Below are positions 1 to 64,000 of a DNA stretch of 64,000 nt, in pieces. A program made the translations under genes and the position numbers. The DNA comes from Bdellovibrionales bacterium GWA1_52_35 (lineage in GTDB: Bacteria; Bdellovibrionota; UBA1018): NCBI GenBank assembly GCA_001769805.1, contig MEPO01000016.1, forward strand, positions 1 to 64,000, written 5' to 3'. The stretch's first letter is position 1; the number at the start of each line of letters is the position of its first letter. The notes under the pieces were generated by a model. The model was not told the DNA's origin, did not search any database, and worked only from the letters and a program-made list of their open reading frames with translations.

Positions 1-61
<61 letters not shown>

Positions 62-101
62 TCATTACGTTTCCGATATGTAGCCCCTTACGTGATTTGA
101 G

Positions 102-1238
102 TCAACGTGAAAAAGGCTTTCTTGGGCGAGACGGTCTGCGAGGAGTCGAAGAACGGGGCGCTCCAAATTCACCACTTGGCCTTGGCTTCGGCGAACCAGG
201 TCGTGAAAACTTCTTGGTAAACGGGCGCGGCGAACGCTTCTTGTCCATCGGTCCGCCCGGAGTAGGACCCGATTCGGAGCCATACGTCTTGCGGGTATTA
301 CGGAAAGGACGATCTCCGCGTTCGCTGCTGCGTGGACCAAAAGATCTGTCCGGGCGAGTAGGGCGGCCACCCGTCCGCTCACGAGGCGATTTGACGACTT
401 TGTACGTCTGTGCAGCAATCCCCTCGCGGGTCTTGGCTGCTTCAGCAGCCGCTTCGATTTCTGCTGCCGGGAGTGGCTGCGCTTGCTGATCCTTTTCGCC
501 TTCTTTCAGACGACGTAAGCCGAGTTCCGGCTGGCGGATCAGCGCTTTGACCTGTGATTCAGTCAAAATCCGGTACTGTCCTGCAGGTAATTCGCTCAAC
601 ACCAGGTGCCCGATCGCAGTGCGAACAATTCTTTCGACCAGAAAGCCCTTGGCTTCCAGGTACGTCTTCAGATCCACCGCACCTGCGCCCTGGAACGCGA
701 TCTCCAACATCGATTTGTTGGTCAGGTCTTTGGCCAGACGAACCGAGAACGGCTTGATCTGCTGATGGCGCGGCCCCATCCGGCCACCACGGGACAGGCG
801 GCTCATCTCTTCTTTGGTCAAGTGTCCGCGAACTTTTACCTGGTAAACGCGCAGGAGATCGGATTGCTTTTGCAGGTCTTCCGCAAACTGCCCGTCATTT
901 GTCAGCAGCAGCAACCCTTCGCTGTTGAAGTCCAGGCGCCCGATCGGGAATAACCGCATTTTGAACTTCGTCAAAAATTCCGAAAGCGTGGGACGGTTTT
1001 CGGGATCCGACATCGTCGAGAGCACGCCTTTGGGCTTATGGAACAAAATATAAACCGGTGCTTCAAGCTTCTGAAGGAGCTTGCCATTCACCTTGATTGC
1101 GTCTTCACCCATCGTAGCTTTGTCGCCGATCTTGGCAACCTTGCCATTGATCGTGACTGACCCCTCACGGATGAGGTCTTCTGCCTTGCGGCGCGAGGAA
1201 ATTCCTGCTTTTGCCAATATCTTCTGTAATCGTTCCAT
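102..1238 (-). CDS. rluB: Pseudouridine synthase, RsuA/RluB family
   Basis: Isomerises a uridine in rRNA to pseudouridine. An N-terminal S4 RNA-binding domain (about residues 1-60, starting MERLQKILAKAG) is followed by the catalytic domain with the family motif GRLDFNSEGLLLLTNDG, whose Asp is the nucleophile. From about residue 235 the 378-aa protein carries a long basic tail rich in Arg, Pro, Ser and Gly, which makes it longer than usual and probably disordered. The ATG at 1238 fits the S4 domain start; an upstream TTG at 1277 would add 13 residues without homology. It is the last gene of scpA-scpB-rluB, a common bacterial arrangement. RluB versus RsuA specificity is inferred from context only. 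Confidence 0.9.
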   Translation of the reverse strand: MERLQKILAKAGISSRRKAEDLIREGSVTINGKVAKIGDKATMGEDAIKVNGKLLQKLEAPVYILFHKPKGVLSTMSDPENRPTLSEFLTKFKMRLFPIGRLDFNSEGLLLLTNDGQFAEDLQKQSDLLRVYQVKVRGHLTKEEMSRLSRGGRMGPRHQQIKPFSVRLAKDLTNKSMLEIAFQGAGAVDLKTYLEAKGFLVERIVRTAIGHLVLSELPAGQYRILTESQVKALIRQPELGLRRLKEGEKDQQAQPLPAAEIEAAAEAAKTREGIAAQTYKVVKSPRERTGGRPTRPDRSFGPRSSERGDRPFRNTRKTYGSESGPTPGGPMDKKRSPRPFTKKFSRPGSPKPRPSGEFGAPRSSTPRRPSRPRKPFSR

Positions 1239-1284
1239 TTGGATCGTTGGAGTAACGCGCCGCGACCCGAAGCACAAGCAATAA

Positions 1285-2550
1285 CTACGGGTTCATCGGG
1301 GCAAGGACACCCTGCTCGCCACCCGGGGGGGGCGGGGGCAGTATCTGTTCCACCTGGTCTTCAGCGACCAAAGCGGCCTGTTTTTCGAGCTCTTTCTGCA
1401 TTTCGAGGTAAGGCGTGGATACCGGGATCGCGTTCACTTTTTCGCGGATTTCCTTAAGAATTTTTTCGTCCTCACGAGGATTGTAAATCAGATTTGTGCT
1501 CGTATCGGTTTTCATCTGGCCAACCAGGCGGCGCATTTCCTTCACGCGAGGATCTTCTTCCTCTGGATTTGCGGTCTGTGAAGCGGGGATCATTTTTTCC
1601 ACTTCATGCAGCGGAGGCATGGCCGAAAGCTCCTTCAAGCCGAAAACTTCCAGGAACTCCTGGGTGGTGGAGTAGAGCATGGGACGACCGGGCAACTCCG
1701 AGCGGCCGGTAATCTGAACCAGCTTCTTGTCCAGGAGCCCTCGGATGAAATAAGACGTGTCAACGCCACGGATCTTATCGATGTCTTCTTTCATGGCGGG
1801 CTGCTTATAAGCGATGATTGCGAGCGTTTCCATCGCGCCGCTGGAAAGCCGCTGCATCTGGATCTTTGCGAGCTTTTTGGCCAAGGCAGCACGGCCCGGC
1901 TTGGTTCTGAACTGGAAGCCTCCGGCCACAGCGACGAGCTCAAACCCGTGGTGGTTCGCTTTGTAACGATCAATCAGACTGGAAATGGCTTCCTGGAAAA
2001 CAGGAAGCGGAAGCTCGGGACCCAGGAGATCGCGGAGCTTTTCAACCGAAACAGGTTTGTCTGACATGAAAAGCAAAGCTTCGAGACACGATTCCATCTC
2101 CTGCAGGTCGAGTTCACCGTTGGGCATCACTTCTGGAGCTTTGGGAAGGGCGGCCAGCAATTCCTGGTCTGAACCCTCTTGCTCTGCCGCGTCTTGGGCC
2201 AGTTGCGCCGCGATCGCCTCGTCCTCGGCAATCTGTGCTGCCAGTTCCGCAGCGGCGTCCTGTGCTTCATCGGCTGAAAGCACTTCTTGAATTTCTGCCT
2301 GTTCGGTTTCGGCCTCGCCGATTGCATCCGAGATGCGGGCAAGCTGGTCTTCGTCTAAATCGGGCAACTCTGACATTTCCGGTTCAGAGCTTTCCAGTTC
2401 TCTGGAAAGCGCGCTCATGTCTATCGCGTCGACTTCCTCGTCGAGTTCGAGCGGCTCACTTTCCCGCTGGGCTTCGGAAACCTCGAGATTCGCCAAGCCA
2501 TACGGATTTTCGATGAATGCTACGATGTTCTGATCTTTTTCATCTTTCAT
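1285..2550 (-). CDS. scpB: Segregation and condensation protein ScpB, with long N-terminal extension
   Basis: Subunit of the SMC-ScpA-ScpB condensin that organises and segregates the chromosome. The winged-helix core begins near residue 150 (ELDLQEMESCLEALLFMSD) and runs to about residue 320, including the conserved stretch TLAIIAYKQPAMKEDIDKIRG. At 421 aa it is about twice the usual ScpB length. The first ~150 residues are an acidic Ala/Glu/Gln-rich region, and the C-terminus ends in a proline-rich tail. The ATG overlaps the scpA stop by 4 bases, so translation is probably coupled; an AGGA lies 9 bases before it. The extensions are likely disordered and of unknown role. Confidence 0.93.
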   Translation of the reverse strand: MKDEKDQNIVAFIENPYGLANLEVSEAQRESEPLELDEEVDAIDMSALSRELESSEPEMSELPDLDEDQLARISDAIGEAETEQAEIQEVLSADEAQDAAAELAAQIAEDEAIAAQLAQDAAEQEGSDQELLAALPKAPEVMPNGELDLQEMESCLEALLFMSDKPVSVEKLRDLLGPELPLPVFQEAISSLIDRYKANHHGFELVAVAGGFQFRTKPGRAALAKKLAKIQMQRLSSGAMETLAIIAYKQPAMKEDIDKIRGVDTSYFIRGLLDKKLVQITGRSELPGRPMLYSTTQEFLEVFGLKELSAMPPLHEVEKMIPASQTANPEEEDPRVKEMRRLVGQMKTDTSTNLIYNPREDEKILKEIREKVNAIPVSTPYLEMQKELEKQAALVAEDQVEQILPPPPPGGEQGVLAPMNP

Positions 2551-3386
2551 AAAGCATTTTCCTGTAAGGGGGACTCGGAAGCGGAACTGTTTTGGGGTGC
2601 AGTTGCTGCATGTAAATTCATGGCCTGGTCGAACCCGGAAGCCATGTTGAAGTCGAAATTCAGCAGTGATTCAATCAGTTCGAGATAAATATCGCCGTAG
2701 ACCTGCTCCTGATGCAGCCGGGCCTTTTTCAAGCGCGACAGCTCCAGAGAGGCGAGAAAGGTCACGACAATTTCCGGGCGGGAGGGGTCAATCGAGAGAA
2801 GTTTGCGAAGCTCAGTGAGCTTTCCGATAGCGAGCTTGCCGCCGAATTCCTGCATTTTTTCAGTCAGTGAAACGGTTTCTTTTTTAAGGACCTGCTTGCG
2901 TTTGCGCGCGTGGGCGATCGTTTTTTGATACGCGACTGTCAGAGTCGTGATGGTCATCTCTTTCCAGATGCGTTCGATCGGTGGTCTGCGATTATTTCGC
3001 GTGAAGACGTCCTGATTCAGTTGGGGCAGTTGCGCGAGATTTTCGCCCGCCGCCAGAAATCTCTGATGCTCGATCAGCTGGCGAATGAGGTCTTCCTGCG
3101 AAAGCTGGTCGTCTTCGGGGTTGAGCGCGTCGCCTTCGGTCTTCTCCTGCGGAAGGAGCGATTTGCTCTTCCAGTGGAGGAGGGTGGCGGCCATGACCAG
3201 GAATTCGCTGGCTACATCGAAATTCAGCTCCTGCATCAGGCGCACATAGGCCAGATACTGGTCGGTGATGTTCGAAATCGATACCTTCGAAATGTCGAGT
3301 TCGTGGCTCTGGATCAAGTACAATAGTAGATCCAGAGGGCCTTCGAAGCTTTCCAAACGTACGGTAATGGGTACTCTGCTTGACAA
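2547..3386 (-). CDS. scpA: Segregation and condensation protein ScpA
   Basis: Kleisin subunit that bridges the SMC heads and binds ScpB. The N-terminal signature (ESFEGPLDLLLYLIQSHELD) and the conserved EFLVMAATLLHWKSKSLLP segment are both clear; length (279 aa) is normal. The start is a TTG preceded by GAGGGGAG six bases upstream, a strong ribosome binding site that makes it better than any downstream ATG. First gene of the scpA-scpB-rluB operon, with a good promoter at 3433-3460. No anomalies seen. Confidence 0.94.
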   Translation of the reverse strand: MSSRVPITVRLESFEGPLDLLLYLIQSHELDISKVSISNITDQYLAYVRLMQELNFDVASEFLVMAATLLHWKSKSLLPQEKTEGDALNPEDDQLSQEDLIRQLIEHQRFLAAGENLAQLPQLNQDVFTRNNRRPPIERIWKEMTITTLTVAYQKTIAHARKRKQVLKKETVSLTEKMQEFGGKLAIGKLTELRKLLSIDPSRPEIVVTFLASLELSRLKKARLHQEQVYGDIYLELIESLLNFDFNMASGFDQAMNLHAATAPQNSSASESPLQENAL

Positions 3387-3432
3387 CCCGAACTCCCCTC
3401 TTCGTCAGGTTTTTGACATTGAATTTGCCCTG

Positions 3433-3460
3433 ATCATAGCGAAGAGAAGAGAGAAGGCAA
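3433..3460 (-). promoter_or_regulatory. Sigma-70-like promoter for scpA-scpB-rluB
   Basis: On the minus strand TTGCCT (3455-3460) and TATGAT (3433-3438) are separated by 16 bases. They lie about 45 bases upstream of the scpA TTG start. Sequence match only. Confidence 0.6.
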
Positions 3461-3645
3461 GCCGTATGCTCGGTTTTTTTAAGTTACTCTGAAGTGTATG
3501 AAAGTAATAAGTAAAAACGAATGAGATGGAGGCACGATCTTCCGTCAAAATGGCTGCTTGATTTCGCTGTGCATTTTCTTAAAAGGGAGTTGATTTAACC
3601 CCGTCAGTATATTAGGTTTCGTGATAACGCGCTGCGACTATGTTT

Positions 3646-3678
3646 TTGATTCGAGTCCGGTTGAATGGCATAATTCAA
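3646..3678 (+). promoter_or_regulatory. Candidate promoter and overlapping palindromic operator for nfnAB
   Basis: TTGATT (3646-3651) and CATAAT (3669-3674) are separated by 17 bases. An inverted repeat TTGAAT-N6-ATTCAA (3661-3678) covers the -10 box, the position expected of a repressor site. The rest of the gap between scpA and nfnA (3387-3722) holds the scpA promoter and no further gene that I can support. Confidence 0.45.
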
Positions 3679-3722
3679 CGGAATCAAAAGCTAATATTTT
3701 TACAATAGCAAGAGGTCATCCG

Positions 3723-4568
3723 ATGTTTGAAGTCCTGAGTAATGAAATCCTGGCCCCTGATTTACACAAGATGGTCGTCAGAGCCCCCCGCGTGGCCAAA
3801 GCACGCAAAGCGGGTCAATTTGTCATTGTCCGTGCTGATGTGGGCGATGAGCGGATTCCGCTGACGATTGGGGATGCGGATGCAGAGCACGGGACCATTT
3901 CCTTATTCATTCAGGCAATCGGTGCTTCGACGCGCAAGCTCGTGGGCATTCATTCGGGCGGCAACATCCGTGACGTCGCGGGCCCCCTCGGACTTGCGAC
4001 CCATATCCAGAACTGGGGCAGAGTGGCCTGCATTGGAGGCGGCGTGGGAACCGCAGTTCTTTATCCTCTGGTCAAAGCCCTCGCTCATGCCGGCAATGAG
4101 ATCACAACTATTATCGGCGGCCGTTCCTCTCCTTATGTCATTCTCGTGGAAGAACTTTCGGTTCTCTCCAAAGATCTTCAGATCACGACGGACGACGGAA
4201 GCATGGGGCGCAAGGGGTTTGTGACCAACGCGCTGGCCGATCTGATGAAAAACCCCGCGACGCGTCCCAACGCGGTTTTCGCGGTGGGGCCGGGCCCGAT
4301 GATGAAGGCAGTTGCGGAAATGACCCGCCCGGAAAAAATTGAGACCATCGTCAGCCTGAATCCGATCATGATCGACGGCACCGGCATGTGCGGCGGTTGC
4401 CGAGTGGATGTGGGCGGAGAAGTGAAATTCGCCTGTGTCGATGGCCCCGAGTTTGACGGCCATCTCGTGGATTTCGACCTCCTTCGGGATCGTCTGGCCA
4501 CGTACAAGACCCAGGAAGAACGGGCCAATGCCCGCTGCGTCGATGGCGCCTGCAAGATCCGCAAATAA
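3723..4568 (+). CDS. nfnA: Electron-bifurcating ferredoxin:NADP+ oxidoreductase, small subunit (NfnA / SudB-like)
   Basis: FAD- and [2Fe-2S]-containing subunit related to dihydroorotate dehydrogenase electron-transfer subunit PyrK. With NfnB it couples NADH and reduced ferredoxin to NADP+ reduction. The N-terminal flavin domain includes GQFVIVRADVGDERIPLTIGD. The nucleotide-binding part has IGGGVGTAVLYPL. A C-terminal Cys cluster (GMCGGCRV ... FACVDGPEFDG) binds the iron-sulfur centre. The ATG at 3723 follows an AAGAGGTC motif; an in-frame extension back to 3621 lacks homology. Followed 21 bases later by nfnB. The reaction direction, or an annotation as sulfide dehydrogenase, cannot be decided from sequence. 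Confidence 0.88.
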   Translation: MFEVLSNEILAPDLHKMVVRAPRVAKARKAGQFVIVRADVGDERIPLTIGDADAEHGTISLFIQAIGASTRKLVGIHSGGNIRDVAGPLGLATHIQNWGRVACIGGGVGTAVLYPLVKALAHAGNEITTIIGGRSSPYVILVEELSVLSKDLQITTDDGSMGRKGFVTNALADLMKNPATRPNAVFAVGPGPMMKAVAEMTRPEKIETIVSLNPIMIDGTGMCGGCRVDVGGEVKFACVDGPEFDGHLVDFDLLRDRLATYKTQEERANARCVDGACKIRK

Positions 4569-4589
4569 ATTCAGAACTCGGAGACTTTT

Positions 4590-6008
4590 ATGTCCAAAAC
4601 ACCTGTGATGACGATGAAAGAAAGAATGGCTGTTCCCCGCGTGAAAATGCCGGAGCTCGATGCGAAGGTCCGCAGCAGAAATTTTGAAGAAGTGAATCGC
4701 GGTTTACCTGAAGAGCTTGCGATTCTTGAAGCCCAGCGCTGCCTCAACTGCAAGAACAGGAAATGCGTGGAAGGCTGCCCCGTCGGCGTTTCCATCCCTG
4801 AGTTCATCAGTGCGCTGGCCACCGGTGATATTTCCGGTGCCGCCAGGATTCTCAAGAAAGATACAGCCCTTCCGGCGGTCTGCGGTCGCGTCTGCCCCCA
4901 GGAAACGCAATGCGAGCAACTCTGCATCCGCGGCGTGAAGAGCAATCCCGTTGCCATCGGTTATCTCGAGCGCTTTGTCGCGGACTGGGCCCTCGAAAAT
5001 CCGGAACAGGTCACTGAAAAAACAGAGATCATTCCCAGCGGCAAATCCGTCGCGATCGTTGGTGCCGGTCCTGCCGGCCTGACGGCGGCCGGGGAACTTG
5101 CGCGCAAAGGTCACAAAGTCACGATGTTTGAGGCGCTCCACGACACTGGCGGTGTGCTCCGTTACGGGATTCCTGAATTTCGGCTCCCGAAAGAGATTAT
5201 CGACAAGGAAGTGACCAAGCTGGCGGAGATGGGGGTCTCGATCGAATGCAATGTGGTGATCGGCAAGACATTGACTTTGAATGAGCTACGTCAGGATTTC
5301 AATGCCGTCTTCATCGCCAACGGGGCAGGTCTGCCGATGATGATGAACATTCCCGGCGAGAACCTCAAAGGCGTGCTCTCGGCCAATGAATTCCTGACCC
5401 GGGTCAATCTCATGGGGGCCGGACAGACGGAAAACGTCGCAACTCCAATCATCAAGGGCAACCGTGTGGCAGTCGTCGGCGCCGGCAATACCGCCATGGA
5501 CTGCGTGCGGACCGCGCGCCGTCTGGGTGCGGATCGTGCCATGATCATCTATCGCCGTACGGAAGCCGAGATGCCGGCCCGCAAGGAAGAAATTCATCAC
5601 GCCAAAGAAGAGGGTGTCGAGTTTGTCCTGCTCACGGCTCCGCTCGAAGTGATCGCAGACGAGAACAAGTGGGCTACCGGCCTGAAATGTCAGAAGATGC
5701 AGCTTGGGGAACCCGATGCTTCGGGGCGCCGCAAACCGATGCCGATCGAAGGGGCTTACGAAGTCATTCCGGTCGATGTCGTGATCAATGCCCTGGGCAC
5801 GCGCGCAAATCCCCTGCTGACCCAGACCGCTCCGGAGCTGAAGCTCAATAGGTGGGGTAACGTCGAGGCTGATGGAAATACGGGCCTGACCAGCATTGAA
5901 GGTGTTTTTGCCGGTGGAGATATCGTGCGCGGCGGGGCGACCGTGATTCTGGCCATGGGTGATGGCAAGAGAGCGGCGGCCTCGATTCACGAGTATCTGA
6001 GCAAGTAA
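4590..6008 (+). CDS. nfnB: Electron-bifurcating ferredoxin:NADP+ oxidoreductase, large subunit (NfnB / GltD-like)
   Basis: Member of the glutamate synthase small-subunit family that partners with NfnA. The N-terminal iron-sulfur domain carries two Cys groups (RCLNCKNRKCVEGCPVGV and CGRVCPQETQCEQLC). Two Rossmann folds follow: FAD (AIVGAGPAGLTAAGELARKG, about residue 155) and NADPH (VAVVGAGNTAMDCVRTARRLG, about residue 290), then a C-terminal VFAGGDIVRGGATVILAMG motif. Length 472 aa matches the family. A GGAG lies six bases before the ATG. The pair with nfnA, and the absence of a glutamate synthase large subunit, argue against a role as GltD. Confidence 0.88.
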   Translation: MSKTPVMTMKERMAVPRVKMPELDAKVRSRNFEEVNRGLPEELAILEAQRCLNCKNRKCVEGCPVGVSIPEFISALATGDISGAARILKKDTALPAVCGRVCPQETQCEQLCIRGVKSNPVAIGYLERFVADWALENPEQVTEKTEIIPSGKSVAIVGAGPAGLTAAGELARKGHKVTMFEALHDTGGVLRYGIPEFRLPKEIIDKEVTKLAEMGVSIECNVVIGKTLTLNELRQDFNAVFIANGAGLPMMMNIPGENLKGVLSANEFLTRVNLMGAGQTENVATPIIKGNRVAVVGAGNTAMDCVRTARRLGADRAMIIYRRTEAEMPARKEEIHHAKEEGVEFVLLTAPLEVIADENKWATGLKCQKMQLGEPDASGRRKPMPIEGAYEVIPVDVVINALGTRANPLLTQTAPELKLNRWGNVEADGNTGLTSIEGVFAGGDIVRGGATVILAMGDGKRAAASIHEYLSK

Positions 6009-6023
6009 GCCGCAGGCCCGCGA

Positions 6024-7040
6024 TCAGGCGCGACCTTGGGGTGAGACGAGTCCCATCCGGTCATAAACCCGCTTGAGCGTGCGTTGCGCGCGGACGCGTG
6101 CCTTTTCGGCGCCACGTTGCAGGACTGAATCAAGATAAGCGCGGTCACTCATCAGCTCGTCTGCCCGATTGCGAATGGGCGCGACGGCCTGGACCACGAT
6201 TTCGGCTGTTTCCAGCTTCAGATGTCCATATTGCTTGCCGGCATACGAGAGGACGAGCTCCGGAATGGATTTCCCGGTCAGGGAGGACTGAATCGCCAGC
6301 AGATTCCGGATGCCGGGCTTGGTGTCATCATCGGTGATTTCAGTGCCGGAATCGGTTACCGCACGTTTGAGCTTTTTGCGGATCTGATCATCCGTATCGG
6401 TCAGGTAGATGGCGCTGCTTACATCCGGATCGGATTTGGACATCTTGGCAGTCGGGTCCTGCAGACTCATGATCCTGGCGCCAACGGGCGGAATATAAAC
6501 TTCCGGAACCTTAAAAAGGTCTTTGCCGTAAGTATTGTTCATCCGGATCGCGATATCGCGCGTGAGTTCGACGTGTTGTTTTTGATCATGACCGATGGGC
6601 ACGAGTTCCGTGTCATAGAGTAGAATATCGGAAGCCATCAGAACGGGATAGGTGAAGAGGCCTGCGGGAATATTGGCTCCCTGTTTGGCACTCTTGTCCT
6701 TGAATTGCGTCATGCGGTTCAGCTCACCCATGTAGCTGTTGCAGGTGAGAATCCAGGCGAGTTCCGTGTGCTCGGGGACTTGGGACTGGATGAAAACGGC
6801 CGCATCTTCCGGATGAATTCCGGCGGCAAGGTAAGTGGCGATTGCCCGATAGGTCTGCTCGAGCAGCATCTTGGGATCCTGCCGCACGGTGATCGCGTGG
6901 AGGTTCACGGCAAAGAAGATACAGTCATAGTTCTCCTGCAGCTTCACCCAGTTTCGCAGGGCTCCGATGTAGTTGCCAATCGTGAGCTGACTCGAAGGCT
7001 GGATCGCCGACAACATGACTTTTTTCTGGTTTGAAGACAT
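6024..7040 (-). CDS. trpS: Tryptophan--tRNA ligase
   Basis: Charges tRNA-Trp in the cytoplasm. It is a class I synthetase of normal length (338 aa) with the HIGH-equivalent in QPSSQLTIGNYIGALRNW and the KMSKS loop in DPTAKMSKSDPDV. GAGAGGA sits seven bases before the ATG, fixing the start. It ends 15 bases from the convergent nfnB with no terminator hairpin visible between them. Downstream partner of the M50 protease gene. Confidence 0.97.
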   Translation of the reverse strand: MSSNQKKVMLSAIQPSSQLTIGNYIGALRNWVKLQENYDCIFFAVNLHAITVRQDPKMLLEQTYRAIATYLAAGIHPEDAAVFIQSQVPEHTELAWILTCNSYMGELNRMTQFKDKSAKQGANIPAGLFTYPVLMASDILLYDTELVPIGHDQKQHVELTRDIAIRMNNTYGKDLFKVPEVYIPPVGARIMSLQDPTAKMSKSDPDVSSAIYLTDTDDQIRKKLKRAVTDSGTEITDDDTKPGIRNLLAIQSSLTGKSIPELVLSYAGKQYGHLKLETAEIVVQAVAPIRNRADELMSDRAYLDSVLQRGAEKARVRAQRTLKRVYDRMGLVSPQGRA

Positions 7041-7067
7041 GAGCGGTTCCTCTCTTTGAACGCAGGT

Positions 7068-7745
7068 CTAAAAGTCGGAGATGCCGAAGAGCAGAGCCAT
7101 CAAATACAGGGTGGCGTTGGTGAAAAACCGGATCGGATAAGCAAGGACGGAAAACACGCCCGTGATCAAAAGTGCCATCAGAATAAAGAAGCTGTATTGC
7201 GCGATCATTTCATATTTGCGGGCGGCTTCGTACGGCAGGAACACGCCAAGGATTTTACTTCCATCCAGGGGGGGAAGAGGAATGAGGTTGAAAATCCCGA
7301 GAGCGTAATTCAGCGAAACCGAAATGTAGGCCATCGCGAAGAGTGGCTCATAGAGATAAAAATCCTGCGGAACCCAAAGCTTGATCATGCAGAAAACAGC
7401 GGCTGAAATAATCGCGAGCACAAAATTCATTCCGGGGCCGGCAAAGGAAACCCAGAAGAGCCCGTGCTTGTACTTGTGGAATCGGTTCGGGTTGATCGGC
7501 ACGGGCCGGGCCCAGCCAAAAAGCAGACCCATTCCGCTCAACATGTTGATCAGCGGGAAAAGCACGGTGCCGATCGGATCCATGTGGGGTAGGGGATTGA
7601 GAGTGAGGCGTCCGGCGTTCTTGGCTGTATCGTCACCCCATTTATGAGCCACGAAACCGTGTGCAAATTCATGGAAAACAACAGCCATGATGAAAGGAAC
7701 AATCTGGACGGACATCATTTGAAAACGTTCGGCAAAGGAACCCAT
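7068..7745 (-). CDS. Site-2 protease family (M50) membrane metalloprotease
   Basis: Intramembrane zinc protease-like protein, 225 aa with several hydrophobic segments. The zinc-binding HEFAHGFVAHKWGD is near residue 25 and the second metal motif NLIPLPPLDGSKIL is near residue 155, the standard arrangement of the short M50B family found beside trpS/scpA in many bacteria. The substrate is unknown. No clear Shine-Dalgarno is seen before the ATG at 7745, so a start at the MM pair nine residues later is possible. Confidence 0.88.
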   Translation of the reverse strand: MGSFAERFQMMSVQIVPFIMAVVFHEFAHGFVAHKWGDDTAKNAGRLTLNPLPHMDPIGTVLFPLINMLSGMGLLFGWARPVPINPNRFHKYKHGLFWVSFAGPGMNFVLAIISAAVFCMIKLWVPQDFYLYEPLFAMAYISVSLNYALGIFNLIPLPPLDGSKILGVFLPYEAARKYEMIAQYSFFILMALLITGVFSVLAYPIRFFTNATLYLMALLFGISDF

Positions 7746-7807
7746 AACTTATTGGGTAGCACGGAACAGGCTGCGCTTCAATGGATCAGGGGGGGGCTAG
7801 GGGACCC

Positions 7808-8749
7808 TCAGGATCCGCCACGGGGGTGAAACTTGCGGTGGGCGGATTTGAGATAAGCCGGTGTGACGTGCGTGTAGATCTGCGTGGTTGAAAGATCCGA
7901 GTGGCCTAGGAGGACTTGAAGCGAACGGAGATTGATGCCTGATTGCATGAGGTGCGTGGCGAACGAGTGCCGCAGGACGTGAGGTGAAATATCCGGAGTG
8001 AGCCCGGCCTGCGACGCCAGAAGCTTGAGAATCTTCCAGAAGGCCTGGCGAGTGAGCGCCTGGCCGCGGTAGTTCACAAAGACATGATCCGTCTGCGGCT
8101 TCAGCGCTGGCCGGTGACCCTCGAGAAATTCGCGCAGTCGCTCGCCGGCAACCGGAGCAAAGGGGGTGATTCGCTGTTTGTCGCCTTTGCCGGTGATCCG
8201 GAGGTAACCGAGGGAAAGATCGAAATCGTGTACCGAAATCCCGACGAGTTCTGAAACTCGGAGGCCGGACGCATAGAGTAGATAGAGCATCGCGCGATCC
8301 CGGGCGCGGAGGTGCTCGCCCAGTGCATCTGGATAGGGAATGCCATCGTCGGCCGCAGCCAGGAGAAGAACAACCTGCTCATTACTGAGAAATTTTGGCA
8401 GCCGCTGCGGCTTCCGGGGGGTTTCGAGCCGATCGGCGGGATTTTCCTTCAAAGCGAGATCCCGAACACAGTAAAGGAAGAACTGTCGGATGGCGCTTGT
8501 TTTGCGAGCGACCGAAGAGGCGGAGTGGCCCCTGTGGGTGAGTTCACTGATGTAGCCGTTGAGGTCCGTTTCAGAAACGCAGTTGACGGATTTCGTCGAC
8601 AGCCAGGCCGATAACTGCAGGAGATCGCGTCGATAGGCCTCAATCGTCTTGTCTGCCGCTCCAGCGTCTACCCTGCGCGATTCAAGAAAACCCTCAACCG
8701 CGCGATCGAGAGCCGAAGCGTTACTCGACGATTTTGAAGTATTTTTCAT
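7808..8749 (-). CDS. xerD: Tyrosine recombinase, XerC/XerD family
   Basis: Site-specific recombinase expected to resolve chromosome dimers at dif. An N-terminal SAM-like core-binding domain (about residues 15-100) is followed by the catalytic domain with all active residues: Arg in YASGLRVSELVG, Lys in TGKGDKQRITP, HVLRHSFATHL, LLGHSDLSTTQIY with His and the Tyr nucleophile. I chose the ATG at 8749 (AAGG five bases upstream) over a TTG at 8764; either overlaps the end of the FecR gene. Chromosomal context and lack of phage genes argue against a mobile-element integrase. XerC versus XerD is not certain. Confidence 0.88.
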   Translation of the reverse strand: MKNTSKSSSNASALDRAVEGFLESRRVDAGAADKTIEAYRRDLLQLSAWLSTKSVNCVSETDLNGYISELTHRGHSASSVARKTSAIRQFFLYCVRDLALKENPADRLETPRKPQRLPKFLSNEQVVLLLAAADDGIPYPDALGEHLRARDRAMLYLLYASGLRVSELVGISVHDFDLSLGYLRITGKGDKQRITPFAPVAGERLREFLEGHRPALKPQTDHVFVNYRGQALTRQAFWKILKLLASQAGLTPDISPHVLRHSFATHLMQSGINLRSLQVLLGHSDLSTTQIYTHVTPAYLKSAHRKFHPRGGS

Positions 8750-9788
8750 AGGCGCCTTGTTCAAGATTATCGAGTTCGCTCTTGAACGGTTTGCGCTTCT
8801 CAGCGGCTTTGGGTGCGGTTTGAATCAGAGTTTTCACCGTCTGAACATGGATCTGGTCGGCGGTCTTGATGTTTGCGGTGTCAAGTTTTGCGTAAAGCTT
8901 CGGATCGTAGGTTTTGATATCCGTCAAAGTGGTTTTGATCGCTTTCTTTTCAAGTGATGCAAGCTGGGTCTTCATCTCCTGGGACAAAGCCGGTGCCCCT
9001 GCTTCGGGAGCTTTAATCTCTGAGGATTTCTGGATGCCGGCCAGATCTTCCTGGGTGGTTTTTCTCAATTCAATTACGGGAACCATTTTTTCGGGTTTCG
9101 GTGCCATTTGCGCGGATTCCTGTACTTCTTTCGGAGCCGTCACCTGACCCGTGGCGATATTGGCCGAAAATCCTGACTTGAGTTCAATGGGTTTTGTCTG
9201 GTTTGCCGAGGATTGCACCTGGACACTGCCTCGAATGATCGAAATTTCAGTTTCGCCATCCAAGCCGTTTTCTGCGATGAAAAATTCAGTGCCTCGGACA
9301 CCCATCGTGGCAGCTTTGGTTTTAACCTGAAGCCGGCTGCGTGGGCCACCTTTGGCGATGACGCCCCGAAGTTTTCCATAAACAAGATTGAGTCTCGTAT
9401 TGGTTTTGGCCGAATCGGCATCCCAGAAGATCCGGTAAGAGGTGCCGGGTCCTACATGGAATTGATCACCATTATCAAATACGACGCGGGCCTTGCCATT
9501 TAATGCGGTGCGCAGAATATTGCCCTGATTGATCCGATCGCCTACTTTCACTTCCTGCACGCGGTAGTACTCACCTTGAAATAGAGCACGGGGGCGGGGA
9601 TCTCCGTCATCTTTTTGGAGCGTCTTTGATGGCTCAGAGAAGAGTTTCACGTCTCCTTCCAGCTGGGTCACTGTTCCGACCTGGTCAGCAGCGAGACTTA
9701 TGGAAAGACCCGCCGAAAGGGCCAACGTTGTTGAAAGGCAAAGTGACAAAAGGGTGAGTTTCGCAGTCTGAAACATAGGCTGAAACAT
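8721..9788 (-). CDS. Secreted FecR-domain protein
   Basis: 355 aa with a signal peptide (hydrophobic to about residue 33) and a FecR-type beta domain at about residues 75-200 (ILRTALNGKARVVFDNGDQ and TKAATMGVRGTEFFIAENG). The C-terminal third is Lys/Ala/Glu-rich. Periplasmic FecR domains occur in iron-signalling regulators, but this protein has no partner TonB receptor or sigma factor nearby, so it is more likely a structural or surface FecR-like protein. GGAGAG five bases before the ATG supports the start. The first codons repeat (MFQPMFQT). Function unknown. Confidence 0.75.
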   Translation of the reverse strand: MFQPMFQTAKLTLLSLCLSTTLALSAGLSISLAADQVGTVTQLEGDVKLFSEPSKTLQKDDGDPRPRALFQGEYYRVQEVKVGDRINQGNILRTALNGKARVVFDNGDQFHVGPGTSYRIFWDADSAKTNTRLNLVYGKLRGVIAKGGPRSRLQVKTKAATMGVRGTEFFIAENGLDGETEISIIRGSVQVQSSANQTKPIELKSGFSANIATGQVTAPKEVQESAQMAPKPEKMVPVIELRKTTQEDLAGIQKSSEIKAPEAGAPALSQEMKTQLASLEKKAIKTTLTDIKTYDPKLYAKLDTANIKTADQIHVQTVKTLIQTAPKAAEKRKPFKSELDNLEQGAYEKYFKIVE

Positions 9789-9865
9789 AGGGGCTCTCCT
9801 GCAAAAGGGCTTGTTATTCTCGATTTGTGAATAGAGTATAAGGGACTAAAAGGAGAACTGCTACT

Positions 9866-10606
9866 GTGCGACTCACAAAAATTTTTTCGGGTTCAATTAT
9901 TTTACCTACCCTCTTTTTTCTGATTTCTACTGCCGCAGTCGATTTCGTGAAAGCTGCTGAATTTGAGTATCCGGAACTCAATGTGACGCCGCGGGCCAGT
10001 GATCGCATTGATCAGGAGGCCGCGCGTGAAGCTGGGCGGCGCTGGAGTAGGCATGCCCCCATTCTTTTTTCGGGATTGATGACCCTTTCTGCGGGCATCC
10101 TCCAGAATGGGAACGTGGATTTGTCAAAAGACCAGTTCAAGGATTCACCCAGTCGAGGCATGATTGTCGGTGGAGTCTGGGTCGGGTTGATGTCTTATCT
10201 GGCGACTTCGTATCATCCGTACGAATCTGCGGCAAAAGAACTTTCAACCATGCCCAGGAAAACCGTCCGTGAACAGCTCGCCCGCGAACGGTACGCCGAA
10301 GCCCGAATCGCAAGCGCGGCAAGTCTGGCTAAAAAGCTCCGTTATCTTTCAATTTTCTCCAATGCGGCAGTATCCGGCTACATGCTTTCGAAAGTCGAGA
10401 AGTACACGCTGGCTCAGGGGATGGATATTCTGGCACTGTCCTCGGCTTTCGCTCCTTTGCTTTTTCGTAATTACTGGGAAGAGGTTGCCGAAGAGCAGGC
10501 GGATTATAAGAAGCGGATCTATGCACCGGTGGCGAGTACGGGATTTCTGCTCGAGCCGCTGACGAATGCACCGTCTCCGGCATTCTTTCTGTCTTTTTTC
10601 TTTTAA
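9866..10606 (+). CDS. Secreted or membrane protein of unknown function
   Basis: 246 aa with a GTG start nine bases after AGGAGA. An N-terminal signal segment (about residues 9-30) is followed by hydrophobic stretches near 62-80, 95-115 and 165-200, so it may be an inner-membrane protein. No recognised domain. It is convergent with the next gene, and their stop codons overlap by four bases. Confidence 0.6.
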   Translation: MRLTKIFSGSIILPTLFFLISTAAVDFVKAAEFEYPELNVTPRASDRIDQEAAREAGRRWSRHAPILFSGLMTLSAGILQNGNVDLSKDQFKDSPSRGMIVGGVWVGLMSYLATSYHPYESAAKELSTMPRKTVREQLARERYAEARIASAASLAKKLRYLSIFSNAAVSGYMLSKVEKYTLAQGMDILALSSAFAPLLFRNYWEEVAEEQADYKKRIYAPVASTGFLLEPLTNAPSPAFFLSFFF

Positions 10607-11445
10607 GGTTTTCTGGGATTTTCTTTTAAGGGCTCTTCTGCTTCTTTTTCAGGCACGAGTTTGCGGTTCGCCATTTTTCGTGCGAAGGCCAGCGCATCTT
10701 GCTGGGTCATTGTAAGTCCTTTGGGCGAAATCGCATAGCGGTAGGCTTGCAGGAAGTTATCGGGTGCTCCCGGTCCGGCCGCGATCACTTCTTCAGTGAG
10801 TGCCAGCGCTTGTCCCAGGATCAAGCCCGGGCCTTTGCTGGAGCGGGTGTAGTCGAGGAGTTCCATGAATGGCTCGGCGACTCCGCCGCGCCAATGTGTT
10901 CCAATTTTTGTGAGCCGGGCAGCAAAGGTGGCGCACTGGGGTCGCGGCAGGTTCAAATCGCTTTTGCGAACACAGAAGTTCACGAGCTTCGAGAAGTCAT
11001 CGCGTACCGGCGCAATATCGCCGCTGAATTCTACTGAAAGCGCCAATGCCAGCTTCATCGCGGAGCGCAGATCCAGATCCAGATACTCCTCAAGAAATGA
11101 CATTTTGAAAACCGTTGTGAAGGTATCCGTTTCCTGATCGCTCCGCTTGGAAAATATCAGAGCTGTCGCTATGGAATCATTTGATGCCAGCCCGGAGTGG
11201 GCGAGGATGCCGTAAACCCGGATGAAGCGCTGGGCGGCTCCCGTGCAGCCTTCGGCAATTTGGTTGGCCAGACGCAAAGTCTGGTTCTCAGGGATAGCCA
11301 GATCTTTCTCTCCCCGGAGAAATTCCAAAGAAGTAATGAACTCCTTGGCCGTGGAGCAGTTTTGTGCACTCCAGGCGGGGTTTGGAAGAAAGGAAAGAAG
11401 GCTCAAATGAAAGACCGTGATCGACAAGAGGAAGAACTTGTTCAT
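10603..11445 (-). CDS. Secreted protein of unknown function
   Basis: 280 aa with a signal peptide ending near AWSA (residue 27). The mature part is mostly helical with four to five Cys residues (for example EGCTGAAQRF and PRPQCATFAARL), suggesting a periplasmic disulfide-bonded protein. It ends in a Lys/Glu/Pro tail. No family recognised. No strong Shine-Dalgarno precedes the ATG. Confidence 0.6.
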   Translation of the reverse strand: MNKFFLLSITVFHLSLLSFLPNPAWSAQNCSTAKEFITSLEFLRGEKDLAIPENQTLRLANQIAEGCTGAAQRFIRVYGILAHSGLASNDSIATALIFSKRSDQETDTFTTVFKMSFLEEYLDLDLRSAMKLALALSVEFSGDIAPVRDDFSKLVNFCVRKSDLNLPRPQCATFAARLTKIGTHWRGGVAEPFMELLDYTRSSKGPGLILGQALALTEEVIAAGPGAPDNFLQAYRYAISPKGLTMTQQDALAFARKMANRKLVPEKEAEEPLKENPRKP

Positions 11446-11575
11446 GAATGCTTATCGAGCCGGACTGCCTCGGACATGAGCGGATTCATCTGTGTCAGGT
11501 TTGACCTGTTATTATTAACCAACTTAAGTGGTAAAGTATTATGAGCCGATGCGTTATGTGATGAGGGCTGCTCAT

Positions 11576-11992
11576 ATGAACTTTTTCAGGGTTTTCTTCC
11601 TAAGCACCATGGCTCTCAGCCTGACGGGTGTGAGCAGTTGCTCGGAATCCCTGGAAACCGTCTGTATCCAAAGATTACCAGGCTTTGAGCTCGCCCTTGT
11701 CACCGCCTTTTCCGATCTTCAGCCAGATACCAGGAATGACGTGATTCACGAATACTGGCCATCCTGGGCAGAAGGACATTTGAAGGACATGCAATATTGG
11801 ATGGATCTGGTTGACGATCAGGAGATCTTCCGGGAAGAGCAAAGGCAGCTCAGCGCGATTGCCAATGACCTGGTTATTTTTCACGGGTATGCATCCCGGG
11901 GGGATTCCGATCGGATGCGGAGTTCGATCGAGAAGATGCGCAAGGCAGTAGTCGAAGCGCGCAGTCAACTCTGTGGTCGGGAAGAAGACTAA
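11576..11992 (+). CDS. Small putative lipoprotein
   Basis: 138 aa. The start at 11576 gives a signal peptide ending in a lipobox-like VSSC at about residues 19-22, so the protein is probably lipidated. The remaining sequence has helical propensity (RSSIEKMRKAVVEARSQ). A GAGGG lies nine bases upstream. In-frame upstream codons back to 11528 would bury the signal peptide and are less likely. Stop overlaps that of the convergent next gene by four bases. Function unknown. Confidence 0.55.
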   Translation: MNFFRVFFLSTMALSLTGVSSCSESLETVCIQRLPGFELALVTAFSDLQPDTRNDVIHEYWPSWAEGHLKDMQYWMDLVDDQEIFREEQRQLSAIANDLVIFHGYASRGDSDRMRSSIEKMRKAVVEARSQLCGREED

Positions 11993-12486
11993 TTCTTAAG
12001 TACGTTCAGTTCCTGTACGAAAGATTTGCCGTCCCTGTACGCGAATTCGACGCGGATCGGGTTTTGACCCACATTCAGGGGAATGTAGTCGGTGGAATAT
12101 TTTCCTGAATTCACGTCTGTGAAAACAGTGGCGGTGAACTTGTTGGCACCATTAGTGACGACCGTTTTTACCAGTTTGCTCGTATCATTCGTGGTGCTGC
12201 TTCCGCAAAGAGTGCCGGTCAGGCGCACTTTATTCGCCCCGGTGTCCTGGTCGGTGTTCTTGTCGCACTTGACTTCCAGATTGAAGAACGTACTTGAAAC
12301 CGAAGCGGGCGAGCGCTCGGCCGCAGTATTCATCTGGCTGTGACCGGCCAATTGAATGGATTGGAACCCCTGGGAGTCGTAGACCAGATTGTAAACGGAG
12401 CGGAAGAACAGCACCGTTACCGCTGATAAAATCAGGACTTCCACGGGGTTTGCACGAAAACGTCTAATATTCACCGGCTTAGCCAT
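11989..12486 (-). CDS. Single-pass membrane-anchored protein of unknown function
   Basis: 165 aa. A short basic N-terminus (KPVNIRRFRANPVE) precedes one transmembrane helix (about residues 15-37). The exported part has a Cys pair (VKCDKN ... GTLCGSS) and beta-rich segments, resembling an immunoglobulin-like or Fn3-like fold, though no family is recognised. AGAGG five bases before the ATG supports the start. Confidence 0.6.
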   Translation of the reverse strand: MAKPVNIRRFRANPVEVLILSAVTVLFFRSVYNLVYDSQGFQSIQLAGHSQMNTAAERSPASVSSTFFNLEVKCDKNTDQDTGANKVRLTGTLCGSSTTNDTSKLVKTVVTNGANKFTATVFTDVNSGKYSTDYIPLNVGQNPIRVEFAYRDGKSFVQELNVLKN

Positions 12487-12544
12487 ACAAACCTCTATCG
12501 GCTGCCTGAACGGAGATCTTAAGTGCTGTTTTCGAATTCGGTTA

Positions 12545-12574
12545 AACAGGATCTCCTGTTATAAACTGCACATG
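12545..12574 (+). promoter_or_regulatory. Palindrome and -10-like box immediately before the histidine kinase gene
   Basis: AACAGGA-TC-TCCTGTT (12545-12560) is a 7-bp inverted repeat. It abuts TATAAA (12560-12565), which ends six bases before the ATG. There is no Shine-Dalgarno. This layout fits a leaderless transcript with an operator between -35 and -10. Pattern-based only. Confidence 0.4.
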
Positions 12575-14698
12575 GACATTCTCGGCCAGTCTTCCCTGAT
12601 CCTGGGGCTCACCAGCTTTGCTCTTGGTTTTTCTGTTTTGGCGCGCAATGTTAAAAACAAGCTTTTTCTTTCCTTTGCCTTGGTTACAACTCTGATTGCG
12701 GGCTGGTCGCTTGCATACTTTCTGGAAAAAATCTGGCCGGGCGGAAGTTTTTACCGCTGGCATCTCTTCTTCAATCTCTGGTTGGGTCCCTCCGGACTGG
12801 CCTTCGTCAGAATTCTGGTACGTATTCGCGACCCCCTTAGTCGGCGCCTTCTGGATTTGACTATTTTCGCTGCAATGTCCTTGAGCGTGGCTTTGCTTCT
12901 TCATTTTGATTCGCTTCCCTGGGTGCTGCAGCTGATTTATTTCGCGCCGGGTGCGATTGTTTTTCAAATTTTTCACCTGATGTGGATAGACCGGAGATTG
13001 CGCGCTGGGCTCAAGCGACTCCCGAAGCTGCCCACGGTGGGACTGAGTCGACGGAGCTGGATTTATCTCGGCGGCTTGCTCGTGCTTTCCGTGTCCGTCA
13101 TGGATCATGTGCCGGAGCTGGGCCGGATCATCCCTTCTTTCGGAAATATTGCGCTCACCGCGTATCTTTTCTTCCTCAGTCAAGCCATTACGGAGCAGCG
13201 TTTGCTGAATTTCGGGGCCTTGTTGTCGCGCTTTGTTGTTTTGCTGGCAGTCGCGTTCACACTGACTATCGTTTATTCCGTATTGGTCGCGTGGATTGAA
13301 AACAGTCCGGGACTTTTCTTCCTGAACTCGTTCATCGCATCTTTTCTGATATTGATGCTTCTGGAGCCGCTCCGGACAGTGGTCCGGTATTTCACGCATC
13401 GGCTGCTCAGCAAAGAACATCGCCGTCTCGAACAGACACTGCAGGAGTCTTTGCGCGCGCTCACTGGTATCGTGGATCCGGGTTCGCTCTTTCAATCCAT
13501 CCTGCTGACTTCGGAACAGATTCTGCAACCCGAATGGGCGGCGATTTTCATTTTGCGCCGTGATGGAACCAAGTACCGCAGAGTTCGTCTGGGAGGGCGG
13601 GATCCTCAGGCCGATACTTTGCCGGGTTCGACGATCCCCGCGCTCAAGGAAATACTCGTGGATCATCCGCTGCTCCGGTACTGTGAATCATTGAAGCAGA
13701 GGGGGGAATTGCCGGTTCTGCTGGATCAGGTTTTAGAAAACGAAATTGATCGTTCGACCAGCCGGTTACAGAGAGACAGCCTGGCGGCATTGGTCCAGGG
13801 CCTGAAAGCCTTGGGCTCGAATCTCCTGATTCCGCTTCTGGATGGCGGACGAATTCTCGGATTTGCCGTGATGCGGGTCAATGCGCCTCCGGAACCGTGG
13901 GGGAGTAACTGGGGGCTGTTGCCGATTATTTATCCTTATTATGAACAGGCTGCTCAGACTTTGAGAAGCATGGAAGTCTATGTCCGGCAGCGCGAGAAGG
14001 AACGTCTGGCTACTTTGGGTGAAATGGCCGCGGGTCTGGCGCATGAAATCCGCAACCCCCTGGGTGCGATCAAAGGCGCCGCCCAGTTTCTGGATCCGGC
14101 TTCAGAGCGGCCCGAGAGTCGCTTTCTCCGGGTCATCATCGAGGAAGTGGATCGCCTGAACCGCGTGGTCACTCAGTTTCTGGATTACTCGAAGCCACCT
14201 GCGACGGATTTCAAAACAATTGACCTTTCGATCCTTGCACAGAAAACGGTCGAAATGATGCGTGCTCATCCGACCAAAGCCACGCCCGGAATACTGATTG
14301 AGTTTGTCGATTTCAAGCGCGTTCTTGTGGCGGCAGCACCGGAGCAGCTCCAGCAGGTTTTGATCAACCTGATTCAAAACGCCATTCGGGCTTTGGAGGG
14401 TTGCACGGAACGGACTGAGCCCGGAATGATTCGCGTCAATATTGATGTGGAAGGACTCGGTGCGAACCAGGAAGCGGTGATCGCCGTTGAGGACAATGGG
14501 CCGGGAATCAAACGTGAGCATCTGGATAAGCTGTTCATTCCTTTTTTTACCACTTCGCCGAGCGGTACGGGGCTGGGCCTTTCAATTTCGCAGAAAATCA
14601 TCGAATCCCATAAAGGTCGTATTGAAGTGGCCACGGAAGAAGGGCGCTTTACCCGTTTTTCTGTGATACTGCCGTATTTGCCAACTCTGGAGGACTAA
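12572..14698 (+). CDS. Membrane sensor histidine kinase (NtrB-like output)
   Basis: 708 aa. The N-terminal ~280 residues form seven to eight transmembrane helices, resembling a 7TM-type sensor. A GAF-like region spans about 300-460. The dimerisation/phosphoacceptor box MAAGLAHEIRNPLGAIKGA (phospho-His) is near residue 490. The ATPase has N (INLIQNAIRAL), G1 (VEDNGPGI) and G2 (GTGLGLSI) boxes. The next gene, four bases downstream, is its likely cognate NtrC-type regulator. The input signal is unknown. Confidence 0.9.
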   Translation: MDILGQSSLILGLTSFALGFSVLARNVKNKLFLSFALVTTLIAGWSLAYFLEKIWPGGSFYRWHLFFNLWLGPSGLAFVRILVRIRDPLSRRLLDLTIFAAMSLSVALLLHFDSLPWVLQLIYFAPGAIVFQIFHLMWIDRRLRAGLKRLPKLPTVGLSRRSWIYLGGLLVLSVSVMDHVPELGRIIPSFGNIALTAYLFFLSQAITEQRLLNFGALLSRFVVLLAVAFTLTIVYSVLVAWIENSPGLFFLNSFIASFLILMLLEPLRTVVRYFTHRLLSKEHRRLEQTLQESLRALTGIVDPGSLFQSILLTSEQILQPEWAAIFILRRDGTKYRRVRLGGRDPQADTLPGSTIPALKEILVDHPLLRYCESLKQRGELPVLLDQVLENEIDRSTSRLQRDSLAALVQGLKALGSNLLIPLLDGGRILGFAVMRVNAPPEPWGSNWGLLPIIYPYYEQAAQTLRSMEVYVRQREKERLATLGEMAAGLAHEIRNPLGAIKGAAQFLDPASERPESRFLRVIIEEVDRLNRVVTQFLDYSKPPATDFKTIDLSILAQKTVEMMRAHPTKATPGILIEFVDFKRVLVAAAPEQLQQVLINLIQNAIRALEGCTERTEPGMIRVNIDVEGLGANQEAVIAVEDNGPGIKREHLDKLFIPFFTTSPSGTGLGLSISQKIIESHKGRIEVATEEGRFTRFSVILPYLPTLED

Positions 14699-14701
14699 GA
14701 C

Positions 14702-16132
14702 GTGGCGGGACGGGTTCTGGTCGTCGATGACGAGAAAAATATTACCTTCGTGATGCAAGCGATGCTGGAAAAGGCGGGCTATGAAGCCATCATTTTCAAC
14801 AGCAGCCAGGAAGCTCTGGCTGCGCTCGAAGATGAGGATCCCGATGTTGTTGTTACGGATTTGTACATGCCCGGGCCCAGTGGAATGGATATCCTGGATC
14901 ATTGCAAAGCTGCGCATTCGCAATTGCCCGTTGTTGTGATCACCGCGTACGGAACGGTGGAATCCGCAGTGGCCGCTCTCAAGCGGGGCGCTTTTGATTA
15001 CATCACCAAACCTTTTGAGCAGACGGAATTCCTGAATGTGGTCGCCAAGGCCGTGCGTACGCATCGTCAGCGCTTGAAAGAGCCGGTTCCGGTATTTCCG
15101 CTCCAAGACCCGTTGCTCGAAAAGGACCGTGCTGATTCGCCAGCGAGCGGTGTCGCCATTTCCTCGATCGTGGGGGCGAGCCCGCAGATGCAGGAAGTAT
15201 TCAAAGTCATTTCTAAAATTGCGAATTCCCCGACCACGGTTCTCCTGCAGGGAGAGAGCGGCACCGGGAAAGAACTGGTCGCTTTTGAAATCCATCGCAA
15301 CTCGAACCGGGTGAACAAGCCCTTTGTGAAAATCAACTGCGCGGCGATTCCCGGTACGCTCATTGAAAGTGAATTCTTCGGCTATGAACGAGGAGCTTTC
15401 ACAGGCGCGGTGGGTTCGAAACCAGGACGGTTTGAGCTGGCCAGCGAGGGAACACTTTTTCTGGATGAAGTGGCCGACATGCCGCTCGAGATGCAGGTGA
15501 AGCTTCTGCGTGTTCTGCAGGAACACGAGTTTGAGAGAGTCGGCGGTGTCAATACAATCAAAGTCGATGTGCGGATCATCACGGCCACGAACAAAGATTT
15601 ACAGACGGAAGTAAAAGCGGGTCGATTCCGAGAAGATCTCTTTTACCGGTTGAACGTGGTGCCGATCCGTCTTCCTGCTCTGCGCGAGCGGCACGAGGAC
15701 GTGGATCCCCTGATCCGGTACTTCCTGCAGCAGTTTAACAAAAAATTAAAAAAGAACGTGACGCATCTGACACCCGAGTTGCTTCATGCCCTGAAATCCT
15801 TCGGGTGGCCTGGAAATATCCGGCAACTTGAAAATGTGCTGGAACGAATGGTGCTCATGTCAGAGGGCGAGGCCTTGCATTTTTCGGATCTGCCGCCGGA
15901 AGTCGCCGAGTCGGTCACACCACCGCTGAGCGAAGTTTCGATAGACGGCCAGCCTTTGAGTTTCAAAGAGGTGGTCAAAAGACAAACCCAGTCGGTCGAA
16001 CGGGAGCTGATTGAAAAAGCGCTCGAGGAAACCGGAGGCAACGTCACTAAAGCCGCCGAAAAACTGGGCCTTTCAAGAAAAGGCCTGCAGCTCAAGATCA
16101 AAGAACTAGGGGTGAAGCGTCCACTCGACTAA
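14702..16132 (+). CDS. NtrC-family sigma-54-dependent response regulator
   Basis: Activates sigma-54 promoters when phosphorylated by the adjacent kinase. Domains: receiver (residues 1-125, VVDDEKN with the phospho-Asp in VVVTDLYMPG), AAA+ (about 155-395, Walker A GESGTGKE, sigma-54 contact loop GAFTGA, Walker B TLFLDEVADM) and a Fis-type helix-turn-helix at the C-terminus (GGNVTKAAEKLGLSRKGLQ). The GTG start follows GGAGG by eight bases. Its last 27 bases overlap the convergent gene. Confidence 0.93.
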   Translation: MAGRVLVVDDEKNITFVMQAMLEKAGYEAIIFNSSQEALAALEDEDPDVVVTDLYMPGPSGMDILDHCKAAHSQLPVVVITAYGTVESAVAALKRGAFDYITKPFEQTEFLNVVAKAVRTHRQRLKEPVPVFPLQDPLLEKDRADSPASGVAISSIVGASPQMQEVFKVISKIANSPTTVLLQGESGTGKELVAFEIHRNSNRVNKPFVKINCAAIPGTLIESEFFGYERGAFTGAVGSKPGRFELASEGTLFLDEVADMPLEMQVKLLRVLQEHEFERVGGVNTIKVDVRIITATNKDLQTEVKAGRFREDLFYRLNVVPIRLPALRERHEDVDPLIRYFLQQFNKKLKKNVTHLTPELLHALKSFGWPGNIRQLENVLERMVLMSEGEALHFSDLPPEVAESVTPPLSEVSIDGQPLSFKEVVKRQTQSVERELIEKALEETGGNVTKAAEKLGLSRKGLQLKIKELGVKRPLD

Positions 16133-17089
16133 AGCCCGCGATGCCAGAACGCCGTTTGCGAGTGCCTTGGCGATGACTTTTTCAAAGCGGGCGCGGGATC
16201 CAGCGAGATCCGGGCGGGTGGCGTAGGCCTGGTAATCCGGGATTCCCAGGTCTTTGCGCAGATCAAAGGCGGGTTCGAGATACTGCTCGCCGAAGAATGC
16301 CATTTCTGCCTCTCCGAGTTCCGGGGCGAGGGCGACGGATGCGCGGGCGAGTTCCAGAGCGAGTGCCTTGGGCTGGAGCTTGGAATCAAAACGGACAGAG
16401 GCGAAAGATTCCGGGTCTTGGAGAGCTTTGTTCAGAGGGGACTCCGCGAAAATTCCGGGTTGTCGCAGCACATGTTCAACGTAGCCTTCCATTGCCAGAT
16501 GGTAGTTGGAAATCGTACGGGTGGTTTCGTCGATGAAGTGAGACATTGCATCGCTAATCGGCCAATGAGCCAAAGCACTCCACTTGGCCATTTTCCAATG
16601 CACGAGTTGTGTCGAGTGGAAGGGCTGTGCCAGATCCTCAAGGTAATGCAGGGACCAGCCGAGCTTCCGGACGGCGCTCAGGAACTCTTTGTTTTTGAAT
16701 AATTCACGGGCCTCTCGGGCGGTTTCCTGGACCCGGTTAGGTGCCTGGCCGAGAGCTTTGAAAGGAATCTGGAAGGTGGCGACCGGGTTTGTGAATTTCC
16801 AGCCGCCAAAATACATGTGCCGGAAGCCCTGGCTGCTGAAACCTTCAGTGCCGCCCATCCATTTTCGTTCATTTTCAGGGTCAGCAGAGGCAGGCAGGTC
16901 CCGGTCCATGCCCCCATCGGGTTCGTCCAAAGCGGGACCCAGATGCATCAAAGCCAAAGGTGGTAAAAATTCGAGCTGCGGTTGCAGGCTTTCGGTAAAA
17001 AGTCTCTCATGATCGCTCCAGGCAAAGCTTGAGTTCACATAAAGCGGTGTCAGACTCCAAATTGCAGCTGCGAACAGGAAAAGCCTCAT
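16106..17089 (-). CDS. Secreted zinc-dependent phospholipase C / S1-P1 nuclease-like protein
   Basis: 327 aa with a signal peptide cut before a Trp (SSFA^WSDHERLF). A mature N-terminal Trp and an HE-containing start are typical of the zinc PLC/P1 nuclease superfamily, where the N-terminal Trp binds zinc. A second metal motif HYLEDLAQPFHST (H-x3-D-x6-H) is present near residue 170. Superfamily assignment is good, but the substrate (phospholipid or nucleic acid) cannot be told. The ATG at 17089 is preferred because it begins the signal peptide. Divergent from ddl with only 14 bases between start codons. Confidence 0.65.
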   Translation of the reverse strand: MRLFLFAAAIWSLTPLYVNSSFAWSDHERLFTESLQPQLEFLPPLALMHLGPALDEPDGGMDRDLPASADPENERKWMGGTEGFSSQGFRHMYFGGWKFTNPVATFQIPFKALGQAPNRVQETAREARELFKNKEFLSAVRKLGWSLHYLEDLAQPFHSTQLVHWKMAKWSALAHWPISDAMSHFIDETTRTISNYHLAMEGYVEHVLRQPGIFAESPLNKALQDPESFASVRFDSKLQPKALALELARASVALAPELGEAEMAFFGEQYLEPAFDLRKDLGIPDYQAYATRPDLAGSRARFEKVIAKALANGVLASRALVEWTLHP

Positions 17090-17103
17090 GTTACGATTAC
17101 GCC

Positions 17104-18264
17104 ATGAAACCGATCGATAATTCCACTGGAAAGCTTCGGGTAGCAGTACTTTATGGCGGCCGCTCTGGCGAGCATGAGATCTCATTGCGCTCCGCCGCAT
17201 CGGTGATTCGCTTACTTGACCGCAAACGTTTTGAAGTGCTGCCGGTAGCGATCGATAAAACTGGTCGCTGGCGTTTTGTCAGTCTGAGTCAGATTGTGCG
17301 TCCGGACGCTTCCATCCCGGAGTCCCTGCCGATTCCCGCTGACGCACCCCTTGTTGTGATGCCTCCGAATCCTTCTCAGCAGAAATCTTCAGCCGGAGTG
17401 CTTCTGCCGCTTGAATCTGGAAGCTCTCAGAAGCCCATTCCCTTTGATTTGGTCTTTCCTGTGATGCACGGACCCATGTGCGAGGATGGAACGATCCAGG
17501 GATTCCTGGAGCTGGCTGAAGTGCCTTACGTGGGTTGTGGTGTCCTGGCTTCTTCGGCCGGTATGGATAAAGAAATTTCCAAGCGCCTCGTGCGCGACTC
17601 CGGAATTCCGATTGTGCCCTATATCTCCGTAAAAAGCGGGGAGTGGCAGCGGGATGAAAAGTACTGGGCCGAGCAGATTGCGAAACTGGGTTATCCGGTT
17701 TTTGTGAAACCGGCAAATCTGGGTTCGAGCGTGGGCATTCACCGGGTGAAAGAACCGACGGCGTTAAAAGCGGCCATGGAAGACGCGTTCAGATACGACA
17801 CGAAAGTCCTGGTCGAAGTTGCCGTGAACGCGCGCGAAATCGAACTCGCGGTTCTAGAAAATCCCGAGTACGGCAAGCCCGCATTGGTGAGTCTGCCCGG
17901 AGAGGTGACGCCGACGCACGAATTTTATTCCTACGAAGCCAAGTATCTGGACGAAAACGGCGCGGCGTTGACGATTCCCGCCAGGTTGAGCGATGCGCAA
18001 ATCGAGGCCGCACAGAAGATAGCGCGCAAAGCTTTTTCCGCTCTTGAATGCGAGGGCCTGGCCCGCTGCGATCTTTTCATCGACAAGAACACGGGTGAGT
18101 TCTTTTTCAATGAGGTGAATACGATTCCCGGCTTCACGTCGATCAGCATGTATCCCAAAATGTGGGAAGCGACGGGGCTGCCGTATGTTGAGCTTTTATC
18201 CAAGCTCGTCGACCTCGCGCTTGCGCGGCATCAGCGCAAGAAAGCGCTGGTTCGGGCCAGATAG
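17104..18264 (+). CDS. ddl: D-alanine--D-alanine ligase
   Basis: Makes D-Ala-D-Ala for peptidoglycan. It is an ATP-grasp enzyme of 386 aa, slightly long like subtype Ddl-A. N-terminal LYGGRSGEHEISLRSAAS, ATP-grasp FVKPANLGSSVGIHRV and metal-binding FNEVNTIPGFTSISMYPKMW are all present. The ATG at 17104 starts 10 residues before the first conserved strand. No Shine-Dalgarno is visible; TACGAT ends six bases before the ATG, so the message may be leaderless. Divergent from the PLC-like gene. Confidence 0.95.
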   Translation: MKPIDNSTGKLRVAVLYGGRSGEHEISLRSAASVIRLLDRKRFEVLPVAIDKTGRWRFVSLSQIVRPDASIPESLPIPADAPLVVMPPNPSQQKSSAGVLLPLESGSSQKPIPFDLVFPVMHGPMCEDGTIQGFLELAEVPYVGCGVLASSAGMDKEISKRLVRDSGIPIVPYISVKSGEWQRDEKYWAEQIAKLGYPVFVKPANLGSSVGIHRVKEPTALKAAMEDAFRYDTKVLVEVAVNAREIELAVLENPEYGKPALVSLPGEVTPTHEFYSYEAKYLDENGAALTIPARLSDAQIEAAQKIARKAFSALECEGLARCDLFIDKNTGEFFFNEVNTIPGFTSISMYPKMWEATGLPYVELLSKLVDLALARHQRKKALVRAR

Positions 18265-18276
18265 TCGGGCCCACCA
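18260..18276 (+). repeat. 17-bp direct repeat, copy 1
   Basis: GATAGTCGGGCCCACCA begins in the last codons of ddl and is repeated exactly at 38860-38876 in the same orientation. The 3' half (GGGCCCACCA) looks like a tRNA acceptor 3' end with CCA, but no tRNA is attached. It may be an attachment-site remnant or chance. Confidence 0.5.
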
Positions 18277-18296
18277 CTGCTGTCCGGCTCGGCTCT

Positions 18297-19487
18297 TCAA
18301 CGCCCCATGAAAGCACGCATCAGAACGAAAATCCGGCTGCCATGTGAATATTGACCCAACTGACTTCTGCCCGGCCCCCCCAGAAGATCCGCACCCATTC
18401 CGAGTTCGATCCGTTTCGATACCGGTGCAACGTATTTGAGCTGAATCAAGGTCCCTTGATCAGAAATCACATAACCCATGGTTGCTTCCAATGTCTGCTG
18501 ACCCCAAGTCGGCCCTGAGCCATGGACACTCAACATCAGTTCACGGGATTTTGTATTTTGCCGGATTTCCGACAGCTGCATTGCGGCGTTCCAGGGACCG
18601 AGTCTTGTGTAATCAGCACCCAGAACCCAGGTGGTTTCCCAACCCGAACCACGTTTCGGAGTGTAAACAGTTTCCCAGCGCAAAAGGATTTCCGACAAAT
18701 CGGCTGTTCCTGTCAGTCCAAAGCTCGTCATCCGATCATGAACCGGGTCCAGACGGAGCGTCAACGGCTCCATCTGCAAAATCGAAGCACGATAGTTCGG
18801 CATCCGGTCATACCCATTGAAAACGAAAGCCGAGAGATCAAACGTACCCACCTGCTGTGAAAGCCTGAGACCTGCTTCAGAATTTTCCAAACTGAGCTCC
18901 GGGCTTTGCTCCTCTCCAATAACAATCGCCTGGTCGGGTCCGGCGAGCCCACTTGGAAAAAAATCATTGCTGAGACCGGGGAGCTTATTGAAACTGGGTT
19001 TGGGTATCCAGATCAACTGAAGCGCGCTCCGGCTCCCGATGTACTTTATATTCAAAATTGGAACGGGAATTCGCTGGTACTCCAGATCAAGAAGTCCGAA
19101 TTGCCGGTAGTCCTTGGGATTCACGATATCGGCATAATAGGCGCCGAAAGTCTCACCCCAGATGACCTGCTGATTGCCAGCACGAACCAGGAATTTGCCT
19201 GATTTGTATTGAACATACAAATCGCGAATGACAAGTTCATCCGCCTCAAGCGCGGACAATGTACCCCGCACCGCAATCCGGAAGGACCACGCCTTATTCT
19301 GCTCCCAGTCTTCAAACAAAAGCCCATGCCGATCAACCGCAAGTCCCTTGGATCCAAAGGAATGCACGCCTACCTGCCCGTCGTACTGAAGGGCATAACC
19401 ATTTGCCCGCCCACCAACGGCGCCCCAGATGCAAGGGGAGAGAAGCCATAAAAACAGCGGCAGAAAGCGAAGATAGGCGGATCTCAC
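18297..19487 (-). CDS. Outer-membrane beta-barrel protein, DUF1302-like
   Basis: 396 aa with a signal peptide (to about residue 23) and alternating hydrophobic strands through the length. The segment GNQQVIWGETFGAYYADIVNPKDYRQF resembles the DUF1302/outer-membrane partner proteins often encoded with LolA-like carriers; this assignment is by pattern. The GTG start overlaps the stop of the LolA-like gene (GTGA), with AAGGAG 11 bases upstream. Last gene of a four-gene operon with a LolD-like ATPase and a permease, so it is the likely outer-membrane end of an export chain. Confidence 0.65.
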   Translation of the reverse strand: MRSAYLRFLPLFLWLLSPCIWGAVGGRANGYALQYDGQVGVHSFGSKGLAVDRHGLLFEDWEQNKAWSFRIAVRGTLSALEADELVIRDLYVQYKSGKFLVRAGNQQVIWGETFGAYYADIVNPKDYRQFGLLDLEYQRIPVPILNIKYIGSRSALQLIWIPKPSFNKLPGLSNDFFPSGLAGPDQAIVIGEEQSPELSLENSEAGLRLSQQVGTFDLSAFVFNGYDRMPNYRASILQMEPLTLRLDPVHDRMTSFGLTGTADLSEILLRWETVYTPKRGSGWETTWVLGADYTRLGPWNAAMQLSEIRQNTKSRELMLSVHGSGPTWGQQTLEATMGYVISDQGTLIQLKYVAPVSKRIELGMGADLLGGPGRSQLGQYSHGSRIFVLMRAFMGR

Positions 19488-20227
19488 TCGGCGACGGACT
19501 CCTTGTTAAAAAACCCCTCGTCGAAACTCCTCCTGCGAAAGCCAGAATACTGCAGCTGCGAAATCTTATCCGTGCGCAGTTCGTCCGTGATGACCAGTTT
19601 ACTCAGGACGCTTCGCCCCAAAGCAGGCTTGAATTCCTTATAATATGCATTCTTCAGGGGCTTGCCTGAAAGTGCAAAAAAAGTCGCCTTTTTTGGCAAA
19701 AAGTCCTTTTTACCCACCCAATACCAGAGCCGACTGTAAGTGACCTCTTTGGTTCTGGCAGTGAGTTCCAGCTTGTAACTGTCAGATCCGGAAATCACTT
19801 CGCTCCCCAAAAGCCTGGCGTGGTAATCGGAGCCAAAGTTCACCCGTGCAATATCTCCATTCGCCACTTCGCCGGTCAACCGCTGCTGCAGGCTCACGCG
19901 AGTGGGACGCCTCACATCGGGGACAATAAACCAGAGATTGTTTCCGTTCATCAGCAATTTGCGCCCCCGCAACCTTGCCGGTTCCACGGTGTCAACCAGA
20001 GTCAGATCATTTCCCTTGGAAGACACGTGGTAGGTGGAGTCCGCCAGCAATTTCTTATTCTGAAAATCGGATACCCTTACCTGAAATGAAAACGACCCGC
20101 CGGGACTTCGCGCCAGATCGGCTTTCTCCACGATCTGCTGGGCTGTCAGCCCGGCCGCTGAAGCGAGGCTCGACATAAGGCAGCACATGATCACCGTCTG
20201 CAGGCCCTTGAAGAATGTGTATTTCAT
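19484..20227 (-). CDS. LolA-like outer-membrane lipoprotein-sorting protein
   Basis: 247 aa periplasmic carrier-like protein. Signal peptide to about residue 24 (SSLASAAG). The mature part contains the LolA-like features of the PF17131 group: an early AQQIVEKADLARSPGGSFSF, a TVEPARLRGRKLLM strand and a WYWVGKKDFLPKKATFF strand. It probably shields a lipid or lipoprotein between membranes. The ATG at 20227 has AAGGGGG five bases upstream, a better start than the ATG at 20263 that overlaps the permease. Middle of the ABC-type operon. Confidence 0.75.
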   Translation of the reverse strand: MKYTFFKGLQTVIMCCLMSSLASAAGLTAQQIVEKADLARSPGGSFSFQVRVSDFQNKKLLADSTYHVSSKGNDLTLVDTVEPARLRGRKLLMNGNNLWFIVPDVRRPTRVSLQQRLTGEVANGDIARVNFGSDYHARLLGSEVISGSDSYKLELTARTKEVTYSRLWYWVGKKDFLPKKATFFALSGKPLKNAYYKEFKPALGRSVLSKLVITDELRTDKISQLQYSGFRRRSFDEGFFNKESVAE

Positions 20228-20259
20228 TGTTTCCCCCTTCCGGCCTGGTCCGGTTTTCA

Positions 20260-21480
20260 TCAAATATTATGTTTAAGTGCTTCAACGATCTCGACTTTGG
20301 AGGCCCGAAACGCAGGAATTGCCGCGGCGATCACTGCTGAGGTGATCGTCAGAAGAGCGGCATTCTGGAAGGCGGCAAGGCTAAGCCCGACGTAAATGGG
20401 AAATGGCCCTGTTGCTCCTGGTGCTATCAAAGGAATCTCGAGGACGTTCACCAGCGAAGAAAGCGCAATGGACAGGAAAACCCCGGCAAATGCGCCGGTG
20501 AGTCCAAGCAGCGCGCCTTCAGTCACGAATTGTGCGATCACTTGATGGCGGGTATAGCCCATGGATCTGATTGTGCCGATTTCTCCCGTTCTTTCGAATA
20601 CCGCCATTCCTACTGTATTCAGAATCCCAAGCAATACGAGAGAAAGAATGATCACTTCCAGAAAAATATTCTGTGCGTGATAGTAGGCCTGGAGTTCCCG
20701 AAAAAACTGCGCCAAATCAAACCAGGTTTTGATCCGAAGGGAAGGATCGATCTTCTGCAGCTCACGAGCAAATTCCAGACGAAGATCATCCGTCAAAGCA
20801 GTGGAATCCAGACCGACAATAATCTTCTCGACCAGTCCGGTATCCTGCAGACGCTGCGCAGTCTGCAGTGGCAGGACAAACGTATTTTCGTCCAGTTCTG
20901 AAAGGCCGGTTGTGAACTGTCCACTGACGTCCAGCTCGATTGCGTTGATCACGCCATCGTAGGTATAGGCCAGGATATTCACGGACTCACCGTTCTTCAC
21001 ACCCAGCTTACTCGCAAGCGAACTCCCCAAGAGCGCAGCGTAGGGCTTTTCCTCAGAGAGAGCGTTGCCGGACTTGATCCTCAGCGCATCGATCTTCTGC
21101 TTTTCGCCGGCAACATCAAAGCTGAGGCCCATCGCGGTGACGGAACGATCCCGTGTTCCGATCAATCCGCCGAAAGTAAGGCGTCCCGTGGCGTACGTGA
21201 CATGAGGATTGGATTTCAGGTAAGCGATGATCTTCTGATGATCTTTGATCAAGGCATCCCGTGGATTCTCGGCACTCTTCTCCCAGAACTGCTCGGTTGC
21301 AATCTGCAGATGGCCATACTGGGTGTTGATGGCGATTCCCTGCAGGTCATCTTCAATGCTGCCCACAAAGCCCTGAAAGAGGATAATCGCACTGAAGCCG
21401 CCGGCAATCATTCCGATGCTGAGTGCCGTTCGTCTTTTGTTCCGGAAGATATTTCTAAATGCTATTTTAAGTTGCATCAA
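20260..21480 (-). CDS. ABC transporter permease, MacB/LolE (FtsX) type
   Basis: 406 aa. An N-terminal transmembrane helix (after IAFRNIFRNKRRTALSIGM) is followed by a large periplasmic MacB-PCD-like domain (about 45-265). Three C-terminal helices form the FtsX domain (near 275, 325, 370), with the coupling sequence GEIGTIRSMGYTRHQVI. The ATGA overlap with the ATPase gene shows translational coupling. Works with the LolD-like ATPase as a mechanotransmission or extraction transporter; the cargo is unknown. Confidence 0.85.
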   Translation of the reverse strand: MMQLKIAFRNIFRNKRRTALSIGMIAGGFSAIILFQGFVGSIEDDLQGIAINTQYGHLQIATEQFWEKSAENPRDALIKDHQKIIAYLKSNPHVTYATGRLTFGGLIGTRDRSVTAMGLSFDVAGEKQKIDALRIKSGNALSEEKPYAALLGSSLASKLGVKNGESVNILAYTYDGVINAIELDVSGQFTTGLSELDENTFVLPLQTAQRLQDTGLVEKIIVGLDSTALTDDLRLEFARELQKIDPSLRIKTWFDLAQFFRELQAYYHAQNIFLEVIILSLVLLGILNTVGMAVFERTGEIGTIRSMGYTRHQVIAQFVTEGALLGLTGAFAGVFLSIALSSLVNVLEIPLIAPGATGPFPIYVGLSLAAFQNAALLTITSAVIAAAIPAFRASKVEIVEALKHNI

Positions 21481-22163
21481 ACTGCCTCGCCGTCTTGCAA
21501 ACGAAATACGCGTTTGACCCGATCCAGGACTGCGAGGTCGTGGCTGGATAAGATGAATGTCACGCCGGCATTGATATTCAAGTGCTCCATCAATTCCAGA
21601 ATTTCTCCTCCAGTTTTGCGGTCAAGATTCGCGGTTGGTTCATCCGCTAAAATCACCCGGGGCGTTTTGACCATCGCCCGGGCAATGGCCAGCCGTTGCC
21701 TCTGGCCACCGCTGAGCTGATTGGGGCGATTTCTGAAAAATTTTTCCATTCCAACTTCCCGTAAGGCCTGCTCGGCTCGTTGCCGGCGTTCCTTTGCGGA
21801 GCAGTCCAGCAGAAGCAGCGGATACTCCACGTTTTCCACCGCATTCAAAACCGGTATGAGATTGAAGGTCTGGAAAATGAATCCGACTTTTTTTGCGCGA
21901 AGAATGGAAAGAGCCTTTTCGTCCTTGGTTGCCACGGGTTCCGAATCAAAAAATATTTCACCGCTACTGGGCTGATCGATACAACCGAGAAGATTCAGCA
22001 AAGTCGTTTTTCCGCTACCCGAAGGCCCGGCCAGAGCCATGAACTCGCCTTGGCTGACATTCAAAGTAATTCCATTCAAGGCTGATACTTCCAGATCTCC
22101 CAGTGGGTAGCGTTTAGAGACATTTCTGGCCTCCAGGAGAAAGGGACCGCTTGGTTTATTCAT
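21477..22163 (-). CDS. ABC transporter ATPase, LolD/MacB type
   Basis: 228 aa. Walker A GPSGSGKTTLLN, Q-loop FIFQTFNLIPVLNAVENV, signature LSGGQRQRLAIARA, Walker B VILADEPTANLD and the switch His in LSSHD are all intact. It powers the adjacent permease. The ATG at 22163 starts the domain; in-frame codons back to 22271 read through the probable promoter. No Shine-Dalgarno is seen. TTGCCA-16-TAAAAT (minus strand) ends seven bases before the ATG, suggesting a leaderless transcript. Confidence 0.88.
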   Translation of the reverse strand: MNKPSGPFLLEARNVSKRYPLGDLEVSALNGITLNVSQGEFMALAGPSGSGKTTLLNLLGCIDQPSSGEIFFDSEPVATKDEKALSILRAKKVGFIFQTFNLIPVLNAVENVEYPLLLLDCSAKERRQRAEQALREVGMEKFFRNRPNQLSGGQRQRLAIARAMVKTPRVILADEPTANLDRKTGGEILELMEHLNINAGVTFILSSHDLAVLDRVKRVFRLQDGEAV

Positions 22164-22252
22164 GTAAACGATTTTATAAGACCTCACCCGAATGGCAAGC
22201 ACTGTTACTTGAGTATAAAACATTGATATGAAGAACTTTTTTTCATGACGAT

Positions 22253-22276
22253 TTTGGTCAAGTAATATCAACCAAA
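22253..22276. promoter_or_regulatory. Inverted repeat in the 151-bp divergent intergenic region
   Basis: TTTGGT-N12-ACCAAA lies between the divergent LolD-like and FeeM-PilZ genes, close enough to affect both. A candidate shared operator; no regulator is identified. Confidence 0.3.
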
Positions 22277-22314
22277 GTCCGATAGGTAATCGTCATAGAA
22301 CGGAGGGGAATTCA

Positions 22315-23580
22315 TTGATACGCCGCTTTGATCACATGTGGAAGATACTGCCTTCACGCATTCGCCAGAACGTCATTCGGCGTTCAATTGACGTGACTAG
22401 TGAGACCGGCAAGTACCTGATCAAAGTCGCATCTACTCAAGAGGAGCTCGAAGGCGCCTATCGCCTGCTTTATCTTGCGTACCGTCGACTGGGCATCACC
22501 CCGGCGGATCCCAGTGGTATGCGCTGCAATATTTTTCAGGCCCTGCCTTACACGACGACCATCATCGCCAAGGACCAGGATAAGATCATCGCTACGATTG
22601 CCGTGATCAAGGATTCATCGGTTGGTTTTCCTTCAGACCAGCATTATCGGATTGAGAATGATCATTTTCGTTCGCAGGGCTATCGTTTATCTGAAATCTC
22701 GGCACTCGCCGTTGATCGTGGTTATCGTCGAAATCACGCGATCAGCCTTTCGTTAATGAAGTACGTGTTCCTGTACGCGACCCGTTACATGAACTGCTCC
22801 ATGCTTTGCGCAACAATTCATCCCCGGGCATTTGATTTTTATTCGGGTCTCTTCAATTTCCGGCGGAACGGCAAGGAAATTCAATACCCGTTTGCCAATA
22901 ATGCTCCGGCAATCCACATCAGCCACGATACCTCCACAGCAGCAGGCTTCACAGCCGCAATTTCTGCTCATGTCCCCAAAAATATAAACATTCATCGCTT
23001 CATTTTTGAGGAAAACACCCCTGGTTTTTGTTTTCCCGAACGCGTTGGCGCCACGAACAATTATCTGCTGGATCCGGTCATGACCCCCGAGCTGCTGAAA
23101 ATTCTTTTTGTGGAAAAAACCAATGTCTTCAAAGATGCCTCCCCGGAAGAAAAATCCCTGATCCGAAGCGCCTGGGACCCTCACATTGATCTGAGTGGCG
23201 TCCCCTACCTTTGTGATTCGCCCCCAGCGCGCTCCTTCCGCTATCCTGTAGATGGCCCTGCCGCCCTGCTCTTCAAAGATCGCGTTATTTTCGGCTCCAT
23301 GTACGATATTTCCGAAGGCGGCCTTTTTGTTTCCACCCCCGAAACCGTTGCTTTGAAGTCTGAGTGCGAAATCATATTCAACTTCGCGAATCACTCCTTC
23401 CGAATGCCGGCTGTCGTGCGCTGGCAACAGCCAGGAGTTCATCGTCACCCGAGCGGCTACGGAGTTCAGTTCTCAGGGAATTTTGGCATTTCCAGCCTTA
23501 AGCAGACACTCAAAAGTCTATACAAAATCGCCGAAACAGGGGAGCCCCGAGAGATGGTTCCACACCCAAAAGCTGCTTGA
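22315..23580 (+). CDS. FeeM-like N-acyl amino acid synthase fused to a PilZ domain
   Basis: 421 aa. Residues about 30-210 form a GNAT-related N-acyltransferase of the FeeM (N-acyl amino acid synthase) type (QEELEGAYRLLYLAYRRLG, the SEISALAVDRGYRRNHAI core, and HPRAFDFYSGLFNFR). Residues about 300-395 form a PilZ domain with a short R-x2-R motif (RSFRYPV) and DISEGGLFV, the usual c-di-GMP-binding pattern. This suggests acyl-amino-acid synthesis controlled by c-di-GMP; the product is inferred. The TTG start has GGAGGGG six bases upstream. First gene of a three-gene operon with ThiF and nitroreductase-like proteins. Confidence 0.75.
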   Translation: MIRRFDHMWKILPSRIRQNVIRRSIDVTSETGKYLIKVASTQEELEGAYRLLYLAYRRLGITPADPSGMRCNIFQALPYTTTIIAKDQDKIIATIAVIKDSSVGFPSDQHYRIENDHFRSQGYRLSEISALAVDRGYRRNHAISLSLMKYVFLYATRYMNCSMLCATIHPRAFDFYSGLFNFRRNGKEIQYPFANNAPAIHISHDTSTAAGFTAAISAHVPKNINIHRFIFEENTPGFCFPERVGATNNYLLDPVMTPELLKILFVEKTNVFKDASPEEKSLIRSAWDPHIDLSGVPYLCDSPPARSFRYPVDGPAALLFKDRVIFGSMYDISEGGLFVSTPETVALKSECEIIFNFANHSFRMPAVVRWQQPGVHRHPSGYGVQFSGNFGISSLKQTLKSLYKIAETGEPREMVPHPKAA

Positions 23581-23581
23581 T

Positions 23582-24451
23582 ATGTATTCCGAACTTTTCT
23601 CAAGAAACATCGGTGTAATTTCGCAACGTGAGCAGGATCTCCTGGCCCAGGCCCGAGTCGCAATCGCGGGGCTGGGTGGCGTGGGCGGAGCCTATGCAAT
23701 TACGCTCGCCCGGCTCGGCGTCAATGAATTTCACATAGCGGACATGGATATTTTTAACCCGGTGAATATGAATCGGCAATACGGGGCAACCCTTGCCAAT
23801 TTTGGACGAAAAAAAACCGATGTAATCAAAGAGATGATCCTCTCGATCAATCCTGGCGCGAAGGTGCTCACCTTTGATGATGGTGTGACACCTGCGAACG
23901 TTGATGCCTTTCTGAAGGATGTTCACATTGTCATGGATGGTCTTGATTTCTATGCTTTGGACGCAAGACGTCTCCTTTTTCCCGCTTCAGAAAAGAAAAA
24001 ATTGCACGTCGTCACCTCCGGTCCACTTGGAATGACAACAACGCTCCATGTATTCGGGCCCGGCGCCATGCCGTTTGAGAAATATTTTGACCTCGCCCGT
24101 TGCGCTACTCCCGAAGAGCGGCTGATAGCATTTTCGGTCGGAGTCGGACCGGCGGGACTTCACCTCGGGCACGTAGACCTGAGCAAGGTTGATTTTGAGA
24201 ACCACAGGGCGCCATCGATTGGCACGGCAATACAGCTTTGCGCCGGCCTGGCCTGCACCGAAGCGCTTCGTATTCTGATCGGACGCAAGAGCCCCTTCCT
24301 GGCTCCCAGGTATTTTCAATTTGATCCGGTAAAACTTAGAATCCGCAAGGGCTATCTCCTCTGGGGAAATCGCCACCCCTTGCAACGACTGAAACGCTGG
24401 TTTGTAGCGAGAATGCTTGCCCGCGCAAGGGAGGTTCGAAATCCTTTATGA
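23582..24451 (+). CDS. ThiF/MoeB-family (E1-like) adenylyltransferase
   Basis: 289 aa. The ThiF fold begins with RVAIAGLGGVGGAYAITLARLG, followed by the acidic residue in FHIADMDIFNPVNMNRQYGA (Arg/Gln pocket) and a VMDGLDFYALDARRLL segment. The CxxC zinc pairs of MoeB are absent, and no free catalytic Cys is obvious in the crossover loop, so ubiquitin-like transfer may not occur. ThiF domains of this group are known near or fused to nitroreductase-like domains (Rv1355c-like). The start at 23582 lies two bases after the previous stop; in-frame codons upstream overlap the PilZ domain. Confidence 0.78.
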   Translation: MYSELFSRNIGVISQREQDLLAQARVAIAGLGGVGGAYAITLARLGVNEFHIADMDIFNPVNMNRQYGATLANFGRKKTDVIKEMILSINPGAKVLTFDDGVTPANVDAFLKDVHIVMDGLDFYALDARRLLFPASEKKKLHVVTSGPLGMTTTLHVFGPGAMPFEKYFDLARCATPEERLIAFSVGVGPAGLHLGHVDLSKVDFENHRAPSIGTAIQLCAGLACTEALRILIGRKSPFLAPRYFQFDPVKLRIRKGYLLWGNRHPLQRLKRWFVARMLARAREVRNPL

Positions 24452-25512
24452 AGAATAGAATTCAACAAATTTTGGACCTCGCGGTTCGGGCACCCTCCGG
24501 GGATAATTGCCAACCCTGGAGAGTCGAGTTCAACGGTGAAGAGCTCAGGCTCTTCAATGTACCCGAAATAGATTCCTCCGAATTCAACCGCTATCAGCGT
24601 GCCTCCATGGTGGCTCACGGTGCCCTGCTCGAAAACATCCTGATCTGCTCCTCCGGCTTGAACTTGAAAGCCATTCCCACTCTGCAGCCCAACCCCGCAG
24701 ATCCGGATCTCATTGCAAGCTTTCGCTTTGAGGACTGCGCCTCTCCGCAGGACGCTCACTTCGAAGCGGTCTCAAAGCGTTGTACCAATCGTAAAACGTA
24801 TCAAAAGATTTCTCTGACCTGCTCTGAACGTGAAGCTCTCCTGGCATGCGCCTCCCGACATGCGGGTTGGGGAACTCTGAATTTGGTCGAGAATGAGCCC
24901 GGAAAAACCACGCTCGCTAAAATTTTGGCCACCAATGATCAGGGAATTTTTGAACATCAGCTTCTTCATCGGTTTCTTTTTAAACACATCCGCTGGACCG
25001 AGGAAGAAACACTTCGGACCCGGGATGGCATCGATATTCGAACTCTGGAGCTTTCCAGCATGGATCGCCTGAGTTTCCGGTTACTGAAGTTCTGGCCCCT
25101 GGTTTACCTGCTCAGGAAGGTAGGCGCACTGAACATCGTTGGGCTCAAGGCAAAACAGGTTGCTCTGTCTGCCTCCGCAATTGGCGTGATCAGTCTCGAC
25201 AATACTGAGTCCGCGGATTGGATTCAGGCGGGGAGATTGATGCAAAGAATCTGGCTTGAAGCCGCGCGGCTCCGCCTGAGCTTTCAGCTGATGACAGGGA
25301 TTACGTTTTTAATGCAGGGAGCTTTGGAAAATTCGATCAGCTTTCTTTCAGAGCACCAGCGAAAAGCCCTGCAAAAAAGTCACGAACAGATACTCAGAAC
25401 CGTTGGTCACCCCCCGGGAAATCGGGTTGTGATTCTTTTCCGGGTGGGGCACTCGGCAGAACCCACTGCAACGGCCGTTCGGAAACCGATCGTTTTAAAG
25501 GAATTTTCCTGA
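24448..25512 (+). CDS. Nitroreductase-like protein
   Basis: 354 aa related to the FMN nitroreductase fold. The N-terminus (LDLAVRAPSGDNCQPWRVEFNG) matches the FMN-phosphate Arg/Ser-Asn-x-Gln-Pro-W signature. The middle region (RCTNRKTYQ) and C-terminal half (RLMQRIWLEAARLRLSFQLM) resemble the Rv1355c/THI-associated group. It overlaps the ThiF gene by ATGA, so the two are probably made together. The reaction is unknown: it could oxidise or reduce a modified amino-acid product. Confidence 0.72.
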   Translation: MKNRIQQILDLAVRAPSGDNCQPWRVEFNGEELRLFNVPEIDSSEFNRYQRASMVAHGALLENILICSSGLNLKAIPTLQPNPADPDLIASFRFEDCASPQDAHFEAVSKRCTNRKTYQKISLTCSEREALLACASRHAGWGTLNLVENEPGKTTLAKILATNDQGIFEHQLLHRFLFKHIRWTEEETLRTRDGIDIRTLELSSMDRLSFRLLKFWPLVYLLRKVGALNIVGLKAKQVALSASAIGVISLDNTESADWIQAGRLMQRIWLEAARLRLSFQLMTGITFLMQGALENSISFLSEHQRKALQKSHEQILRTVGHPPGNRVVILFRVGHSAEPTATAVRKPIVLKEFS

Positions 25513-25603
25513 AAGCTATCTAGTAACCGCTGAAGCGCTGATGTGACGTCTAAGTGTGCAAAACTAGGGTTAATTCACATGAATGTTAAGGTAATCATAA
25601 TAC

Positions 25604-25631
25604 TTGATTAAAATAGTCGTGATGTTAGGAT
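25604..25631 (+). promoter_or_regulatory. Weak promoter candidate for the delta-60 repeat protein
   Basis: TTGATT and TAGGAT are separated by 16 bases, about 45 bases upstream of the GTG start. The -10 match is modest. Confidence 0.3.
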
Positions 25632-25676
25632 TAAAGAGAATCTACTAATTTGTACGTTTCGGGAAAGGTTCCACAA

Positions 25677-28229
25677 GTGAGCACAAATCATCTTCTTAAT
25701 TGGCGTGGGCTAAGATCTTCAAATTACAGTAAGTATTGGATAATACTTATTTTTTCCATGCTAGGCACCACCGCCTGCAGCCCGCAAATCGTAGCACCGG
25801 CCCCCCCAGGGGGAGCACAGTCGAACAATGAAGAGGTAACCATTTCCGCTATAAGCCTCAGTCCGGCTGCCATTACACTTCCAAAGAACAGCGGATATAC
25901 TTACGCCTTCTCAGGCACTGGGGGCGTACCCCCGTATGAGTTCACAGTTTTATCGGGACCGGGGCAGGTCGCATCGAATGGGGTATTTACGGTCGGCGCC
26001 CAGGGGAACACCCAAATAAAAATCACCGATTCGCGTGGCAATACCGCGATCTCCACGATTAACAGCATTCCCTATCTTGCTGATGGCGCAATCCGAGCGG
26101 CCGTGACTGACGGAACTTCGCTCTTCATCGGGGGTGAATTCACCGCAATCCATCCCTATCCCGCTCCCAAGATGGCTGCGATTAATGCCACGACCGGCAA
26201 TCCCGATTTGGCCTTTGATTTACAATCCGGGTTCAACGGTCAGGTCAAGGCAATCGTGACTTCAGGCAACTTCGCCTATGTTGGAGGCCTGTTTACCACT
26301 TACCGGGGAATTGCCGCAAATTACCTCGCCAAAGTGGACTTATCTTCCGGGGAGCTGGACACGACATTCACGCAGGCCACGGGGTTTGACGCTAACGTCA
26401 ATGCCCTGGCCATCCAAGGCGGCGCGCTTTATGTCGGAGGTTATTTTTCACAATATCGGGGTTCAACGGCATCTTCTCTGGCAAAGCTGGACCTGGTATC
26501 AGGTGACTTGGACAGTACCTTCACCCAAGGGACAGGAATCGATAACGAGGTTTACGCATTGGCGGTGAATGACGACGCGCTTTATGCGGGAGGCTGGTTT
26601 TCAACTTACCGAGGAGCATCCGCAAACAATATTGCCAAGATTGATCTTGTTTCAGGCGCGCTGGACACAACCTTCACGCAAGGCGCCGGGTTTGATTATT
26701 ATGTTTCAGCACTCGCTATCCAAGGCGGCGCGCTTTATGCGGGAGGCGCCTTTGGAGAATACCAGGGGACCCCCGCAGAGAGTATCGCCAAACTGGACTT
26801 AACCACGGGCGCATTAGACACCACATTCACGAACCCGACTGCTTTTGACAATTCGGTTGAGGCACTCGCGGTGAACGAGAGCGCAATTTATGTGGGAGGC
26901 TCGTTTTCGAACTACCGCGGAGTAGCGGCCCCGTTTCTTGCAAAGCTGAATTTGGTTTCGGGTGATTTGGATACGACCTTCACGCAAGCCACCGGATTTA
27001 GCGCCAAGATCGGTGCTCTTGCTTTAGATGAAACCGGCCTTTACGCAGGAGGCAGGTTCCTCACCTATCGCGGAGTGCCCGCCAACGGTATTGCCAAACT
27101 GGGCCTGTCATCTGGAATTCTGAACACCACTTTTACGCAAACTGTTGGTTTTAGTGATCCAACCAAAACCAATGTTTCAGTTACCGCGCTGAATTTGAAA
27201 GGAAACACTGTTTACGCTGGCGGCATTTTCTCAACATACCGAGGCACCCCCGCATCTTACATCGCCAAATTCGACTTGGCTTCCGGCCTGCTCGATCAAA
27301 CGTTCACTCAGACGGCGGGCTTTTCGAATTTCGTCCAGGGTCTGGCTCTGGATGGGACCAGCCTCTATGCCGGTGGCCAGTTTACCACCTACCGAGGCTT
27401 GCCAGCCAACTACCTGGCCAAGCTGAATTCCTCATCTGGCAATCTGGATACGGCCTTCTCGCAGGCCACAGGTTTTAGCGGACAAGTGTTTGCCGTTGCC
27501 GCGGATGCAAGCGGTGTTTACGTGGGGGGCTCGTTCACCCTCTACCGTGGTGCAGCGGCCGCGCGCCTCGCCAAGCTCAACTTAGCCACCGGTGATCTGA
27601 ATACTACGTTCACTCAGGCGACGGGAATTAATGCCAATTATGTGAATGCACTCGCACTCAACGACAGTGCGCTCTATGTAGGGGGTAAGTTCACAGCGTA
27701 CCGAGGCACAGCAGCCCTAAACATTGCCAAAGTAGATTTAGTCACGGGAGATCTTGATCCGGCTTTTACCGGGGGTTCAGGATTTAACACCACTGTCAAT
27801 GCACTTGCCTTGAATGAAACTGATCTGTACGCCGGCGGTGCATTTATCAGCTACAAGGGGGCGCCAGCCTACCGCATAAGCAAGGTGGATTTGGCATCAG
27901 GGATTCTGGACACCACGTTTACACAGGCAGCTGCGGGCGCGGGGGGTACTGTCAATACCGTCACTTTGGATGGGAATGACCTCTATATTGGTGGGATATT
28001 TACCACTTACCGAAATGCACCGGCTGTAAGACTAGCTAAACTGAATTCAGCTTCAGGTGCTTTGGATGCAGGGTTCGTTACGGGCACAGGGTTTAATGGG
28101 GCCGTCAATTCCACTTTGAAAGTGGAAAGTTATCTCTTTGTTGGAGGTGCCTTTAGCACCTACAAAGATTTGCTCACACCTGATATCAGTATTTTGGATC
28201 CTTTAACCGGCGACTCGGTTGAATGGTGA
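25677..28229 (+). CDS. Large lipoprotein built of delta-60-like repeats
   Basis: 850 aa. A signal peptide with lipobox TTAC (near residue 35) makes it a likely outer-membrane or surface lipoprotein. After an Ig-like region there are about 13-14 tandem units of roughly 50 residues with consensus [YVGG.F..YRG..A..IAK.DL.SG.LDTTFTQ.TGF], as in the delta-60/DUF5122 repeats, which are expected to fold as a beta-propeller-like array. The GTG at 25677 has GGAAAGG eight bases upstream, better than the TTG at 25650. The repeats are divergent at DNA level. Function unknown; surface adhesion or binding is a guess. Confidence 0.78.
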   Translation: MSTNHLLNWRGLRSSNYSKYWIILIFSMLGTTACSPQIVAPAPPGGAQSNNEEVTISAISLSPAAITLPKNSGYTYAFSGTGGVPPYEFTVLSGPGQVASNGVFTVGAQGNTQIKITDSRGNTAISTINSIPYLADGAIRAAVTDGTSLFIGGEFTAIHPYPAPKMAAINATTGNPDLAFDLQSGFNGQVKAIVTSGNFAYVGGLFTTYRGIAANYLAKVDLSSGELDTTFTQATGFDANVNALAIQGGALYVGGYFSQYRGSTASSLAKLDLVSGDLDSTFTQGTGIDNEVYALAVNDDALYAGGWFSTYRGASANNIAKIDLVSGALDTTFTQGAGFDYYVSALAIQGGALYAGGAFGEYQGTPAESIAKLDLTTGALDTTFTNPTAFDNSVEALAVNESAIYVGGSFSNYRGVAAPFLAKLNLVSGDLDTTFTQATGFSAKIGALALDETGLYAGGRFLTYRGVPANGIAKLGLSSGILNTTFTQTVGFSDPTKTNVSVTALNLKGNTVYAGGIFSTYRGTPASYIAKFDLASGLLDQTFTQTAGFSNFVQGLALDGTSLYAGGQFTTYRGLPANYLAKLNSSSGNLDTAFSQATGFSGQVFAVAADASGVYVGGSFTLYRGAAAARLAKLNLATGDLNTTFTQATGINANYVNALALNDSALYVGGKFTAYRGTAALNIAKVDLVTGDLDPAFTGGSGFNTTVNALALNETDLYAGGAFISYKGAPAYRISKVDLASGILDTTFTQAAAGAGGTVNTVTLDGNDLYIGGIFTTYRNAPAVRLAKLNSASGALDAGFVTGTGFNGAVNSTLKVESYLFVGGAFSTYKDLLTPDISILDPLTGDSVEW

Positions 28230-28293
28230 AATCCTGGTGAGATCTCACTGAAATGCATTGAATATTCGTTTAATTCGATCAGAATCTAGAGCA

Positions 28294-29451
28294 ATGTCCA
28301 AATTAGTTGCGAAGTTGAGGCCGTTAAGAACAAAAATTGATCGCCTTGACCGCGAAATTCTGAAATTGATTTCGGAACGCGCAGATGTCGTTGCTCAGGT
28401 GGGTACGGTGAAGCGACGTCTGGGGCTTCCCATCCGTATTGCTTCTCGTGAAAGAAAAATTCTCCGAACCCTCACTGATCTTAATACCGGTCCGCTGCCC
28501 TCATCGTCCATTGCAGCGATTTTTCATAGTTTAATTGAAGAATGCCGCCGCTTTGAGGCCTCGAGCTGTGAAATCCGTGACAATTCACATTTCGCGCAAT
28601 CCCAGAATCAGGTCAAGACCGTCGCGGTCATTGGCATTGGACTCATGGGAGGATCGCTGGCTCGCGCTCTGTGCAAGTACGCGCCGGAGTATCGCGTGAT
28701 AGGCTTCGATCCAAAATTGTCACGACGTGCGACGACTGAATTTAAATTGACGAACACAATCCAGGAGGCATTACAAGCCGACGTTGTGGCCCTAGCCATG
28801 CCTGTCTCGGCAATTCTTGCCTTTCTCCGGAAAGAAGGAGCTCACCTGCGGCCCGGGACAATTGTCTTTGATCTGGGGAGCACCAAGAAACTGATCGCAG
28901 AGACCGCGAAGCGAACACTTCCGCGAGGGGTATGTTTTGTCGGCGGGCATCCCGTGGCCGGAAAAGCTGTGGGCGGTTTCGCTAACTCTGAGGCGGACCT
29001 GTTCCAGGGGCGGCCCTTCGTACTTTCCGTGGGCTCATCCCCACCTGAGCGCCGGGCGGCGCGCGAAATTGAGCGACTTATTTTGCGAATAGGGGGGCGT
29101 CCTCACCGCATGAACGCTGCTGATCATGATCGGATGCTGGCCCTGACCAGTCATCTGCCTCAACTTCTTGCCACCGCGCTGGCGGCGACTGCCTCACGGA
29201 CACTTGGCAGACGCCTTCCCATTCACGGTAGTGCTTTCTTCGAAATGACCCGAGTGGCGGAGTCAGATTTTGTGGTGTGGAAGGATATCCTCGAGACAAA
29301 CAAACTCTACATTGCAAACATACTGGTTTCCTATCAGAATATTTTACAGTCCTTTATTAATTACGGAGACGGTAGGGCCACCCAAGCTCTTTTCGATGAG
29401 GGGTGCCGATTTCGAAAAAAGCTCCGGCTGAAGAAGGAGTCCTCATGCTGA
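28294..29451 (+). CDS. tyrA: Bifunctional chorismate mutase / prephenate dehydrogenase (T-protein-like)
   Basis: 385 aa. N-terminal chorismate mutase (about 1-90, RTKIDRLDREILKLISERADVV) is fused to prephenate dehydrogenase (Rossmann VAVIGIGLMGGSLARAL, then FDLGSTKKLI and GGHPVAGKAVGGFANSE with the catalytic His). It converts chorismate to 4-hydroxyphenylpyruvate. I chose the ATG at 28294; a TTG at 28258 would add 12 residues. Neither has a clear Shine-Dalgarno. The stop overlaps the next start by seven bases. First gene of the aromatic cluster. Confidence 0.9.
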   Translation: MSKLVAKLRPLRTKIDRLDREILKLISERADVVAQVGTVKRRLGLPIRIASRERKILRTLTDLNTGPLPSSSIAAIFHSLIEECRRFEASSCEIRDNSHFAQSQNQVKTVAVIGIGLMGGSLARALCKYAPEYRVIGFDPKLSRRATTEFKLTNTIQEALQADVVALAMPVSAILAFLRKEGAHLRPGTIVFDLGSTKKLIAETAKRTLPRGVCFVGGHPVAGKAVGGFANSEADLFQGRPFVLSVGSSPPERRAAREIERLILRIGGRPHRMNAADHDRMLALTSHLPQLLATALAATASRTLGRRLPIHGSAFFEMTRVAESDFVVWKDILETNKLYIANILVSYQNILQSFINYGDGRATQALFDEGCRFRKKLRLKKESSC

Positions 29452-30464
29452 TTCTCTTTGAAAAAGACTATACCAAGGCTCAACTCGAGCACGTCATGGA
29501 AAAAGTGAAGGCGACCGGTTGCGAACCCCACCTTGTTCACGGTCTTTTCAAGGTTACGATAAACATCATAGGCGATGACACAAGGCTTGATCCGGAAATT
29601 TTCAAAAGTTATGAAGGTGTTGAGGATGTCATTGCTGTTTCGAAGCCCTTTCCCCTTGTGGGACGGGAGTTCAAGCCAGAGGATACCGTCGTACGGACTC
29701 ACAACGTCACCTTTGGTCCAAACCATTTTGTCGTGATTGCCGGACCTTGCGCTGTTGAAAGCGAAGAGCAGACGTTACGCATCGCCCGAGCAGTCAAGAA
29801 GGCCGGTGCCCAAATTTTGCGCGGCGGCGCCTTCAAACCGCGAAGTTCACCTTATGCATTCCAAGGCATGGGAGTCGAAGGACTCAAGATACTCGACATC
29901 GCACGCAAAGAAACGGGTATGCCGGTGATCACAGAACTCCTCGACGTTCGTGACCTGGACGACATTTGCAACTACGCCGACATCATTCAGATCGGTACAC
30001 GCAATATGTCGAATTTTTCGCTTCTGAAGGAAGTCGGTAAAACAAGGAAGCCAGTCATGCTCAAACGAGGCATGTTGGCTACGATCGACGAATGGCTCAT
30101 GGCGGCTGAATATATTTATCATGAAGGCAACACCCAGGTGATTCTTTGTGAGCGGGGAATACGCTCCTTTGACTCTAAATACACACGCAACATCGTCGAT
30201 CTCAGCGCCATACCCGTTATCAAGCATCTCAGTCATCTTCCAATCAGTGTTGATCCGAGTCACGCGACCGGCCGCCGCGATGCAGTTGGGCCGATGACGT
30301 TAGCCGCTTTGGCGGCGGGCGCAAATTCCGTCATGATCGACGTTCATGACGACGCCGAGAGCGCGCTTTGTGATGGAGCGCAGGCGATCACACCACACCT
30401 CTTCGAAGGAATCATGGCGGGGATTCGCAATCTGTCAAAGGCGCTTGGTAAGGAATTGACATGA
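29445..30464 (+). CDS. aroF: 3-deoxy-7-phosphoheptulonate (DAHP) synthase, type I-beta
   Basis: Condenses PEP and erythrose-4-phosphate, the first shikimate step. 339 aa with an N-terminal ACT/ferredoxin-like regulatory domain (about 1-70) and a TIM barrel (GPCAVESEEQTLRIARA, RGGAFKPRSSPYAFQGMG, SVDPSHATGRRDAVGPM), as in the Thermotoga-type enzyme where tyrosine feedback uses the N-domain. The ATG at 29445 has AAGGAG five bases upstream. Followed by aroA with an ATGA overlap. Confidence 0.95.
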   Translation: MLILFEKDYTKAQLEHVMEKVKATGCEPHLVHGLFKVTINIIGDDTRLDPEIFKSYEGVEDVIAVSKPFPLVGREFKPEDTVVRTHNVTFGPNHFVVIAGPCAVESEEQTLRIARAVKKAGAQILRGGAFKPRSSPYAFQGMGVEGLKILDIARKETGMPVITELLDVRDLDDICNYADIIQIGTRNMSNFSLLKEVGKTRKPVMLKRGMLATIDEWLMAAEYIYHEGNTQVILCERGIRSFDSKYTRNIVDLSAIPVIKHLSHLPISVDPSHATGRRDAVGPMTLAALAAGANSVMIDVHDDAESALCDGAQAITPHLFEGIMAGIRNLSKALGKELT

Positions 30465-31744
30465 CCCTGGCGCTCGACCCCGTTCAGCAAATACAGGGGA
30501 CGATCGAAGTACCCGGGGATAAATCAGTCTCGCACCGTTCTCTGGTTTTTGGCGCGATCGCCGAGGGCGTGACCGAGGTGAGTGGTATTCTCAACAGCGC
30601 GGATGTTCGTTCGACTGAGACCTGCCTCAGTGCTCTGGGGGTCTCCTTCATCCGGCGTGAGGATAAAGTTTTGGTACATGGTCGCGGGCTTCATGGTCTT
30701 CAAGTGGCATCACACGTGCTCGATTGCGGTAATTCCGGGACGACCACTCGGATTTTGATGGGTTTGCTTGCGGGGCAAGCTTTCGATACGGTTTTGACGG
30801 GAGATGAATCGATTCAGCGACGGCCGATGAAACGCGCGGCCGAACCGCTCCGGGAGATGGGCGCGCGCATGGATCTTATCCGAGGGGAATTCGCACCGAT
30901 CACGATTCATGGCAGTCGTCTTCGGAGCATTGACTATTCCCTCAAGGTTGCGAGCGCCCAAGTCAAGACCGCACTTCTCATGGCGGGATTGTATGCTGAG
31001 GGGACCACGACTATCCGGGGGCAAATTGCCAGCCGCGATCACACTGAACGAATGCTTCCTCACTTCGGAGTTAAGCTCGAAATGGCTGACGACGCAATCC
31101 GTATCCGCTCGGGTCAACGTCTGAGCGCTTGCCCGATTCGGGTTCCTGGAGATCCGTCTTCCGCCGCATTCTGGATGGGGGCAGCATGTCTGGTTCGCGG
31201 CTCCACGCTTGAAATCCGTAATGTCTCGCTCAACCCCACACGAATCGGACTCATGAAGGTTCTGGCGCGTATGGGAGCCAGCATTGACGTGGAACAGACC
31301 GAAACCAGCCCCGAACCTAGCGGTCATATCCGAATCTCGGCACCGCACGGGTTGCGCGGAACCGAGGTCCTGCCGAGCGAGGTTCCCTCCATGGTTGATG
31401 AAATTCCGCTACTTGCGGTAATCGCTTCGCAGGCCGAGGGCGAGACCATCGTTCATGGAGCCGAAGAACTCCGTGTCAAAGAGAGTGACAGAATTGTTGC
31501 TACGGTGACGAATCTGCGCGCCATGGGCATAGAAATCGAGTCTTTCCAAGACGGCTATCGGCTGCGCGGGCCGCAACGCCTTGTAGGTGCTAAAATTGAC
31601 TCGTTCCTGGATCACCGGATCGCGATGTCCTTCGCAATCGCAAGTCTGGTTGCCCGAGGTCGTACCGAGATTCTTCGGCCTGATTGCGTGGACATTTCCT
31701 ATCCCGAATTCTTTCAGGTGCTTCAGCGGATCGGCCATGCCTAA
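30461..31744 (+). CDS. aroA: EPSP synthase (3-phosphoshikimate 1-carboxyvinyltransferase)
   Basis: 427 aa enzyme of the sixth shikimate step. Motifs GDKSVSHRSLVFGAIAEG near residue 20, LDCGNSGTTTRILMGLLAG near 88, GDPSSAAFWMGAACLV near 230 and RVKESDRI near 345 are all present, so it looks functional. Overlaps aroF by ATGA, and its end overlaps aroE by eight bases. Confidence 0.97.
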   Translation: MTLALDPVQQIQGTIEVPGDKSVSHRSLVFGAIAEGVTEVSGILNSADVRSTETCLSALGVSFIRREDKVLVHGRGLHGLQVASHVLDCGNSGTTTRILMGLLAGQAFDTVLTGDESIQRRPMKRAAEPLREMGARMDLIRGEFAPITIHGSRLRSIDYSLKVASAQVKTALLMAGLYAEGTTTIRGQIASRDHTERMLPHFGVKLEMADDAIRIRSGQRLSACPIRVPGDPSSAAFWMGAACLVRGSTLEIRNVSLNPTRIGLMKVLARMGASIDVEQTETSPEPSGHIRISAPHGLRGTEVLPSEVPSMVDEIPLLAVIASQAEGETIVHGAEELRVKESDRIVATVTNLRAMGIEIESFQDGYRLRGPQRLVGAKIDSFLDHRIAMSFAIASLVARGRTEILRPDCVDISYPEFFQVLQRIGHA

Positions 31745-32663
31745 GCACACTTTTAAACCACTCGCCGCCGTTATAGGGCATCCCGTATCTCACAGCCTAT
31801 CTCCGGCGATTTTCCGTACCCTCGGCGTGACCTCCTATGACGCGCTTGATATTCTCCCAGAAGAATTGGTGGCATTTACCAATCGTCTTCGCACTGAAGA
31901 CTGGGTCGGTTGTAACGTGACACTGCCACATAAACAAAACGTGATTCCCTGCTTGGATCTACTGACTTCTGAAGCGCAAGACGCCGGAGCTGTCAATGTC
32001 ATCGAGGTACGCAGGCTAAAAAGTGGAGGTCTCGCCCGCCTGGTCGGACATAATACGGACATTTACGGCATTCTTCAGACCTTTAAGGAAAATGGGGTCA
32101 ACCTTCGCGGCAGACGCGGCCCAAGCGGACAAAATGGCCGAAATGGCCGAAATGGCCGAAATGGAAAGACCGCTATCATCTTCGGAGCAGGCGGAGCAGC
32201 CCGTGCTGTCGCTTCCGCCTTGGCGCGCGCAGGAGCGGGTGAGGTTCACGTCTGGGCGCGCCGGCGCAGCCAGGCAAACGCACTTGTGCGACATTGTGCC
32301 GAGCATCTCGCCATACGCTTTCCAAACACCCGTTTCAAAGTATTGGCGCGAGTTCCTGAAAGTTCAGCCGATATTTATATCAATGCAACTCCGCTTGGGA
32401 TGAAGGGGTTCAAAACAAATCGACTCCTGCCGAAACAGGTACGGCGCGGCGCCTGGGCATTTGATCTTGTTTATCGGCCCGAGGACACTTCCTTCTTGCG
32501 CCAGGCAAAAAAAAGAAATTTGAAATGCATCGGTGGCCTGGACATGCTGATCTGGCAGGCGCTGGCGACTCGAAAAATATGGTTCAGACAGCAATCTGAA
32601 CCGTATGTTAAGATCAAACTCAAACGCCGGTTACGATCGATTATTTCCGGCAAGAGATCATGA
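31737..32663 (+). CDS. aroE: Shikimate dehydrogenase, with internal Asn-Gly-Arg repeats
   Basis: Reduces 3-dehydroshikimate with NADPH. 308 aa, with the shikimate-binding IGHPVSHSLSPAIF near residue 13, NVTLPHKQNVIP near 63, a nucleotide-binding IIFGAGGAARAVASAL near 150 and GGLDMLIWQA near the end. Between the two domains (about 125-140) sits an insertion with the tripeptide Asn-Gly-Arg repeated three times, encoded by the 9-bp tandem repeat at 32132-32164, not typical of AroE. The start overlaps the aroA stop by eight bases. The insertion may be a flexible linker. Confidence 0.92.
   Translation: MPKHTFKPLAAVIGHPVSHSLSPAIFRTLGVTSYDALDILPEELVAFTNRLRTEDWVGCNVTLPHKQNVIPCLDLLTSEAQDAGAVNVIEVRRLKSGGLARLVGHNTDIYGILQTFKENGVNLRGRRGPSGQNGRNGRNGRNGKTAIIFGAGGAARAVASALARAGAGEVHVWARRRSQANALVRHCAEHLAIRFPNTRFKVLARVPESSADIYINATPLGMKGFKTNRLLPKQVRRGAWAFDLVYRPEDTSFLRQAKKRNLKCIGGLDMLIWQALATRKIWFRQQSEPYVKIKLKRRLRSIISGKRS
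32132..32164 (+). repeat. 9-bp in-frame tandem repeat inside aroE
   Basis: Three copies of AAATGGCCG plus a partial fourth (AAATGG). The repeat keeps the reading frame at any copy number, encoding Asn-Gly-Arg units. It may vary in number by slippage. Confidence 0.9.
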
Positions 32664-32676
32664 GAGGGAAACTGCT

Positions 32677-33864
32677 ATGAGCCGCCTCCGTTTTTTGACC
32701 GCTGGTGAATCTCATGGAAAATGGCTTGTAGGGATACTCGAGGGAGTGCCGGCCGGACTTCCCGTTTCCCTGGAAACAATCCAAGATGAACTTCAGCGGC
32801 GCAAGCAAGGGCATGGACGCGGCGCTCGTCAAAAAATCGAAACGGACGAATTCGAAATTGCGTCGGGAGTCCGTCAAGGCTTTACTCTTGGGAGTCCTAT
32901 TTCCGTGCTGATCGCGAACCGCGACTGGAAGACCTGGCAAGAGGCGCTGTCCGTAGCTCCGCTGCCTTCAGCAGAAATCGAGCGCTGTCGCGTAGCGATT
33001 CCCAGACCAGGTCATGCAGACTTTGCGGGCGCCCTTAAGTACGGTCACGCCGACATGCGCAATGTTCTTGAACGCGCGAGTGCTCGTGAGACCGCCATGC
33101 GAGTGGCTGTGGGCTCAATCGCCCGCCTGTTTCTCGCCGAAGCGGGCATTACGGTCGCGAGTCGGGTCATTCGGATTGGCGCAGTAGAGTCTCCCGATGC
33201 AGTTTCATCGCCTGAGACATGGCGCAAAATAGCTGACGCATCTCCTGTGCGGTGCCTGGACTCTGATGCCAGTGCCCGCATGGTGCAGGCGATTGATGAG
33301 GCGCAGAAGCAGGGTGACACGCTCGGCGGAATTTTTGAGGTAGCAGCATCTGGACTCCCGATTGGACTTGGCTCTCATGTGCACTGGGACCGCAGAATCG
33401 AGGGTCCGATTGCTCAGGCCTTCATGAGTCTCAACGCGATCAAAGGGGTTGAGATCGGCGGAGGATTCAGCCTCGCGGCGGTTCCTGGCTCTCAGGCCCA
33501 AGATGAGCTTTTACCGGGAGACGAATCTCGGGGCCGTTCATGGAACGCAAGCTATCGGACGAATCACTCCGGCGGAATCGTAGGCGGCATCACGACGGGG
33601 CAGCTTCTTTCGGTGCGAGCCGCGATGAAGCCGATCGCTACTCTCATGCGTCCGCTTAATTCCATTGATCCGCGAACGGGGCTTCCGGCCCATGCCCATG
33701 TCGAGCGCGCTGATGTCTGTGCGGTGCCGGCAGCCGCTGTTATTGGGGAATCATTGCTCGCGCTCGTCCTGGCCGAGGCGGTGCTCGAAAAATTTGGTGG
33801 TGACAGCATGAATGAGATCCTCCCTCGAATTCTTGCGTGGAAAGACCGCCAGCACCTTGCATGA
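32677..33864 (+). CDS. aroC: Chorismate synthase
   Basis: 395 aa FMN-dependent last step of the shikimate pathway. FLTAGESHGKWLVGILEGVPAGLP near the start, RPGHADFAGALKYGHADMRNVLERASARET near 110, and SGGIVGGITTGQ near 290 are family signatures. A GAGAGGG lies upstream of the ATG at 32677, 14 bases after aroE. Overlaps aroK by ATGA. Confidence 0.96.
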   Translation: MSRLRFLTAGESHGKWLVGILEGVPAGLPVSLETIQDELQRRKQGHGRGARQKIETDEFEIASGVRQGFTLGSPISVLIANRDWKTWQEALSVAPLPSAEIERCRVAIPRPGHADFAGALKYGHADMRNVLERASARETAMRVAVGSIARLFLAEAGITVASRVIRIGAVESPDAVSSPETWRKIADASPVRCLDSDASARMVQAIDEAQKQGDTLGGIFEVAASGLPIGLGSHVHWDRRIEGPIAQAFMSLNAIKGVEIGGGFSLAAVPGSQAQDELLPGDESRGRSWNASYRTNHSGGIVGGITTGQLLSVRAAMKPIATLMRPLNSIDPRTGLPAHAHVERADVCAVPAAAVIGESLLALVLAEAVLEKFGGDSMNEILPRILAWKDRQHLA

Positions 33865-34379
33865 AAAACATCATTCTCTGCGGCTTTATGACTAGCGGAA
33901 AAACCACGGTGGGACGTTTGCTAGCAGCGCGTCTCAAGCGCCCGTTTATCGACTTGGACCGTACGATCGAGCGCCACATGGGACATCGCATTCCCACTTT
34001 ATTTGCTCTCCTGGGTGTGAAAAAATTTCGTAAGTTGGAAACGAAAATGCTACGTCAAGTTTGCCGCCGGTCCGGGCAGGTGATCGCTCTTGGTGGAGGA
34101 GCGCTTTTGAACCCTGCGAACCGGGCACTTGTCAGCAGGAAGGGGACACTGCTGCTGCTTGAGGTGCATCCCGCTACCGTAATGAAAAGATTGAGTCCGG
34201 CGCAGAAAGCTTCGCGACCACTTCTCGCTGGTCTATCAGACGCCGCGATTCGAAAAAAAATTATATTGCTGATGCGCCAGCGGCGCGTTGGATTTTCGCA
34301 CGCCATTCATCGCATTCGAACTGATGCCCGATCTCCGAAATTCTTGGCTGACAAGATAGTACGTCTTCTCAGCAGCTGA
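33861..34379 (+). CDS. aroK: Shikimate kinase
   Basis: 172 aa. The P-loop GFMTSGKTTVGRLLA begins at residue 8, followed by FIDLDRTIE (Mg/shikimate Asp), a core RKLETKML region (Glu/Arg contact) and GGGALLNP. Phosphorylates shikimate, the fifth step. Its last 11 bases overlap the convergent aminotransferase gene, so no terminator separates them. Confidence 0.93.
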   Translation: MKNIILCGFMTSGKTTVGRLLAARLKRPFIDLDRTIERHMGHRIPTLFALLGVKKFRKLETKMLRQVCRRSGQVIALGGGALLNPANRALVSRKGTLLLLEVHPATVMKRLSPAQKASRPLLAGLSDAAIRKKIILLMRQRRVGFSHAIHRIRTDARSPKFLADKIVRLLSS

Positions 34380-35415
34380 TTAGCCAGTCAGGGGCCAAGG
34401 CGGCCGCTTTTCCAAACTGGACGTCAAAAAGCATCTCTGAAAGCCGCACAGTGAACGGACCAGGATTCCCGTCTGCAACCTGGTGCGTGATTCCAGTATC
34501 TCCGATACGGGTAAGTGCCACCACAGCAGAGCCTGTTCCACAGGCCAGGATTTCGCTCACACGGCCGGATTGTATGCCCTCCAGAAGGTCAGAAATGGCC
34601 AGGGGCCGCTCCTCCGCGCGCATGCCCAGTACCTTCGCCAGTGCCAGAAGGCTGTCGCGGGTGACGCCCGCCAAAATGGTCTCGCTGAGCGGCGGGGTCC
34701 TAAGCACTTCATCCTCGACACAAAAGAAATTCATTCCACCCAGTTCCTCGATCCATCGACGCTCGAGCGCATCGAGGAATAGCACGTTTTCAAACCCTTC
34801 AGCCTTGGCCTGAAGCATGGCCCGGAGTGCTGATGCGTAATTTCCCGCAACTTTCGCGCTTCCCATTCCTCCCGGAACAGCGCGAACAAAGTCGCGACTG
34901 ACCCACGCTCCTGCCGTTTTGGGGCGGGCAGGATCGAGTTTCATTCCAAATGGCGTCGCTAAGGCCAGAAATAGAAGGTCATCGGCGATTCCGGCCCCCA
35001 GCCTGGAGGTCGTGCCCATCATGAAGGGCCGAAGATACAGAGACCCTGGAAAAACCGGCAAAAGCGACTCACAGCGCAACACCAAAGCCCGGAGTGATTC
35101 AATGAACTGCTGTTCAGGTAAAGGCTCCATGCCGACGATGCGGGCTGAGTGAGCCATGCGTCGCGCATGCATCCCGGGGCGGTATAGGACTGGTCCCTTG
35201 CTTGAGCGGAACGCTCGCAACCCCTCAAATATTTCACTTCCATAATGGAGGCCTTTTGCGGCTGGGCTCAGAATAATGTCGGAGGCGGCGAGAACTTCGA
35301 ACGGTTGCCAACGTCCGCGCTCAAAGCGTGACTGCACCATCCAGGGACAGAACTTCTCTCCGAAGGGGGAATTTTCAAAATCACGAATATCTTCTGAAAC
35401 CTGTAATGTCGCCAT
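34369..35415 (-). CDS. ilvE: Branched-chain-type (class IV) aminotransferase
   Basis: 348 aa PLP enzyme of the fold-type IV, IlvE group. GLHYGSEIFEGLRAFRSSKG near residue 53, FLDALERRWIEELGGMNFF with the conserved Glu, and the catalytic Lys in SAKVAGNYASALRAML (about residue 180) are present. It lies on the opposite strand in the middle of the aromatic cluster, so it may also serve Tyr/Phe transamination; that is inference. The ATG at 35415 follows GAGGG by seven bases, better than upstream in-frame codons. Confidence 0.9.
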   Translation of the reverse strand: MATLQVSEDIRDFENSPFGEKFCPWMVQSRFERGRWQPFEVLAASDIILSPAAKGLHYGSEIFEGLRAFRSSKGPVLYRPGMHARRMAHSARIVGMEPLPEQQFIESLRALVLRCESLLPVFPGSLYLRPFMMGTTSRLGAGIADDLLFLALATPFGMKLDPARPKTAGAWVSRDFVRAVPGGMGSAKVAGNYASALRAMLQAKAEGFENVLFLDALERRWIEELGGMNFFCVEDEVLRTPPLSETILAGVTRDSLLALAKVLGMRAEERPLAISDLLEGIQSGRVSEILACGTGSAVVALTRIGDTGITHQVADGNPGPFTVRLSEMLFDVQFGKAAALAPDWLISC

Positions 35416-35436
35416 ATGCCCACCCTCATGAAAAAT

Positions 35437-35472
35437 TTGCCAGATGGGGTTCACTATAGCTAATATTTTCGA
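35437..35472 (+). promoter_or_regulatory. Promoter for aroB, with -10 box six bases from the start codon
   Basis: TTGCCA (35437-35442), 18-bp spacer, TAATAT (35461-35466), ATG at 35473. There is no Shine-Dalgarno. The predicted transcript start falls on or beside the ATG, implying a leaderless mRNA. Confidence 0.5.
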
Positions 35473-36561
35473 ATGCAAATCATTCGGCTCTCTCTTGAGA
35501 GTGGTCCCTGTGAGATCCAGGTGGGGAGGAATATTCTATCGCGTCGTGCTGGCGCTCCTCTTGCAAAAAACCGCGATCAGGTAAAGGCGTTCATTTTCGT
35601 CGATCGGCGGTTGGTCGCTCTGGGCCGTCAACTGAGTGGCGCACTCTGCAAAGGTGGGTGGATACCGCAAATGTTTCCAATCACCGCCGGAGAACCGCTA
35701 AAAGAAATGAAGCGCCTGCTGCCACTCTATGGCTCGCTCCTGAGCAAGGGCGCTGATCGTGAAAGCGTGATCTTCGCTTTGGGCGGGGGATCTCTCGGTG
35801 ATGCCATTGGATTCATTGCAGGTACGTATATGCGTGGCGTCTCCTGGGTCAATGTCCCGACCACTTTGTTGGCTCAGGTCGACAGCGCCATAGGCGGCAA
35901 GACTGCTGTCAATCATTCCATGGGGAAGAATCTGATTGGAGTCTTTCACCAGCCTGCTCGGGTGATCTGTGACACTTCGCTGCTCAAGTCGCTTTCGATT
36001 CGGGACCGCATCTCCGGGCTGGGTGAGATGATGAAGTACGCTTTGATATTAGATCGCAAATTTTTCGACATGCTTCAGCGAGATTGGCGGCGTATTCTCG
36101 CGCTTGAGGCCGGTCCCACAGAGAAGGCGATCGCTCACTGCGCGGCACTGAAGGCACGGGTCGTGGAGAAGGACGAAAGGGACGTCGCAGGCGCGCGTGA
36201 AGATCTCAATTTCGGACATACGGTAGGACACGCCCTCGAGAAGGTTGCAGGCTACGGCAAGCTCCGGCATGGCGAGGCGGTACTTTGGGGGATGCGTGCT
36301 GCGCTTGCGCTCTCTACGATCCGAGGTCACCTTTCTGATGCCGAACGTGAGCGAGCCGAGAGCGTGCTACGGTTAATCCGAGTGCCTTCCTTGCCTCGCC
36401 GACTCGATCTTGAGGCTGTTCTGGCAGCCACTCATTTTGATAAAAAAAAGCAGGCGGGTCGCGTCCGATTTGTTCTGCTGAAAAAAATCGGCCAAACAGT
36501 CGCGGATTCGGGGGTCTCGGTGCCGGAACTCCGTCGGGCGCTGGAGGACACTTTTCGATGA
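35473..36561 (+). CDS. aroB: 3-dehydroquinate synthase
   Basis: 362 aa NAD/zinc enzyme of the second shikimate step. ALGGGSLGDAIGFIAGTYMRGV near 98, QVDSAIGGKTAVNHSMGKNLIG near 135, and metal ligands in LGEMMKYALIL, FGHTVGHALEKV and LRHGEAVLWGM are all intact. Starts 57 bases from the divergent aminotransferase gene. Overlaps aroQ by ATGA. Confidence 0.96.
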   Translation: MQIIRLSLESGPCEIQVGRNILSRRAGAPLAKNRDQVKAFIFVDRRLVALGRQLSGALCKGGWIPQMFPITAGEPLKEMKRLLPLYGSLLSKGADRESVIFALGGGSLGDAIGFIAGTYMRGVSWVNVPTTLLAQVDSAIGGKTAVNHSMGKNLIGVFHQPARVICDTSLLKSLSIRDRISGLGEMMKYALILDRKFFDMLQRDWRRILALEAGPTEKAIAHCAALKARVVEKDERDVAGAREDLNFGHTVGHALEKVAGYGKLRHGEAVLWGMRAALALSTIRGHLSDAERERAESVLRLIRVPSLPRRLDLEAVLAATHFDKKKQAGRVRFVLLKKIGQTVADSGVSVPELRRALEDTFR

Positions 36562-37028
36562 ATCTTCTGGTGGTCCACGGCCCGAATCTGAATCTTCTAG
36601 GCGAACGCGAACCCGAAATTTACGGAGATCTCACCCTGGCAAAAGTGAATACCCGGATCAGAAAGTTTTGCGCTGATCGCGAAATTAGAGTTCGGATCTT
36701 TCAGTCGAATGGCGAGGGTGCCATTATCGACTATCTGCACCGGAATCGAAAGTGGGCTGATTCACTCGTCATTAACCCGGGAGCCTACACGCACTATTCG
36801 TACGCCATACGCGATGCGATTGCAGCAATTTCTCTTCCCACGGTCGAAGCTCATCTCAGTGACATTCACAAGCGTGAAAAATTCAGAAGGAAGTCGGTCA
36901 TCGGTCCGGTTTGCCACGCCCAAGTCTCAGGTCTGGGATGGAAGTCGTACCTACGCGCAATCGAAATCCTTCTCTCACGCTTGTCACCCCATTCGCCAAC
37001 TGAGCTGCCAGAGGCTTATAGCCACTAG
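36558..37028 (+). CDS. aroQ: 3-dehydroquinate dehydratase, type II
   Basis: 156 aa, the dodecameric type II enzyme of step three. HGPNLNLLGEREPEIYG at the start with the catalytic Tyr, INPGAYTHYSYAIRDAI and VEAHLSDIHKREKFR are signatures. Its last 45 bases overlap the convergent FAD-dependent gene. Confidence 0.95.
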   Translation: MNLLVVHGPNLNLLGEREPEIYGDLTLAKVNTRIRKFCADREIRVRIFQSNGEGAIIDYLHRNRKWADSLVINPGAYTHYSYAIRDAIAAISLPTVEAHLSDIHKREKFRRKSVIGPVCHAQVSGLGWKSYLRAIEILLSRLSPHSPTELPEAYSH

Positions 37029-38744
37029 GGTGATCACGGAAATGAGCCCCCACATAAGGACGTCGAGAAAATGAGGTAAATTAGCCCTGTGGCAGATGTC
37101 GTCAAGAGTACCCAGTATTTTCAGCCAAAGTGGCCTATATTGCTCTTTGACCTCAACCCGCGGATCGAGTGCCTGCGCGGCTCTCCGTCCGCTCTCGACC
37201 GCGCCCTCGATACTCCACACATCAGCTGCAGTCTTGGTATGCGCACCCGCAAAAAATAGGTTTGGAACCGATGTGGCTTGGTGAGGTCTGTATTCCTGAT
37301 TTCGTGTGTTGTTGACCCACTTAGGGTTTAATCCCTTTATACCTTCAGGACCAAATTGCCATTCGTGCCATACTTCGATTTTCAGAATAGCGAAGCTAGC
37401 AAGGCTTCGACCTCGATTTGCTTTTTTGATCTCGTGATCCAAAGACTGGCAGCTTAGGATTTGCGCACGAATCTCTTCAATAAACTGCTCTTTGCTGCAG
37501 AGTGATACCGGTAATCCGTGAATGCGTCCAGGTACCGTGCTCACACATGAGGTTCCGGTCCAGAGTGACTTGACGTTCTCCCCCAGATCGACCTGCTCGT
37601 CCCAAACCTGCTCTTGGGCAAAGAGCGTCAGGTTAAATTCAGAGTCTGCCACGACAACAGCTGTCCTCTTGCGTGGAAAATGAATAGGTTCACTGAATGC
37701 TATCCGAAAGGAAACTTGTGAATGCGGCCCATCCTGAACCAAAGAACGCAAGAGCTTGCTCTCGCGGCTTTCCTCAAGCCCGGGAGAGAGCCCCATGATC
37801 TTAGCCGCTGAAAACGGGTCCGTTGCCACGATGAAAGCGTCTGCATGAATTAACTTACCGTCTGCAGTTTTAGCCGCGGAGATTCTGGAGCCGCTGTAAA
37901 CCAACCTTTGTAGCGGAGCTTCAAAAAAAACAGCCACGCCCTTTTGCTTAAGAAAATGCACCCAGCGCTCAAACCAATACTCGCTGCTCGGCCCTCGAAA
38001 TAGCAGCCATCCGTCTCCACCCTGATGCTTCCATTCGCCTCCCTCCTGGTCTGCGGCATGAACGTGCGCAGGCTTGCTTAGGAACAGTTTGCAGAAAAAT
38101 CGTCCGGCAGTGTGCACAGAGACCTGTTTCCAGTCAGAACCGATCCAGGGACCAAAGCAGGATCTCCACAGTAAGTAGCTCCTCTTCGAGAGAACCCGCC
38201 TCCAGTACTCGGCGGCACTTTGGGCGGAATAGACGGACTCGCTCCGCACATTTGCAGCCCAAGCTTTGAGCATGAGCCAACACCACCTTATCCAGTCGCG
38301 GTGAGACATTGAGAACATCTTGCGAATGTTGAAGATTTTATGATCGTAAAAATGCGCAACTCCGGCTTCGGGAAAAATTCCGAAATCTATTGATCGAGAC
38401 AAAGCCCGCGCATACACAGTACCGCCAGAGTCGAACGGAATCCGGCGTAATAGATCGAAGGTATTATGGTACCACGGGCCCATTCCGTGCCAGGAGTATT
38501 CCGAAGGCGTATTTCCGTTTTCAGGTCGCCGACTACTTCGGAAGAATCCTCCTGGTTCCGCAGTCGCTTCGTACAACTCTACAGCATATCCCAGTTGCGC
38601 TAACTCGTGCGCGGCACTGAGGCCGGCAATTCCCGCACCAAAAACAGCTACGCTCGCACGGCGATCCGGGTTTGTAGATCGTGACTCAGTTGTGTTAGCG
38701 CAAGTAAACATGTTAATTTTCGCTTTGAAGTCACTCATTTCCAT
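36984..38744 (-). CDS. FAD-dependent amine-oxidase-like oxidoreductase with C-terminal membrane helix
   Basis: 586 aa. An FAD-binding dinucleotide fold (VAVFGAGIAGLSAAHELAQLG) is near residue 35, and the C-terminal FAD motif NLFFAGAHTKTAADVWSIEGAVESG is near 505, as in phytoene desaturase or hydroxysqualene-type flavoproteins. A transmembrane helix near the C-terminus (about 560-580) likely anchors it. Substrate unknown; a terpenoid or lipid target is one possibility. The ATG at 38744 follows AAGG by nine bases; in-frame codons to 38840 are low quality. Confidence 0.75.
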   Translation of the reverse strand: MEMSDFKAKINMFTCANTTESRSTNPDRRASVAVFGAGIAGLSAAHELAQLGYAVELYEATAEPGGFFRSSRRPENGNTPSEYSWHGMGPWYHNTFDLLRRIPFDSGGTVYARALSRSIDFGIFPEAGVAHFYDHKIFNIRKMFSMSHRDWIRWCWLMLKAWAANVRSESVYSAQSAAEYWRRVLSKRSYLLWRSCFGPWIGSDWKQVSVHTAGRFFCKLFLSKPAHVHAADQEGGEWKHQGGDGWLLFRGPSSEYWFERWVHFLKQKGVAVFFEAPLQRLVYSGSRISAAKTADGKLIHADAFIVATDPFSAAKIMGLSPGLEESRESKLLRSLVQDGPHSQVSFRIAFSEPIHFPRKRTAVVVADSEFNLTLFAQEQVWDEQVDLGENVKSLWTGTSCVSTVPGRIHGLPVSLCSKEQFIEEIRAQILSCQSLDHEIKKANRGRSLASFAILKIEVWHEWQFGPEGIKGLNPKWVNNTRNQEYRPHQATSVPNLFFAGAHTKTAADVWSIEGAVESGRRAAQALDPRVEVKEQYRPLWLKILGTLDDICHRANLPHFLDVLMWGLISVITLVAISLWQLSWRMG

Positions 38745-38859
38745 GATGTCCGGCCTTTTCGTGTCCGAATTACACGTCGTCCGTCCGCGCGGCAAGCGCA
38801 AAAGTAAAGCAAGGATGGTCAGATGCTTGACTCGCAGCACATGCTGATCTCAACGCGTT

Positions 38860-38876
38860 GATAGTCGGGCCCACCA
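38860..38876 (+). repeat. 17-bp direct repeat, copy 2
   Basis: Exact match of the copy at 18260-18276. It overlaps the end of a 12-bp palindrome TCAACGCGTTGA (38850-38861) and lies about 120 bases upstream of the FAD-dependent gene. Confidence 0.5.
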
Positions 38877-38897
38877 TTTGGTTCAAGACTGCGTCAT

Positions 38898-38944
38898 AAA
38901 AAAACGTGAAGCCCTGGCCGGAATGGCCAGGGCTTCACGTTTTT
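38898..38944 (-). terminator. Strong Rho-independent terminator
   Basis: A perfect 16-bp stem (ACGTGAAGCCCTGGCC and its complement) with a 5-base loop is flanked by A-runs on one side and T-runs on the other, so it could work in both directions. It lies just after the stop of the secreted-protein gene at 38963. Confidence 0.9.
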
Positions 38945-38962
38945 CAGAGTATCTCCGAGCGA

Positions 38963-39982
38963 CTACCGGGCGGATGCCGCTACGTAAGGGCGATCAGTCG
39001 AGGCGCTTTGGACTGGCTCAGTGCTCAAAGCTTTATTCTGTTGTTCTGAAACAGAAGGACCTCCGGAAGTATGATTTTCCATTTTGGCCAATCTCGACAC
39101 TGATTGGGAGAGCTCAGTAATGCTCGCCTTTTCCGATTTACTGCATGTGATGCTTTCCACGTATATACGAGCCCCACGAACCGAACTAAGTTGTCCTGTT
39201 CCATTCAGTTGAACCGTGTCGATGATCTGGTCGGGGGATGTATCCTCCTGATTCAGATAGTCCATTCCCACTCGTTTGCAAAAATGCATTCCCACGTAAA
39301 AATACAACCGACGGTTTCCTCTATCATCAGTCTGAAAAAGCTCCGGTTGAATTCGTATCCTTCGGCCGCGAAAGGTGAAAGTGAGATCACTGAAAGTGAC
39401 CGAACCGTCCGAATTGACGTTTGCTTTTTCGAAATTGATTCCTGTTTGATTTGCCTTTGGGACGATGAACCCGACTCCAATATCGCCCGCGATTTTGGTC
39501 AAATCGAAGCCTTCGTTCTTGATCAGATTGACTGCCTGATTTGAGGCAGAGTAGGTGTCGTTTGCTTCAAGATCTTTGATTACCGCCAATTCGTGAAGTG
39601 CTGTGCGTACCCAGCGCTCAGCGCTTTCAGTGCTGGGGCTGGTTTTGTCCATTGCTGACTTGCTCACCGTGATCACATCCCGGCCGTTGTTGCCCGCGTC
39701 CCGGGGTCTGCCATCGGGGCCAAGAACGACGTCTTCGGCTTTTACCGTGACATCCAGGAGTGCTTCCCTGAGAGGAGCTAGATACTGACACTCGGATTTG
39801 TACGGGTCTGTGGTGCAGATCATCTTCAATTTCAACACGGCGTTCTTTGCGACATCGTAAAATTTGGATGCGTGTCCGCTGCCTCCGCCGGTACCGCCGG
39901 GTCCGTCCGCCATGGCTGGAACTCCGACAAGTGTCGAAAGGATAAACACTGAGGCCATTGAAAGTGATCTGAGGTTCGCCAT
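38963..39982 (-). CDS. Secreted Gly-rich protein beside a TIGR02147 regulator
   Basis: 339 aa with a signal peptide cut after AMA (residue 25), followed by a Gly-rich DGPGGTGGGSG. An LHELAVIKDLEANDTYSAS segment near residue 155 resembles the LHE-containing part of the protein at 43733. A beta-rich C-terminal half has two to three Cys (LKMICTTDPYKSECQ). No family recognised. GCAGGAG five bases before the ATG supports the start. Divergent from the regulator at 40126, which is its likely controller. Confidence 0.65.
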   Translation of the reverse strand: MANLRSLSMASVFILSTLVGVPAMADGPGGTGGGSGHASKFYDVAKNAVLKLKMICTTDPYKSECQYLAPLREALLDVTVKAEDVVLGPDGRPRDAGNNGRDVITVSKSAMDKTSPSTESAERWVRTALHELAVIKDLEANDTYSASNQAVNLIKNEGFDLTKIAGDIGVGFIVPKANQTGINFEKANVNSDGSVTFSDLTFTFRGRRIRIQPELFQTDDRGNRRLYFYVGMHFCKRVGMDYLNQEDTSPDQIIDTVQLNGTGQLSSVRGARIYVESITCSKSEKASITELSQSVSRLAKMENHTSGGPSVSEQQNKALSTEPVQSASTDRPYVAASAR

Positions 39983-40087
39983 ATTTACTCCTGCTCGTTG
40001 TGCCTAGGTAAGGAGCAACTCCTGTACCAGGCGAGTTGTACTTGTTTATGGTTATACGACACTTAACGCGCCGCGACGAGATGTTTA

Positions 40088-40127
40088 TTGTAAACAATGG
40101 TCGTTTTTCGTGCATACTTGTAAACAT
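40088..40127. promoter_or_regulatory. Paired TTGTAAACA sites between divergent genes
   Basis: TTGTAAACAA (40088-40097) and TTGTAAACAT (40118-40127) are two near-palindromic sites exactly 30 bp apart, on the same helix face. The second covers the regulator's start codon. Candidate operator for the TIGR02147 protein. Confidence 0.45.
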
Positions 40128-40932
40128 GAAATCGAAGACTGTTTTCGAGTTCAGCTCGTACAAATCCTTTATGGCCCAGATGCTTTCCGCGAAAACGCGT
40201 CGAGGCCAGCTGACTCGCGCAGCCGAAGCCTTGAATTGCCAAAGGTCCTATTTGTCGCGAGTGATTTCCGAGAACCTTCACCTCACGCCGGATCACGCTT
40301 TTAAGCTATCCCGCTACTGGAAGCTGTCTCACGATCACGCCCACTATTTTCAGACCCTCGTTGATTTCGAGCGCGCCGGAGATCCCGAGTACCGCACCCA
40401 TCTAAAAACCCGATTATCCGAAATGAAGCGTAAAAACGAATCCGTGCAGGAGCGTGCCGCGCGAACGGGGCTTTCGGTGGATGCTTTGCAGGTGAATTAT
40501 TTTTCAAACTGGATCTGGAGTGCCGCGCATTTTCTGACCAGCATTCCGGAGTTTCAGTCGCTGGGTGCTTTGAGTCAGCGCCTTGCGCTCAGGCCGGAGA
40601 TTCTTCTGGGTTACTTGAAGGCGCTTGAGGCTCAGGGATTCATCGAGAGCAAGAACGAGAAATGGATTTACAAGTCAGGGGAGTTTCACGCTTCAAAAGA
40701 TTCGCCTCTCGTTATTCTTCATCATCAGAATTGGAGAAATCGGGCAGTGCAGGACGCCCAGGACTTTGAAAACGGAGCCGTTCACTTCACCGCCGTTCAG
40801 ACCGTGAGCCATGCGGATTATGAGAGACTCAAGGAACTGCTTTTGCAGTTCATCGCCGAGGCGAGCCAGATCGCGGGCCCTTCCAAACCGGAAGAGGGGA
40901 TCGCGATCACTTGTGACCTGTTCAAGGTTTGA
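40126..40932 (+). CDS. TIGR02147 family regulator
   Basis: 268 aa. A helix-turn-helix-like N-terminal region (EFSSYKSFMAQMLSAKTRRG, RAAEALNCQRSYLSRVISEN) precedes a long helical C-terminal domain with the family segment NYFSNWIWSAAHFLTSIPEFQ and SPLVILHHQNWRNRAVQDAQ. The family is mainly known from Fibrobacter and Bdellovibrio as multi-paralogue proteins. The ATG at 40126 overlaps a TTGTAAACAT site. Role as a regulator of the divergent secreted-protein gene is inferred. Confidence 0.82.
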   Translation: MKSKTVFEFSSYKSFMAQMLSAKTRRGQLTRAAEALNCQRSYLSRVISENLHLTPDHAFKLSRYWKLSHDHAHYFQTLVDFERAGDPEYRTHLKTRLSEMKRKNESVQERAARTGLSVDALQVNYFSNWIWSAAHFLTSIPEFQSLGALSQRLALRPEILLGYLKALEAQGFIESKNEKWIYKSGEFHASKDSPLVILHHQNWRNRAVQDAQDFENGAVHFTAVQTVSHADYERLKELLLQFIAEASQIAGPSKPEEGIAITCDLFKV

Positions 40933-41095
40933 AGTTGGGCTGGCTCAGTAGGATTCTTAACCGACGAGACTGATTTTCATTTCTAAGCACAGTTTAAGCG
41001 CATGTCGGGCGGCAGTGGGTTTGCACACGCGTCTATCTATAAACCGTCGAAGGGATGATTTCAGTCGTGATAATTGAATTCGCAGTTGAACTGCT

Positions 41096-41414
41096 ATGAT
41101 AACTAAGTTAGCATTCAAATATCGAGAGGCCGGGGCTCGGAAAATCCTACGCGAAGTTAGGAAGGGTAATTTCAGCTTTTCACTTCATGCGGCAGCGCAG
41201 CCTGCAGCGTTCCTTGTCTCGGACCCAGGTGATCGAGGTGGCGCACCAGATTCTCTACTGGGATTGGCAGACCGAAACAGAGACCTATCTGTTTATCGGC
41301 AGGACTGATGGTAAAAATGGGGCCGGGTTTACCGCTGTGATCGACGAGACTGTGGTTATTGTGACGGTGTTCCGGAGAAAGCTGAAGAATTGGGAAAGAA
41401 AGCAGGGCTTATGA
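41096..41414 (+). pseudogene. DUF4258-type toxin, frameshifted
   Basis: The N-terminal half (41096-41186, ending NFSFSLHA) and the C-terminal half (from 41187, MRQRSLQRSLSRTQVIEVAH to VVIVTVFRRKLKNWERKQGL) together rebuild the DUF4258 pattern H-A-x2-R-x3-R and a closing VVTV. They lie in different frames, joined at CATGCGGCAGCGC near 41183-41195. Restoring one CG dinucleotide (CATGCGCGG) would rejoin them, consistent with a 2-bp deletion. Its stop overlaps the antitoxin start (ATGA), as in a toxin-antitoxin operon. Programmed frameshifting is possible but not suggested by the site. Confidence 0.65.
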
Positions 41415-41854
41415 GAAAAAATTTCAAAGGCGTTCTAAATTTGGTCTATATCGAAGTAAAAAACGTCCCAGTTGAGAAGAGTGAGCGTTGGGGTGCAGTC
41501 ATGAGCGCAGAAGTCTCGGGCTGGGTGGAGCGGATGGTGGGCCGCGCGATTCTGGAACAGGGTGTGCCGCTTCGAGGCGCCGAGGTCCAGTATTTGCGGG
41601 AAGTCATCGGAATGTCTCAGCGGCAGCTCGGAAATCTCTTAGGGTATAGCGGCGTTGCAATTCTCAAATGGGAGAGGGCGAAATCAAAGCGCCTGGATCG
41701 CGTGAACGAGATCGCGGTGCGTGCTCTGATGGCCGAAAAATTCGCAGCTATGATCGACACTTCCTGGGCTGGATTGCTTGGGACGGATGAGTTCCCCAAG
41801 AAGCTCGTCGTGGATTTCAGGAGTTATGAAGACGAGTTCAAGGACGCTGCGTGA
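41411..41854 (+). CDS. MqsA/YgiT-like antitoxin lacking zinc-finger cysteines
   Basis: 147 aa. The C-terminal part (PLRGAEVQYLREVIGMSQRQ onward, with LGNLLGYSGVAILKWERAKS) is the Xre-type helix-turn-helix of the MqsA/YgiT group. The N-terminal half keeps the family shape (YIEVKNVPVEKSERWGAVMS), but the positions where the CxxC zinc ligands are expected read Ser and Trp, and the first pair is also missing. The ATG at 41411 overlaps the toxin stop. Partner of the broken toxin. Whether it still binds DNA cannot be told; it may now be an orphan autoregulator. Confidence 0.68.
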   Translation: MRKNFKGVLNLVYIEVKNVPVEKSERWGAVMSAEVSGWVERMVGRAILEQGVPLRGAEVQYLREVIGMSQRQLGNLLGYSGVAILKWERAKSKRLDRVNEIAVRALMAEKFAAMIDTSWAGLLGTDEFPKKLVVDFRSYEDEFKDAA

Positions 41855-41905
41855 TTGCCGTTTATCCGTTGGCGGCATTCTTTTTCACCGGCGCGGGGCT
41901 CTAAA

Positions 41906-42386
41906 TTATTCCCCAGCCACCCGGAAGAAATCAATCGAGTAGCAACAAAGGTCATTTTCTTTGGAATCGCACACAATTTTTCGTACCTCCTTAAATCGCC
42001 TGGGTCAGTACTTTGCGTATCCGTGGCATATATTCGCGAGCGATCGATACAGCTGATGAGTAATGGAGTTCCTCCGGGGTTTCGTGCTCAAGCGCCTGGA
42101 TTGCATGCATTCGCCAGTTGGTGTGGTGTTTGGCGATCGTGGGTGAGTCATTTCCCAGGTGAATGCTGGTGATACCGGGCGTATAACGACCCCGATCTTC
42201 AGAAGCAAGTCCGCACTCCAAAAGAAAAGCGAGGACTTCTGAAACTTTCTTCAGAGAAATGCGCAGCCGTCGATGCAAAGCTTCCTTTGTTTGAAATTCC
42301 GGAATGGCAATCAATAGGTGAATCGCCGAATAATACCACGCGCTGTAGTAATGAGCTGCTGGTCCGCTATTGACGGTTAACTTCAC
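41906..42386 (-). pseudogene. C-terminal relic of a TIGR02147 regulator, frameshifted
   Basis: The minus strand encodes the C-terminal half of a TIGR02147 protein (HYYSAWYYSAIHLLIAIPEF, NDSPTIAKHHTNWRMHAIQA), close to the intact paralogue at 45292. The frame breaks at the TAA near 41991, but a +1 shift lets it continue as KEVRKIVCDSKENDLCCYSI to a stop at 41906, matching the end of the paralogue. The N-terminal helix-turn-helix is gone; the next gene upstream starts where it should be. Confidence 0.7.
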
Positions 42387-42393
42387 CTCTGAA

Positions 42394-43104
42394 TCAAGGA
42401 CCGGCTTTTCTGTTCCGCTTTTCAGTTCTTGTCACAAGATATTGCCTCGCCCGCGTATTGCCGACAGGCTTTAACCAGGCACACTCGCGAAGATCCCGCT
42501 CCGCCTGACGCCGCGAAATGACCTTGCCGATTTCATTCCAATAGGTATCGAGATCGATCCGCATACGACTGCTGCAAAGTTTCTTTAGATATTTCTTCCT
42601 GATATCGGGAGAAAGTTCACCCCGGTCAAACGATTGTTTTCCGACCAGTGAATCTCGCGCTAAAAAACCCCATCTTCGATATTCTTGCAGTGGCAGCTCT
42701 GAATCTTCCAACATGCTTGGGCTGCCAGGTTTGCGCCCGGAAATATAAAACATCTGGAACGGCGCGGGCTTGATCCCATATAAAACACTGTGCATCCAAG
42801 TCAGAAGATGATCTCGCACTGAACGATCCCGGATTTTGTTCGAAACAAATTCCAAGAGTACCCCGGCAGCTGCCGGCCAGGGCAGGCGTAACAGTTCTTC
42901 ATTCAAGGAAATCGGGTTTAACTTTTTCCAGTCGTTTGCCAGGTGATCGATCCAAATCTCACCCAACCTGGCATCAAAGCGTGCCCATTGCGAATACAGG
43001 GCCAGCTCTTTTTCTGTAGGCGGAGTCGGAATATGAAACTGCAGCTTTTCGTAAGCATTCTTCAAATCGGCAATTTGCGGAAGTGCCTCTAATCCGTGCA
43101 TCAT
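42394..43104 (-). CDS. Unknown protein coupled to a nucleotidyltransferase
   Basis: 236 aa with no recognised domain. Mostly helical, with conserved-looking stretches YSQWARFDARLGEIWIDHLA and LPLQEYRRWGFLARDSLVGKQ and a basic C-terminus. It overlaps the nucleotidyltransferase gene by ATGA, so the two are co-translated. It may be the partner of an AbiE/MNT-type antitoxin or a defence effector, but this is inference only. Confidence 0.6.
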   Translation of the reverse strand: MMHGLEALPQIADLKNAYEKLQFHIPTPPTEKELALYSQWARFDARLGEIWIDHLANDWKKLNPISLNEELLRLPWPAAAGVLLEFVSNKIRDRSVRDHLLTWMHSVLYGIKPAPFQMFYISGRKPGSPSMLEDSELPLQEYRRWGFLARDSLVGKQSFDRGELSPDIRKKYLKKLCSSRMRIDLDTYWNEIGKVISRRQAERDLRECAWLKPVGNTRARQYLVTRTEKRNRKAGP

Positions 43105-43628
43105 CCGCCCGACATTTCCAGAATTTCATCCAAAAAATCAAGCGCCTCTGGTGCACCCGGGATTTGCCGTCCGATCAGGGCTTCAATATGAGACTCGACT
43201 CTATTAATATTCGCACCGGCCTGTACCAAGGCTCTGGCGTGAACCCGGTCCTTCATCCTTCTGGCAAAGCACTTCATGATCAGTAAATCATCCTTTGAGA
43301 GTGCGAGTACCTGAAGGTTTTTATGATGCACAACTTCCACCAGGCGATTGCTGTAATCCGAAGGCAAGACATGGGTGAAAGTCGCGTAATAGGGGTTCAG
43401 CCAGTCGGGCGCTAAAGAGAGTTCCTGGGCCACCGCTTTAACCAGCGGATCAAGTTCTTCAGGCGTTGTGCCGGCCCCCGGCACTGCATCGATGTCCGCA
43501 GTAGCGAGTGGAAAAAGATGGGTCAGGATAATCGCTCCCCCGCCTCCGACAATGAGTTTTACGGGCCGGGATAATTTTCCATCAAGCGCTTGAAGTGCTT
43601 TCAACATTTTGGCTTCGTTTAAATTCAT
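43101..43628 (-). CDS. Nucleotidyltransferase-fold protein (DUF6036/AbiEii-like)
   Basis: 175 aa. The N-terminal LIVGGGGAIILTHLFPLATADIDAVPGAG has the GG(G/S)..x..D-x-D shape of the nucleotidyltransferase superfamily. A downstream LALSKDDLLIMKCFARRMKDRV helix is typical of DUF6036-like proteins found in toxin-antitoxin and defence pairs. First gene of a two-gene unit; a good -10 box (TATAAT, minus strand 43674-43679) sits 46 bases upstream. Confidence 0.68.
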   Translation of the reverse strand: MNLNEAKMLKALQALDGKLSRPVKLIVGGGGAIILTHLFPLATADIDAVPGAGTTPEELDPLVKAVAQELSLAPDWLNPYYATFTHVLPSDYSNRLVEVVHHKNLQVLALSKDDLLIMKCFARRMKDRVHARALVQAGANINRVESHIEALIGRQIPGAPEALDFLDEILEMSGG

Positions 43629-43732
43629 GAAGGGATATTACGTCAGAATTTATGTTGTCGCAATAAATAAAAAATTATAGTATTTAAAGTAAGTTAAAAT
43701 TACTTTGGCCAAAATTAATCTGACTTTATCTC

Positions 43733-45151
43733 TTATTGAGCTAATTTGCGGCAATACTTTTCAGCTCGTTCAAAAATTCCCGGAAATGCACGGCGGCTCT
43801 CCTCTGGGCTGGGAAAGCCAGGATACTTGAGAGCCGCTTCCGCGTACTCCTTTGGGGAAGAGTCCTTAAAAGTGGCAAGGTAGTTCCTGGTGAAGGCGCA
43901 GATTTCCTTGATTTTAGAAGTGCTGTCTTGTTCCGGATCAAGCAGGTTATGGATATGGTCCTTGATGCTTTCTGCATAGGCCGCATGAGCAACAGCCATG
44001 AATGATTCGGAATCGTTGAAATTTGCATAAAGTCTAAAGTATGCGGCGACGTTGTCCGGTCCAGAGTGTTTCGAGACATTCAGCATACCATTGTTAAACT
44101 GATAAGCTGCTGCCAGGAGTTCTTTTTTCGTAGGTGAAATGTTCTGGGCCTCCACCACCACAAAGTCACCGAAACCGAGTTGGTTCAAAAGGAATACGGT
44201 CGCGCCAGCGAGTTTCGCTTTCTCGGGGAGTTTCTTCCAGGTCGGGAATTCACTGATAACCGAATAAAGCTGTTTGGAGAAGAAAACGCCGGTCAGCAGC
44301 CGGGATTGCTCAGACGTCTTATGCCCCAAGCCATAACCCAGAAGGTAAATTGCTTCATGCAAGCGCAGCATCGCCTGATTGATCACCTGATCTTTACGTG
44401 AAATTGAGGAATTCTTCATCCCTAGCAGGTTGAACAGGTCCTGGTCGATTCCGACAACTGCTTCAATTTTGCCGTTTTTATCCGTTCGGGCTCTTCTCAC
44501 CGCGATTTGAACCAAGGCACAGTGCCCGTTCTTTTGGTCTAAACCAAGCACGCTTCCTGTATCCGCGATCGGCTTCAAATGTCCAGTCAGGTCGGTTGCC
44601 AATCCTTTGTCCAGTTTGAGCCGTACTAAAGCATTTCGAAGCTTCTTGGCAAACAAGGGTGAAGCGGAGTCCAGGTAGTCCTTGATGAAGCGTTCCAGAT
44701 AAGTGACAGAAGTTTCGTTGGGCTCGGGCTCGATGAATTCGTTGCCCCGGAGTTCCCAATGGTCTGTTGTTTCCAAGTCCACGATTTTGGAAAGTAAGTG
44801 CCTGGGGAAGGGTTGGCCGGAAGCTCGCGCAGCCCTTGCCAGCTCGGCATCGTTTTCGTTTGCAAAACAGGCGACTCCTGAACCTCCGCCGCCACCACTG
44901 TTGTCGCCACCCATAGCCAGGATGATAGGATTGGGCTTCGCGGGTTCGGCTTCACAACCGGTCTGAGGTGACGTCAGTGAGTTTTGAGCTCCAAAAAAAT
45001 CCAGGAAATTATCCGAAATCAAAGCGGCGGAAACTACTTCCTTGTTTTTGTCCTGCCCTTCAATCGATGCAGCAGCGGATGCCGTAGCGCTGAAGAAGTA
45101 GGCCGGAAAAAGAAAACAAATGAATAATCTCGAGAAGGTCGTCCATTTCAT
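43733..45151 (-). CDS. Secreted Gly-rich protein with an LHE segment, beside a TIGR02147 regulator
   Basis: 472 aa starting at the ATG at 45151, which begins a signal peptide (cut near SATASA, residue 24). A Gly-rich stretch GGDNSGGGGGSG near residue 85 and a segment AMLRLHEAIYLLGYGLGHKTS near residue 260 recall the protein at 38963. Secreted, probably to the periplasm or surface; no known family. The TIGR02147 regulator lies immediately upstream on the same strand. In-frame codons up to 45295 are unlikely to be used. Confidence 0.6.
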   Translation of the reverse strand: MKWTTFSRLFICFLFPAYFFSATASAAASIEGQDKNKEVVSAALISDNFLDFFGAQNSLTSPQTGCEAEPAKPNPIILAMGGDNSGGGGGSGVACFANENDAELARAARASGQPFPRHLLSKIVDLETTDHWELRGNEFIEPEPNETSVTYLERFIKDYLDSASPLFAKKLRNALVRLKLDKGLATDLTGHLKPIADTGSVLGLDQKNGHCALVQIAVRRARTDKNGKIEAVVGIDQDLFNLLGMKNSSISRKDQVINQAMLRLHEAIYLLGYGLGHKTSEQSRLLTGVFFSKQLYSVISEFPTWKKLPEKAKLAGATVFLLNQLGFGDFVVVEAQNISPTKKELLAAAYQFNNGMLNVSKHSGPDNVAAYFRLYANFNDSESFMAVAHAAYAESIKDHIHNLLDPEQDSTSKIKEICAFTRNYLATFKDSSPKEYAEAALKYPGFPSPEESRRAFPGIFERAEKYCRKLAQ

Positions 45152-45291
45152 ACTTCGACAGAAGCAATATGTAAGCCAGAGTAAATTGGATTTTTGTCGC
45201 GCAAGTACCTGTTTATACGGTGAAATTTTGAATATGAAAACCGGTTCTGACTTGGAATGTCGATCACGAATACCGAGTGTCCAATACCTGG

Positions 45292-46116
45292 TCACCGCGG
45301 TCGGAACAGATCGAGGTTATAGCAGAACAGGGTTTCATCCCCTGATTCTTTCAGAGTCGCGCGAATTTCCTCAATTGCTTTGACTAAAATGGCGCGAAGG
45401 CGCGGCAGGTCTTTTTCTGAAACGGATCCTACAGAGGAGAAATGAAGTTCCGTTGAGTCGATCTGGTCGAGCGATTCGATCGCTTTGATTCGCCAGTTAC
45501 TGTGGTGTTTTGTCGCGAAGGGTGAATTATCTCCGATATGAATGCCGGTCAGGCCGGGGGTGAAGCGTCCGCCGCCCTGATCAGTTGCGAGTCCGATGGA
45601 GACCAGAAATTCGAGTACGTCGGTTACTTTGCCCAGTTTTAATCTCAAGCGCTTGGCGATCTGCTCGCGTGACTGAAACTCTGGAATCGATAAGAGCGTG
45701 TGAATCGCTGTGTAATACCAGGCGCTGTAGTAAATCGCCTGATGCTCCTGCGGAATGGTTTTTTTGAAATTCTGACGATTTCGAAGAAGATTGTGCCGAT
45801 CGAGAATTTCTTTGAGCTCCACTTCGAAATGTTCACGAAGCGTGTTGTTGCCGGCGCGGGCGAGCTGAACCAGTAATAGAAAGAAGCGGGACTCGTTGGT
45901 GTTATGACTGAGGTACTGATTCAGGAGGGCCGCCTGCTCCATGCTGAAGTGGGCGCTGCCTTCGATTACCTGGGAGACATAGCCGGAGTGGCAGTGAATG
46001 ACTTCAGCGATGCGGCTCTTCTCGCCATGGCCCCGTTTGGCTCGGGCTCGAAGCCAAGCCTTCAAATAGAGTTTGTAGTCTCTAAAGTCAAAAATGGAAA
46101 GCGTAACCATATTCAT
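45292..46116 (-). CDS. TIGR02147 family regulator
   Basis: 274 aa. N-terminal IFDFRDYKLYLKAWLRARAK then a winged-helix-like region (SRIAEVIHCHSGYVSQVIEG), and a C-terminal domain with the family motif IYYSAWYYTAIHTLLSIPEFQ, DNSPFATKHHSNWRIKAIES and FCYNLDLFRPR. The closest in-window relatives are the relic at 41906 and the regulator at 40126. The ATG at 46116 and one at 46110 are both possible. Likely controls itself and the secreted-protein gene downstream. Confidence 0.82.
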   Translation of the reverse strand: MNMVTLSIFDFRDYKLYLKAWLRARAKRGHGEKSRIAEVIHCHSGYVSQVIEGSAHFSMEQAALLNQYLSHNTNESRFFLLLVQLARAGNNTLREHFEVELKEILDRHNLLRNRQNFKKTIPQEHQAIYYSAWYYTAIHTLLSIPEFQSREQIAKRLRLKLGKVTDVLEFLVSIGLATDQGGGRFTPGLTGIHIGDNSPFATKHHSNWRIKAIESLDQIDSTELHFSSVGSVSEKDLPRLRAILVKAIEEIRATLKESGDETLFCYNLDLFRPR

Positions 46117-46158
46117 TATTTATGAATATATTATAAGTATTACTCTGAATTACGCCAA
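46109..46158 (-). promoter_or_regulatory. Promoter and overlapping palindrome of the TIGR02147 gene
   Basis: On the minus strand TTGGCG (46153-46158), 17-bp spacer, TATAAT (46130-46135). Next to it lies a perfect 8-bp inverted repeat ATATTCAT-N5-ATGAATAT (46109-46129) that covers the predicted start site and the ATG. This fits autoregulation. Confidence 0.55.
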
Positions 46159-46257
46159 TAATTTAATTACAATATCGTATACCATACCAAGTCGCTCTGG
46201 TAATTTCGCTCACATCAGGGCAACGAATCATCGGAGCCCTCAATAAGGAGAAACGAT

Positions 46258-46593
46258 ATGAAGAAATTATTGGTTGCTGGTTCGGTGATGATGTTGATGG
46301 CAAGCGTGTCCTACGCTTCTCAGTATGAGTGCAAGTATTCTAAAGGAAGCGATTCTCAGGAAATCGCATTTTCATTCGATACAGAAATTCAGGAAAATCA
46401 ATTTGTCGAGGATGGCCAGGGCGGCGCGGTAGGTTGCCTCGTTTTTAGAGTCACTCCACAGCTCCTCGCTTGCGGAGCCAAAGATGAGAATAGCTCAATC
46501 TTCACCACGGCTGAAGAAGGAACAAGCATCATTGCGCTGACTACAGTCAGCGGCGGGAAGTCGGTCTCTCTGAGTTGCAAAAGAAAGCTGTGA
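46258..46593 (+). CDS. Small secreted protein of unknown function
   Basis: 111 aa with a clear signal peptide (cut after SYA, residue 20). Cysteines at YECKYS, VGCLVF, LLACGAK and LSCKRK suggest two disulfides. AAGGAG lies upstream of the ATG. A terminator hairpin follows at 46604. No family recognised. Confidence 0.6.
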   Translation: MKKLLVAGSVMMLMASVSYASQYECKYSKGSDSQEIAFSFDTEIQENQFVEDGQGGAVGCLVFRVTPQLLACGAKDENSSIFTTAEEGTSIIALTTVSGGKSVSLSCKRKL

Positions 46594-46603
46594 TCTAAAA
46601 TTA

Positions 46604-46629
46604 TGATGGCGCCCCTTTCGAGGGCGCCA
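46604..46629. terminator. Terminator between convergent small secreted gene and topA
   Basis: ATGGCGCCC / GGGCGCCAT form a 9-bp stem with a short loop. It lies between the stops of 46258-46593 and the convergent topA and could end both. There is no long T-run on either side. Confidence 0.6.
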
Positions 46630-46648
46630 TTCACAAATTTGCCCCGCT

Positions 46649-48988
46649 CTACGCGCTCTTCACCGTCTCGGCGGTCTTTTGCTGTTCTTCATCTCGCTCA
46701 TCCGGCGGTGGCGCTTTGCCGGCGTTCGGATCAATGATTTCAGACCAGCCGCATTCCTTCTGAGTGCACTTATACATGAGGCCCGCGCGTTTGGTGATTT
46801 TCTCCGAGATGATCGGGAACTTGCAGGCCGGGCAGGGCTCGGTGCGAGGCTTGTCCCAGATTGCGAAGTTGCACTTCGGCCATTTATTGCAGCTGTAGAA
46901 CACCCGTCCGTACCTTGACTGCTTCTGGGCGATTTCGCCTTCCTTGCAGACCGGGCAGGGGATTCCCAGCGTGATCGCGGCGGTGAACTTGCAATTCGGA
47001 TAATCGCTGCAGGCCAGGAACTTGCCGTATTTCCCGCCTTTGACGACCATGGGCTTGCTGCATTTCTCGCAAGACTTGTCGGTGAATTCCTTCGGAACGA
47101 TGACAATATTGCCCTGATCGTCTTTTTTGAAATCCTGCGTGTTCTTGCACTCCGGATAATTCGAACAGGCGAGAAATGAGCCGAGCTTGCCCCATTTGAT
47201 GACCATGATGTGACTGCACTTGTCGCATTTGATCGTGGTCGGGACTTCCTGGCGCTTGACGTCTTTCATCGTCTTTTTGGCTTTTTCGAGCGTCTTTGCA
47301 AAAGGCTTCCAGAACTGGCTGAGGACTTTTTTCCAGTCGGATTTGCCTTCTTCAATATCGTCCAGCTTGTTTTCCATTTCGGCGGTGAACTCGGAATTCA
47401 GCACATCCGGGAACGAGGCCACCAGAAGATCCGTGACAACCGTGCCGAGTTCACTTGGGTAGTAGCGCTGCTCGCGTTTCTCGACGTACTCGCGGTCCTG
47501 CAGATTGGATAAAATCGTGGCGTAAGTCGAGGGACGACCAATTCCTTTTTCTTCGAGATCCCGGATGAGAGATGCATCCGTGTATCGGGGCGGTGGTTGC
47601 GTGAAGTGCTGCGAAGGAGTGAGTTCCTTGCTCGTGACCTTTTCGCCTTCTTTGGCGCTCTTGATCCGGAGCGAACCCATGCCGCCCTCTTCGGACTTGT
47701 CATCTTCCTCTTCAGCGTAAACTGCGGTGTAGCCGGGTTCTTTCATCACCGAACCCGTGGCGCGGAACGTGATATCGCGGCCATCAGACGCTTTGCCGAC
47801 CACATCGATTGTCGTCTGGTCGTAAACGGCAGGAGTCATCTGTGACGCGACAAAGCGGTTCCAGATGAGCTGGAATAACCGGAACTCATCGCGTTCGAGC
47901 AGCTTTTCAATCCGATCGGGTGGGAATTCTAGGGTGGCGGGACGAATCGCTTCGTGGGCATCCTGCGCGCTTTTTTTGGATTTATAAACATTGGCTTCGG
48001 CAGGTAAATGATCTTTACCGTACGTTTTGGCGATGTACTCGCGAACCGATTGCAGGGCTCCGGGTTCCACGCGGACGGAGTCCGTACGCATGTAGGTGAT
48101 CAAGCCGTGCGTGCCCAGTTCTCCGAGGTCCACGCCTTCGTAGAGGTGCTGGGCCAGGGCCATGGTTTTCTTGGCGCTGAAGCCAAGCTTGCGCGCGGCG
48201 TCCTGCTGCAGTCGGCTCGTTATGAACGGGGGAGTTGGCTTGCGGGAGCGTTCCTTCTGCTCAACGTTGCCGATTTTCCACGGAGTGGATTTGATTCCGG
48301 CCATCAGTTCGTTGATGATCTGCTGATTGGGAAGCTCAGGATCCTTGCCATTGATCTTGAAAAGGCGGGCATTGAAGTCCACGCCGTCTTTGAGGAAGAC
48401 GCCTTCCACGTTCCAGTATTCATCCGGTTTGAAAGCTTTGATTTCCGCTTCACGGTCAACCACGATCCGTAGCGCAACCGACTGCACGCGGCCGGCGGAG
48501 ATTCCGCGGCGGACTTTATCCCAGAGAAGCGGGCTGATCTTATAGCCGACCAGGCGATCGAGAATCCGGCGCGCCTGCTGGGCATGATAAAGATCCGTGT
48601 TGAGTTTCAGCGGCTTGCTCATCGCTTCCAAGATCGCCTGCTTGGTGACGGAGTTGAACAGAACCCGGTGAACTTTCTTCCCGCGAGTCTTCAGCTCTTC
48701 GTTGATATGCCAGGCAATCGCTTCACCCTCGCGGTCAGGGTCTGTTGCCAGGAAGAGTTCCGGAACCTTCTCAGATGCCTTCTTCAGCTCCGCAATCACC
48801 TTAACTTTCGAAGGGATGAGCTGATAATCGGGGTCAAATCCCTTATCAGGATCAACGCCGAGTTTGCTCTTCGGAAGGTCCTTGATATGCCCGACGCTCG
48901 CTTTCACGATGTACTCGCGCCCCAGGTATTTTTGGATGGTTTTTGCCTTGGATGGTGATTCAACGATGACGAGCGCTTTTTTTGCCAT
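46649..48988 (-). CDS. topA: DNA topoisomerase I
   Basis: Relaxes negative supercoils. 779 aa. Toprim (VIVESPSKAKTIQKYL, FLATDPDREGEAIAWHI), active Tyr in THGLITYMRTDSVR (about residue 315), and four C-terminal C4 zinc-ribbon motifs (KCDKCSHIMVIKWGKLGSF, ...CEKCSKPMVVKGGKYGKF, CPVCKEGEIAQKQSRYG, CPACKFPIISEK) before a short tail. Normal for TopA. Separated from dprA by an inserted plus-strand gene. Confidence 0.97.
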   Translation of the reverse strand: MAKKALVIVESPSKAKTIQKYLGREYIVKASVGHIKDLPKSKLGVDPDKGFDPDYQLIPSKVKVIAELKKASEKVPELFLATDPDREGEAIAWHINEELKTRGKKVHRVLFNSVTKQAILEAMSKPLKLNTDLYHAQQARRILDRLVGYKISPLLWDKVRRGISAGRVQSVALRIVVDREAEIKAFKPDEYWNVEGVFLKDGVDFNARLFKINGKDPELPNQQIINELMAGIKSTPWKIGNVEQKERSRKPTPPFITSRLQQDAARKLGFSAKKTMALAQHLYEGVDLGELGTHGLITYMRTDSVRVEPGALQSVREYIAKTYGKDHLPAEANVYKSKKSAQDAHEAIRPATLEFPPDRIEKLLERDEFRLFQLIWNRFVASQMTPAVYDQTTIDVVGKASDGRDITFRATGSVMKEPGYTAVYAEEEDDKSEEGGMGSLRIKSAKEGEKVTSKELTPSQHFTQPPPRYTDASLIRDLEEKGIGRPSTYATILSNLQDREYVEKREQRYYPSELGTVVTDLLVASFPDVLNSEFTAEMENKLDDIEEGKSDWKKVLSQFWKPFAKTLEKAKKTMKDVKRQEVPTTIKCDKCSHIMVIKWGKLGSFLACSNYPECKNTQDFKKDDQGNIVIVPKEFTDKSCEKCSKPMVVKGGKYGKFLACSDYPNCKFTAAITLGIPCPVCKEGEIAQKQSRYGRVFYSCNKWPKCNFAIWDKPRTEPCPACKFPIISEKITKRAGLMYKCTQKECGWSEIIDPNAGKAPPPDERDEEQQKTAETVKSA

Positions 48989-49167
48989 GCCCTACCTTAG
49001 TCGGAGTTAATGAGTTTTTTCAAGAGAGGATCCAAAGAGGCTGATCCAGGTGTCATCTCTGTAACTGTATATTTATCTCATTATATCGCCGAGTTATTGG
49101 AAAAACTTTGAACAGTAAAAAAGTTAAAAAAACCCTCTTTAAAGGTGGACGAGAGATCGGCTGCCCC

Positions 49168-49173
49168 TAAAAT
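49168..49173 (+). promoter_or_regulatory. -10-like box immediately before the metallopeptidase start codon
   Basis: TAAAAT ends six bases before the ATG at 49180. No Shine-Dalgarno is present, so the transcript may be leaderless. The -35 element is weak. Confidence 0.35.
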
Positions 49174-49179
49174 CAGATT

Positions 49180-50238
49180 ATGAGCTATCTCAGATTCATG
49201 CGGGCGGGCTTGGCCCTGGGATTGGTCATATGGGCCTTGAGCGGCATCAGCTTTTCTGCGGAAAAACTGATGATTTCAGGAGAATTCACCCCGCTCGACC
49301 ATCCGGCCCGTCATCTTGCGTTCTGGAAATCTTTGAAGCTCCGCTCTGTCCTCGAAAATAAAATAATTCGGGCACCATCCGTGCTCATCGATTATTTATG
49401 CAAAGATAACTTGGTACAGGGTTTTTCGAATATCCCTAAACCGGCTGATTTGGCCCCGGATTACAAGGCCGACTTGGTAGCTGCCCTGAAGGACTTGCCT
49501 GAATCGGTCAAGAAAGTTGTTGGACCGAATCTTTACGGTATTGCCGTCGTGAGCGATCTAGGGGGCTCGGCGTATACGGATACGGTACTTTCGGAAACAA
49601 AAGAGCCGCTCGGCGCGTTCATGGTTCTCGATCTATCCATGCTGAACAGGCAGGCCAATGAATGGTTGTCATGGAAGGAAAATTCGCCGTTTCTGCCTGA
49701 TTCCAAAACCCAACTTGTTGCTGAAATTGAGACTGCTTCCTCAGATACCCGAAAGAACGCTCTCCAGTTCATTCTCCTGCACGAATTCGGACATGTAATC
49801 GCGGCCACGGTTGATCTGCACCCTTCCTGGAATAAAACTCACGATTCCCCCGGCAAACACCCGTTCTCCGCCCTTTCTTGGAAGCTATATGAAAAATCTG
49901 CCGGCTATGTATCTATATTCGACCACCATTTCGGGCTGAGGCGGTATGTCACGTATTATCGTGGGGCTGAAACCAAAATAGAAATATCCCATGCGCCTCA
50001 AATCTATGGTGCTCTTGAAAAAACGAATTTTGCGACCCTGTATGCAGCGACGAGCCCTGCTGACGATTTTGCGGAGTCATTCGCTACTTACGTTCACACT
50101 GTGCTGATGAAGCGCCCTTACTTGATTAAGATCAGAAGCGGCGGGCATCTTATTAAATCCTTCTCACCCTGCTGGGGGCAGAAGCGCTGTGAGACCAAAC
50201 AGAAGATTATTGAGAGGCTTCTCGGCGTTTCAAAATAA
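49180..50238 (+). CDS. Secreted HEFGH metallopeptidase-like protein
   Basis: 352 aa with a signal peptide (cut near SFSA, residue 27). The zinc motif HEFGHVIAATVDLHP (about residue 203) and a downstream ATSPADDFAESFATYV with Glu are the gluzincin pattern. No wider family recognised. It sits on the plus strand between the minus-strand topA and dprA, a pair that is often adjacent, so it may be an insertion. Its last 32 bases overlap dprA. Confidence 0.72.
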   Translation: MSYLRFMRAGLALGLVIWALSGISFSAEKLMISGEFTPLDHPARHLAFWKSLKLRSVLENKIIRAPSVLIDYLCKDNLVQGFSNIPKPADLAPDYKADLVAALKDLPESVKKVVGPNLYGIAVVSDLGGSAYTDTVLSETKEPLGAFMVLDLSMLNRQANEWLSWKENSPFLPDSKTQLVAEIETASSDTRKNALQFILLHEFGHVIAATVDLHPSWNKTHDSPGKHPFSALSWKLYEKSAGYVSIFDHHFGLRRYVTYYRGAETKIEISHAPQIYGALEKTNFATLYAATSPADDFAESFATYVHTVLMKRPYLIKIRSGGHLIKSFSPCWGQKRCETKQKIIERLLGVSK

Positions 50239-51187
50239 TCCCATTTTGCTCCTCAATGCTTCCGGAATCGATCCCGGTGCGGAAGGCAATGAAAAAACGC
50301 GCTGGTTCCCAGCCCTTCTCAAGCGCCCAGTTGAGCAATTCCGAAACCGGGGCACCGCCCGTTTCAGCCGTGAGCCGCCGCAGCTCTGAACACAGCAGAC
50401 CCAGATCGCCGGTTTCATACTGTTTCGGCTGTTTTCGCTTATTGCCGCGAATCCCGGCGGAAACGCTTTTTTGACCCAGACCCGAGAGTTCAAGCCAGGC
50501 TGTCCCAAAGCCGTGAGGTCCCCAGATCGCGTGACTGAGGTCCTGCTCCAGTAATGATTGATTGCCCGCCAAAGCAGGATCACCAGGAAACCCGGGGGTC
50601 GTAAAACAGAAGCGATTCGAGAGGCGCGCCCACTTCGCCGTGTTGAGTGCCCCCGACCGGAAGCCTGCTTCAACGATCCAGGTGGCCTTGGTCCAGTTCG
50701 CGATCAGGCGATTGCGGTGAATGAAATAGCCGGGGAGGGGTTTCGTTCCTGGAGAGAATTCTGAAACAAGAAGACCATCGGCTCGGAGAATTTCGGCCGC
50801 GAGGACCGCGTTCTCTCGCGGGTAAAGATGTTCAAAGCCGCAGCCGAGTACGGCAATTGTCGGCAAACCGTTATCGAGCGCTGCCTGATGAGCCGCCGTA
50901 TCGATACCGGAGGCCAGACCAGAAATGATGATTAATTCCGAATTTCGGAGCTCATGAATCCAGTTCCCAACCAGCCCAAGAGACCTGGGACGGGGACGCC
51001 GGGTGCCTACAACAGCGAGGCCACGCTCGGGAAGACGCGTGAGCAGCTTGAGGGCCTGCTCTGAACCTTGAATATACAGCTCTGGAGGAGGAAAAGGGAC
51101 GTTCCATAAATGTTCGAGGGATCGCGTCAGTTGTGGTTCGAGGCGAGTCGTGGCAAAGGGCGCGTGCATGCCCGGGGAGCGATGCAA
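50207..51187 (-). CDS. dprA: DNA processing protein DprA
   Basis: Loads RecA onto incoming ssDNA in transformation. 326 aa with the Rossmann-like DprA core: GLAVVGTRRPRPRSLGL, IISGLASGIDTAAHQAALD, IAVLGCGFEHLYPREN and VSEFSPGTKPLPGYFIHRNRLIA, plus a C-terminal winged-helix-like region (GGAPVSELLNWALEKGWEP). The TTG at 51187 has GAAGG ten bases upstream; an ATG at 51169 is an alternative. Overlaps the convergent metallopeptidase gene by 32 bases. Confidence 0.9.
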   Translation of the reverse strand: MHRSPGMHAPFATTRLEPQLTRSLEHLWNVPFPPPELYIQGSEQALKLLTRLPERGLAVVGTRRPRPRSLGLVGNWIHELRNSELIIISGLASGIDTAAHQAALDNGLPTIAVLGCGFEHLYPRENAVLAAEILRADGLLVSEFSPGTKPLPGYFIHRNRLIANWTKATWIVEAGFRSGALNTAKWARLSNRFCFTTPGFPGDPALAGNQSLLEQDLSHAIWGPHGFGTAWLELSGLGQKSVSAGIRGNKRKQPKQYETGDLGLLCSELRRLTAETGGAPVSELLNWALEKGWEPARFFIAFRTGIDSGSIEEQNGIILKRREASQ

Positions 51188-51266
51188 AAACCGGAGCCTT
51201 CAAAGTGCGAAGATAACCCCGATCCTGTACGTGAACGGGTGCTTTAGCCCAGAACTCAGACCGTGT

Positions 51267-52901
51267 TCACTCCAGCTCAGGTGGCGGCGGGAATTCCACC
51301 GCACCAGCGTCCGATGTCGTGGGCGGCGGTGGCAATGTTTCAATCCCATCTGATCCATCCGGTGATAACTCGGGCGGAGGTGGCGGAGGAAGATCACTAG
51401 GCACATCCGGAGTAATGGCAGGTTCTGTTTCTGGAGCCGTCGGAACAGGGCCTGCGGACATTCCAGAGTCTTCTTCCGGAGGTGGAGGAAGGGCAACCGG
51501 ATCATCATCGCCGGTTTCCGGGGCTGCAGAAGTCTCGGAAGGCGAGGGTTCATCCTGATGGCGTTCAAGCTGGATCAGCTCTTTTTCCTCTTCAGCTCCC
51601 AGCTCTGAACCGGGATCCAGTTTTTCAAGTTCGTCGCTTTCCGGAGCACTCTTTGGCTTCCAGGCCTTTCCAACATCCGAAACATCCGTCAGGAGAGTCA
51701 CAGGCGTCTTGTCTGCAACGAGATTGGGCGTGCTCAGCAAAATACCGGAAGAAAACCTTGGGCTGACTTGGACAACCATCATGTCTGCCAAAGGGACGAA
51801 TCCCTCGGGCGCCACCTTCTTACCGTTGACCGGGTCTTTCGTTTCGTAAGCGCGGAAAATCATTCCAGCCTGGACGCCGTCTTCAGAGCCCAGATCAACA
51901 AAGACTTGTCTGTACTGACTCGCATACTGAGTTGAAAAACGGGTGTCAAAATGGATCACTGCTTCCATCTGACTGGGGCCAGGAATGGGATCAATGAGTT
52001 TGGCTTTCGGCGGGACCGGCATCAGAAACGTCTGGCGTCCGATCGGGCTGCGAGCGTTGATGATGTTACCGATGAAGACTCCATCCTGAACTCCAGTCAC
52101 TACGACTTTTCCGACGCTGCTGTAGGCATAGCCCTGGCGGGCGCCTTGGCGGTTAAGGATAAATGGGTCCTCGGTAAGTGAATAAACTTCGCCGACATGG
52201 ATATTGGCTTCGGCCTCGATGAAAACCAGACTTCCCTGAAAAATTTCGGTTGCTTCAGTCAAAGAGCCGCGAATGTAACCGACAGGATCCAACGCATCTG
52301 AAGTCACTACGGATTCAAGTTCGAAATCAGTGATAGTCTTGAAAGTGATTTTGCTGCGGCGATCGAAACCCTGCGGATCGATTTCGGGGGGCAACTGCAG
52401 ACGGATTAATTCCCACGGCTGCTGCGGAAGGCGCTTCCATTCGTCTGAGCGCTTCTTGCGGGGGGAACCATCCGGGGTTGTTGCCTGCGATTCCGCAGAT
52501 CCGGAACCCAGTCCACCGTAGGCATCTGACCGAAAGCCTTCATCGCCTTCGGCCATTCCGACGGAGGGAAGAGAAGAGCTCGTACCCGGCATGAAGGCGA
52601 TCATCATCCCGGGCTTGATCTGATGAGGATTGGCAATCGTATTATTGTTGATTGCCCATACTTTGGGCCAGTATTTGGGGTCACCAAACAACCGTTTAGA
52701 GATATCAAAAAGAGTGTCTCCGCTGGTCACCGAGTATTTCTCGGAAACTCTCTCACCGGCAGCTGTCATCCAGACTTCGTCAGGAATCGGCTTGAGAATC
52801 TGTCCCAGTCGTTTGGCTTCCTGTTCGGGAGTGATCTTTGCGACCCCAGCTGCCGGAATCAGCGCCAAAGTGACTGAAGCCAGGGAGAGGAGCTTCTTCA
52901 T
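51267..52901 (-). CDS. Secreted LysM-domain protein with acidic proline-rich tail
   Basis: 544 aa. Signal peptide to about residue 21. One LysM motif near residues 55-105 (YSVTSGDTLFDISKRLFGDP, NNNTIANPHQIKPGMMIAFMP) for peptidoglycan binding. A C-terminal beta-rich domain from about 170 is followed by an acidic, proline-rich tail from about 430. Overlaps the CpoB-like gene by ATGA, so both are likely envelope components. No specific function is assigned. Confidence 0.85.
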   Translation of the reverse strand: MKKLLSLASVTLALIPAAGVAKITPEQEAKRLGQILKPIPDEVWMTAAGERVSEKYSVTSGDTLFDISKRLFGDPKYWPKVWAINNNTIANPHQIKPGMMIAFMPGTSSSLPSVGMAEGDEGFRSDAYGGLGSGSAESQATTPDGSPRKKRSDEWKRLPQQPWELIRLQLPPEIDPQGFDRRSKITFKTITDFELESVVTSDALDPVGYIRGSLTEATEIFQGSLVFIEAEANIHVGEVYSLTEDPFILNRQGARQGYAYSSVGKVVVTGVQDGVFIGNIINARSPIGRQTFLMPVPPKAKLIDPIPGPSQMEAVIHFDTRFSTQYASQYRQVFVDLGSEDGVQAGMIFRAYETKDPVNGKKVAPEGFVPLADMMVVQVSPRFSSGILLSTPNLVADKTPVTLLTDVSDVGKAWKPKSAPESDELEKLDPGSELGAEEEKELIQLERHQDEPSPSETSAAPETGDDDPVALPPPPEEDSGMSAGPVPTAPETEPAITPDVPSDLPPPPPPELSPDGSDGIETLPPPPTTSDAGAVEFPPPPELE

Positions 52902-53758
52902 TGCTGCGCTCCGGGATTTGTTCCGGATGGGGTGCCCTCAACAGCGGGCGCGGTAGGAGGCGGGGCATCCAGGTCTGTTGCTGCACCTTTTGCGGTGCTG
53001 GGTTCAGAAGAATTGCCGGAGATTATCATCTGAGGATCTCCCGCAGCGGGGGATTGGGGAAAAAGAGACGTCAGCTGCTGCCGGTGTTTCGCAGCATCCT
53101 GCGGCAGTTTTAAAGCTTCTTCCGCGGCAATCATGAATTGAAGGGTGCTCGCAATATGGGGGTTGCGATCGTAGGAGGTCAGGACCCGTTTGAATTCGTG
53201 AAGAGCGAGTTTGTATTCCTTCTGGCGAAAATAGCTTTCTCCGATATGAAACTGTGCGGAACCGGCGAGCGGATGATCCGGAAATTGTTCCAGGAACGAG
53301 GCAAACGAGAGCACTGCTTCGGAATACTTCTGGGACTGCAGAAGCAGCAGCGACTTGCGATAGAGATCCACGGACTCGTCATTGATGAAACCGGATTCAG
53401 GATCTGTCCCGGCGGCGGAAGGGGATACGGAACTCCCGGTACCCTGTGTGGGATGAGGATAAACACTCGATGTATTGGGAAAAGGTGCTTTGGGCTGAGA
53501 CGCCGCCGTCGAAGCCTCCACTTTGCCGGAAACTGCAGCGACCTGGCCTTCCAGCTGGTCCACCTTGTTTTGCAGCTGCACCATCTGGGTGCGGAGTTCA
53601 GCCACTTGATTGGTCGTCGCGGGCTGTTCGGCTTCTTTCTCCTCAGCGCCAGAAGCGGCTGTCTTCTGAGCGGAAGAGCAGCCTGCAAAGGCGCCACTCA
53701 AGATCAAGGCCGAGGAGAGAACAAATACAGGGAAGAGCTGACTTTTTCTGAATGCCAT
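52898..53758 (-). CDS. CpoB/YbgF-like lipoprotein with coiled coil and TPR
   Basis: 286 aa. Signal peptide and lipobox (SGAFAGC, Cys near residue 26) replace the non-lipidated N-terminus of enteric CpoB. A coiled coil (about 48-85, AELRTQMVQLQNKVDQLEGQ) and TPR-like repeats (about 130-240) make it a YbgF/CpoB-type protein that links envelope processes. The minus-strand promoter TTGCTG-17-TATCCT (53768-53796) lies nine bases from the ATG, giving at most a very short leader. A divergent small gene shares the region. Confidence 0.8.
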   Translation of the reverse strand: MAFRKSQLFPVFVLSSALILSGAFAGCSSAQKTAASGAEEKEAEQPATTNQVAELRTQMVQLQNKVDQLEGQVAAVSGKVEASTAASQPKAPFPNTSSVYPHPTQGTGSSVSPSAAGTDPESGFINDESVDLYRKSLLLLQSQKYSEAVLSFASFLEQFPDHPLAGSAQFHIGESYFRQKEYKLALHEFKRVLTSYDRNPHIASTLQFMIAAEEALKLPQDAAKHRQQLTSLFPQSPAAGDPQMIISGNSSEPSTAKGAATDLDAPPPTAPAVEGTPSGTNPGAQQ

Positions 53759-53767
53759 ATTATGGAT

Positions 53768-53796
53768 AGGATAAGTTGACTAAGGAGTTTCAGCAA
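53768..53796 (-). promoter_or_regulatory. Promoter of the CpoB-LysM operon
   Basis: TTGCTG (minus strand 53791-53796), 17-base spacer, TATCCT (53768-53773), nine bases before the ATG at 53758. No Shine-Dalgarno follows. Confidence 0.5.
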
Positions 53797-53798
53797 GA

Positions 53799-54017
53799 GT
53801 GTTAAGCGTCAGAAAAGTAATTCGAGTCCGTAAAGAGGACTCCGCGTTTGTCTACTTCATTCTCGAAGCCCAGGAAGGCATTACGGCCTATTCCACTCTT
53901 CCGTCGGCACCCGGCGATGCTTATCGCGATCTGGAGTTGCAAATCCCGCCCGATTTTGTCGCGGAAACCGAAGATTTGCTCAAAAGTCTGGGTGAAATGG
54001 TCTTAATTCTGCCCTGA
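53799..54017 (+). CDS. DUF4911-like small protein
   Basis: 72 aa. KVIRVRKEDSAFVYFILEAQ-EGITAYSTL matches the pattern of DUF4911 proteins from delta-proteobacteria, which have RRDI-x-LKFILEAYEGLA-like starts. GTG start with AAGGAG 11 bases upstream. Its last 15 bases overlap the convergent TPR gene. Function unknown. Confidence 0.6.
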   Translation: MLSVRKVIRVRKEDSAFVYFILEAQEGITAYSTLPSAPGDAYRDLELQIPPDFVAETEDLLKSLGEMVLILP

Positions 54018-54845
54018 GCCGGGGTGCTCAGTCACAAATGTTTCCAGCTCTTTCAACGAACTCAATGCTTCAAGCTGTTCCGGCGAGGGCTTGGGAAGGG
54101 TGACCAGTGCCTTTCTTGCGACTTCAAGGGCGCCCGGGAGGTCGTCTTTCTGGTCACGCAGAAGTTTCACCAGGAAAAGGTAATTCAGCGGCTCATCCGG
54201 CGCAGTATTGATGGCAAGCTTGTAGAATCTCTTCGCTTCGTCATCGCTGCCACCCAAAATGCCAGGCAGCTTTTGCTGGATCAGTCCGAGAAGGCGGTAG
54301 GCACCCGCACCGGCAAAACCAGGCTCCAGCTCAGCCGTTTTTTGCAGATGCTCCCGGATTTCGCCCAAGGTGAAGTACATTTTAAATACGCCTACTTTTT
54401 GCCCATAAAGTGCCATATTGATGGCTTTCCAGAAATGACACGGAGCACAGCGGGGGTCGAGTTTCACTCCTTCATTTCCTGCGTCGCGACCTTCGGTGAA
54501 AAGCCGCTTTTGCTCCTCCTCGACTGCGGTGAGGTGCAATCCATTGAAGTAGCAGGCCATGGAACGTCGCCAGGCTGCTGCCGGGTCCTTAGGATTCCGC
54601 TCGTGGTATTCCCTGAACAGCGAGAGGGCCAGCCTGCCCTGTTCAGGAACCTGCCTCTGGAAGAATGCCTGATCTCCGGCTGCATAAGAGGCGGCAGAGG
54701 GGCTGGAAGAGGAAAATGAAGAAGGGCGCGGAGAGGTGACGGACTGGGGATTTTTCGCCAGAACGCTCTGCTGGAAAGCAAACGTGGAAGCGAGAAGGAA
54801 AGATCCGATTAAGGCTGGAAATGAAAACCGACTCGCGAAACTCAT
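54003..54845 (-). CDS. Secreted TPR protein, TatT-like
   Basis: 280 aa with a signal peptide (cut after VLA, about residue 30). The GAGAYRLLGLIQQKLPGILG-GSDDEAKRFYKLAINTAPDE region resembles the TRAP-associated TatT family of TPR proteins. The ATG at 54845 begins the signal peptide; TAATCT lies seven bases upstream with no Shine-Dalgarno. In-frame codons to 54890 are less likely. Periplasmic location is inferred. Confidence 0.65.
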   Translation of the reverse strand: MSFASRFSFPALIGSFLLASTFAFQQSVLAKNPQSVTSPRPSSFSSSSPSAASYAAGDQAFFQRQVPEQGRLALSLFREYHERNPKDPAAAWRRSMACYFNGLHLTAVEEEQKRLFTEGRDAGNEGVKLDPRCAPCHFWKAINMALYGQKVGVFKMYFTLGEIREHLQKTAELEPGFAGAGAYRLLGLIQQKLPGILGGSDDEAKRFYKLAINTAPDEPLNYLFLVKLLRDQKDDLPGALEVARKALVTLPKPSPEQLEALSSLKELETFVTEHPGSGQN

Positions 54846-54990
54846 GCTCGGGAGATTACGCCAAAATACGCCGAATTCACAAGAATTCACAGACCCGAGG
54901 TTTGAAATTCAGGAGGACAGTCCGGAAATTGAGGGGCACCCCAGCTTCTGCAACCGCGCTGCTTTCATCTTCTTTGCAGTGCATTCGGTT

Positions 54991-56016
54991 ATGGCACTCT
55001 GGTTCATTTCTTTTCTGCTGTTTTTCTCTGGATTGTGGTTGCTTTTAAGCCAATTTGATTTCAAGGCCGTACTTTGGGGGGCAAGACTGGAAAAGGCCGC
55101 TCTGCTACTCATCGTTGCCCGCTTGCAGGAAATTGAAGAGATGCTCGGGGCGGGCATGGTCCCTACCCCCAGTCATTGGTCGGGCCTCCAGCAACTGGGT
55201 CCACCTTGGGGTCGCCTCGCTTTCGACAGTCTGCAGGAGCTGCGCGCGCAGGGCGGTGCCGTGCTTCCAACGCTCAGACGTCTGAAAGAACTTGCACAAA
55301 CCCACCGCGATGTCCTGGCCCAGACCGAGAGCCGGAGTGCGCAAGCTTTGGCGCAGGCGCTCGTAGCGGGAGTTCTGGTGCCTGTCTTCGGTTTTGTACT
55401 CTATGGTATTCTCCCCGGGATTTCAGAACGCCCTTGGGCATGGCTTTTTGGCTGCATTTTGGGTTTGGGCAGTTCTTTGACTGGAGCCTGGTGGATGTTG
55501 CGGCTCGCGGATGCTGCCCGTTGGGCGGGGCTGAAGCAGGTGGAGCGTCCTTGGGTTTTAGGAGTTCAATGCACAGGGGAGCGTCTGCTGGCCCTGGTTC
55601 GCGCCGGAACACCCGCTGATCTGGCCTGGAGTCGTGCGCTTGAATTTCTGAATGCCGTGGCTCCGGAGCTGGCTTTGGAATGGGGCTACTCGATTTGGGC
55701 CACCGAACCCAAACCAAATACGAGTAAGGTCTCCCACGCTGCCCGAAAAGTTCTGCTCGAGCTGGGCTCGGGATTGCGCAAGTCAGTACAGACGGCGATC
55801 CTGGATGGGCGCCCCTGCATGGAGCGCGTGGAAAGTTCACTCACGGGTTGCCGGCAGGATCTGCAAGCATTGGTGGATCGTGAACTCTCACTTTTGCCGA
55901 CTCGTATTTTGAAGCCGCTCTTTGTATTTGTGGCGCCCGCGATTCTTGGGTTATTGGCTTTTGGTCTGTACCTGGCCTTCACCGCCACAGAGGGAGGGGG
56001 TTTGGATGTCTTTTGA
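54991..56016 (+). CDS. Type II secretion F-domain protein, TadB/TadC-like
   Basis: 341 aa with four hydrophobic helices (about 7-30, 125-145, 155-170 and the C-terminal end 315-335), as in TadB/TadC inner-membrane platform proteins of Tad (Flp) pili. Cytoplasmic loops are rich in Glu/Arg/Gln (LKELAQTHRDVLAQTESRSA). The ATG at 54991 precedes the first helix; in-frame codons back to 54736 run through the 5' end of the opposite gene. Only one TadB/C protein is visible here, on the opposite strand to cpaF and the secretin. Confidence 0.65.
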   Translation: MALWFISFLLFFSGLWLLLSQFDFKAVLWGARLEKAALLLIVARLQEIEEMLGAGMVPTPSHWSGLQQLGPPWGRLAFDSLQELRAQGGAVLPTLRRLKELAQTHRDVLAQTESRSAQALAQALVAGVLVPVFGFVLYGILPGISERPWAWLFGCILGLGSSLTGAWWMLRLADAARWAGLKQVERPWVLGVQCTGERLLALVRAGTPADLAWSRALEFLNAVAPELALEWGYSIWATEPKPNTSKVSHAARKVLLELGSGLRKSVQTAILDGRPCMERVESSLTGCRQDLQALVDRELSLLPTRILKPLFVFVAPAILGLLAFGLYLAFTATEGGGLDVF

Positions 56017-56149
56017 AGCCTTTATTCTGCGTTGGGCCCTCTGGAGCTTGATATTCGCGATCACAATCGGCGGCAAGCCTTGGCACTTTCCCGAAGCAGG
56101 AAAATTGATTTTTAGACAGGGGCAGGAAGGTCTTTTCAGTTCGCGGTAA
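56006..56149 (+). CDS. Small membrane peptide after the TadB/C-like gene
   Basis: 47 aa with one hydrophobic stretch (FILRWALWSLIFAITIGG). The ATG overlaps the TadB/C stop, and GGGAGGGGG lies upstream, which supports translation. Its end overlaps the convergent cpaF by 14 bases. Not a recognised Flp pilin. Candidate only. Confidence 0.4.
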   Translation: MSFEAFILRWALWSLIFAITIGGKPWHFPEAGKLIFRQGQEGLFSSR

Positions 56150-57077
56150 TGGGCCTCAGCAAAATCATTTCGCCTTCGCGTCCTTCAATGCGTGCCAGCT
56201 CGGAGATCTGTCGGCTCGGTCCTGTGCGTTTGACCTGGGCTATCCATTGAACACCGACGGCGATCAGTTCACGGATTGCGGCAAGCGGAATGCTGCCGCC
56301 GGATGCAAGGAGGCAGAGCAGTTCCATCCGCCTCAGTGCATCACGCGGAGAGTTCGCGTGCAGGGTCGCCAGCGCCCCGCCATGGCCAGTATTCAGCGCC
56401 TGGAGAAGGTCGAGCACCTCTGTCCCCCGGCATTCCCCGAGAATGATCCGGTCCGGGCGCATGCGAAGGGCTTGCTTTAACAACGTGCGCGGTGTGACCT
56501 CACCAAATCCATCGGCATTAGGGGCACGACTTACCAGGCTGATGAAATGAGGGTGCCTTGGCGCAAGCTCAGGAGTGTCTTCAATCGCCAGAATTCTTTC
56601 AAGGGGGGGCACGGATTCCAGCAGGTCTGTGGCAAGCGTTGTCTTGCCGCTGCCGGTTGACCCGGCAATGAGCACGGATTCGCCACGGCCGACCGCATCA
56701 GCAAGTACCCCATAAAGTTTCGACTGAGCCCATCGGGCTGCCCCCGAAATGGAATTGTTCTGAAGACCCGGCAAACGCCGGAGGGAAACGAGAATTCCTT
56801 GTTGGGCCAGAGGAGGAAAAGCCACATGGAGCCGGTGTCCACTGGGGACCGTGCCGTCAATGAAGGGGTGGCGCGCATCCCAGCTTTTACCGGCCGCTGA
56901 AATCTGCTCCAGGACCCAGGTGCGCATCTCTTCTTCTGTCCAAGGTGCTGCAGGAACGGTATTTTCCGGTTCAAGACCGAAGCCCTGGTCCACGTAAAGA
57001 TGCTGCGGCCCGTTTATGCAGATATCCGTGATTTTTGGATTCGAAAGAATATTCTGGAGCCAAAGCGGTGTGGTCAT
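56136..57077 (-). CDS. CpaF/TadA-type secretion ATPase
   Basis: 313 aa hexameric ATPase of Tad-like systems, short for CpaF (usually about 430-480 aa). It has a partial N-terminal domain, then Walker A GSTGSGKTTLATDLL near 140, the Asp box ILAIEDTPELAPRHPH, Walker B RPDRIILGECRGTEVLDLLQ, and His box GGALATLHANSPRDALRR. Overlaps the secretin gene by four bases. Confidence 0.85.
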   Translation of the reverse strand: MTTPLWLQNILSNPKITDICINGPQHLYVDQGFGLEPENTVPAAPWTEEEMRTWVLEQISAAGKSWDARHPFIDGTVPSGHRLHVAFPPLAQQGILVSLRRLPGLQNNSISGAARWAQSKLYGVLADAVGRGESVLIAGSTGSGKTTLATDLLESVPPLERILAIEDTPELAPRHPHFISLVSRAPNADGFGEVTPRTLLKQALRMRPDRIILGECRGTEVLDLLQALNTGHGGALATLHANSPRDALRRMELLCLLASGGSIPLAAIRELIAVGVQWIAQVKRTGPSRQISELARIEGREGEMILLRPITAN

Positions 57078-58606
57078 TCTACTCTCCTTCCGGAATCGAA
57101 ATTTTGATCGAAGGCATTCCAGGGAAACTCAGGAGATCTTTTGAGTGCCTGGATCTGCACTGGACTCATCCAGTTTCTGGGCGGAGGTACCGGTCCCCGA
57201 GGCTGCTGGTAGGCATCGAGACTGCCAGCTGGACTCACCCGATTCATCGGTGCGGGAGGTGGGGTGAGGGTTGGAAGAAGTATGGCGACAAGCTCAGAAC
57301 GTTCCTTCAAATAATCCTCCGAACCGAAGAGAGTTCCAAAAATCGGAATTTGCCGCAGCAACGGCAACCCCTTCGCGTTCTCACGCAAGTGGTGCTGAAG
57401 GAGTCCGGACAGAAGCAGCGGTGTTCCATACCGGGCATCTACCTGGGTTTTCATCCGGTTGGCCTGAATGCCCGGAATTTCATTCAAAGCCGTCGAGAGA
57501 TCCAGGTGGCTGATTTCAGTGAAAATATCGACCCGTACCTGTTCACGTGTCGAATGTGTCACCTTCAAGCGGAGGGTCAGGCCGTAATTCTTCCAGGTGA
57601 CATTCGTCGTTGATTTGGTTCGGGTTTGGAGAGGGAGTTCCCCGCCTGCAAAAAGCTCGGCTTCGCCCGGAGCGCGAACGACGAGCTCCGGTTTGGAAAG
57701 AATGCGCGCTGAACCATCTCCTTCGAGCATCTGCAGCGTGGCGTCCAGCTGCAGCTTGTTGAGAATCTGAGTGGGGGTGACTTGAAAGGCTCCCTCCAGG
57801 TTTGCAGGCCAGCTGAGTCCCAGACTGGAAAAGCGGTTCTTTTTGAGTTCCAGCAGGAAAACCTTGAAATGGACGGTGGGTGTATCATCGGGCAAAGTCA
57901 TTATTTCGGTTTTTGCCGCCGGAAAGATTGAGTCCACGAGCTTTTGAATTGCCAGCTGCTGTCGGGTGTTTTCTGCGTTGCCGCGAACCCATATTTCGGA
58001 CCCGACCCTTTCGGATTGAACAGAACGCGTGAAGTTGGCCTTCGTGAACGCCTCATCCAGGCGTGCGAGCGCACTCTCAAGCAGGAGGTCCGTAGGCTGG
58101 GTCTGGTTAATGACCTCTTTTGGGAAAAAACGAGTGAGTGCGGAAATTTTGGCGCTTTCCCCAGGGCTCTCGACGCGTCCGCGCAGAACGACGCCGGAAC
58201 CGGTATAAACAATTTCCGCCTCATTGAGGCGACTCAGGGCTTTGACCAGGGCGGTTGCAATATCCTGGGTTGTGATCTTCTGAACCTCGATCAGCCGATG
58301 CTCGGAGCTTCCGTCCTTTTTCCAGACCCAGAGATCGGTCATGCCCGGCTTGATTCCTTTGATCAGAAGCTCGCCCCGGGAACCTGGGTTCAGAAGGTGT
58401 CCGCGAGCCACTTCACTTCCGAGGGAATACCGAGTAATTTCATCGGCCGATCCTCCGTTCCCGATATTCAGGATGCGTTGCTCACCTTGTCCGAGAATCA
58501 TGAGAGGGCGTTCGGCAGTGAGCCCGGGAGCGCGCTCAACCGCACCCAGCGGGGGGCAAAAGCAGATAATTGTGATCACCACAGCCGTCTTGAAAGTAGA
58601 TTGCAT
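57074..58606 (-). CDS. Tad-like pilus secretin (CpaC/RcpA type)
   Basis: 510 aa outer-membrane channel. Signal peptide, then an N-terminal pilus-assembly domain (LIKGIKPGMTDLWVWKKDGS near 95), two BON-like parts (VVLRGRVESPGESAKI and SEIWVRGNAENTRQQLAIQK), then the secretin domain (about 260-480, ARILSKPELVVRAPGEAELF, GIQANRMKTQVDARYGTPLL, FGTLFGSEDYLKERSELVAI). The ATG at 58606 begins the signal peptide; there is no convincing Shine-Dalgarno. Confidence 0.83.
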   Translation of the reverse strand: MQSTFKTAVVITIICFCPPLGAVERAPGLTAERPLMILGQGEQRILNIGNGGSADEITRYSLGSEVARGHLLNPGSRGELLIKGIKPGMTDLWVWKKDGSSEHRLIEVQKITTQDIATALVKALSRLNEAEIVYTGSGVVLRGRVESPGESAKISALTRFFPKEVINQTQPTDLLLESALARLDEAFTKANFTRSVQSERVGSEIWVRGNAENTRQQLAIQKLVDSIFPAAKTEIMTLPDDTPTVHFKVFLLELKKNRFSSLGLSWPANLEGAFQVTPTQILNKLQLDATLQMLEGDGSARILSKPELVVRAPGEAELFAGGELPLQTRTKSTTNVTWKNYGLTLRLKVTHSTREQVRVDIFTEISHLDLSTALNEIPGIQANRMKTQVDARYGTPLLLSGLLQHHLRENAKGLPLLRQIPIFGTLFGSEDYLKERSELVAILLPTLTPPPAPMNRVSPAGSLDAYQQPRGPVPPPRNWMSPVQIQALKRSPEFPWNAFDQNFDSGRRVE

Positions 58607-58665
58607 CACCGCATTTCTGCAAAGAGAGGGCCCTCGTCGACGTGCCTTTTCACGGGAGAACCTGA

Positions 58666-58695
58666 TTGACAAGAGCCCGGAATAAGGGCTACATA
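58666..58695 (+). promoter_or_regulatory. Promoter of the small basic protein-metK operon
   Basis: TTGACA (58666-58671), 18-bp spacer, TACATA (58690-58695), 45 bases upstream of the small gene. No SAM riboswitch-like structure is recognised between it and metK. Confidence 0.6.
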
Positions 58696-58740
58696 AGTTC
58701 CTCAATAATTCAGACACTTGGAACCACTGGGAGTTATTTT

Positions 58741-58869
58741 ATGCCGTCTCGTATGATGAAAACCAAAACTGCCCGCAAAATCCGTCAGGCCCGCAAAGGC
58801 AAAACCCGGAAGCGGAAACAGCAGAACAAGGGAACGACTCCTAAATTCCCCATTCACCTTGAAAACTAG
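58741..58869 (+). CDS. Small very basic protein upstream of metK
   Basis: 42 aa, about a third Lys/Arg ([20 protein letters not shown]). The ATG follows GGGAG by seven bases, and it ends 10 bases before metK, so it is in the same operon. Resembles small ribosome-associated or nucleic-acid-binding proteins in composition only; function unknown. Confidence 0.55.
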
Positions 58870-58879
58870 GAATATTCAA

Positions 58880-60046
58880 ATGGTACGTAACTATCTTTTT
58901 ACTTCTGAGTCTGTCACCGAAGGTCATCCAGATAAAATGGCTGATCAAATTTCAGATGCAGTTCTCGATGCCTTGCTGGCACAGGATCCCCGTTCCCGCG
59001 TTGCCTGCGAGACGTTGATCACGACTGGTTTGATTGTCGTTGCTGGTGAAGTGACGACCAATGCCCGTGTTGATTATCAGGACATCGCGCGCCAGACAGT
59101 TAAAAAGATCGGTTACGATTCCTCCGACAAGGGTTTTGATTATAAAACCTGCGGAGTGATGGTGACTCTTGACCGCCAGTCACCGGATATTTCCCAGGGT
59201 GTCACGGCTGGCCATGGCATTCACAACACGAAGGAGCAGGGCGCCGGAGATCAAGGCATCATGTTCGGTTACGCTGTGAATGAATCACCAGAATACATGC
59301 CATTGACGATTGATCTCGCCAACAAGCTCGCCTTGAGGCTCTCCGAGGTTCGCAAGAATGGAACCTGCGGCTGGCTGCGCGCCGACGGCAAAACTCAAGT
59401 CACCGTCGAATACGAGAACGACAAACCGAAACGCGTTGACGCCGTCGTGGTGAGTTCACAGCACGATGAAAACATCACGCATAAACAAATTCAGGAAGCT
59501 TTGATCGAGGAAGTGATCAGGAAGACAGTTCCTGCCAACCTGCTTGACAATAAAACCAAATTCTACGTGAACCCGACCGGCCGTTTTGTCGTCGGTGGAC
59601 CGATGGGTGACTGCGGTTTGACTGGACGAAAAATCATTGTCGACACGTACGGCGGTCACGGCGCACATGGCGGCGGCGCTTTCTCCGGCAAAGATCCTTC
59701 GAAAGTCGATCGGTCGGCCTGTTACATGGGCCGTTACGTAGCCAAGAACATCGTCGCAGCCGGTCTCGCGGACCGTTGCCTCGTTCAGCTGGCTTATGCC
59801 ATCGGTGTTGCAGAACCGGTGAGTGTGATGGTGAACGCGTTTGGCACCGAAAAAGTGGAACTCGGGAAACTTGAAACTGCTGCCCGCGAGATCTTCCATC
59901 TTCGTCCGGCCGGGATCATTGAATCTTTGAACCTGCTTCGCCCAATTTATTCGAAAACTGCGGCATACGGCCACTTCGGTCGCGCAGAACCCGAATTCAC
60001 CTGGGAAAGAACAGATCAGGTTTCCGCACTTCGCAGCCTGAAGTAA
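58880..60046 (+). CDS. metK: S-adenosylmethionine synthetase
   Basis: Makes SAM from methionine and ATP. 388 aa. [52 protein letters not shown] and [17 protein letters not shown] are all intact. The ATG at 58880 follows AGGA by eight bases. Together with the small basic protein upstream it appears to be one operon. Confidence 0.98.
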
Positions 60047-60055
60047 GAAGTCAAA

Positions 60056-60271
60056 ATGCATCTGATCCATTGGTTGATGCGGTTCTTTCCTTACTGGGCC
60101 ATACCGGCAGCCTTCATTCTTGGCGAACTTGCTTTGCACTTTCGTCGAAAGAAGAGCGCTGTTGAGTGGTTCTGCTGGGGGATGGTTCTGCTCCTGATAA
60201 TCCTGATCGTCTTATGGGTCGCTATGCGTGGGGATCTTCATTCGGATCAGTGGGTTAAGTCAGCATTTTAG
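60056..60271 (+). CDS. Small two-helix membrane protein
   Basis: 71 aa with two hydrophobic segments (about 8-25 and 40-57) separated by a basic loop (HFRRKKSAVEW). It starts nine bases after metK and is probably co-transcribed. No family recognised. Confidence 0.5.
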   Translation: MHLIHWLMRFFPYWAIPAAFILGELALHFRRKKSAVEWFCWGMVLLLIILIVLWVAMRGDLHSDQWVKSAF

Positions 60272-60516
60272 CGGGCGCAGGCGACCGGGTAAAAGTTCTT
60301 TTCGGGGAGATCCCTTGAAGGAATTTTGACAGTTTGCACAGCAGCGCCAGAAATATATCGAAATAGTTTTGACAGCCCGGCAAAAAGTGCTTAGCCTTTT
60401 TATGTGGGCAGCCAATCCGCAAGGACAGAAAGTCCGAAGCTGGAAAAAGCGGCTCACAAGGCTGGGGAGGGGAGTTCCCGGTCTAACTCATGGAAGGGTT
60501 AAAAGGGGGAGCATTG
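60272..60516 (+). other. 245-bp leader before the sigma-54 activator
   Basis: It holds two TTGACA hexamers (near 60333 and 60370) and a G/A-rich part with a GGAC-AGAAA-GTCC hairpin near 60423-60435, enclosed by possible CAGC/GCTG pairing. A structured RNA is possible; it does not match a riboswitch that I can name. Confidence 0.3.
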
Positions 60517-61599
60517 ATGCTCGCGTTTAGATCACCGTTGGTGGGCGAAAGTTCTGCAATTCAATCCATTTTCAAGACAATTGAAAAGGTTTCTCAAACC
60601 GACAGCACGGTTTTGATCACCGGAGAAAGCGGTACCGGCAAGGAGCTGGTTGCACGAGCAATTCATGAGAATTCGCCCCGGGCAACCCGGCCGCTGGTCA
60701 CCGTCAACTGCGGAGCGATCCCAGCCGAGCTTTTGGAAGCCGAACTTTTCGGTCATGTCAGAGGGGCGTTCACAGGCGCCACACAGAACCGTACCGGCCG
60801 TTTTGAGCTCGCTCATGGCGGGACTATCTTCCTTGACGAAGTGGGCGACCTGCCTTTGCATCTTCAGGTGAAACTTCTGCGTGTCTTGCAGACTCGCCAG
60901 TTCGAGCCAGTTGGCTCTTCCCGCACCATCGAAGTGGATGTGCGGATCATCTCGGCAACCAATCAGGACCTCGAAGAGGCCGTCCGGACTCGCCAATTCC
61001 GCGAAGATCTTTATTACCGTCTGAACGTGATTCCGGTTCGCGTTCCTTCCCTTCGTGAACGCCGCAGCGACATCACGGTTTTGGCCAATCACTTCATCAA
61101 TCAGTTCAACGGTGTTTCCGGCCACAAGGTAGAAGTACTTTCGCAGCAGATCCTGGACGCCTTGACCGCCTACGACTGGCCGGGCAATGTGCGTGAGATC
61201 GAGAACCTCATGGAGCGCCTCGTGATTCTCAAGGGAACCGGCGCCATCGAACTGGGCGATCTTCCTTACCGAGTATTTCAGCAGTACGCCGAAAGCCGTC
61301 CTCAGGGCACGGGCGCCATGTCTGAGTGGGAATTCCCTCGCATGGTTCTTCCCGAAAAGGGCCTTGATCTGAAAGATATCGTCGACGCCTTCGAAAACCA
61401 TCTGGTCGATCAAGCGCTCTCCCGTACGGGGGGGAACAAGAATCGCGCAAGCGAGCTGCTCCAGATGAATCGCACGACTTTGGTCGAAAAGCTGCGTAAG
61501 CGCGGTATGATCACTCCGGCTCCGCGTGTCCGCGGAGACCTGGATCCTGAGCGCGAACGTGAGCTGGTGACCGGCAGTAATCTCGAAGGCAACGCCTGA
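60517..61599 (+). CDS. Sigma-54-dependent activator without receiver domain
   Basis: 360 aa. The AAA+ domain starts almost at the N-terminus (SPLVGESSAIQSIFKTIEKV), with Walker A GESGTGKELVARA, the GAFTGATQ loop, Walker B TIFLDEVGDL and arginine fingers. The C-terminal Fis helix-turn-helix (GGNKNRASELLQMNRTTLVE) is intact. There is no receiver or sensory domain. The ATG at 60517 has GGGGGAG five bases upstream, better than the ATG at 60490. Likely controlled by expression level or partner protein. Confidence 0.85.
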   Translation: MLAFRSPLVGESSAIQSIFKTIEKVSQTDSTVLITGESGTGKELVARAIHENSPRATRPLVTVNCGAIPAELLEAELFGHVRGAFTGATQNRTGRFELAHGGTIFLDEVGDLPLHLQVKLLRVLQTRQFEPVGSSRTIEVDVRIISATNQDLEEAVRTRQFREDLYYRLNVIPVRVPSLRERRSDITVLANHFINQFNGVSGHKVEVLSQQILDALTAYDWPGNVREIENLMERLVILKGTGAIELGDLPYRVFQQYAESRPQGTGAMSEWEFPRMVLPEKGLDLKDIVDAFENHLVDQALSRTGGNKNRASELLQMNRTTLVEKLRKRGMITPAPRVRGDLDPERERELVTGSNLEGNA

Positions 61600-61621
61600 G
61601 CAGGTTTGCGGTTTCGAAAGC

Positions 61622-62752
61622 TCAGAATGGTTTGTAAGTAGGTCTGCCGCGGCGATTGGCAACACGCCATAAGTTGAGCAGGACATTCAGCAGGCAGAAG
61701 GTGATGAGCAGGGGATTGAGTACCCCGAAGATCACCTTCACGGCCCAGACCAGTGGTGCTGATTGCAGGGTGGCCGGATAGTGTGAAAGCCAGGCATCAG
61801 CGAACGCTGGTGTGACACCCTCGTGGCACTTGCGACAGGTCACGATCACCCGCTCGCGAACTTCGGCGCGGGTATGCGTTGGATTATTGCGCGCACGGCC
61901 CTGAATATCGTGAATGCCGTGACAATCGGTGCAGGAAGCGAGCGCTTGCTTCGGGTTCTGATGAGACATCTTGTAGAGCCGGTTGGAAGCGCCGTGAAAG
62001 TCCTCCAGGTAGGTTGAAAGCACATTTGTGGTCAGACCATAGGGGGTCATTTTTTTTTCGTCCTGATGGCATTTGGCGCAGAGTTCGTAAGAAGTCGTAT
62101 GAAAAAGATCCGTTCTGGGATCAGTGATCGTATGCGTGCTGTGACAGTCGGTGCAGACGGGGACATCCGGATTGTTCTCTTCCTGCAGCGCCTTGCCGTG
62201 AACCGAGCGCTTGTAAGCCGCATAGACTCCCGGGTGACAGTCGCCACAATTCTTGCTGATGGCCTGCCGTGAGCTCCGGGCGGAGTCCAGGGGTGCGTGT
62301 GCATCATGGCAATCCACGCAAATCGGGGTCTTCGCATTCTCGGTACGGGCCAGTTTGCTATGAATATTATCCAGGACGCGGGTGTAATAAACCGAATGGC
62401 AGTGTTCGCAGCTTTGGGATTGCTGAACGGTGTAGTCCCGGGCTGAGTTCAGGAGCTGTTTGCTTTTTTTTGCGGGATGCTTCTGAAGGTTGATTCCGGA
62501 ATGGCAATCGGTACAGGCGAGGGACTTGCCGTGAGCCGATTGGCTCCAAGCATCGTGATTAAGCTGAACGGATTTTTCGGAACCATCTTTGAAGCGCATG
62601 CGCACGTCCGTCTGGGCGTGGCATGCGAGACATTGAATGGCTTGGGCTGAAGCCTTGCTGTTGGGAGCCGCCTGGGCAAGGCCGGGAATACCCACGCCGA
62701 GAAATAAAAAAATCAATCCAGCGGATAAAAAAGAAAGCCGGTCAGCGAACAT
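61622..62752 (-). CDS. Nine-heme cytochrome c with C-terminal membrane helix
   Basis: 376 aa. Signal peptide to about residue 28. Nine CxxCH heme-binding motifs (CLACH, CTDCH, CEHCH, CVDCH, CGDCH, CTDCH, CAKCH, CTDCH, CRKCH). One transmembrane helix near 340-360 anchors the C-terminus. Likely an inner-membrane or periplasmic electron carrier such as a quinol oxidising or electron-exporting cytochrome. Third gene of a unit with two membrane proteins. Confidence 0.88.
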   Translation of the reverse strand: MFADRLSFLSAGLIFLFLGVGIPGLAQAAPNSKASAQAIQCLACHAQTDVRMRFKDGSEKSVQLNHDAWSQSAHGKSLACTDCHSGINLQKHPAKKSKQLLNSARDYTVQQSQSCEHCHSVYYTRVLDNIHSKLARTENAKTPICVDCHDAHAPLDSARSSRQAISKNCGDCHPGVYAAYKRSVHGKALQEENNPDVPVCTDCHSTHTITDPRTDLFHTTSYELCAKCHQDEKKMTPYGLTTNVLSTYLEDFHGASNRLYKMSHQNPKQALASCTDCHGIHDIQGRARNNPTHTRAEVRERVIVTCRKCHEGVTPAFADAWLSHYPATLQSAPLVWAVKVIFGVLNPLLITFCLLNVLLNLWRVANRRGRPTYKPF

Positions 62753-62763
62753 GGAAAACGAGA

Positions 62764-63159
62764 CTACTTGTTTTGGTCCTTGTTGTCGTCCGTCTTGTTC
62801 TTTTTCTTGTCTTTTTTGTCTGCCGGTTTGTCTTCCGGATTTTTCATATACGCCATCATGGGATCCCAGCGCATGGTGGCCAGGTGAGCCTTGCGGCTGC
62901 TTGCCATCCGGATTGAGCCCAGAGCGAATTTCAAAACCGCAAACATGACAAAACCAATGACCATCACTGGAAAAGCAAAATAAAAGCTCGCGCCAATGAT
63001 CGGAAGCAGGGCTAGAGTCACGAGTCCCGGGATGTGGATGTAATTTGCGCCATCCTGACCTTCAAGGACTTCGCCCGTGCCATTGACAAAGCAGATATCC
63101 AGGCTTTTTGAGGCATAGAGGCCGTAAGGGACCTGGGTGCCGGATTGATATGTTTTCAT
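62764..63159 (-). CDS. Small inner-membrane protein in the cytochrome operon
   Basis: 131 aa. An N-terminal soluble part, two hydrophobic segments (about 45-60 and 65-82), and a strongly Lys/Asp-rich C-terminal tail (PADKKDKKKNKTDDNKDQNK). GGAAGGAG upstream of the ATG supports the start. It is 11 bases from the cytochrome gene. No family recognised; may assemble the complex. Confidence 0.6.
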   Translation of the reverse strand: MKTYQSGTQVPYGLYASKSLDICFVNGTGEVLEGQDGANYIHIPGLVTLALLPIIGASFYFAFPVMVIGFVMFAVLKFALGSIRMASSRKAHLATMRWDPMMAYMKNPEDKPADKKDKKKNKTDDNKDQNK

Positions 63160-63206
63160 GCGTATTCTCCTTCCAAAGACGTTAGTTAGATTAAACTACT
63201 TCAGCC

Positions 63207-64000
63207 TTAGCCGGTCAGACGAATGCCCACGCTTTTGGGATTGAACCAGAATTCAAATGACTTCCGGTCCGGGTCCAGAGCTTTGGGCGAAGACGGACTT
63301 GGAGCCACTGCGAGACGAGGAAAAGTCCGGATGACATCATCACTGATATCATGGGTCAGGAAATGCTTCTTGGCCAGCTCATCCCAATTCTCTTCACTGA
63401 GCATGCGGGCAATCCCCTTCATGGCCATGTCCTGCGGGCCGGGTTGGTCGACTTTCATCGAATCAAACTCGGTGAGGATCTCCTGCATCCACATCCGGGC
63501 AACACGGCCGGGGAGTAGATTGCGGGTATTGGTGTCCAGCTTCGTGGGAGCGATCTTGAGAAGCCAGCCGGTTTCGTACGGGGCGTTGTTGATCAGATCC
63601 GGATTCTCCAGCGCCGCCTGGTTGATGGCCACAACTACGCCATCCACGGGCGAGAGCATCGGGACGGTTTTGGAACCGATCTTCAGGGTCCAGCCGGTTT
63701 CACCCTGCTTGAGGGCGGTACCGATTTTGGGAAGCTCGATTGAATCCAGACGACCGACGAACTTCTGCGCGAAGTCATCCATCCCAACGGCGACCTGGTT
63801 TTTACTTTCCAGGCGTGCCCAGGCGTGACCCTGGTGAACATGGACTTCTTCCGGTATCCGGAACCAATCCATGATGTGGGTCAGAATGCTGGTTTTATGG
63901 GCTGTGCTTTTCCCGGCGAAGAATTTCTGGAAGATGACGACCACGACCAGAAAGACCACGGCGATGACGTATTCAATTCCCTTGGTGGCGTAAATATCGA
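63207..64000 (-). CDS. GcvH-like domain membrane protein, partial at right edge
   Basis: The reading frame continues to the edge of the window (…DIYATKGIEYVIAVVFLVVV), so the N-terminus lies beyond 64000. A transmembrane helix is followed by a lipoyl/GcvH-like fold (HVHQGHAWARLESKNQVAVG and GETGWTLKIGSKTVPMLSPVDGVVVAINQAALENP) at about residues 50-140 and a longer C-terminal part. GcvH-like domains lacking the glycine cleavage partners occur beside multiheme cytochromes in delta-proteobacteria. The lipoyl Lys position is not confidently identified. It is not glycine cleavage H itself. Confidence 0.68.
   Translation of the reverse strand, partial: DIYATKGIEYVIAVVFLVVVVIFQKFFAGKSTAHKTSILTHIMDWFRIPEEVHVHQGHAWARLESKNQVAVGMDDFAQKFVGRLDSIELPKIGTALKQGETGWTLKIGSKTVPMLSPVDGVVVAINQAALENPDLINNAPYETGWLLKIAPTKLDTNTRNLLPGRVARMWMQEILTEFDSMKVDQPGPQDMAMKGIARMLSEENWDELAKKHFLTHDISDDVIRTFPRLAVAPSPSSPKALDPDRKSFEFWFNPKSVGIRLTG

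Follow-up and report, generated by a model that had tools for sequence, protein, structure and literature searches.

A divergent locus pairing putative acyl-oxazolone synthesis genes with a putative Lol-like export quartet in a Bdellovibrionales bacterium

Does a group of genes for acylated amino-acid chemistry, facing a Lol-like transport chain across a short intergenic region, form a unit that both makes and exports a small lipid? The locus lies in a 64,000-nucleotide stretch (the window) of contig MEPO01000016.1 of Bdellovibrionales bacterium GWA1_52_35. There is no agreed function for oxazolones or N-acyl dehydro-amino acids, and an outward route for them in Gram-negative bacteria was not described in the literature found. 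Likewise, literature searches whose coverage excluded the original OxzAB paper returned no published link between LolA or DUF1302 proteins and oxazolones or acyl amino acids. An ORF check and domain profiles confirmed the seven genes at 18297 to 25512 and the divergent halves reported in a first-pass annotation, and direct reading confirmed the 151-bp gap between the divergent starts. The features are as follows.

18297 to 19487, minus strand: DUF1302 (PF06980) outer-membrane beta-barrel (Pfam, 39.7 bits; cutoff, 23.2)
19484 to 20263, minus strand: LolA-superfamily periplasmic carrier (LolA_like, PF17131; Pfam, 126.9 bits)
20260 to 21480, minus strand: LolC/E-like permease (FtsX plus MacB_PCD), single copy (Pfam and NCBIfam profiles)
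21477 to 22163, minus strand: LolD-like ABC ATPase (LolD model, 223 bits; cutoff, 307.75)
22164 to 22314, no strand: divergent intergenic region common to both halves, 151 bp (direct reading)
22315 to 23580, plus strand: predicted N-acyl amino acid synthase (FeeM) with a C-terminal PilZ fusion (FeeM, 129.9 bits; PilZ, 52.1 bits)
23582 to 24451, plus strand: ThiF-type adenylating cyclase of the TyzB/OxzB N-terminal type (NCBIfam profiles, invariant residues)
24448 to 25512, plus strand: flavin-dependent oxidase of the nitroreductase superfamily, TyzC/Rv1355c C-terminal type (Rv1355c-family model)

All minus-strand junctions overlap by 4 bases (19484/19487, 20260/20263, and 21477/21480), as do the ThiF and nitroreductase genes (24448/24451). 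The ATG of the ABC ATPase at 22163 agrees with a LolD-like start, the FeeM-PilZ gene begins with a TTG codon preceded by GGAGGGG, and the conserved ThiF start is the ATG at 23582, two bases after the FeeM end, the start at 23483 in the ORF list being too early. A search of 22164 to 22314 for a promoter motif common to the divergent halves gave nothing above chance, the single promoter-like site lying on the minus strand.

The plus-strand trio fits the published acyl-oxazolone pathway of N-acylation, ATP-dependent cyclization, and flavin-dependent desaturation (OxzAB, TyzACB, and TrzAS), the chemistry having been published for TyzACB and TrzAS (PMC10404671, PMC12856293). The Pfam match of the FeeM domain is to PF21926, the FeeM/TyzA-type amino acid N-acyltransferases, and an AlphaFold2 model of FeeM-PilZ matches FeeM 2G0B (TM 0.84 on target). 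The ThiF protein scores above the cutoff of NCBIfam model PRK08223 (328.5 bits; cutoff, 266), also matches PRK14851, a ThiF-nitroreductase fusion (322.9 bits), and PRK14852, and has GGVGG, NxNRQ, K111, and D152/D155 (numbered from the 23483 start) invariant across five relatives; profiles and coordinates together identify an oxazolone-type cyclase overlapping the oxidase gene. The nitroreductase matches the Rv1355c-family model across residues 3 to 347 at 200.6 bits, which is below the full-length cutoff because that model describes a ThiF-nitroreductase fusion; it also matches the Acg family (133 bits, NCBIfam), and the Acg structure 2YMV is a structural relative. Judged from these close families, the trio consists of enzymes of a known kind and probably makes an acyl-oxazolone, a fatty, ring-closed amino-acid compound. 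The acylated amino-acid-derived product suggested earlier is thus supported and, on the published pathway, can provisionally be narrowed to an acyl-oxazolone or an N-acyl dehydro-amino acid.

The PilZ part of the FeeM-PilZ model matches the PilZ domains of CeSA and of Alg44, which binds c-di-GMP. The [D/N]-x-S-x-x-G motif is present as DISEGG, and a motif search of the domain found R-x-x-R alone and no R-x-x-x-R motif. PilZ control of synthesis, in the form of the c-di-GMP input proposed in the first-pass annotation, may be a feature of this locus. Exosortase/PEP-CTERM control was considered and rejected: the neighboring kinase and regulator (12572 to 16132) resemble PrsK and PrsR below cutoff, and the genome has no exosortase.

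On its profile matches, the minus-strand quartet is Lol-like but is not the Lol system. The ATPase carries Walker A GPSGSGKT and LSGGQ, and, of the four membrane spans predicted in the permease, the first two flank a domain of ~225 residues; both fall below the curated cutoffs for LolD and lolCE, respectively (permease, 91.5 bits versus a lolCE cutoff of 362, NCBIfam). The carrier matches PF17131 and has no PF03548 match in Pfam; its closest solved structure is NE2245 (3BUU; 175 bits), and it shares the signature G[EQ]VANGD[IL][AS]R.NF..DY with ThiF-linked relatives. LolB is absent from the quartet, and the fourth gene encodes the DUF1302 barrel, whose AlphaFold2 model (pLDDT 89.6) comprises an N-terminal helix (residues 3 to 24) followed by a barrel with AlgE and porins as PDB matches. 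Neither a membrane-fusion protein nor a TolC-type channel, as in MacAB-TolC type efflux, was found in the quartet. Because the canonical PF03548 LolA of the same genome (at C27) and two lolCE homologues near 300 bits are located elsewhere, the quartet appears to be dedicated. These features also make improbable a second Lol pathway that would sort a special lipoprotein, one that might share a stress or surface program with the lipid: although the ATPase and permease find their best named matches in LolD and LolCE and the carrier fold is of the LolA type, all components are below curated Lol cutoffs, the barrel takes the place of LolB as partner, and, in other species, an RND protein can serve as the pump.

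Whether the two halves belong together was addressed with neighborhood counts from a six-frame profile search around ThiF. A LolA-like gene and a DUF1302 gene lay within ~10 kb of ThiF at 15 of 45 full-flank loci in other species, a one-third share that is no estimate for all oxazolone loci, as the 80 loci retained were those closest to the ThiF of the window; a PERM or MMPL pump was also present at 14 of these 15. Of 44 strong PF17131 matches in these genomes, 15 fell within the ~0.5% of the DNA that surrounds ThiF, where ~0.2 would be expected by position, and ThiF-locus genomes hold ~1 PF17131-type carrier each. The enrichment of carrier and barrel next to ThiF is well over 50-fold and extends across several phyla and several gene orders. 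FeeM, ThiF, and nitroreductase also occur as a single fused protein (PRK14852, profile positions 28 to 199, 308 to 588, and 621 to 981). Since this fusion exists and carrier and barrel are enriched beside ThiF, the association of the locus exceeds chance.

Individual loci show the same link in different forms. Two Deltaproteobacteria (L026 and L029) carry a single co-directional block of ATPase, permease, LolA, DUF1302, ThiF, and nitroreductase genes. Against the link, these two have no FeeM on their short contigs, and the only FeeM copies of genomes G103 and G104 are weak or distant ones located elsewhere. In another genus (L105), which lacks ThiF at the locus, FeeM-PilZ faces away from the same quartet, at 43 to 67% identity. 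Among 58 relatives, a close ThiF and a close permease occur in exactly the same 4 genomes (4/4 match). In one family, an exosortase-type acyltransferase (FeeM/AHL-synthase-like NAT) adjoins 10 of 10 quartets. An RND pump often stands in for the ABC pump at ThiF loci: between sister loci L057 (ABC) and L059 (RND), ThiF is 89% and FeeM 78% identical, whereas identity is 26% for the carrier and 24% for the barrel, the whole export chain having been exchanged beside conserved enzymes.

The link between synthesis and export is thus real but modular. Co-conservation of the halves, which the first-pass annotation set as a check, is supported, an export chain directed to the outer membrane being linked to ThiF in several phyla, but not throughout, with an RND pump or no carrier-barrel pair at many loci; in the tree, 26 of 49 ThiF loci lack the pair nearby. 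One exclusive supercluster is not supported, as quartets of this type often occur in the phylum with neither FeeM nor ThiF close by (most of L106 to L113 and L162 to L201) and are also found inside other lipid clusters (AMP-ligase, UbiA, and PEP-utilizing enzyme). This partly counts against the first-pass reading, which was to be refuted by Lol-like genes tied to unrelated cargo elsewhere. These occurrences, with trios that lack a quartet, are what one would expect if the quartet were a mere neighbor exporting another lipid or hydrophobic compound while the trio made its acyl-oxazolone. We regard that explanation as unlikely, though it deserves weight, given the enrichment beside ThiF, the single operons in the Deltaproteobacteria, and the interchange of ABC and RND chains beside near-identical enzymes. 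The quartet is common without the enzymes and sometimes sits in other lipid clusters; therefore, it probably exports lipid metabolites in general and has been paired with acyl-amino-acid synthases on several occasions, rather than being their exclusive partner.

Transport by LolCDE/MacB-type ABC proteins and by HAE3 RND pumps runs outward. This argues against uptake, in which barrel and carrier would import a hydrophobic compound for the trio to modify, a reading to which we assign very little probability. An uptake role has been proposed for DUF1302/DUF1329 proteins in Pseudomonas putida, where PP_0765/PP_0766 are required for growth on Tween 20 (PMC10866462), but Castellaniella AmeABCD, with the same barrel type, serves tolerance and efflux (PMC6394551).

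On balance, we lean toward the locus being a divergent synthesis-and-export unit for an acyl-oxazolone-type product. FeeM-PilZ would join a fatty acyl group and an amino acid, which is aromatic in all relatives studied, in the cytoplasm, ThiF would activate the carboxylate with ATP and close the oxazolone ring, and the nitroreductase-type oxidase would desaturate it. The product would be an acyl-oxazolone or, if this is hydrolyzed, an N-acyl dehydro-amino acid, and the carrier would hand it to the outer-membrane DUF1302 barrel. Actinobacterial tryptazolones, on the other hand, remained mostly in cells (PMC12856293). More tentatively, and somewhat short of an even chance, LolA-like carrier, DUF1302 barrel, and exchangeable ABC/RND pump may be a general envelope module whose cargo is small lipidic metabolites instead of lipoproteins, which it takes to the outer membrane, and which has been joined repeatedly to different lipid-synthesis operons, acyl-oxazolone or acyl-amino-acid synthesis being the clearest case and synthesis here being PilZ-linked. 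A co-conserved, pump-swapping chain would imply that the product or an acyl-amino-acid precursor is meant for the outer membrane or the outside in many lineages, and it points to metabolites, not lipoproteins, as what some Lol-like proteins sort.

OxzAB (Pseudoalteromonas rubra), TyzACB, and TrzAS (Mycobacterium tuberculosis) belong to the same families, with acyltransferase, ThiF cyclase, and nitroreductase-type oxidase co-encoded (PMC10404671, PMC12856293), whereas the window has three separate genes, PilZ on the acyltransferase, and an adjoining Lol-like ABC chain. In mycobacteria, tyz has mmpL9 in its vicinity and trz has genes for c-di-GMP turnover, and neither paper describes a carrier or outer-membrane barrel for them (PMC10404671, PMC12856293). 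Clusters for N-acyl dehydrotyrosines (stieleriacines, thalassotalic acids, and kyonggic acids) share the N-acyl amino acid synthase, ThiF, and nitroreductase, but, unlike the window with its quartet, no transporter is mentioned for them in PMC12479983. LolCDE-LolA-LolB shares the LolD-like ATPase, LolC/E-like permease, and LolA-like carrier and differs as set out above. AmeABCD (Castellaniella monoterpene efflux, AmeD lineage) likewise combines a DUF1302 outer-membrane protein, a pump in the inner membrane, and a periplasmic protein of the LolA superfamily (PMC6394551), but with an HAE3 RND pump and a DUF1329 carrier; the quartet has PF17131 and, by Pfam, a LolCDE-like ABC permease and ATPase in place of such a pump. 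The RND version of an AmeABCD-like chain occurs beside ThiF in other species. For NE2245 (Nitrosomonas, PDB 3BUU), a LolA-like structure solved but unexplained in function, the comparison supplies a cargo hypothesis: its close relatives adjoin an exosortase-type acyltransferase within the same quartet type, although two permeases are common in that family and the acyltransferase is TIGR03694-like instead of FeeM-PilZ.

At 18297-25512, seven open reading frames lie where the first-pass annotation placed them, with the domains it named (ORF reading and profile matches): a minus-strand quartet (LolD-like ATPase, LolC/E-like permease, LolA-like carrier, and DUF1302 barrel) and a plus-strand trio (FeeM-PilZ N-acyl amino acid synthase, ThiF cyclase, and nitroreductase-type oxidase [NTR]). 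Both strands look operon-like, since successive minus-strand genes overlap by 4 bases and the plus-strand ThiF probably starts at ATG 23582, two bases past the FeeM end; a four-base overlap also joins ThiF to NTR. In the sequence, 151 bp separate the two divergent starts.

FeeM scores 129.9 bits against its profile, ThiF exceeds the PRK08223 cutoff, and the nitroreductase is of the Rv1355c type. NCBIfam PRK14852 joins all three parts in one protein, ordered as here, and PRK14851 fuses the ThiF and nitroreductase parts; on profile evidence, the trio is a known unit. TyzACB and TrzAS of M. tuberculosis yield acyl-oxazolones through N-acylation of aromatic amino acids, ATP-dependent cyclization by ThiF, and O2-dependent desaturation by the oxidase (PMC10404671, PMC12856293); OxzAB of P. 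rubra is cited in these papers for acyl-oxazolone chemistry, and N-acyl dehydrotyrosines are associated with related clusters (PMC12479983). The earlier suggestion of an acylated amino-acid-derived compound is supported, and a more precise name can be given: probably an acyl-oxazolone or N-acyl dehydro-amino acid.

The FeeM-PilZ structure model (pLDDT, 86.3) matches FeeM 2G0B and, at its C terminus, the PilZ domains of CeSA and Alg44. The fusion occurs in 10 of 14 homologues tested, and the PilZ domain here has R-x-x-R in place and D-x-S-x-x-G kept, with R-x-x-x-R missing. trzAS adjoins c-di-GMP turnover genes (PMC12856293). The proposed c-di-GMP control may be regarded as a fair guess rather than a finding.

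Directly after the nitroreductase gene, 25650-28229 encodes an 859-amino-acid lipoprotein-like protein with DUF5122 beta-propeller repeats. Farther downstream, the trio's strand encodes an almost complete pathway for aromatic amino acids; the opposite strand holds a class IV aminotransferase:

Within 28258-36561, +: chorismate mutase-prephenate dehydrogenase, DAHP synthase, EPSP synthase, shikimate dehydrogenase
Within 28258-36561, +: chorismate synthase, shikimate kinase, 3-dehydroquinate synthase

Aromatic amino acids are the source of known oxazolones. This neighborhood may be coincidental, as the first pathway gene, used as a query, had no match within the relatives' loci.

Three quartet proteins (ATPase, permease, and carrier) resemble Lol components yet score under the Lol cutoffs in profile searches. 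The carrier belongs to PF17131 (best solved relative, NE2245, 3BUU), the permease is predicted to cross the membrane four times, a large domain separating its first two spans, and the fourth protein is modeled confidently as a beta-barrel resembling AlgE and porins. Canonical LolA (one gene) and LolCE-type permeases (two) are encoded at other places in the genome, so by gene content the quartet is an addition to the canonical Lol chain. On contig C9 (228000-256000; loci L114 and L115), a second FeeM-like gene adjoins a diverged ThiF-like frame, with an MMPL-LolA fusion and then a DUF1302 barrel ~13 kb away, which may constitute a second set, of RND type. Among described export systems, AmeABCD of Castellaniella has the nearest layout, comprising an HAE3 RND pump, a DUF1302 barrel, and a DUF1329 LolA-superfamily protein (PMC6394551), with related proteins in Pseudomonas putida (PMC10866462). 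Our literature search found neither a LolCDE-like chain nor a PF17131-carrier/DUF1302-barrel pair coupled to oxazolones.

Among relatives, the genomes with a close ThiF (E below 1e-120) are the same 4 of 58 as those with a close permease (E below 1e-100), and they span three genera of the window's family. In one relative (G005), the quartet and a FeeM-PilZ gene are transcribed divergently, with no ThiF beside them; ThiF is on a different contig. All 10 quartets read in the Nitrosovibrio family adjoin a TIGR03694-group acyltransferase, and three of these loci have ThiF. In a six-frame profile search of 45 full-flank ThiF loci from other species, 16 had a LolA-like gene, 15 also DUF1302, and 14 a pump as well; carrier and barrel accompanied an MMPL/RND pump in 8 and a permease and ATPase in 5. 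Of 44 strong PF17131 hits (>100 bits), 15 fell within these ThiF loci versus ~0.2 expected, the loci making up ~0.9 million of the ~178 million bases searched. Because the sampled loci are those nearest the window's ThiF, the one-third rate does not extend to all oxazolone loci. At two loci (L026 and L029), a single strand holds the genes in the order ATPase, permease, carrier, barrel, ThiF, NTR.

On the ThiF tree, the exporter label switches 16 times. L057 (ABC) and L059 (RND) form the mixed pair with the best support: ThiF is 89% identical but carriers (26%) and barrels (24%) are far diverged, which argues at the sequence level that the entire export chain was replaced by another of the same layout.

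LolA profile matches occur in 166 of 340 phylum genomes, many being weaker or of other subtypes, and the quartet is common across the phylum; among the phylum loci, FeeM plus ThiF was found only at L174, L175, and L200 besides the four window-family query genomes. The proposed seven-gene synthesis/export supercluster is partly supported, in that carrier and barrel are enriched at ThiF loci, but we do not read it as a fixed system: 45 of the 69 quartet-type loci on the LolA tree lack FeeM, TIGR03694-like genes, and ThiF nearby. Linkage changes at least 7 times on this tree, which is compatible with repeated gain and with ancestral linkage followed by losses and cannot separate the two. Several unlinked quartets accompany an AMP-ligase, a UbiA-like protein, and a PEP-utilizing enzyme, a cluster whose predicted functions are lipid-like too. 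We read the quartet as a putative general lipid-metabolite exporter, repeatedly joined to acyl-amino-acid synthesis.

Related quartets or carriers at L106-L113, L184, L188-L190, L195, and L198 lie in another recurrent lipid-type cluster, which combines an AMP-ligase and UbiA-like protein with a PPDK_N-type PEP-utilizing enzyme, a DUF3419 protein, and diacylglycerol kinase. Roughly half of the full-flank ThiF loci (L032, L036, L040, L050, L057, L059, L063, L066, L070, L098, and others) have a nearby TPR protein of the PrsT type belonging to PEP-CTERM/exosortase systems, and in many the acyltransferase is the exosortase-associated TIGR03694. Genes for a macrolide-type glycosyltransferase are repeatedly found next to oxazolone/quartet loci (L023, 11111-12367; also L022, L021, L047, L098, L104, L206-L208, and L211), hinting that some of their products are glycosylated.
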